Source: a virus. Taken from it: a stretch of 20,020 nucleotides of DNA. Below are positions 1 to 20,020 of the stretch, in pieces. Position numbers and translations under genes: made by a program. The stretch lies in IMG/VR virus record IMGVR_UViG_3300011010_000976, positions 3,999 through 24,018 of that record; one strand, 5' to 3'. How positions within the stretch are numbered: position 1 is the first letter of the stretch; each line of letters starts with the position of its first letter. A model generated the notes under the pieces. That model made no database searches. It was not told where the DNA came from and saw only the letters and a program-made list of their open reading frames with translations.

Positions 1-1
1 T

Positions 2-451
2 TTATATGATACTATTAATCGTGGAATACATAATCTATATAGCAATGTTGAAGAACTTAAAAGTAATATAGATGCAACATTTGCTATTCCGAATAACAAT
101 GATGATATTCAATGGAGATGGAGTTTCCATTATATAAATGATATTCAAATTCCAACAATTGAGAAAAATCCTGTTTCATGGAGAGAAATGACAAAAGCTA
201 AATTAGTAGGAAATACACAATTAAGCTCTTATTCTGCATGGTGGACAACAAGAGAAGGAACTGATGGTAATCATTCTGAAATTTGCTGGAATTATCAACA
301 GGTTCAATGTAACAGTTTATTCCCTCTTACATGGTATGATACAGAGTGCAGCAATACACTTTCTGGTCATATCTTTACGTGGGAAGATTTAGAAAAAGAT
401 TGTTGCGCTCTTCCTGATTTTGTTTTTGCAGATTGTATATCTGTTTGCTAA
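2..451 (+). CDS. C-terminal part of a cysteine-rich probable fibre/tail protein (5' truncated)
   Basis: The frame is open from the left edge to the TAA at 449-451, so this is the last 149 codons of a longer gene; the internal ATG at 188 is not the real start. I recognise no family. The visible part is rich in tryptophan, tyrosine and asparagine, and its last 40 residues hold several cysteines, including a CC pair and a final Cys. That composition matches the next three genes, which have similar cysteine-rich patches, so a virion-surface structural role is inferred from composition and neighbourhood only. The following gene starts 11 bases after the stop. Confidence 0.75.
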   Translation, partial: LYDTINRGIHNLYSNVEELKSNIDATFAIPNNNDDIQWRWSFHYINDIQIPTIEKNPVSWREMTKAKLVGNTQLSSYSAWWTTREGTDGNHSEICWNYQQVQCNSLFPLTWYDTECSNTLSGHIFTWEDLEKDCCALPDFVFADCISVC

Positions 452-454
452 ATA
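449..454 (+). promoter_or_regulatory. possible TAAATA late-type promoter element
   Basis: TAAATA overlaps the stop codon of the preceding gene and lies 7 bases before the ATG at 462. T4-type late promoters use a single TATAAATA box at about -10, and the same core occurs before other genes here (7994, 16640, 16650). In DNA this AT-rich the match could be chance. Confidence 0.3.
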
Positions 455-461
455 ATATAAA

Positions 462-1163
462 ATGGATTACGCAAGAGAAATTTGTAAATTAACAGACAAT
501 CAGATAGTCTTTCCTATCAAGGATTATGAGAGTATTGGAGATTCATTATCATCAATAAATTACAACTTTAATGCATTAGATATTTATACTTGTAATTTTG
601 AGTATAGTGCCTCAAATATGTGGAATTCTATATATAACCAATTTAGCGTAAACAGTGCAAACTGGCTTAATGCAATGAATGTTGTTAAAACAAATTCAGG
701 TTGCTGGACAGATACTTATAATAGTGTCAAAACATTAAGTTCTGTTTGGATGAAACCAATATCGCTTATTTATCCTTATACATTTGGTATAGATGGTGAT
801 AGCTCAGACGTTATCTCAGATGTTACAGATTGGGTCAATCAAACTCTTCCTGTGTTTAGTGGAACTTGTTATAATTTTATTGTTGGTCAAGAACTTTATA
901 TCTTTACTCCAATGTATGAAGAGATTAATAGAATTCTTTCTCAAACAAAACTTACTGGAGTAAAAACTGTACGTGTCCGCTATGCAGTTTCTTGTATTGG
1001 TGGAGGCGTAAGAGCAGGTTATGTAAAAGGTTCTGTTGATTGCGGTGCTCAGAGACTTGATATTCAAATTCCAGACCGTTATGTTAAGGAATTTGTAGGT
1101 TTAAAATTCATCGTTGATGACACTATTTCTCGTTGGGTTTATGATTCTTCACTTTATAATTAA
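462..1163 (+). CDS. probable tail-fibre/stalk protein with 14-residue W repeat (paralogue A)
   Basis: This 233-residue protein is of unrecognised family. It carries a regular repeat: W54, W68, W82 and W96 are exactly 14 residues apart, with units of the form W-x(5)-[VF]-x(3)-S-x(2). Such two-heptad repeats are common in trimeric phage fibre stalks. After the repeat come a KPI..IYP segment, a V..WVN..LP segment and a C-terminal G..F......RW.Y block. The same order is found in the next gene, so the two are paralogues. The C-terminal half has Cys-Gly-rich stretches. The start is ATG at 462 with no Shine-Dalgarno sequence. Its place in a run of four like-composition genes suggests a baseplate or fibre component; the structural role is inferred. 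Confidence 0.7.
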   Translation: MDYAREICKLTDNQIVFPIKDYESIGDSLSSINYNFNALDIYTCNFEYSASNMWNSIYNQFSVNSANWLNAMNVVKTNSGCWTDTYNSVKTLSSVWMKPISLIYPYTFGIDGDSSDVISDVTDWVNQTLPVFSGTCYNFIVGQELYIFTPMYEEINRILSQTKLTGVKTVRVRYAVSCIGGGVRAGYVKGSVDCGAQRLDIQIPDRYVKEFVGLKFIVDDTISRWVYDSSLYN

Positions 1164-1165
1164 TA

Positions 1166-2269
1166 ATGACTCAACAAATATCAGAATTTGAATATTTAGG
1201 AAATAGCTTACAAAAGTTTAATTCTAATATGAATGAATTAAACGTTCGAATGGATCGTTTATATTCAGATACAAACAAATGGAACTCAATACAAGATGCA
1301 TTTAATTCAGTGTTTAGTGATTTAAACAATCTTTGTACATTTGTAAACATAAATTCTGGTTACTGGAAACGTTCTGCTGATTTAGTTTATAATCTTCGTG
1401 GATATTGGGAAGAACCAATTCAAATTGTTTATAAAACTACTTTTAGTTGTGTTGCAAACATGCTTGAAGTAGAAACATGGTTAAATGACAATTTTCCATC
1501 GGAAAACTTTTCACCAACACAAATTATTAGATGTGACTATATTTGTAATAATTATAGTGCAGATGGTTTAGATAATACAAGATTAAAAGAATATAAACCA
1601 GAGGTTATGGAAAAGTTAGCAGCTAATTATTCTGTATCAGTTCAAGGAGTGTTTGACTTTTTAAGTTATAAAAATCAATTAGAATCTCTTATTGTTGTTT
1701 TTAATACTATTTTTAGAAAATACGGAAAAGATAGTTTAATTATAACAGGAATTGATTCGATTACAAGTATAATAAATCTTGTAACATATAATATAAACTA
1801 TGACATTTTTGAATCAAGCGAACTTAAAGATTTCTCTCAAACAGATTTGAAATTATTCCACTCATATGTTTATCAATACAACATTGTTATAGAAAAATAC
1901 AATATTTATATACAACGTAATTTTGAAGATATTCCAACTAATATTCTTGTTCAATTTGAACCAAAAAATATTAACATGTATACAGGTGGTCGTTTCTTTT
2001 TTAAAATAAGAAACGGACGTTGGAGCTATCATGATTACACTAGTATTGAGTTTTGCTCAGATAAATTATGTAATGATTGTTACGACTCATTACCAATAAA
2101 CGATCTCTACAAAGAAAAGGATTGTCCACAAAGATTTAAATATCTTTTAACTGAATGTGAATTTTTTAACCCAGCCACCGATCCTGCTATTCCTTATGTT
2201 GTTCCTTATGTTGAAATGTTATCACTTAATGTTTCCGAAACAACTATTTTAAACGAACTATTCTCATGA
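1166..2269 (+). CDS. probable tail-fibre/stalk protein, paralogue of upstream gene (paralogue B)
   Basis: This 367-residue protein shares its architecture with the gene at 462. Residues 11, 25, 39, 53, 67 and 81 read L, L, W, L, W, W at exactly 14-residue spacing. Then come an EPIQIVY segment (compare KPISLIY), a V..WLN..FP segment near residue 105, and a G..F......RW.Y block near residues 275-288. About 100 extra residues sit between the last two blocks. The C-terminus adds a cysteine cluster (C297, C302, C305, C320, C331). The ATG at 1166 is 2 bases after the previous stop, with no ribosome-binding site. It ends in an ATGA overlap with the next gene, so the pair is probably co-translated. 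No named family was recognised; a fibre or baseplate role is inferred. Confidence 0.7.
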   Translation: MTQQISEFEYLGNSLQKFNSNMNELNVRMDRLYSDTNKWNSIQDAFNSVFSDLNNLCTFVNINSGYWKRSADLVYNLRGYWEEPIQIVYKTTFSCVANMLEVETWLNDNFPSENFSPTQIIRCDYICNNYSADGLDNTRLKEYKPEVMEKLAANYSVSVQGVFDFLSYKNQLESLIVVFNTIFRKYGKDSLIITGIDSITSIINLVTYNINYDIFESSELKDFSQTDLKLFHSYVYQYNIVIEKYNIYIQRNFEDIPTNILVQFEPKNINMYTGGRFFFKIRNGRWSYHDYTSIEFCSDKLCNDCYDSLPINDLYKEKDCPQRFKYLLTECEFFNPATDPAIPYVVPYVEMLSLNVSETTILNELFS

Positions 2270-3705
2270 AAAAAATATCAAACGATGATAATTTCCAAAA
2301 TTTTTTAAATGAATACGTTAATGTAGAAGTTAACGGAGTTATTAAAAAGTTTTTTGTATCAGAAATAAATTCTGGAAGTTTTGTTACAAATGCAGGAATT
2401 TTAAATAATTACACTACATTAGGTAGCAGTACAAGACAAGACTGCGATTCTTGTGAAGATGTTTGTTATAGAAACATTCCTATTATTAAAGTTATGTTTA
2501 ATAACGTAGTTTATAACGGTCCTCCTTATATTAATACTTTCTCTAGTGAGATTCACGAACTTATATTAAATGGAACTTCTTTAGGAAACATAAATACTAC
2601 ATTTCAAAAAGGAAAGCATAATGAAATTTGGTTTGTTCCTTATAATCCTTCAGAAGTAATTGTTTCTACAACCTATGCATCATCAGCAAATAGTTCAATA
2701 ACTAATACTAAATATTATGGAAATATAGATAGTTTAGTACTATCATCATTTGATTCTTCATTATTAAGTAAAAATGATTATAACGAAATAAGTATTCGAC
2801 CAATTTCTGCATGGAATCCTGTAATATGCGATTATTCTGAGTGTCAGTTTCAACCTCCATTAAATAGTGCATTTTTCTTAAATCCAGAAATATCTCTTGA
2901 TATTCATCAAATATCCCCTTTAACCACCAATACATCTTCTATATATTGTCAAAGTTATACAATGCATAATTTTAGCTGGTTTGAAGGTAATAGTGATGTG
3001 TTAAGTTTACAGGGTGGAACTGAACCAACAGCTTTGCGGTTTTTTAATGGCGGAATGCAACCCCCTGGTTTTTCTCCCACGGCTTATAGATATGTAAAAA
3101 ATTACCTTTCAGCAGGTAGTGTTTATCAACCATATAGTGCATCTTTTTATTATTTCGATCCTTGTCAATTATTTAATCCAGCGTATTATCCGTTAGATCC
3201 CGAATATTATTATACATATAAAATAGAACCAAACGGAGATCCGGTAAATAATTATGATGTTAGATTTGCATACGGATGGGCAAATGGCAGCTTGTCCATT
3301 TATAATGTATCACCATCCGCTAATCCTAATCTTCCATTGTTAAGGAAATATCAATTTTTTGGTTCTCCAAATATAAATGACCCAATATTTATATTTGTCG
3401 GCAGTAAAACAAAAAATCCAGATGAATATAGTTTAAATGTAATAAATAATTCAGAGTATAAAACAAGAAGTCCTGAATTGGGAAGTACAAATAGTAATAG
3501 TGTTTGGGGATTTATAAAGGGTTCTAGTAAGAGTGTATTATATAACTCTAAATATACTAATGACCTTTTTACAGGAACCTTTTATGCATTAGAGGATAGA
3601 ACATGGCAAGTTGGTGGAACTATTAGATTTCGACAGATGAATGTTTATATAGATTCTAGTATATCAACTATAACACAGAATATTTCTGTTGGTCCTCTTA
3701 TATAA
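2266..3705 (+). CDS. hypothetical virion-surface protein, aromatic/Asn/Ser-rich
   Basis: A 479-residue protein of unrecognised family, very rich in Asn, Ser, Tyr and Pro and poor in charged residues, as is usual for beta-rich phage adhesins. A C-x2-C-x3-C cluster lies at residues 60-67 and further cysteines near 188-193 and 300. The N-terminal ~45 residues (VNGVIKKFFVSEINSGSF) look like a small beta domain. The ATG at 2266 overlaps the preceding stop as ATGA. It is the last gene before the glycosyltransferase at 3709, so it is a candidate acceptor for the modification enzymes that follow. Distal fibre or adhesin is the best guess, from composition and position only. Confidence 0.65.
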   Translation: MKKISNDDNFQNFLNEYVNVEVNGVIKKFFVSEINSGSFVTNAGILNNYTTLGSSTRQDCDSCEDVCYRNIPIIKVMFNNVVYNGPPYINTFSSEIHELILNGTSLGNINTTFQKGKHNEIWFVPYNPSEVIVSTTYASSANSSITNTKYYGNIDSLVLSSFDSSLLSKNDYNEISIRPISAWNPVICDYSECQFQPPLNSAFFLNPEISLDIHQISPLTTNTSSIYCQSYTMHNFSWFEGNSDVLSLQGGTEPTALRFFNGGMQPPGFSPTAYRYVKNYLSAGSVYQPYSASFYYFDPCQLFNPAYYPLDPEYYYTYKIEPNGDPVNNYDVRFAYGWANGSLSIYNVSPSANPNLPLLRKYQFFGSPNINDPIFIFVGSKTKNPDEYSLNVINNSEYKTRSPELGSTNSNSVWGFIKGSSKSVLYNSKYTNDLFTGTFYALEDRTWQVGGTIRFRQMNVYIDSSISTITQNISVGPLI

Positions 3706-3708
3706 TTT

Positions 3709-4746
3709 ATGACTGATAGAAAAATTATAATGGCAGGTCTTGCTAATAACAAAACTTCATTAGGTGAAGTTTTTCGTAGATACGTAGAATGTTTTAAAAC
3801 ATTTAGCAAACCTGATGTTTTTGATTTACATCAATTTACAAAAAACGAAGAATTTAAATTAGATTTATTTCCACCGTATAGTGGGCCGATAAATCATGAT
3901 ATTAAATATTTTCACTCTACTTTTAATCTTTATCGTAATATAAAAGAAAAAACCAAACCTTTTCCTAGAAGTTCAAATGTTAAAAAGATTGGTTATTTTG
4001 TTTGGGAGAGTTCTGAATTACATAATCAAGATGTTGAAGTTTTAAAAGACTTTGACGAAATATGGACTGCAAGTAAATATTGTAAAGATATTTTTTCACA
4101 ATATATAGATTCATCACTTATAAAAGTCATTCCACATCCAATACCAATTCCAGCTAAATTTCCTAAAAAATATAAAAATTTTACAATACTAATTATGGGA
4201 AATATTTCTAGTAATGTAGATCGTAAAAATATCGTTGGTAACTTAGAAGTTGCTAAAATTATAAAACAAAAATATAAAGATGTTAACGTAATTTTTAAAA
4301 CTTTTACTGGTTCAGATAACGAACGTGATCTTTTGAAACAAATTGTAGGAGATTCTAAAATAAAAGTTATTGATGAATATTACTCCTCGGAAAAAGTTCA
4401 AGATCTAATATGTAAATGTCACGTAATTTTATCTCTTCATCGTAGCGAAGGTTTCGGTTTAACTCTTGCAGAAGCAATGGCAGTTAATACAGTTCCTATA
4501 GCTACAGGATATTCAGGAAATGTAGATTTCATGAAAGATGTCAACTCTCTAGTCGATTATAAATTAGTAGATGTAGATATTCCTTATTTCAAAGGACAGT
4601 GGGCGGAACCAAATAAAGATAATGCTATAAATAAGATAGAAATTATTAAAAATAACACATATAATACTATATTTAATAATCTACAACATATAAAAGTCAG
4701 TAACTCATCATATACAATAACCGAAATAATTAAAAATACTTTATGA
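3709..4746 (+). CDS. GT-B glycosyltransferase (GT4/group 1-like)
   Basis: A 345-residue retaining-type GT-B glycosyltransferase. The diagnostic nucleotide-sugar-binding stretch is HRSEGFGLTLAEAMA at about residues 244-258, with E247 and E255 forming the E-x7-E pair. Before it lie the usual GYFVWES (95-101) and DEIWTASKYCKDIF (116-129) segments, and after it the PIATGYSGNVDFM segment. There is no signal peptide or membrane helix, so it should act in the cytoplasm on a protein or nucleotide-linked acceptor. It starts 3 bases after the probable adhesin gene and overlaps the methyltransferase gene by ATGA. Linkage to structural genes rather than DNA-modification genes suggests virion-protein glycosylation, but transfer to host surface glycan or phage DNA cannot be excluded. 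Confidence 0.9.
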   Translation: MTDRKIIMAGLANNKTSLGEVFRRYVECFKTFSKPDVFDLHQFTKNEEFKLDLFPPYSGPINHDIKYFHSTFNLYRNIKEKTKPFPRSSNVKKIGYFVWESSELHNQDVEVLKDFDEIWTASKYCKDIFSQYIDSSLIKVIPHPIPIPAKFPKKYKNFTILIMGNISSNVDRKNIVGNLEVAKIIKQKYKDVNVIFKTFTGSDNERDLLKQIVGDSKIKVIDEYYSSEKVQDLICKCHVILSLHRSEGFGLTLAEAMAVNTVPIATGYSGNVDFMKDVNSLVDYKLVDVDIPYFKGQWAEPNKDNAINKIEIIKNNTYNTIFNNLQHIKVSNSSYTITEIIKNTL

Positions 4747-5234
4747 TAGATACAATAATATATAATAATAAAAAATATCCAGCATTCCAAACACAAGGTT
4801 TTGCATCACAGTTTATAATACCGTATGCCAAACATATATGTAAAGGATTTGGGGTGGATGTAGGATGTAATAGACTAGAATGGTGTTTACCAAATGCTAT
4901 ACCTATTGATCCTATTGTAAATAATTTTGACGCTTTAAACATTCCATATAATAACTTGGATTATATTTTTTCTTCACATTGTTTAGAACATTTAGATGAT
5001 TGGGTTAATGTATTAAATTATTGGGATACTTTACTCAAAGTTGGCGGAGTTATATTTTTATATCTTCCTGATTATTCTCAAGAATATTGGCGACCTTGGA
5101 ATAATAGAAAACATAAAAATATTTTCACACCAAATATATTAGAAGATTTTTTTATTGAAAAGAAATATTCTAATATATTTAAAAGTGGAGTTGATCTTAA
5201 TAACTCATTTTCTATTTTTGCAGAGAAGACTTGA
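4743..5234 (+). CDS. small class I SAM-dependent methyltransferase
   Basis: A 163-residue protein of the methyltransferase-11 type. GVDVGCNRLEW at about 37-47 is motif I (D39, G41), and the acidic/aromatic FSSHCLEHLDDW at about 76-87 is the usual post-motif. LKVGGVIFLYLPDY at 98-111 is the beta-5 region. It is short for the family (usually 200-250) and lacks an N-terminal extension, but the C-terminus looks complete. The ATGA overlap with the glycosyltransferase implies coupled translation and a shared task, perhaps capping the added sugar. Its last 23 bases overlap the end of the convergent gene on the other strand. Confidence 0.8.
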   Translation: MIDTIIYNNKKYPAFQTQGFASQFIIPYAKHICKGFGVDVGCNRLEWCLPNAIPIDPIVNNFDALNIPYNNLDYIFSSHCLEHLDDWVNVLNYWDTLLKVGGVIFLYLPDYSQEYWRPWNNRKHKNIFTPNILEDFFIEKKYSNIFKSGVDLNNSFSIFAEKT

Positions 5235-6765
5235 CAATATTTTCAAATTTAGTTATATGAGTTTCGTTAAAATCTATAGAATCTACAGCGACTACGTTAT
5301 CTCTATTAAATGCATCAAAGTATCCTTGATGTCTAGTATCCTCATTTATTAATCCATATAAAGAATTACTTTTATTAGGAACCACTATAAGTATATTACT
5401 ATTAATTGCTGCGGCATAATGATACATCGAACTATCACAACATACTATTCCATCACATATATCTATTAATTTCATCACACCTGTTACTGACAATTTATCT
5501 ACAACATTTACTACAGCATCAAAAATTGGTTCTTCTCTAATATGTTCATTGATGTTATTTCTTCCTATTTGTACAATAGTATAATTATTTTTAAAGTTGT
5601 CTATTATTTTTTTAGTTATATTATTAGGTATATTTCTACTTATATTTCCAGCACTGGGAGATATAACTAATATAGGCTTTTGAAAAGCTTTGATGCTATC
5701 TATAACTTTTTTATCTTCTTGTGTTTCTTGAAAATTAGGAGACATAGGTAAATTATCCCTGAAAATATCTTTTCTATCAAATAATACGTTTTCTAAATTT
5801 ATATTATTTTCTTGTAAGAATTCTAACTCTCTTTTATGTATAATATCCATTCTATCAGTATTAGAAGATAACTTAAATAAATTATTCATATTTTCTTTCT
5901 GACTAATATCGAATATAATTATTTTATCAGAATTTTCCATAGATGTAAATATTTCTTTTGCAAATTTGTTATGAGAAAATAAACTTATTATTATTTTGTC
6001 GTTAGATTCTTTTAAAAATTTAGAAATATTGTTATATAAATTATGTTTTGTTGATAATTTTATAATATCTCCTAATCCTGCACCAAATCTAAGAAGATGA
6101 TATTTGGTCGTTTCTTTTTTATTAATATTATGAATATATTCTAAATAATCTTTCCAAAATATATTTTTAGAATAATATTTCATAATATTTTCTGAGAAAA
6201 TATCAGTATTAACCCACCAATCTTCATGAACTCTCAGTTCTATAGTATCATCTATTCTCTTATGATGAAATCCTAATCCATCTACTATACACTTATACTT
6301 AGGAAATTCTGATAATCTATTGGTCATAGCTGTTTTTTTCTCATTTGACTGGTTCTGATGATACGTATCATGTTCAAAACACATCACCCCAAAAGATAAT
6401 TTATCGAATGGAAAATTATTCAATACTTTTACAGTTGCATCATCTACATCAAACGATAAAAAATCCACATAATTTCCAAATTTTTCAATATAGAAATCAC
6501 ATAAATCATTAAGTTGAATAGGATCGGATAAATCTACTATTCTGAATAGACATTTACGTTTAGACTTAATATAGAGTTGTTCTAAATTACTATCTATATC
6601 AGTTATAATACCGTTCCATCCTTTATTTTCTAAATAAAATGTATTATTACATTGTATAGGGTGATTACACCCCAAATCTAAAAATGTTTTTTTCCTTTGA
6701 TCATTTATTAAAAAATCCACAAATATATCTTGTCCTTCTTTAGAATTATTGTAACATTTATTCAT
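5212..6765 (-). CDS. FkbM-like methyltransferase fused to GT9-like glycosyltransferase
   Basis: This 517-residue protein has two parts. Residues ~10-195 resemble FkbM-type methyltransferases: KTFLDLGCNHP at 26-36 is SAM motif I, followed by GWNGIITDID and a FLSFDVDDA segment. Residues ~225-515 resemble family 9 (heptosyltransferase-like) enzymes: an RFGAGLGD loop, then LVISPSAGNISRNIPN, TIVQIGRNN, and CDGIVCCDSSMYHYAAAINS, which is the usual C-terminal donor-binding part. The fold calls are firm by motif; the substrates are unknown. It runs opposite to its neighbours, converging on the methyltransferase gene (23-base overlap) and diverging from the sulfotransferase. A sugar-transfer-plus-O-methylation role in the same decoration pathway is inferred. 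Confidence 0.8.
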   Translation of the reverse strand: MNKCYNNSKEGQDIFVDFLINDQRKKTFLDLGCNHPIQCNNTFYLENKGWNGIITDIDSNLEQLYIKSKRKCLFRIVDLSDPIQLNDLCDFYIEKFGNYVDFLSFDVDDATVKVLNNFPFDKLSFGVMCFEHDTYHQNQSNEKKTAMTNRLSEFPKYKCIVDGLGFHHKRIDDTIELRVHEDWWVNTDIFSENIMKYYSKNIFWKDYLEYIHNINKKETTKYHLLRFGAGLGDIIKLSTKHNLYNNISKFLKESNDKIIISLFSHNKFAKEIFTSMENSDKIIIFDISQKENMNNLFKLSSNTDRMDIIHKRELEFLQENNINLENVLFDRKDIFRDNLPMSPNFQETQEDKKVIDSIKAFQKPILVISPSAGNISRNIPNNITKKIIDNFKNNYTIVQIGRNNINEHIREEPIFDAVVNVVDKLSVTGVMKLIDICDGIVCCDSSMYHYAAAINSNILIVVPNKSNSLYGLINEDTRHQGYFDAFNRDNVVAVDSIDFNETHITKFENIVKSSLQK

Positions 6766-6843
6766 ATAATTGTATAATATTTTTACTTATAAAAAAAATA
6801 ATATTTAATATTTGCATGTATTATCGTTCATAATTAAATAGAT
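6766..6843. promoter_or_regulatory. divergent intergenic region, probable promoters both ways
   Basis: This 78-base, almost pure A/T gap lies between two divergently read genes. On the minus strand TATTAT sits 8 bases before the ATG at 6765. On the plus strand TAAATA (6835-6840) precedes the sulfotransferase start. No clear -35 sequence is present on either side. Any promoters here are inferred from the gene arrangement. Confidence 0.4.
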
Positions 6844-6858
6844 ATGTATTTAATTATG
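6829..6858. repeat. perfect 11-bp inverted repeat over the sulfotransferase start codon
   Basis: CATAATTAAAT (6829-6839) and ATTTAATTATG (6848-6858) are exact reverse complements separated by 8 bases. The right arm ends in the ATG at 6856 chosen as the sulfotransferase start. As RNA it would form an A-U hairpin hiding the start codon; as DNA it is a dyad that a dimeric repressor could bind. It has no following T-run, so it is not a terminator. Confidence 0.6.
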
Positions 6859-7602
6859 AAAAAATTTCTAATATCTTCTCCTATGAGAGTCGGATCAACA
6901 ATAATAGGAAAAATATGCTGTAAACTATTTTATCGAGGTGACAATAGATTATTTATTGATGATAATTGTATGAAGGACGATAAACTAGATACTGATTATA
7001 TAAAAAATATAATAAATGACGAAAATATTCCTATATTTTTAAAAAGTCATATAATACCTCCGGTAAAAATGTCAGAAATTTTTAATGCAGGAATAGATTT
7101 ACCTATAATAAACATTAAACGAAATTTAAAAGATGCATGGATAAGCAGATTTTTTTATACTCGTTATCATAGAACAGTAGTTCATAAAGATTCTTATAAT
7201 GATTTATTAGACGAAATAACTGATATGAATCACTTATCAGATTCAGAATTTATGAAATTTCTATGTAGACATTCTGTAGGTAAAACTTGGGCAAAAGAAC
7301 ATTTAGAATTTGAAAAAGACGATATAGTAAAAACAAATATTAATTATTTAAGCATTCAATATGAAGATTTTTTAAATGATCCACATTCTTTATGTTTTAA
7401 TCTTTCAAATTTTTTAAAAACTGACTTTTCTTATACATACATAGATTCTATAATTGAAGAAACCAAATTTTCTAAACTCGCTCATCTTGAAGAAGTTAAT
7501 AGAGAACGATACGGAAATTATAAATTTTTCAGAAGCGGCAAAATAAATACTTGGAATAATTATCTAGATGAAGATGATTATAAAGAATTATTAAATTTCT
7601 AA
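6856..7602 (+). CDS. PAPS-dependent sulfotransferase
   Basis: A 248-residue protein matching the sulfotransferase fold. SSPMRVGSTIIGK at residues 7-19 is the 5'-phosphosulfate loop. INIKRNLKDAWISRFF at ~85-100 gives the 3'-phosphate site (R89, S97). IQYEDFLNDP is the usual strand before the C-terminal helices, and RSGKINTW at 226-233 matches the RKGxxGxW element that closes on the nucleotide. It should move sulfate from PAPS to a hydroxyl or amine, probably a sugar given the adjacent glycosyltransferases. An in-frame ATG at 6844 adds only four residues; 6856 is preferred because the domain begins at once. The APS kinase-like gene follows 13 bases after the stop. Confidence 0.85.
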   Translation: MKKFLISSPMRVGSTIIGKICCKLFYRGDNRLFIDDNCMKDDKLDTDYIKNIINDENIPIFLKSHIIPPVKMSEIFNAGIDLPIINIKRNLKDAWISRFFYTRYHRTVVHKDSYNDLLDEITDMNHLSDSEFMKFLCRHSVGKTWAKEHLEFEKDDIVKTNINYLSIQYEDFLNDPHSLCFNLSNFLKTDFSYTYIDSIIEETKFSKLAHLEEVNRERYGNYKFFRSGKINTWNNYLDEDDYKELLNF

Positions 7603-7615
7603 TTTTTTATTAAAA

Positions 7616-7993
7616 ATGAAACAGATTATATTAATAATGGGATTGTCCGGTAATGGTAAAACTACTTTCTATAATAATACAAAAATATTATTAAAGGATC
7701 ATCTTTATTTAAATGCTGATGAAATCAGAAAAATTTATGATGATTGGGATTTTTCTATTAGTGGTCGTATTCGACAAGCACAAAGAATGAAAAATCTTTC
7801 GGAAAAAAGCGAACAGTCTTTAATTGTTATAGATATGATTTGTCCTTTAAAAGAAATGAGAAGAGTTATAAAACCTGATATTATATTTTTTATAAATCGA
7901 AAAGATAGTAGCAAATATACTGATACTGATAATATATTTGAATCACCATCAGAAGATGAGTGTGAAATTCTTTACATAATAAAAAGTAATTAG
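7616..7993 (+). CDS. shortened APS kinase (CysC-like), probable PAPS donor synthesis
   Basis: A 125-residue P-loop kinase. GLSGNGKTT at 9-17 is the Walker A in the form typical of adenylylsulfate kinases (GLSGSGKST). LNADEIRKI at 32-40 matches the LDGDxxR motif with D35, and WDFSISGRIRQAQRM matches the GFS..DR.EN.RR region. KYTDTDNIFESPSEDECEI at 100-118 matches the family's C-terminal F-T-G-x-D-D-P-Y-E-x-P-x-x-P-E signature. Normal CysC is 170-200 residues; here the segment carrying K-G-L-Y-x-x-A-R between beta-strand 4 and the C-terminal signature is missing. It may be a minimal or altered-specificity kinase. Placement right after a sulfotransferase strongly supports PAPS supply. Confidence 0.75.
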   Translation: MKQIILIMGLSGNGKTTFYNNTKILLKDHLYLNADEIRKIYDDWDFSISGRIRQAQRMKNLSEKSEQSLIVIDMICPLKEMRRVIKPDIIFFINRKDSSKYTDTDNIFESPSEDECEILYIIKSN

Positions 7994-7999
7994 TAAATA
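7994..7999 (+). promoter_or_regulatory. possible TAAATA late-type promoter element
   Basis: GTAAATA follows the stop of the kinase gene, 7 bases before the ATG at 8007, with no sigma-70 -35 box. Distance and sequence match the element before 16661 and 462. Weak on its own. Confidence 0.35.
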
Positions 8000-8006
8000 T
8001 AACTAT

Positions 8007-8228
8007 ATGTTAAACAACTTATCATCTGACAACGTAAAATATATTTTAACAATATTAGCAGTATGTGCTATTATTGTTGGATTTTTCTTAGATAAAATTG
8101 CTGCTGAAGTTTTTTACACTACTATTGGTAGCATTATCACTCATTTCTATCAAGGTAATAAAGTTAAAGAATTAAAAACTGAAATAGAAGCACAAAAGAT
8201 TGAATTACAATCTTTAAAAAATGGCTAA
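8007..8228 (+). CDS. small membrane protein with C-terminal coiled coil (holin-like?)
   Basis: A 73-residue protein. Residues ~11-30 (YILTILAVCAIIVGFFL) form a clear transmembrane helix. A second, less hydrophobic helix at ~34-52 may also insert. Residues 53-71 are a charged heptad-like helix (VKELKTEIEAQKIELQSL). No signal-peptide cleavage site is seen. Size and layout would suit a holin, an anchored lysis regulator or a superinfection-exclusion protein; none can be chosen from sequence. Its last 8 bases overlap the start of the head-completion gene, a link to late virion genes. Confidence 0.65.
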   Translation: MLNNLSSDNVKYILTILAVCAIIVGFFLDKIAAEVFYTTIGSIITHFYQGNKVKELKTEIEAQKIELQSLKNG

Positions 8229-8706
8229 AAAAAGAACATACAGGGAATTTAAACAAGGAATTTATAAGCCTCAAAATCCTATAAAATGTCTTAATAAAGA
8301 CAATATTGTTTATCGTAGTGGTCTTGAACGCAAACTTATGCTTGTTCTTGATAAAAATCCTAATGTTGTTCAGTGGAGCAGTGAAAAAGTAATTATACCT
8401 TACAAACATCCTGTTAAATCTGCTCAGAGTGGAACACCTCAATATGCAAGATATTTTGTTGACTTTTATATGAAGTTAAAAGTTGGTGAGGTTGTAAAAG
8501 AATATTTGGTAGAAGTTAAACCAGAAAGGCAATGTTCAGCACCTACAAACCATGGTAATAAAAAAAGAACTACTCTATTATATGAGAATCTACAATGGGC
8601 TATTAATCAAGCAAAGTGGGAAGCAGCAGAAACTTACTGCAAAAAGAAAAATTATAAATTTTTAATCATTAACGAAAAGAACATTGATAATATACTTTCA
8701 TCGTAA
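8221..8706 (+). CDS. 4: head completion nuclease, T4 gp4-like
   Basis: A 161-residue protein matching the T4 gp4 (gp50) head-completion family, which has a PD-(D/E)xK/TnsA-like nuclease core. VYRSGLERKLMLVLDKNPNVVQW at 30-52 carries the first acidic residue (E36), ARYFVDFYMK at 76-85 carries D81, and YLVEVKPERQ at 95-104 carries E98 and K100. IIPY and the C-terminal KWEAAETYCKKKNYKFLIINE are also shared with gp4. It is thought to trim or seal packaged heads before tail joining, so it is a late gene. It overlaps the small membrane protein upstream; phoH follows 20 bases downstream. Confidence 0.88.
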   Translation: MAKKRTYREFKQGIYKPQNPIKCLNKDNIVYRSGLERKLMLVLDKNPNVVQWSSEKVIIPYKHPVKSAQSGTPQYARYFVDFYMKLKVGEVVKEYLVEVKPERQCSAPTNHGNKKRTTLLYENLQWAINQAKWEAAETYCKKKNYKFLIINEKNIDNILSS

Positions 8707-8726
8707 TATAGATAAGTAATATATAC

Positions 8727-9461
8727 ATGGGAGAAAGCCGTGCTAGAAAAATAAAACAAGTAAAGGAGAGACTTAAAAGCTCTTTTTTAATTTCAGAACC
8801 ATTTGCTTGGAATTATAAACAAGCTGAGATATTAGAGAAAATGCTGCACCTTGAAACAAAATGTGTTATTGTTGACTCTCTTGCAGGAACAGGTAAAACT
8901 ATTATGAGTACTTTTGCTGCACTTAAACTACTTCAAAGAGGAGAATGTAAAAAAATGTATTACGTTCGATCTGCGGTAGAGAGTGCTAGTAGCAAACTAA
9001 TGGCCCTTCCTGGCTCTTGGGAAGAGAAAATAGCTGTGTATGGCGGACCATTAAATGATTCATTAAACAAGCTTTTAACACCACAAGAAGTAGAGGGATT
9101 TTTCAAAAATAAAACTATAGAAATTATACCATTATCTTATCTTCGTGGTAGAAGCTTTGAAAACTGTATTATTATATTAGACGAAGCACAAAACTGTCTT
9201 ATGAACGAAATTATTACAATAATGACTCGTTTAGAAGAGAGTTCTAAACTTTTTATTATTGCAGATAGTGACCAATGTGACTTAGGTAAAAATTACCAAA
9301 ACGAATTTCCAAAAACTGTTGAACTTTTCAATACTAAAGAATCAGAAGAACATGGCATTTATAATTATGAAATGCGTGATCCTGAACTTGTAATGAGAAG
9401 TGCATTTGTAAAATATGTATCAAAGAGGTACAATGATTACAAAAAATTAATTAAATTATAA
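8727..9461 (+). CDS. phoH: PhoH-like P-loop ATPase
   Basis: A 244-residue PhoH-family protein. DSLAGTGKTIMS at ~50-61 is Walker A. YYVRSAVESASSKLMALPGSWEEKI is the family's RPxxxxGxxLGFLPG-like segment in divergent form. IIPLSYLRGRSFENCIIILDEAQNC carries the conserved LRGRT-like motif and Walker B, and IIADSDQCDLG is the sensor-like GDxxQ motif with serine-aspartate in place of GD. PhoH is an ATP-dependent RNA/DNA helicase-like enzyme widespread in phages; its phage role is unsettled. The start at 8727 has no ribosome-binding site. Transcription ends at the strong hairpin just downstream. Confidence 0.9.
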   Translation: MGESRARKIKQVKERLKSSFLISEPFAWNYKQAEILEKMLHLETKCVIVDSLAGTGKTIMSTFAALKLLQRGECKKMYYVRSAVESASSKLMALPGSWEEKIAVYGGPLNDSLNKLLTPQEVEGFFKNKTIEIIPLSYLRGRSFENCIIILDEAQNCLMNEIITIMTRLEESSKLFIIADSDQCDLGKNYQNEFPKTVELFNTKESEEHGIYNYEMRDPELVMRSAFVKYVSKRYNDYKKLIKL

Positions 9462-9463
9462 AC

Positions 9464-9493
9464 AAAAAACCCGCTCTTTTGAGCGGGTTTTTT
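9464..9493. terminator. bidirectional rho-independent terminator
   Basis: A perfect 13-bp stem: AAAAAACCCGCTC (9464-9476), loop TTTT, GAGCGGGTTTTTT (9481-9493). The core is GC-rich in an otherwise AT-rich window and has A- and T-tracts on the two sides. It separates phoH (plus) from the small convergent gene ending at 9495 and should stop transcripts from both sides. Confidence 0.95.
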
Positions 9494-9494
9494 A

Positions 9495-9677
9495 TTAGAC
9501 ATTTTTATCTAAGTGTTCGAGTGCATCTTTTAGCATTTGAACCTCATCTTTTGTTAATCGGACTTTACCTTTATAATCATCAGAAATAGTAAATTCATTT
9601 TCATTTACCTTTTCAACAATTGGACAGCAGCTTCCAGCACGACAGAGACGAACGGAGTTTTGATTTAGAATAACCAT
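9495..9677 (-). CDS. small conserved CRAGSCC-motif protein
   Basis: A 60-residue protein with the N-terminal motif RLCRAGSCCP (three cysteines), then ISDDYKGKVRLTKDEVQMLKDAL, which looks like two beta-strands and a helix. Small proteins of this pattern (LCR..xCCP, then DD.GG.V.LT) occur in phages and bacteria without known function; I recognise the pattern but cannot name a role. The cysteines could bind a metal. AGGAG lies only 1 base before the ATG, too close to act as a normal ribosome-binding site. A promoter ends 7 bases before the ATG, so the mRNA is probably leaderless. Confidence 0.75.
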   Translation of the reverse strand: MVILNQNSVRLCRAGSCCPIVEKVNENEFTISDDYKGKVRLTKDEVQMLKDALEHLDKNV

Positions 9678-9684
9678 ACTCCTT

Positions 9685-9712
9685 TATTTACAAAAGAATA
9701 TTAAATTTTCAA
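9685..9712 (-). promoter_or_regulatory. promoter for CRAGSCC gene (leaderless start)
   Basis: On the minus strand TTGAAA (9712-9707), a 16-base spacer, then TAAATA (9690-9685), 7 bases before the ATG at 9677. It lies over the end of the upstream gene. The -10 is also a T4-late-like TAAATA, so early or late use is unclear. Confidence 0.5.
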
Positions 9713-10387
9713 TTGTCCACGAAGAGCTAATTCGTCGTAAACATTTTCTAAGTCACCAAGAACAGAAGTTGTTGTTTCAATAAGCTTGCCATCACTTCCA
9801 ATATATTCTTTCATGTAAGAAATCTTTTGATCAAGATCACCTTCAAGAACAATAAATGCTGGTTGGTCTTCTTTATCAAAAATAACACCTGCATTCTTTT
9901 TATAAGTTTCATGAACACCATAAAAAATGTTGTTAATTTCTTCACGAAATGATTCGTTACTTGAACGATTTTCACTTTCTTCAATTGGAATATTCGGATT
10001 GATTGGAAGCCATAAAATTATGTCATAAAACTTAAGACATTCTTTTGTTATAAGAATACTTTGTGCAATAAAGTCATCAATTTCACTTTCTTTTTCAAGA
10101 AACTTATTACGCTCTGCAAGCCAAAAAGTATAAACAAGATTATCTAATATACAACGATCATGAATAGTTTCAGTTTTTCCTGCATTACTCATTGCAAGAT
10201 CCGCAAGAGCATCACGAATAATTACTTGTGAACTCATAGTTCCACTTTCGTTAAGAGTTAAATTTTTCTCTTTAACAAGATCACGATAAGTTTTTTCAGG
10301 AGACTTATACATTGGCCAATAACTTTTAAAAGTATCGACTAATGTAGTTTTTCCAACACATTGAGCACCAACTACAGCAATTCTCAT
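9701..10387 (-). CDS. AAA_28-type P-loop ATPase/nucleoside-kinase-like
   Basis: A 228-residue P-loop protein. MRIAVVGAQCVGKTTL places Walker A at residues 7-15. TIHDRCILDNLVYTFWLAER matches the second conserved block of AAA_28/NadR-kinase-like and deoxynucleoside-kinase-like proteins, and YDIILWLPINPNIPIEE is the strand before the lid. Nicotinamide-riboside or deoxynucleoside phosphorylation are possible reactions; a substrate cannot be assigned. The ATG overlaps the stop of the VWA gene as ATGA, so the two are translationally linked. An AGGAGG lies 13 bases upstream inside the VWA coding end, further than ideal, and may be only a Glu/Lys-coding stretch. Confidence 0.75.
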   Translation of the reverse strand: MRIAVVGAQCVGKTTLVDTFKSYWPMYKSPEKTYRDLVKEKNLTLNESGTMSSQVIIRDALADLAMSNAGKTETIHDRCILDNLVYTFWLAERNKFLEKESEIDDFIAQSILITKECLKFYDIILWLPINPNIPIEESENRSSNESFREEINNIFYGVHETYKKNAGVIFDKEDQPAFIVLEGDLDQKISYMKEYIGSDGKLIETTTSVLGDLENVYDELALRGQLKI

Positions 10388-11034
10388 ACAGTCTTTTCTG
10401 CCTCCTTTTCATCTTTCATTTCAAAAGTACGACTATAAGTTTCAAGATTTGATCGGTCTAATTTCTTATAACTTTGATAATGATCACTAACATTAGTCCA
10501 TGCAAGATTAATTGCATCTGCACTACGTGCAAAACCCTTTGAAGAAGAAGCACCAATACCAAGACCTGCATGTTGTGCAAGAACTGCATCTTCACCTGCA
10601 CCAAGGAAAACAAAGTCCCATGCATAAGTTTCACGTTGATGCTTAACCTTTTCCTTTATAACATCACTTGTGAATTCTTTAGAAGCATTCTCATAGCCAT
10701 CAGTAATAACAAGAAAAAGAACACGATTTGGACGATCATTTTCATTCATTTTAGAAAGCTTTTCACCAACAGAAGTAATTGTTCGACCAAGTGCATCTAA
10801 CAGTGCAGTTGAACCTCTTGGATTAAGATTAATGTCTAAGGTTTCTTTAATATCCTTATCCTCAAAAATAGCCTCATATTTGTCATCAAATTGATAAAAC
10901 GATACTTTTGTTTCGTCCCCAGTTTCTTTTTCTTTTTGTAAGAAGGTTTTAATGCCACCTACCATATCGTCTGCAATAGAAGACATGCTTCCGCTGCGGT
11001 CTAAAATTATGTTTAAGTCTGTATAATTTTTCAT
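10384..11034 (-). CDS. von Willebrand factor A (VWA) domain protein
   Basis: A 216-residue protein that is essentially one VWA domain. LNIILDRSGSM gives the MIDAS D-x-S-x-S (D12, S14, S16), RGSTALLDALG the MIDAS Thr, and LFLVITDGYENAS the distal Asp. All metal-binding positions are kept, so it should bind Mg2+ and a partner protein. The ATG at 11034 is chosen over an in-frame TTG at 11052 because a -10 box ends 6 bases before it. The TTG lies between the -35 and the -10, so it would not be on that mRNA. ATGA overlap with the downstream P-loop gene suggests an ATPase/VWA pair reminiscent of MoxR-VWA systems, although the ATPase is not MoxR-type. Confidence 0.85.
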   Translation of the reverse strand: MKNYTDLNIILDRSGSMSSIADDMVGGIKTFLQKEKETGDETKVSFYQFDDKYEAIFEDKDIKETLDINLNPRGSTALLDALGRTITSVGEKLSKMNENDRPNRVLFLVITDGYENASKEFTSDVIKEKVKHQRETYAWDFVFLGAGEDAVLAQHAGLGIGASSSKGFARSADAINLAWTNVSDHYQSYKKLDRSNLETYSRTFEMKDEKEAEKTV

Positions 11035-11040
11035 TAGTTT

Positions 11041-11069
11041 AATATAATTCAATTTGATCCTTTATTCAA
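11041..11069 (-). promoter_or_regulatory. sigma-70-like promoter for VWA gene (leaderless)
   Basis: On the minus strand TTGAAT (11069-11064), a 17-base spacer, then TATATT (11046-11041), 6 bases before the ATG at 11034. The -35 is only 4 of 6. The layout matches the stronger promoters at 11722 and 12064. Confidence 0.55.
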
Positions 11070-11070
11070 A

Positions 11071-11304
11071 TTATTTTTCATCTTTTTCTTCCTCGTCATC
11101 ATCTTTTTCTTTAATTGTATCATCACAAACATCTTTAAGCATATTTCTTGCATTATTTTTATCATATGGTTTTACCACCATACTTCCTTTCGGATTTAAA
11201 AATGTCAGTTTATGTTTTTTACACAGAAAGTGTAATTGAGTAAGAAACTCGTCTATCTTTTTGTTTGGAAGCTTTTGCTTCTTTTTTATGTTATAATATT
11301 TCAT
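11071..11304 (-). CDS. hypothetical protein with acidic tail
   Basis: A 77-residue protein of no recognised family. A basic N-terminus (KKKQKLPNKK) is followed by LHFLCKKHKLTFLNPKGSMVVKPYD, which looks like a helix and a beta hairpin. The last ~15 residues are almost all Asp, Glu and Lys, probably disordered. It overlaps the upstream gene as ATGA (11301-11304), so the two are made together from the promoter before 11714. Possibly a small host-takeover protein by context; function unknown. Confidence 0.65.
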   Translation of the reverse strand: MKYYNIKKKQKLPNKKIDEFLTQLHFLCKKHKLTFLNPKGSMVVKPYDKNNARNMLKDVCDDTIKEKDDDEEEKDEK

Positions 11305-11714
11305 AGTTCTATCAAGTATTCTCGAAATTCAATAATAGATTTCAGAACTTGGTTATCTTTTTCAGAAAGGATTTTTTGATTTTCCATCAACTCTCCGATA
11401 TGGTTTTCGTTTACAAACTTCCAAATAGAATCATCTTCTGGAACGTCTGGAAATTCATTGTTTAATGTATTTATTTTTTCAACAGAAAGTAATCGTTTTT
11501 CTGTTATCCAAGAGTAACAAAAGTCAATTTCTTTTTTTATAGCTTTACTACCCTCATCGTCATCCCAAGAAAATTTAGATAATAATTGTTTATTTTCGAT
11601 TTGATCTATAAAAACATTGAATATAATTTCTCTGATCAAATCATCAGCATTCATTTTTTCTTTTGGAAGCTGGTCAATAATCCACCTTTGCTTGGAGAAG
11701 AGGGTTTTAATCAT
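11301..11714 (-). CDS. hypothetical alpha-helical protein
   Basis: A 137-residue, charged, probably all-helical protein with no recognised domain and no membrane segment. The start is the ATG at 11714. An in-frame TTG at 11738 would add eight residues, but it lies inside the promoter, between the -35 and the -10, and so cannot be on the mRNA. With the -10 ending 7 bases before the ATG, the transcript should be leaderless. It is first of a two-gene unit with the acidic-tail protein (ATGA overlap). Confidence 0.65.
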   Translation of the reverse strand: MIKTLFSKQRWIIDQLPKEKMNADDLIREIIFNVFIDQIENKQLLSKFSWDDDEGSKAIKKEIDFCYSWITEKRLLSVEKINTLNNEFPDVPEDDSIWKFVNENHIGELMENQKILSEKDNQVLKSIIEFREYLIEL

Positions 11715-11721
11715 AGAGTAT

Positions 11722-11749
11722 ATTATAGAGTGTTGCAAGTTTTTGTCAA
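11722..11749 (-). promoter_or_regulatory. consensus sigma-70 promoter (leaderless)
   Basis: On the minus strand a perfect TTGACA (11749-11744), a 16-base spacer, then a perfect TATAAT (11727-11722). The usual start point would be near 11715, one base before the ATG at 11714. It fills the 38-base gap after the preceding gene. Confidence 0.85.
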
Positions 11750-11752
11750 TTT

Positions 11753-12055
11753 TTACTTTTTCAATTTTTGAAATTCGGAATAGCTTATAGAGTTCATAGC
11801 ATTTCTTAATTCATCTACATCTTGTTCAGTCATTTCGTTATCCTCACTAAGCATACATTTTTCTAATCTTTGAAGATATTCTTCTTCAGTTATTTTTCCA
11901 CCAACTGATAAATCACGAAATCCTATATCGTCATAAAATTTGTCACCAAATTTATTTTTCCAGTATGTAACTGTGTTCTTTTCATCAAATGGGAAGTTGT
12001 TCCAATAGTTTGAAAGATTTGCACCTTTGCGTAGTTTTGAGCCTTTGCCTGCCAT
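11753..12055 (-). CDS. small phage protein, MAGKGSK-type N-terminus
   Basis: A 100-residue protein. It starts MAGKGSKLRKG, a basic opening seen in many small phage hypotheticals (M-x-G-K-G-S-K-x-R), which supports the ATG at 12055 over an in-frame GTG at 12073. The middle (NNFPFDEKNTVTYWKNKFGDKFYDD) and an acidic helical C-terminus are not recognised. It has its own promoter, back to back with that of the metallophosphoesterase, so it is probably expressed early. Function unknown. Confidence 0.7.
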   Translation of the reverse strand: MAGKGSKLRKGANLSNYWNNFPFDEKNTVTYWKNKFGDKFYDDIGFRDLSVGGKITEEEYLQRLEKCMLSEDNEMTEQDVDELRNAMNSISYSEFQKLKK

Positions 12056-12063
12056 AATAAAAC

Positions 12064-12092
12064 AATATATCACAAAATAAACTCATTGTCAA
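12064..12092 (-). promoter_or_regulatory. sigma-70 promoter (leaderless), divergent pair
   Basis: On the minus strand a perfect TTGACA (12092-12087), a 17-base spacer, then TATATT (12069-12064), 8 bases before the ATG at 12055. The -35 is one base away from the -35 of the plus-strand promoter, so two polymerases would compete for the site. Confidence 0.8.
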
Positions 12093-12093
12093 C

Positions 12094-12121
12094 TTGACTT
12101 TTCTATTCCTTGTTTTATAAT
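12094..12121 (+). promoter_or_regulatory. sigma-70 promoter (leaderless), divergent pair
   Basis: TTGACT (12094-12099), a 16-base spacer, then a perfect TATAAT (12116-12121), 5 bases before the ATG at 12127. The expected start point falls on the ATG itself. Confidence 0.8.
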
Positions 12122-12126
12122 AAAGA

Positions 12127-12939
12127 ATGAACAAACCATCAAAAATTAAAAGAAACGATTACGATAACATTTATTTTGCATCAGACTTTCACTATAATCA
12201 TCAAAGGGACTTTCTTTGGAAGCCTCGCGGATTTTCATCTTTTCAAGAACATGATAAGTTTATTGAAAATGAATGTTCCAAGCTTACAAAAAATGATTTA
12301 CTTATTTATCTTGGTGATTACAGCTTAAATACTACTGATGAAAATACTTCATCTCTGTTACATAAAACAAAGGCAAAGATGTTTTATATCTTTGGTAATC
12401 ATGAAGGCTATCACTCTCGATTTTATCGTGAATCGCTACATGCATTTTACAAGACTTTTCATAATCTTTCAGCAATAGATGATGGATTAGCAAAAGATCA
12501 CTCATCTATGCATGGCTCAAACTTTGTTTCGGAAATTCCATTTCAGATTTTTCCTTTTTCTGTAGATAAAACTACAAAGGAAGGTTTCCCTGGTATGTGT
12601 CGTAAGCTTGGAAAAGATGATGCAGGAAATGAAATCATATATTTTGGAGAAGAAGGTTATTTTCAAATCGGAAACGGTTTTTTCTTTTGCCGACATATGG
12701 CTCCGCTTATTTGGGATAAGATGAAGTATGAGAATTATTTTTCAATCTGTGGTCACTCTCATGGCAACTTAGAAATCGCAAAGCCATCTCATAAAAACGA
12801 TGGTAAGATTCTTGATGTTGGAGTTGATAATACTATTGAATATAATGGTTCAGCATTCTTTAAGGTTGAAGAAGTTAACGATATTATGAACCGTAAAAAA
12901 GTTAAAATCTACGATCATCATGGAGACGAACATATTTAA
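12127..12939 (+). CDS. calcineurin-like metallophosphoesterase
   Basis: A 270-residue metallophosphoesterase with the full ligand set: D20-F-H22, LGD at 62-64, GNHE at 90-93, H190 in CRHMAP, and GHSHG at 209-213, followed by LDVGVDN. The two-metal site is intact, so it should hydrolyse phosphoesters. An insert of about 60 residues lies between the GNHE block and H190 (residues ~115-175), larger than usual. Substrate unknown; protein phosphate, nucleotides or RNA ends are all possible. Its own leaderless-type promoter and position before a 2H phosphodiesterase and a PNK-like kinase suggest a nucleic-acid-end or signal-nucleotide role, which is inferred. Confidence 0.88.
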   Translation: MNKPSKIKRNDYDNIYFASDFHYNHQRDFLWKPRGFSSFQEHDKFIENECSKLTKNDLLIYLGDYSLNTTDENTSSLLHKTKAKMFYIFGNHEGYHSRFYRESLHAFYKTFHNLSAIDDGLAKDHSSMHGSNFVSEIPFQIFPFSVDKTTKEGFPGMCRKLGKDDAGNEIIYFGEEGYFQIGNGFFFCRHMAPLIWDKMKYENYFSICGHSHGNLEIAKPSHKNDGKILDVGVDNTIEYNGSAFFKVEEVNDIMNRKKVKIYDHHGDEHI

Positions 12940-12940
12940 A

Positions 12941-12968
12941 TTGACAAACCTCTTTGTCTATCTATATT
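12941..12968 (+). promoter_or_regulatory. sigma-70 promoter (leaderless)
   Basis: A perfect TTGACA (12941-12946), a 16-base spacer, then TATATT (12963-12968), 8 bases before the ATG at 12977. The -35 begins 1 base after the preceding stop codon. Confidence 0.8.
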
Positions 12969-12976
12969 AATCAACA

Positions 12977-13402
12977 ATGAACTACTGGCTCAAATCATAT
13001 GGCACTCTGCATGTTGGCAACGATGTTGTTCGCATAGCTGTGTCTAATGATTTTGGTAAATATTACCAATCTTTAATTGATAAAGATGTTCGACTTTTTA
13101 CAGGTTTACCTGCTCATGGAAGCCATATTACATTATGGCAACCAAGTATTCATGGTAAACTACCAATTGATAAGGCAAAGTTTTTAAAAGGATTTTATAA
13201 AAAGAATCCAATCGTTTTTGAATATGATATAGATATTATCGAAGGTGGTAAAACTAAAAACTTTCGCAATTGGTATATGAAAATTCGTTCAATGGCAGGG
13301 GAAAGTATCTGTAAATATCTCGGAAACGATCAGTATAAGCATTTACATTTGACCATCTCAAATACTAAAAATTCCGTTCGTCCTTACATTTGGATGAAAT
13401 AA
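12977..13402 (+). CDS. 2H phosphodiesterase, candidate Acb1-type anti-CBASS nuclease (T4 57B-like)
   Basis: A 141-residue protein with the two H-x-T motifs of the 2H phosphoesterase superfamily: GSHITLW (H50, T52) and HLHLTISNTK (H124, T126). Total length and motif spacing resemble T4 57B/Acb1, which cuts cyclic oligonucleotide messengers of the CBASS defence, and the N-terminus (WLKSYGTLHVGNDVVRIAVS) also looks like that family from memory. The alternative is a 2',3'-cyclic phosphodiesterase for RNA repair, supported by the PNK-like kinase directly downstream. The 2H fold is firm; the choice between the two roles is not. It is driven by its own promoter, consistent with early anti-defence use. 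Confidence 0.75.
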   Translation: MNYWLKSYGTLHVGNDVVRIAVSNDFGKYYQSLIDKDVRLFTGLPAHGSHITLWQPSIHGKLPIDKAKFLKGFYKKNPIVFEYDIDIIEGGKTKNFRNWYMKIRSMAGESICKYLGNDQYKHLHLTISNTKNSVRPYIWMK

Positions 13403-13407
13403 ATCTC

Positions 13408-13869
13408 ATGAAAAATAAACTATACATAATTATCGGACCTTCAGGTTCAGGTAAATCGACAAAAGCTAAAACTCTTGCACCAGACTGTTGCATTTGCGAA
13501 GCAGATAAGTTCTGGCTTAATTGCACAGGAGAATATCTCTTCCTGCCTTCTCTTTTAGGTAAAGCGCATTCTTGGTGTCAGAGTGAAGTAGAACGCCTTA
13601 TGAACGAAGGTAAGTCTCGTATTGTTGTATCTAATACTTCTCTCACTGACAAGGAACGTAAACCATATCTAGATCTTGCAGAAAAGCATAGTTATGAAGT
13701 AGTTTACGAATATTCCGATTCACCTTGGTTTCTTGACGTTCAGCCACGCTTAAAGGACAAGACTTATACTATTGAAGATGTAAATCTTTTTGTTAGTAAA
13801 AACACTCACGGTGTTCCTTTTGAAGGTATTAAGCGAATGTTTGAAAAGTATACCGAACCTACACAGTGA
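13408..13869 (+). CDS. polynucleotide-kinase-like P-loop kinase (AAA_33/N4BP2-like)
   Basis: A 153-residue protein. IIIGPSGSGKSTKA places Walker A at 10-18, ICEADKFW gives the Asp of the acceptor site near residue 34, and NTSLTDKERKPYLDLA is the usual strand-helix of PNK-type kinases. KNTHGVPFEGIKRMFEKY near the C-terminus is the N-x-HG-x-P signature of the N4BP2-like family. The ATG at 13408 follows the previous stop by 5 bases; an upstream in-frame TTG (13390) overlaps that gene and is not favoured. It probably phosphorylates 5'-OH ends of RNA or DNA. Co-transcribed with the 2H enzyme, it could form a healing pair like tRNA-ligase CPD/kinase domains. No ligase is in view. Confidence 0.8.
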   Translation: MKNKLYIIIGPSGSGKSTKAKTLAPDCCICEADKFWLNCTGEYLFLPSLLGKAHSWCQSEVERLMNEGKSRIVVSNTSLTDKERKPYLDLAEKHSYEVVYEYSDSPWFLDVQPRLKDKTYTIEDVNLFVSKNTHGVPFEGIKRMFEKYTEPTQ

Positions 13870-14395
13870 TGTAAACTTTATCGCTGTATTTATTACTAAA
13901 AATAAAACGATTAGAAGTGAACTCTTTACCAAGGAGTTCACTTTTTAGTTTTTTATAGTGATGACCTGCTCCTGGCATAAGATAACCAATAGTACAATGC
14001 GGTTTATAATCAGGATAGTTGTTAGTGTATTCAAAATTTTCACAAACTTCTTTATTAAGTTCATGTAAATCTTTGCTCTCAATTCCAAATTTTAAAACAT
14101 CAAATTTATCATTTTCGAAAAGAGAAATATTTTTAATTTTAAATGATACTGGACGTAAATCTATTTTATTTACTATTGATTTTGCTTGCTGAACATGTAA
14201 TCCATAAAGCACAGTGATATGAGGTTCAGTTTCAAGCCCATGTCCTGGCTCAAGATCATATATCTCACAAGGACAAATACTCTCTTGTATTTTTTTAATT
14301 TCGTTAGAGAGGTCACTTAAATCTAACATTAAGCATGAGTAAGAGCGATTAGCACTCCCCTCTGAAATAAAGTCGTATAATTGTTTGAATTTCAT
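13859..14395 (-). CDS. 2H phosphoesterase with capsid-targeting-like N-terminus
   Basis: A 178-residue protein. Residues 1-12, MKFKQLYDFISE, match the opening of the next two minus-strand genes and resemble the T4 internal-protein propeptide (MKTYQEFIAE), which the prohead protease cuts after I/L-x-E; here I-S-E|G. The body is a 2H phosphoesterase (2'-5' RNA-ligase-like): EPHITVLYGL (H59, T61) and KPHCTIGYL (H133, T135). The sequence differs clearly from the 2H protein at 12977. The last 11 bases overlap the opposing kinase gene, and the kinase terminator lies inside this reading frame. The ATG overlaps the upstream stop as TAATG. A packaged, ejected RNA or cyclic-nucleotide phosphodiesterase is inferred. 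Confidence 0.8.
   Translation of the reverse strand: MKFKQLYDFISEGSANRSYSCLMLDLSDLSNEIKKIQESICPCEIYDLEPGHGLETEPHITVLYGLHVQQAKSIVNKIDLRPVSFKIKNISLFENDKFDVLKFGIESKDLHELNKEVCENFEYTNNYPDYKPHCTIGYLMPGAGHHYKKLKSELLGKEFTSNRFIFSNKYSDKVYITV
13915..13955 (+). terminator. rho-independent terminator inside opposing gene
   Basis: AAGTGAACTC (13915-13924) pairs perfectly with GAGTTCACTT (13934-13943). Inner T-G/T-A pairs can extend the stem to leave a 3-base loop. T5 then A, G and T6 follow. It sits about 45 bases after the kinase stop, within codons of the minus-strand 2H gene. Confidence 0.8.
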
Positions 14396-15594
14396 TATCG
14401 AATTATACTTATCATCTCCACAACATCCTTTGGTGGTATTCTAATTTCACGTTCAGCAACAAGAAACTCGGATGCATTTTCTGTTTTAATCTTTGCCTTA
14501 ATAATTCCTATATCATTATAATTTATATCTTTTAATTTTTCGACCCATTCTGAACCATATGTATTTGCAAACACAGGATTTTTAGAAACAGGAGATTGGA
14601 TGAACCAAAGTGAAGTTAAATAAAATTCTATTAAATCTTCTTTATTATCAGGAGGAAATTTACTTTTTGACTTTCTTATAAGATAAGAATCCACAGCCTG
14701 TTTAAAGTTTTCTTCACTTTCTGTATATCTACGAACATATTCAATTACAGATTCACGACTCCATTTGTTATGAACAATCAACCACATCTCTTTTAGTGAC
14801 GATGCTATGGTTTTACAAATATCTAATGACAAAGAAAAACTTACGTCTCCTTTATATGAACTTCCACCTAAACCAAGTGAACCTCCTTTATATTCTTCTT
14901 GAAAGCCATTTTCGAATAATTCATTAGCTTTCAATGATGCATGATATGCAATTTCAATAGGTTCTAAATCTTCTGGACGAAAATCTCTACTATTTTGATA
15001 ATTTCCGTAATTCCAATTTTTAAATGTGTCAATCTTCACAACATAGTATCTTATTTCATTTAAAATTGTTTTTATATCTTGAATAAATTTTTCTAATTTT
15101 TTACCAAAATCTACCTCATTTTTTTCAAATCCATATTCTTCTGATCTTGAATTAAATTCTTGTAAAGAGTCTTCTACATACTTCAGATTATAATTATCTG
15201 CGTTTATATCCTGATTTTTAATAAATGATGTTATATTATATGGAATATATTCTGTTAAACTTTTATATCGAAAATTTCCGTCATCTGTTTTTTTTGCAAG
15301 ATTAAAGGTATGTTCTATTGATTCAATAGTTTTATCTATTGAATCATAATATCCTTCACCATCTAAATGACGTTTCTTTAGGTTTTTTATACGATCTATG
15401 AAATAATAATCTAAACCAATAGCATCTATATCATTGATAATATAATCTTCTTTATCAAGAACAGTTTTAATTAAATCTTCATAAAGCTTTTTTATATCTT
15501 TTATTTTCTTAACAACAGTAATAAATGCAGTATTATACGACTGCACAGGTGTTGTAGCCTCTAGAACTATATTATATAATTCTTCAAATTTCAT
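14395..15594 (-). CDS. putative internal head protein with ADP-ribosyltransferase-like domain
   Basis: A 399-residue protein that opens MKFEELYNIVLE|A, the shared N-terminal 12-mer. Residues ~20-200 are helical with no recognised domain. The C-terminal part fits an ADP-ribosyltransferase-like fold: IAYHASLKANELFENGF at ~215-231, GDVSFSLSLD at 249-258 (S-x-S as in the S-T-S strand), and ASEFLVAEREIRIPP at ~374-388, where E381-x-E383 resembles the catalytic E-x-E. The first motif has His rather than the Arg of classic R-S-E enzymes, so activity is uncertain. T4 packages the ADP-ribosyltransferase Alt with a comparable propeptide, a striking parallel. The next ATG follows by a 1-base overlap (TAATG). 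The ART call is tentative; the gene is certain. Confidence 0.7.
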   Translation of the reverse strand: MKFEELYNIVLEATTPVQSYNTAFITVVKKIKDIKKLYEDLIKTVLDKEDYIINDIDAIGLDYYFIDRIKNLKKRHLDGEGYYDSIDKTIESIEHTFNLAKKTDDGNFRYKSLTEYIPYNITSFIKNQDINADNYNLKYVEDSLQEFNSRSEEYGFEKNEVDFGKKLEKFIQDIKTILNEIRYYVVKIDTFKNWNYGNYQNSRDFRPEDLEPIEIAYHASLKANELFENGFQEEYKGGSLGLGGSSYKGDVSFSLSLDICKTIASSLKEMWLIVHNKWSRESVIEYVRRYTESEENFKQAVDSYLIRKSKSKFPPDNKEDLIEFYLTSLWFIQSPVSKNPVFANTYGSEWVEKLKDINYNDIGIIKAKIKTENASEFLVAEREIRIPPKDVVEMISIIR

Positions 15595-15595
15595 A

Positions 15596-16630
15596 TTAAA
15601 AATTGGGGGTCATTTCAGGAGCGATAGGTTTAGATGAAACTTTATAATCGTCTAATGCAGATACTATTAAGTTTGCATTTTCGCGCATTCTTTTATCTAC
15701 TCCATCCTTTTTTATATCACGATAATCTGGATGTTTTAAATAATTCTGTGCAGCAATACGAAGCGAATTTTTTGCAGAATCAAGATATTTAATAGCATCT
15801 GCTGTTCGTTTTTCTGTTATAGCTTGAGTATACTTGAAGAATGTAGTCATTGCAGAACGAATATTCTCACGCGCTTGGCTTTGTCCAGCCTTTTTTCTAC
15901 TTGGTAAATCTCCACGGAAAAATCCATCAACAATTGCTGTTTGTAATTTTGTTGGATATTTTGCTAAACTTGGAAAATTATATTTAGATGATGCAGATTT
16001 CCATTTGGAATTAAAATCACGGTTAAATAGTTGTTCAGCTTTTTCATCAGAAATAGTTATAACATTAACAAGCTTACCGTCTTTGTTTCTAGCTTTAGAA
16101 ATTTCGTCTTTTGTAAAAAGTTTTCCAATCTCATCTTTAAGAATAAGGTGTCCAATACCAATTGTTTTATAACCTTTACTATCTGCATAAGATTTATTTC
16201 TTATTCCTTGGTTACTAATCTCATGAAAACGAATATAGTCTTTTATATTATTTTTAATAATTTCTATTGATTTTTCTTTATCAGTAGCTATTAATTGTTT
16301 TTCAGGTTCATCAAGTTTTATATTTTTACCCTTTTTAATAATATCTGTGATTGCTTCTGGATTTTCAACAACACCATTTAATATTTCTGGATTTTTTATA
16401 ATCTCATCTTTTCTTTGCTCTATTTCTTTAGCTAAATTTTCTGCATTTTGAACTTGCTCAGGATTTTTTTTCTTTAGATTGTTGTATTCGGTTTCTAATT
16501 CTTTATATGAAGAATATGACACGCCGAGAAGTGCCATAGTTAATAATATATTAACTTTATTCATCCAGCCTTCTTCTAAGACGTTTTCGTTCTTTTCTAA
16601 TGATAGCTTATAGAATTCTTTAAATTTCAT
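15596..16630 (-). CDS. putative internal head protein with GH24 lysozyme-like domain
   Basis: A 344-residue protein that opens MKFKEFYKLSLE, the shared 12-mer; a second L-x-E|G site lies at residues 18-20 (LEE|G). Residues ~26-40 are a moderately hydrophobic helix (VNILLTMALLGVSYS), then a charged helical stretch to ~130. Residues ~130-310 fit the T4-lysozyme (GH24) pattern: RFHE (E137), YADSKGYKTIGIGHLI (D150, T156), equivalent to the E-D-T catalytic triad. The D-to-T gap is the usual 6, but E-to-D is 13 rather than about 9. It should cut peptidoglycan. It is first of the three-gene minus-strand unit. A packaged wall-piercing enzyme is one reading; an anchored endolysin is the other. Confidence 0.78.
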   Translation of the reverse strand: MKFKEFYKLSLEKNENVLEEGWMNKVNILLTMALLGVSYSSYKELETEYNNLKKKNPEQVQNAENLAKEIEQRKDEIIKNPEILNGVVENPEAITDIIKKGKNIKLDEPEKQLIATDKEKSIEIIKNNIKDYIRFHEISNQGIRNKSYADSKGYKTIGIGHLILKDEIGKLFTKDEISKARNKDGKLVNVITISDEKAEQLFNRDFNSKWKSASSKYNFPSLAKYPTKLQTAIVDGFFRGDLPSRKKAGQSQARENIRSAMTTFFKYTQAITEKRTADAIKYLDSAKNSLRIAAQNYLKHPDYRDIKKDGVDKRMRENANLIVSALDDYKVSSKPIAPEMTPNF

Positions 16631-16660
16631 GAATATACTTATTTACAAATAAATAACAAT
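16631..16660. promoter_or_regulatory. 30-bp divergent region with symmetric TAAATA promoter elements
   Basis: TTATTT-AC-AAATAA (16639-16652) is an inverted repeat. On the minus strand TAAATA (16645-16640) lies 9 bases before the ATG at 16630. On the plus strand TAAATA (16650-16655) lies 5 bases before the ATG at 16661. No -35 box is present on either side, as expected for T4-type late promoters, which fits structural cargo genes. Confidence 0.5.
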
Positions 16661-17212
16661 ATGAACGAATATATCTATAATGCTAAACGTGGTTGGGTTA
16701 ATATCCAAGAAGCTTATCTACCATTTGTAAAAACTACTAAACAGGAAGATATAAATTCACCTGATGTTTCATATAAAAACGAGTTTAAATATGGTGATAA
16801 ACATAATGTTCCTCCTACAAGTCGAGTAAACAAAGATAGTGGTTATCAAATGCCAGAATTTCTACCTTCTGATGTGGCTTCTAATGTTATATTTTCTCTA
16901 TCAGATTCTTTTAAAAATCTCAGAGAAAATATTAATAAAAAAAGAATGAGCAGAGATTTAGTTCATTTAATGAGAATATCTGCTGAAATTAATAAATTGA
17001 TAAAATATATTAATCCTTCTTATCGTTCAAAATCATTTTCAACTATACCTTCTGGATTAAAAACTGTCTTAGGTGCTACTGCGGAACTTGGACTTCTTCT
17101 TCAAGATAAAATAAAAGAAAATAAATTTTCTACACAATATAAAAGATATATTGATGTATTAAATGCGCAAATGAATACATACGTTAGAGAAACATCAAGA
17201 CTTAGAGATTAA
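16661..17212 (+). CDS. hypothetical protein, possible virion/core component
   Basis: A 183-residue protein of no recognised family. The first ~75 residues are polar and proline/asparagine-rich, probably extended. Residues ~80-183 are helical with a basic patch (NINKKRMSRD) and an ATAELGLLLQDKIKE helix. Residues 15-18 read I-Q-E|A, which would suit a T4-type prohead-protease site, but the N-terminal 12-mer of the neighbours is absent. It is the only plus-strand gene here, divergent from the internal-head-protein unit and convergent with the next gene (4-base overlap of stop codons). A virion role is inferred from the shared promoter region only. Confidence 0.65.
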   Translation: MNEYIYNAKRGWVNIQEAYLPFVKTTKQEDINSPDVSYKNEFKYGDKHNVPPTSRVNKDSGYQMPEFLPSDVASNVIFSLSDSFKNLRENINKKRMSRDLVHLMRISAEINKLIKYINPSYRSKSFSTIPSGLKTVLGATAELGLLLQDKIKENKFSTQYKRYIDVLNAQMNTYVRETSRLRD

Positions 17213-17718
17213 ACTTTAAAAGCGTCTTTTGAATGTTTTTTTAAATCTTCATCAGTTTCCCAAATATGTAATTCTGAATTTTTAAAAAATTCTATATCAT
17301 TCTCTTTCTTTTTTAAGATTTTTTGTAAACGCTCTTGTATCTGTTTACCTTTTTCAGTTTTCATTTCAGAGTTTAATATAAGTTCATATAAAATATCTTT
17401 AATATTAAACTTATCAAAAAGCATAGCATCGTATTTTTCAGTTATTTCACGTTCAGTTACAACTGATTTTTTTTCTAATATAATATCAGCGAGATGACCA
17501 TTATCATAGTCGCCTATCCAACGATAACGTGCCATATTAATTTCTTCATCAGATATGCCAAGTTCCTCATCAGATATGTTAAGTTCTTTAAAAGAAAACT
17601 CTTTCATTAAAAAGTTTGCTTTAACAGTTTCAGGAAACATTGTTACATCAAAAGTAAAGCATATAAAAGCTTTAGTTTTTTTATTAAAAAATGCATAAAG
17701 TGTATAATCGTCGCTCAT
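17209..17718 (-). CDS. hypothetical protein with tandem ISDEE heptapeptide
   Basis: A 169-residue protein of no recognised family. The N-terminal ~45 residues (YTLYAFFNKKTKAFICFTFDVT) look like a beta hairpin. Residues ~46-60 hold LNISDEE-LGISDEE, a recent 7-residue duplication also visible in the DNA. The rest is charged and helical. The ATG overlaps the HAD gene stop as ATGA, so it is downstream in that unit. Function unknown. Confidence 0.65.
   Translation of the reverse strand: MSDDYTLYAFFNKKTKAFICFTFDVTMFPETVKANFLMKEFSFKELNISDEELGISDEEINMARYRWIGDYDNGHLADIILEKKSVVTEREITEKYDAMLFDKFNIKDILYELILNSEMKTEKGKQIQERLQKILKKKENDIEFFKNSELHIWETDEDLKKHSKDAFKV
17215..17242 (+). terminator. weak rho-independent terminator for 16661 gene
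   Basis: TTTAAAAG (17215-17222), loop CGT, CTTTTGAA (17226-17233) with one T-G pair, then TG and seven T. The stem is AU-rich and short, but it sits 3 bases after the plus-strand stop and again lies inside the opposing gene's coding end. Confidence 0.45.
17542..17583 (-). repeat. 21-bp tandem duplication within a coding region
   Basis: Two adjacent 21-base units (17542-17562 and 17563-17583) differ at three positions and encode the two ISDEE heptapeptides. Confidence 0.8.
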
Positions 17719-18056
17719 TTTCGTTCGCCTGTATTCTTCTCTACTCCTATAGCTTTATCATCCCAAAATTCATACATAGCAGAATACTTCATAGCAGTTA
17801 CAGGGAGAGATTGACCGATATGAGTTTTACACCATTCTTTAATTGCGGCTTCTGCTGCCCACTGTTCAGGAAGTGGATGATCTAATGCAACTCTTGCAGT
17901 AAAAATAACTACATTCTTTCCTTCACTAAGCCACCTTTTAACACGCTCAACCATTTTAGGAATTGGTTCTCCTAAAACTGTTGGTCCTTCGTATTTTTCA
18001 TATGTTGCTATAGTTCCGTCAAAATCTACTCCAATGTATCCTTTTTGATTTTTCAT
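17715..18056 (-). CDS. HAD-superfamily phosphatase-like protein
   Basis: A 113-residue HAD-like protein of a kind frequent in phages. YIGVDFDGTIATYE carries the D-x-D-G-T nucleophile motif (D11, D13), NVVIFTARV the motif II Thr, and YEFWDDKAIGVEKNTG the motif IV acidic pair. There is no large cap domain. It should be a small Mg2+-dependent phosphatase; the substrate is unknown. The ATG at 18056 is chosen because an in-frame TTG at 18089 lies within the terminator hairpin. The T-run of that hairpin ends directly at this ATG, leaving no room for a ribosome-binding site. Confidence 0.85.
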   Translation of the reverse strand: MKNQKGYIGVDFDGTIATYEKYEGPTVLGEPIPKMVERVKRWLSEGKNVVIFTARVALDHPLPEQWAAEAAIKEWCKTHIGQSLPVTAMKYSAMYEFWDDKAIGVEKNTGERK

Positions 18057-18092
18057 AAAAAAATTGGTATGGGAATTACCCCATACCAATTT
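18057..18092 (-). terminator. rho-independent terminator abutting the HAD start codon
   Basis: On the minus strand AAATTGGTATGGG, a 6-base loop, then CCCATACCAATTT: a perfect 13-bp stem (18061-18073 with 18080-18092). It is followed by further T to give seven in a row, ending at the ATG (18056). It lies about 30 bases after the VWA stop. Confidence 0.85.
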
Positions 18093-18122
18093 ACACTATA
18101 ATTTACTCTATGTCAAAAAGAA

Positions 18123-20020
18123 TTAAAGATATTCTTTAGTCTCTTTAACTTTAATAAGTAATCCATCATATTCAAATTCATCAGATTTATCAACACTAAC
18201 GAACCAAGAGTTTGTAACCATAAGATAAAACTTTTGTGCTGATAATTTTTGTGAAAGCAAGTCAACAGTTTCCTCAACTCCTTCAAGAGTCTTTTGAAGA
18301 AACTCTACAAAAGTTTCTTCACCAAGATCAAGTAGCTTCTTTTCGTATTTTTCAAAAAGAGGATACACGATAAGATCACCGACGTTCGCCTTGCCCTTTT
18401 TAAGCCACTTTTCATAGCTCTTAGAAGCAGAGATAGTAGAAGCACCTTTCAGTTGTCCTGTAATCTCTAGGAAAGGAATGTAATCAGCATTATCGTCCTT
18501 TGGTTTATACTCTTTTTTAGGAGAGAAACGCATTGCATAGTCAAGACCCATTTCTTCAAGAAGCTTTGCGCCTTCTTCACCATACTGCTCAACACGAAGA
18601 TCAAGAGAATGCTTTTGCTTTGCATACGTTTTGATATAAAAGCGAAGAGTAGATGCATGTGCTTTTTCTTCAATAAGACTCTTATAAAGATTTGTGAAAT
18701 CTCCAATGTTAATGTCTTTCTGGTTTTCATCAAAAAGATCAAGATCATTTGATGGACTGATGCTATAAACACTGTCATCAGAAACTAAAGAGAGACTTTC
18801 AAAATTAAAGTCACCATTTGCAACAAGTGTATAGTTACGATATGTTTCTGTTTGAATTGGGAAAGCTATCTGATTTTTTGCAGTCTGATTAAACTGAATT
18901 ACTCGACTACTAAGATCAAGATCATTTAATGATGTAATCTCGCCCTTACGAACAGTTAAGAAAGAGATGTTTGCACGATCTTCGTTTCCAGTAATTCCAA
19001 CAATTTTAGAATTAGAATCTGTTGTTTTAAATTCGACTTTTGAAACGTCTCCACCTTTTCTTGAAATAGAAGTGTATTTTGATATATTCATATCAATAGA
19101 AACTTTACCAAGTTTAGACTTTACAGTTTTAAGGAAATCACCAATAAAAATTGCTGAACCATTATCAGAAGAAATTATTTCTCCACCAATTACTGCTTTT
19201 ACTTTAAGATCATTTTCTGCACGACCTTTTTGAGATACTGTAAATGACTTTTGAAGCATTTTTGCAGAGAGATTATCACCTGCTTTACGAAGCAAAGCTA
19301 CGCCAAGATTTGCCTTGTTCTTTTGCGATAATACAAGTGCAAGAGAGTAAACAAACTTACCATCTTTTAGTTGATCTTTGCTAAGACTTTCAAGCTCTGA
19401 ATAATCTACACCAAAAAGTTCACCATCACTTTCATCTTCAAGAACATCCACAGATGAGTTTTCACAAACTAAAGGAAGAACAGTATTTGAAGAAACTTGC
19501 CATACTAAGTCAAAGTTCTTTCCAAGATTAACTGTTTTAACTTTTTTCTTAGAAGATACAAAATCTTTACATGACTTTTTCATATCAGAATAATCTGAAA
19601 CGTGTGCAAATGCACCGCCAATATCTTCAGTCATTTGAAGAAGAAGTTTACGGTTATAATAACCACTATATCCAACAATTTGCTTATGGATAAATGAACT
19701 TTTAAGAGTTTTACAAATCTTCAAAAGTTCACTCTCTGGTGAATTGTCGTTTGGATAACCATCTGTTAAAAAGAACAATACATTCTCTGTATTTCCAGAG
19801 ATTAGTTCTACGTCTTTTACAACACCATTAAGGCTGTTAAGAACTTCATTAAAGCAAGTTAATCCTCTTGCATAAATCTTATTTTCAATAAGAGCTTCTA
19901 TATTTCCGTTAAGGGAAGCTCCTTTACAAATCCAGTCAAAATCGCGGCTACTTGAAAAGTATGCTAGACTGAATGTATCGCCGGGAAGTAATAAATCTTT
20001 AACTGCTCGGAGTGTTTCTT
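18123..20020 (-). CDS. large VWA-domain protein (5' end beyond right edge)
   Basis: The frame stays open to the window edge, giving at least 632 residues; apparent starts near 19778 are TTG codons inside the domain, not real. The first visible residues form a VWA domain: VKDLLLPGDTFSLAYFSSS, then RGLTCFNEVL with the MIDAS Thr, then VLFFLTDGYPNDN with the distal MIDAS Asp. The D-x-S-x-S motif would lie outside the window. About 450 further residues follow, with beta-rich middle and helical end (YEKWLKKG, LLSQKL). These look like the C-terminal domains of bacterial VWA proteins, but I cannot name them. Transcription ends at the hairpin 30 bases downstream. This is the second VWA protein in the window. 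Function unknown; a protein-binding scaffold is likely. Confidence 0.85.
   Translation of the reverse strand, partial: ETLRAVKDLLLPGDTFSLAYFSSSRDFDWICKGASLNGNIEALIENKIYARGLTCFNEVLNSLNGVVKDVELISGNTENVLFFLTDGYPNDNSPESELLKICKTLKSSFIHKQIVGYSGYYNRKLLLQMTEDIGGAFAHVSDYSDMKKSCKDFVSSKKKVKTVNLGKNFDLVWQVSSNTVLPLVCENSSVDVLEDESDGELFGVDYSELESLSKDQLKDGKFVYSLALVLSQKNKANLGVALLRKAGDNLSAKMLQKSFTVSQKGRAENDLKVKAVIGGEIISSDNGSAIFIGDFLKTVKSKLGKVSIDMNISKYTSISRKGGDVSKVEFKTTDSNSKIVGITGNEDRANISFLTVRKGEITSLNDLDLSSRVIQFNQTAKNQIAFPIQTETYRNYTLVANGDFNFESLSLVSDDSVYSISPSNDLDLFDENQKDINIGDFTNLYKSLIEEKAHASTLRFYIKTYAKQKHSLDLRVEQYGEEGAKLLEEMGLDYAMRFSPKKEYKPKDDNADYIPFLEITGQLKGASTISASKSYEKWLKKGKANVGDLIVYPLFEKYEKKLLDLGEETFVEFLQKTLEGVEETVDLLSQKLSAQKFYLMVTNSWFVSVDKSDEFEYDGLLIKVKETKEYL

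Follow-up and report, generated by a model that had tools for sequence, protein, structure and literature searches.

A virus-derived stretch of 20,020 nucleotides (the window), part of the 24,018-base IMG/VR virus record IMGVR_UViG_3300011010_000976, was found to carry a sulfotransferase gene and the gene of a compact APS-kinase-family kinase side by side. We read the pair as a phage sulfation unit, with a probability of roughly 0.6. The kinase would phosphorylate the 3'-OH of APS supplied by the host ATP sulfurylase, and the adjoining sulfotransferase would take the resulting PAPS and transfer its sulfate to an acceptor. This acceptor is most likely a glycan, which may be built or edited by the adjacent glycosyltransferases and methyltransferase and, once sulfated, may decorate either the virion fibres or the surface of the host. 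The pair would be expressed during infection. The first-pass annotation had placed the two genes 13 bases apart, and open reading frames were indeed present at 6856-7602 (+) and 7616-7993 (+).

The window and its variable cassette

The DNA belongs to an uncultured, probably T4-like phage, because it encodes a T4 gp4-like head closure protein (8221-8706, +; phrog_218, 1.7e-44) and positions 4000-20020 gave no match in the phage collection. The head closure protein had 2477 matching phage records, every one below 60% identity, and forms the right border of a cassette whose left border is a putative fibre-like structural gene (2266-3705, +). The function of the latter is suggested by its position, and its product gave no significant Pfam or PHROG family. 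Between the two borders lie, in this order, a GT4-type glycosyltransferase gene (3709-4746, +; PF00534, 6.9e-11), a SAM-dependent methyltransferase gene (4743-5234, +; PF08241, 6.1e-7), a divergent gene (5212-6765, -), the sulfotransferase gene, the kinase gene and a small ORF that appeared membrane-like by eye (8007-8228, +). The divergent gene encodes a two-part protein with a C-terminal GT9 heptosyltransferase-like domain (PF01075, 5e-9 over residues 342-457); its N-terminal 230 aa had no Pfam match at 0.01 and looked methyltransferase-like by eye only. A gap (6766-6855) separates this gene from the sulfotransferase, and the promoter of the pair would be located either there or within the GT9 gene.

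The sulfotransferase

The product of 6856-7602 (248 aa, with an alternative ATG start at 6844) is supported as a sulfotransferase at family level. Its match to PF00685 (2.3e-18) spans positions 3-242 of 255, which is nearly the whole domain, and the sulfotransferase of the sister contig L002 starts at the residue corresponding to 6856. The PAPS-binding motifs announced in the first-pass annotation could be recognized by eye as a 5'-PSB-like SSPMRVGSTIIG and a 3'-PB-like INIKRNLKDAWIS, together with a C-terminal RSGKINTWNNYL. The 5'-PSB and 3'-PB motifs were readable in L002 as well, and regular expressions for both matched L001 and L002. Solved SULTs were matched only weakly by phmmer (best 4e-4). 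Close relatives were found only in the sister contigs L001 and L002 (the same as L026 and L027), with 95% and 84% identity, and none were present in the phage collection.

A compact kinase of the APS kinase family

The kinase (7616-7993, +) is 125 aa long. It matched PF01583 with 23.4 bits (cut-off 21.1) over residues 3-86 only, and phrog_10255, annotated 'kinase', with 57.3 bits over positions 2-105. AAA_14 gave a slightly better E-value (4e-5), yet this match was under the cut-off of AAA_14 itself. The NCBIfam models were missed by far: apsK (TIGR00455) was matched with 24.1 of 138.7 bits and PRK05541, the best NCBIfam match, with 35.3 of 127 bits. The motifs GLSGNGKT, NADEIR, DFSISGR and TDTDNIFESP could be read by eye, among them the elements of the APS kinase signature described earlier (Walker A, DEIR and the C-terminal TDTDNIFESP). 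Searched against the PDB as a single sequence by phmmer, the kinase gave chance matches only, and a family profile was therefore needed. With the 20-row profile A1, APS kinases (from 7.4e-8) were the strongest matches reaching beyond the P-loop; the top row was a multi-domain adenylate kinase 9, for which weak P-loop matches were summed.

E. coli CysC has 201 aa, and the alignment of both proteins located the shortening in a 19-column lid gap, a preceding 6-column gap, the N-terminal extension and the C-terminal end. The mobile lid DPKGLYKKAR of CysC is deleted in the window kinase. It was also missing in 19 of the 19 A1 rows that reach this region, the twentieth (L007) ending at a contig edge. 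Because no row reaching the region has a lid, its loss is, as judged from this alignment, a trait of the compact family and not a defect. The first-pass annotation had described the kinase as lacking about 50 residues of the normal core.

A profile of the compact family gave 35-49 bits for five canonical APS kinases versus at most 16.3 bits for five other kinases. Two SAR11 proteins, which by eye resemble PRK05541 and the APS-kinase relative Cj1415, scored 25-27 bits. The highest of these scores, 137 bits, was that of a Rhizobium plasmid protein annotated as adenylyl-sulfate kinase, which keeps the canonical D-L-G-F stretch and, by its sequence, is a bridge between the compact and the canonical forms. 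In the kinase tree, built with loci L326-L331 as references and without the longer APS kinase of G008, the outgroup branches were very long and long branches met.

A structure prediction, proposed earlier as a check, placed APS kinases on top. The AlphaFold model, calculated from a 56-row alignment, had a pLDDT of 94.2, and rows 1-13 of the VIA comparison (Z 14.2-13.2) comprised 11 APS kinases plus two domains of P. chrysogenum ATP sulfurylase that are APS-kinase-like. The best row aligned 121 of 125 residues at 2.2 Å. Next, at rank 14, came a gluconate kinase, whose Z of 13.2 equals that of the lower APS kinases. Foldseek returned an APS-bound APS kinase at rank 1 and a gluconate kinase at rank 2.

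The catalytic and APS-stacking residues (D61, D63, R66, F75, R80, N83 and F165) are numbered here as in the Penicillium enzyme. The equivalents of D63, R66, F75 and R80 were kept in 56 of 56 members of the compact family, and the position of F165, a C-terminal aromatic, was Y or F in 54 of 56. D61, the first Asp of the DGD motif, was replaced by N in all 56 members, N83 (the Asn of ENIRR) by Q in 53 of 56, and S107 (the Ser of ISP) by C or A in all 56. Profile and model together support a predicted identity as a member of the APS kinase family with the corresponding fold. A preference for APS kinase over other P-loop kinases is supported by the profile and narrowly by the modelled structure, and the kinase probably makes the activated sulfate of the cell. 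Its original naming as an APS kinase is consequently sustained by family profile and fold, and has to be qualified by the missed TIGR00455 cut-off, the exchanged D61, N83 and S107, and the absent lid.

Recurrence of the pairing in other viruses

The neighbourhood of the compact kinase was surveyed in viral representatives, in which sulfotransferases were detected by phmmer with seed sequences and assigned to types by Pfam scans of examples. A Pfam-type sulfotransferase occupied position -1, immediately preceding the kinase gene, in 8 of 80 representatives versus 3 of 663 positions at least four genes away (Fisher p 1.6e-6), a test that counts related loci as independent and in which the 8 rows amount to about four clades. 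One clade carries PF00685 and comprises L002 and L001, the latter representing the pair of the window itself. A second (L118 and L131) has PF00685/PF13469, and a third (L079, L093 and L122) has these families too, with the sulfotransferase encoded on the strand opposite to the kinase. The remaining clade carries PF03567 and consists of L019, a fragment located where its contig ends, together with L020 and L141. At L023/L024 a PF03567 gene lies directly downstream of the kinase, and in some pairs the sulfotransferase and kinase genes overlap by 4 bases. The seed-based search detected no Pfam-type sulfotransferase in the fetched flanks of 69 of 83 viral representatives.

In the reciprocal test, the kinase was present within about 5 kb in 38 of 80 loci of GLPRSGST-type sulfotransferases, a set that is redundant and was seeded from sulfotransferases first seen beside the kinase. 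In all 38 the kinase was downstream and on the same strand, and in 8 it lay within 300 bases. When the 6 records already in the kinase set were removed, the count was 33 of 74. At 70% clustering it was 6 of 17, or 4 of 14 without the records already in the kinase set.

A further family, TGPQGSGN, occupied position -1 or -2 in all 7 kinase loci in which it had initially been noticed. Only 11 of 80 TGPQGSGN loci carried the kinase, and the family thus also occurs apart from it. The members scanned had no sulfotransferase match in Pfam. The AlphaFold model of the family (pLDDT 89.2) had sulfotransferases in VIA rows 1-21 (Z 12.1-10.1), followed by an unrelated chain at Z 10.0, and Foldseek interleaved adenylate kinases among its matches. 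A profile comparison with GLPRSGST gave 81%, which is insufficient alone. By its model, the TGPQGSGN protein is assigned a sulfotransferase fold, and it was counted as a sulfotransferase type once this model was available. GAPGSKWSS was not counted as a sulfotransferase, as the members scanned had no Pfam match and the profile scores were weak; places of this type on G031 and G075 gave subthreshold PF13469 matches. Taken over all loci, the results support that the pairing recurs in further phages and involves sulfotransferases of more than one type (PF00685, PF13469, PF03567 and TGPQGSGN).

Relatives of the window phage

A PhoH scan gave 11 near relatives of the window phage. For this group, the searches with PF03567 and PF13469 covered whole records, and the fetched loci were additionally scanned with profiles of the PF00685 type and of TGPQGSGN. 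Both sulfotransferase and kinase were present in L001 and L002. In L325 (PhoH 73%) the kinase was 56% identical and the PF00685 enzyme was missing, while the cassette held a TGPQGSGN-type protein (profile E 5.2e-22 as single target, 2.1e-19 over eleven loci). The flanking genes of L003 were mostly 84-98% identical to those of the window and its fibre gene 62%; here the kinase directly follows the fibre gene and the whole glycosyltransferase-sulfotransferase cassette is absent. Its 22-kb record had no PF03567 or PF13469 match (the PF03567 controls were also without a match), and three local profiles found no sulfotransferase in its 12-kb locus. Neither gene was detected in L316 and L319-L324; the kinase-profile matches in L319-L322 were weak and covered only about 35 P-loop positions. 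The GT4 gene was present in L001, L002, L325 and L319, with only its first 63 residues in L316, and no counterpart was found in L003. The cassette between fibre gene and kinase accordingly varies among the sister phages. Over the six lineages (window/L001, L002, L003, L325, L316 and L319-L324), whose records are fragmentary, every sulfotransferase detected was accompanied by the kinase, and only in L003 did the kinase occur without a detected sulfotransferase.

These relatives bear on whether the pair is a chance neighbourhood, in which two separate moron genes came to adjoin in one lineage. Such an origin would fit the separability of the genes in L003, the variation of the fibre-to-kinase cassette, and the fact that the kinase is far commoner than its adjacency to a sulfotransferase. 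It appears improbable, given that sulfotransferases of different families repeatedly adjoin the kinase, given the reciprocal test (each of these two with redundancy), and given that in none of the six lineages was a sulfotransferase found without the kinase. The narrower idea of a one-contig accident, raised by L003, was dropped in view of the adjacency test and of the reciprocal test, the latter of which is weaker than it appears. Similar pairs in distantly related viruses suggest that sulfation is really carried out during infection. The first-pass annotation had stressed that donor synthesis and transfer are carried together; this association recurs, but it is not obligate, as L003 keeps the kinase alone.

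Whole viral records with the kinase

Of 106 kinase loci from viruses and phages, whole-record searches covered 50 or 48, depending on the search; these were hand-picked longer records with near-copies kept. A sulfotransferase was present on 21 of 48 kinase-bearing records by strict counting (a Pfam match exceeding its cut-off, or a strong match to TGPQGSGN, the union being counted by hand with PF00685 left out) and on 27 of 48 at E <= 1e-3; both counts refer to kinase-bearing records only. L004, L006 and L007 had PF03567 sulfotransferases elsewhere on the record, and their kinases were 72%, 44% and 52% identical to that of the window. PAPS reductase (PF01507) was found in 0 of the 48 records by a search that matched 14 of 14 control genomes. 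Canonical ATP sulfurylase was above cut-off in 0 of 48, with one subthreshold match.

The kinase could in principle be a plain auxiliary metabolic cysC gene by which the phage increases the host's assimilation of sulfate into cysteine via PAPS reductase, with the sulfotransferase being unrelated. Published work interprets viral cysC and cysH as assimilatory sulfate reduction genes (PMC9529941), and viromes of Lake Baikal are reported to contain cysC, cysD and cysH (PMC8066274); in addition, some of the records searched here may be incomplete, and the phage could rely on a PAPS reductase of its host. The 0 of 48 records with PAPS reductase, together with sulfotransferases on 21 to 27 of the 48, nevertheless argue against assimilation as the purpose of the kinase and make this explanation very unlikely.

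The partner nucleotidyltransferase and the cellular relatives

At least 556 confirmed viral relatives carry the compact kinase motif, a number obtained from the first 600 pattern matches. A further 36 convincing loci are cellular, mainly from SAR11 and also from SAR86 and other marine proteobacteria; L069-L071 were set aside from these as short P-loop matches. Representatives comprised 83 viral and 19 cellular loci, with L087, L029, L059, L060 and L061 excluded (no called kinase ORF). A small HxGH nucleotidyltransferase was present in the kinase locus of 36 of 83 viral representatives, in the same ORF as the kinase in 23 and in the next gene in 11. Among the cellular representatives it was found in 18 of 19, and by tblastn in 35 of the 36 cellular loci. 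In phrog_10255 the kinase is likewise joined to a nucleotidyltransferase region, located at about 124-228, while the window has the kinase part only. The partner had no match among 28 window proteins, and family scans of 11 window proteins named no ATP sulfurylase. Donor synthesis as claimed earlier is thus incomplete in the window, which has the APS-kinase-family gene and in which these searches found neither nucleotidyltransferase nor ATP sulfurylase.

CysQ, AprAB or a sulfotransferase was near the kinase in 9 of the 36 cellular loci, and none of these in the other 27. CysQ (TIGR01331, above cut-off) directly precedes kinase and nucleotidyltransferase in 3 of 36, and AprA and AprB (above cut-off, with one ORF between) lie near the kinase in 5 of 36. 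L066, one of these AprAB-linked loci, lacks the nucleotidyltransferase and carries a TauE exporter gene immediately upstream of the kinase. In 1 of 36, L038, the kinase and nucleotidyltransferase are followed by a PF00685 sulfotransferase, which is marginal (22.4 versus 22 bits). Genome searches covered 29 of the 36 loci: in these largely partial assemblies, canonical ATP sulfurylase was present in 1 of 29, CysD in 0 of 29 and a further, longer APS-kinase homologue in 3 of 29. By gene content, the cellular neighbours point to sulfur chemistry.

A tentative proposal is that the compact kinase and the ~125-aa HxGH nucleotidyltransferase form a minimal PAPS synthetase, in which the partner would act as a so far unrecognised ATP sulfurylase derived from an NMNAT-like ancestor. 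Streamlined marine bacteria (SAR11, SAR86 and others) and many phages would use it, the phages as a fusion or as a pair. If true, the product PAPS would serve sulfotransferases, and phages with only kinase and sulfotransferase, like that of the window, would tap host APS.

The same partner also feeds the main rival to a sulfation unit, namely that the kinase acts on another nucleotide, either a conjugate as for Cj1415 or in a nicotinamide or other cofactor pathway with the NMNAT-like partner, and that the sulfotransferase is an independent cassette gene using host PAPS. The best match of the nucleotidyltransferase profile was NMN adenylyltransferase (5.7e-7), which fits nicotinamide chemistry, and PRK05541, at 35 bits, was the best NCBIfam match of the kinase. 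In L021 the kinase pair lies between genes that by eye are DHFR- and thymidylate-synthase-like, and in L003 the kinase stands alone. Cj1415 is described in the available text of PMC11800397 as a cytidine diphosphoramidate kinase. We consider this rival rather unlikely: the two SAR11 proteins resembling PRK05541 and Cj1415 stayed at 25-27 bits with the compact profile, as against 35-49 for canonical APS kinases, and links to sulfotransferases, CysQ and AprAB would be unexpected for nicotinamide or phosphoramidate chemistry. The sulfation unit remains our preferred reading.

Comparison with known systems

Compared with CysC and the APSK domain of PAPS synthetase (PF01583, TIGR00455), the window kinase has the same predicted fold, the Walker A motif, the D63/R66/F75/R80 equivalents and the C-terminal aromatic residue. 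It differs in being lidless, in its length (125 versus 201 aa in E. coli) and in the exchanges D61 to N, N83 to Q and S107 to C/A. The viral CysC proteins from the Challenger Deep, as presented in the available text of PMC9529941, have 109-135 modelled residues, form a clade apart from cellular CysC and were modelled as APS kinases. Going by the descriptions alone, they and the window kinase probably belong to the same family. In that text they are read as sulfate assimilation genes, and no link to a sulfotransferase is drawn there (PMC9529941). The OM43 phage sulfotransferases document a sulfotransferase family in aquatic phages; they are PF13469 proteins, as opposed to PF00685 in the window, and the word 'kinase' is absent from the main text of that paper (PMC10580990).

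In Campylobacter, Cj1415 and Cj1416-Cj1418 are described as making CDP-phosphoramidate 3'-phosphate (PMC11800397). Going by its description, Cj1415 resembles the window kinase in providing a nucleotide donor for glycan decoration, for which it works with Cj1416-Cj1418; this donor is a phosphoramidate, unlike the product proposed here (PMC11800397). Among the literature matches listed, which largely exclude subscription journals and preprints, no paper on a phage sulfotransferase-APS kinase pair was found. The logic of donor synthesis plus transfer is known; what we consider new is that the kinase has no lid and that viruses pair it with sulfotransferases that are interchangeable.

Phage sulfotransferases have so far been noted without a known purpose, and viral cysC has been read as sulfate assimilation. 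The linkage of both genes in several phage lineages and the 0 of 48 records with PAPS reductase point to sulfation as a viral activity, and the pair offers a compact system of two genes amenable to expression and assay. Beyond the viruses, the cellular relatives of the kinase are a candidate answer to how sulfate may be activated in streamlined marine bacteria in which no canonical ATP sulfurylase was detected.

Relationship of the compact kinases to other APS kinases

The compact-family profile scored 137 bits on a 162-aa protein annotated as adenylyl-sulfate kinase on a plasmid of Rhizobium sp. 007 (L332:495-983), which looks like a bridge between the compact kinases and canonical APS kinases. 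A canonical-type APS kinase was encoded in the 462-kb record of a huge uncultured phage (L333; LR756500.1). Comparison of this enzyme with E. coli CysC gave 47%, and it is separate from the compact family.

Other genes in the window and near the kinase

Members of the GAPGSKWSS family were located near the kinase (L025:599-1177, L005:4663-5316, L137:2240-2857, L139:3052-3678 and L147:2480-3100). It is the second kinase-neighbor family without a Pfam match; a weak similarity to the sulfotransferase family PF13469 was seen in two records, and it is possibly another divergent sulfotransferase.

A nucleotide- and RNA-repair-like gene cluster (window 9701-14395) included a kinase weakly matching dNK, a PNK-like kinase and, by eye, a metallophosphoesterase-like gene. 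Also part of this cluster was a 141-aa protein (window 12977-13402) that had two H-x-T motifs by eye and no Pfam match. The 2H phosphoesterase-like protein at window 13859-14395 (-) matched PF13563 (9.4e-11) and fell below threshold for anti-CBASS Acb1 (PF23474; 26.4/27 bits); it may be a counter-defence gene. Von Willebrand A-like motifs were recognized by eye in two proteins of this single phage window (10384-11052 and 18123-20018, both (-)).

Cellular loci of the compact kinase

AprAB and the compact kinase occurred together at SAR11/alphaproteobacterial loci (L064:3804-7377, L066:5083-9174, L067:3769-7309 and L068:5983-9517), where a 116-aa ORF intervened. The HxGH nucleotidyltransferase accompanied the kinase in four of the five AprAB loci. 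The L064 and L068 kinases carried, by eye, an additional stretch roughly at the lid position. At two further loci (L059:2504-6799 and L061:800-6799), CysQ, kinase and nucleotidyltransferase lay downstream of Xsc (sulfoacetaldehyde acetyltransferase), which hints at a connection of these loci to organosulfonate breakdown.

Follow-up and report, generated by a model that had tools for sequence, protein, structure and literature searches.

Three adjacent minus-strand genes of an uncultured, T4-like phage encode proteins that share a 12-residue N-terminus and are unrelated in sequence beyond it, a common start that is beyond chance. An earlier note on this DNA had read this start as a capsid-targeting propeptide of the T4 type, by which effectors would be targeted to the head, cleaved in the prohead and ejected, and we put the probability of this reading at about three in four. 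Comparative evidence, i.e., the exchange of cargo behind the peptide, its hydrophobic-hydrophobic-x-Glu ends, its lineage-specific versions, its carriers in head modules and the protease of the relative G013, supports this interpretation, since the peptide behaves like the capsid-targeting sequence (CTS) of T4.

The N-terminal ten residues of T4 IPIII are enough for packaging, CTS residues 4 and 7 matter in targeting and residues 8 and 10 in processing, and gp21 cleaves after L/I-x-E; both the CTS concept and the idea that T4-like phages load various proteins by a CTS are already published (PMC9026906). A literature search with the peptide string of T4 returned no paper, and our search, mostly outside subscription journals, found no description of address peptides that differ by lineage and mark large sets of proteins in jumbo or uncultured T4-like phages. 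What the sequences analyzed here would add is the extension to lineage-specific addresses and an operon of tagged enzymes that includes a putative 2H phosphodiesterase. Which proteins a phage delivers with its DNA has been established in just a handful of model phages, and an address readable from sequence would list the injected proteins of any T4-like or jumbo phage, uncultured ones included; such lists would point to unknown counter-defence and take-over enzymes, and the addresses would supply alternative packaging tags for protein delivery with phages of non-model bacteria.

A common start on three adjacent genes

The window, i.e., the whole 20,020-nucleotide stretch under study, corresponds to positions 3999-24018 in a virus record that is 24,018 bases long. 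It encodes a T4-type gp4 (head completion; phrog_218, E 1.7e-44) and PhoH, which point to a T4-like phage as the source, and by this gene content the 24-kb record is a fragment of such an uncultured phage. A test for late promoters was uninformative, with TATAAATA present four times in the window vs 5.7 expected. The open reading frames and starts of the three genes (Table 1) are as the earlier note had described them, with a common pattern MKF-x-x-[LF]-Y-x4-E and a Glu at position 12 in every one.

Table 1. Positions in the window of the three tagged genes and of the features within them
Feature	Position	Strand	Basis
Gene 1, tagged 2H phosphoesterase, 178 aa	13859..14395	-	Pfam 2_5_RNA_ligase2 9.4e-11; AF2 mean pLDDT 89
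Gene 1 putative address peptide MKFKQLYDFISE, predicted cut after E12	14360..14395	-	E12 invariant, 13 aligned homologs
Gene 1 first HxT motif, H59-I-T61-V	14210..14221	-	Alignment and sequence
Gene 1 second HxT motif, H133-C-T135-I	13988..13999	-	Alignment and sequence
Gene 2, tagged orphan, 399 aa, possibly ADP-ribosyltransferase-like C-terminus	14395..15594	-	Motifs by eye
Gene 2 putative address peptide MKFEELYNIVLE, predicted cut after E12	15559..15594	-	Sequence
Gene 3, tagged T4-lysozyme-like, hydrophobic segment and charged linker, 344 aa	15596..16630	-	phrog_430 9.4e-8
Gene 3 putative address peptide MKFKEFYKLSLE	16595..16630	-	Pattern retained in relatives of 84, 50 and 35% identity
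Gene 3 second candidate cleavage site L-E-E↓G, residues 18-21	16568..16579	-	Conserved as V-x-E-E-G
Gene 3 hydrophobic segment, residues 26-41 (VNILLTMALLGVSYSS), right behind second site	16508..16555	-	Sequence
Gene 3 catalytic region, E137/D150/T156 = T4 lysozyme E11/D20/T26	16163..16231	-	Alignment

A search for such starts beyond the three genes, which the note had proposed, found matches to an N-terminal regular expression in 12 of the 103 ORFs of the window and its close relatives G001-G003, vs a mean of 0.21 and a maximum of 3 when residues 2-16 were shuffled within each peptide (2,000 trials, none of which reached 12) and vs 0.38 matches predicted from internal Met positions, figures that are indicative and not exact because the expression was composed after the peptides had been seen and the set includes orthologs. 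One of the 12 matches, G001 5321, is probably a false positive. Excesses above every permutation are also present in two relatives at a greater distance, G009 (8 matches vs 0.50 expected) and G013 (6 vs 0.19), and G015 showed no excess over permutations with the MKF-type expression. A broader expression with T4-type spacing, which does recover two T4 ORFs starting MKTYQEFIAE, was set aside as too loose, with weak or no excess in T4, KVP40, syn9, phiM12, OC and PTm1.

The window phage therefore carries, as T4 does on IPI-IPIII (MKTYQEFIAE, cut by gp21), a short N-terminal peptide of about 10-12 residues on otherwise unrelated proteins of one phage. The adjacency of the genes, and the resemblance of gene 2 to a recent insertion, would also suit a likeness that arose in the DNA, with the starts copied by recombination or held alike by a translational or regulatory element and not by the function of a peptide. 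We consider this explanation extremely improbable: among genes 1-3 the tag codons differ between copies and the 30 bases upstream have no match, so the shared unit is the peptide, and in the tags of G017 the third codon positions are the most variable and the 30-base upstream stretches are mutually unlike, which argues for selection on the peptide. The pattern also persists between homologs that are only 31% identical.

The three proteins behind the peptide

The earlier note had described the bodies as enzymes, namely a 2H phosphoesterase, an ADP-ribosyltransferase (ART)-like protein and a lysozyme-like protein, and the first and third of these assignments held. The assignment of gene 1 follows from its Pfam match, from matches of its AF2 model to the 2H folds of Usb1, Acb1 and CPDase, and from the two HxT motifs typical of the 2H superfamily, both of which are invariant among its homologs. 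In this model, residues 1-8 have a pLDDT below 50, and the tag lies outside the domain, which begins at residue 20. Gene 1 has the 2H fold and the HxT/HxT motifs in common with the anti-CBASS 2H phosphodiesterase Acb1 (phages FBB1 and BCSR5; T4), from which it differs in bearing an N-terminal tag. Acb1 is its only PDB sequence match (E 0.0016), and it scores 26.4 bits against Pfam Acb1, just below the cut-off of 27; by fold, Usb1 and other 2H families are as close. By analogy, gene 1 might break down cyclic nucleotide alarm signals, the activity of Acb1 (PMC9117128), or it might heal RNA ends like other 2H enzymes, and the fold comparison favours neither role.

Gene 2 is an orphan, for which viral contigs, phage records and retrieved ORFs yielded no homolog, and it has no family (Pfam), PDB or usable structural match; a single-sequence AF2 model (pLDDT 41) was unusable and was set aside. 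The ART-like assignment was not borne out for this protein beyond motifs read by eye, i.e., AYHAS (216-220), GDVSFS (249-254) and VAEREI (379-384), and its C-terminus is possibly ART-like. T4 Alt is an ADP-ribosyltransferase that is packaged in the head and has a 7-residue propeptide cleaved off (PMC9026906). Its resemblance to gene 2, whose ART nature is putative, is one of concept and not one of sequence, in that gene 2 would likewise be a packaged enzyme with an N-terminal propeptide.

The lysozyme-like body of gene 3 matches T4 lysozyme chains in the PDB (to 4.4e-8) in addition to phrog_430, and it scores 22.2 bits against Pfam Phage_lysozyme vs a cut-off of 22.3. Its core, with aligned Glu, Asp and Thr, is shared with T4 lysozyme and the tail lysozyme gp5, and the three residues (Table 1) are invariant with T4 lysozyme. 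Unlike those proteins, gene 3 has a four-residue insertion in the active-site region, and a tag, a hydrophobic segment and a charged linker in front. An ungapped PDB alignment that sets Q141 opposite E11 had suggested a dead lysozyme; this is not favoured, because an alignment with four relatives gives an invariant Glu137, a pairing that requires the four-residue insertion. The L-E-E↓G site that the note had pointed out in this protein is present, and we speculate that a cut there would bare a signal- or anchor-like N-terminus before the lysozyme, which could aid the ejected enzyme in reaching the envelope.

The hydrophobic segment right behind this tag, together with the short hydrophobic/charged pattern of the tag itself, would also be expected of an amphipathic helix that binds a membrane or a host complex within the infected cell and has no part in packaging. 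Such a helix would leave unexplained the invariant terminal Glu, the lineage-specific consensus and the link to head modules that we describe below, and we regard it as improbable.

Cargo exchange and lineage-specific candidate addresses

Comparison with related loci points to turnover of the genes behind the peptide. In both G001 and G002, gene 1 comes directly after gene 3, with gene 2 missing between the same neighbours, and by this synteny gene 2 is, relative to G001 and G002, an insertion in the window phage that brought its own tag. In G003, a 679-aa PcfJ-like protein starting MKFSELIKLMTE replaces gene 3 and precedes the 2H gene, and relatives contain more tagged genes, for example, those starting MEFSELYKILVKE (phrog_1349) and MTENFDNFFDNLLE (weak DUF3990 match). 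We propose that the operon would be a cassette with a constant address, behind which effector genes (2H phosphoesterase, lysozyme, orphan enzyme) are swapped.

Homologs of gene 1 are present at 37 viral loci and in huge-phage records of up to 642 kb. When 13 of these homologs, which are 31-89% identical to gene 1, were aligned, E12 proved as invariant as the catalytic His and Thr, with residues 2-11 varying by lineage (MKFKQLYDFIS, MKRIKLFEEFLN, LKKYKEFIK, IKLKSLIL, IITSYSLFIN and others). In the 2H homologs of L019 and L030, the first ATG leaves five residues (MLLVE and MLLNE, respectively), and the homolog in Maribacter phage Molly is without an N-terminal extension, exceptions that weigh against the propeptide reading. 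We then scored, for each lineage, all other N-termini against the tag of its own 2H enzyme. The window tag was matched by 5 of 105 N-termini in the window set; the tag of the 234-kb contig G017 (MKHIKLFEQF[LVI]NE) is present in 23 of its 288 ORFs and in 0 of the 105 in the window set; and the MIKLKDIL-E group has its own tag on 6 of 38 N-termini. Cross-matches between lineages were few. Three other lineages gave no own-lineage matches, so the tag pattern is not universal in the present data. As read from these N-termini, the predicted address follows the lineage and not the enzyme that bears it.

Tentatively, and with rather less than even confidence, we suggest that many large tailed-phage lineages mark up to dozens of proteins with a short N-terminal capsid address of their own, which ends in a prohead-protease site, so that the injected set could be read from gene starts. 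The 2H phosphodiesterase, the most recurrent cargo here, would possibly be a destroyer of nucleotide defence signals (or an RNA repairer) that is pre-loaded and present from the first moment of infection.

Head modules, cleavage sites and the predicted route into the head

A DNA pattern for M-K-F-x-E-L-Y-x4-E matched 14 viral contigs, and in three lineages (L203, G017 and L019) a tagged gene is located within the head-assembly module. In L203, an 82-aa tagged gene (MKFEELYTSTFE) has a gp67-type prohead gene on one side and the head maturation protease on the other, beyond which come the scaffold and major capsid protein (MCP) genes. Orthologs of this tagged gene occupy the same place in Pelagibacter phage HTVC008M and in Methylophilales phage Melnitz; their N-termini differ (MITLSNLRKLTTE and (V)SKTLSQFKQELPE, respectively) and likewise have a Glu at the end. 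In G017, a gene starting MKIIKTFEEF adjoins the protease and is two genes from the MCP (phrog_138), and the gene after the protease in L019 starts MIKLRHLVEN, with the 2H cassette downstream of the MCP. Against the propeptide reading stands T4 gp68, which is without a CTS-like start.

The cleavage sites of the MCPs align (FLTE↓A in T4, LLQE↓A in G013 and LLDE↓A in L019), and the tag ends FISE, IVLE, LVVE and LLCE resemble them. Of the three window peptides only the first has an exact I-S-E, as the note had stated: FISE of gene 1 fits L/I-x-E, and IVLE of gene 2 and LSLE of gene 3 fall outside the strict form, with V or S at P3. The note had also called for a gp21-like prohead protease. Neither such a protease nor a head gene was found in the 24-kb record or in G007-G009, which are incomplete contigs (G007-G009 without a head module), and a Peptidase_S77 gene (E 8.6e-17) is present in G013, the closest relative that has both synteny and a head module. 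A search from the MCP of G013 returned only two copies of the same phage.

Like the T4 CTS, the window tags have aromatic/hydrophobic positions and a terminal hydrophobic-hydrophobic-x-Glu, with Y-x-x-F-I-x-E in T4 vs L-Y-D-F-I-S-E in the window. Unlike it, they are two residues longer, have an extra F3 and Y7 and are more permissive at P3; moreover, the cargo here includes enzymes, and jumbo phages carry different, lineage-specific sequences. Because the window tags match the hydrophobic and Glu positions of T4, we infer by analogy core binding, cleavage after Glu, packaging and ejection. The hydrophobic face of a short tag helix would bind the prohead core during head assembly, and each tagged protein would thereby be carried into the head, where a gp21-type prohead protease would cut after the terminal hydrophobic-hydrophobic-x-Glu (and, in gene 3, perhaps further after LEE at 18-20); the freed enzyme would exit with the DNA upon infection.

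Tag-like starts also occur in tail modules, near the tape measure in L211 and near the baseplate hub gene in G013 (27245), so that either some of the matches arose by chance or the peptide is used beyond heads as well. These starts, and a gene 3 body that is closest to the tail lysozyme gp5, would suit a helix for docking to the virion in general, whether at head, neck or tail, and not a cleaved head propeptide. We consider a docking helix unlikely, given that conservation peaks at the terminal Glu, that the tag ends match capsid cleavage sites and that carriers adjoin the prohead protease in three lineages.

A cleaved capsid-targeting peptide would place these proteins beside the polyvalent or head-fused phage effectors described by Iyer and colleagues (PMC9503650), which are likewise enzymes inferred to travel in the head, including ART and PARP types. 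Packaging in those effectors is by fusion or gene neighbourhood, and here it would be by a short detachable peptide; that study inferred head-packaged ARTs in many phages from gene context and does not mention capsid targeting or propeptides. A second tagged protein of G017 touches both modes, in that Halogranum virus HGTV-1 has its domain within the prohead protease and Roseobacter phage CRP-406 has it in a protein that carries the annotation major capsid protein. The same domain thus seems to be fused to a head protein in one phage and, apparently, delivered by a tag in another.

An untagged protein and its neighbours beside the tagged operon

A second window protein with HxT...HxT-like motifs (phrog_12204) carries no tag, and its gene is adjoined by genes for a polynucleotide-kinase-like ATPase and a metallophosphatase, all encoded on the strand opposite to the tagged operon. 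Together, these genes (window 12127-13869, +) resemble a cytoplasmic RNA-repair set lying alongside that operon. At the left edge of the window, four codons read X in both reading frames, which points to a stretch of N bases in the record at this position.

Locations of the features described
Feature	Location	Strand
Untagged HxT...HxT-like protein, phrog_12204	window 12977-13402	+
Neighbouring ORF	window 13390-13869	+
Neighbouring ORF	window 12127-12939	+
X codons	record ~3988-3999	
Tagged small-protein array	L207:3870-11695	
Protein with weak PARP-domain match	L026:12238-12918	
Address cluster	L096-L098 (G015) 94079-95238	
Tagged ART-like ORF	L070 (G009) 1635-2104	-
Small ORFs with common C-terminal motif	L070 (G009) 3926-5897	-

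Tagged genes in other viral contigs

The T4-like contig L207 holds an entire array of small tagged proteins, with at least seven genes in 8 kb starting MKFTELYE or a near variant. In G015, a 202 kb contig without a 2H homolog, three neighbouring genes start MKYVKTFEDF or MKHVKTFENFLNE, an address cluster belonging to another lineage. A protein of contig L026 starting MIKLKEIMNE gave a weak match to the PARP catalytic domain (3e-5, below the cut-off), and is a candidate for a further packaged ADP-ribosylating enzyme.

An apparently broken gene and a shared C-terminal motif in G009

In G009, a more distant relative of the window, a tagged gene starts MKFDDLYQLVSE and runs into the ART-like stretch FFHGSMIELPVGTILRP, but this ORF stops after 52 aa, with its continuation apparently in the next ORF, and seems to be a frameshifted or broken copy. 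Elsewhere on this contig, about eight neighbouring small ORFs (66-84 aa) have a common C-terminal motif like N-L-[IL]-[ST]-x-D-Y-[FI], and may represent either an array of duplicates or a common C-terminal tag.
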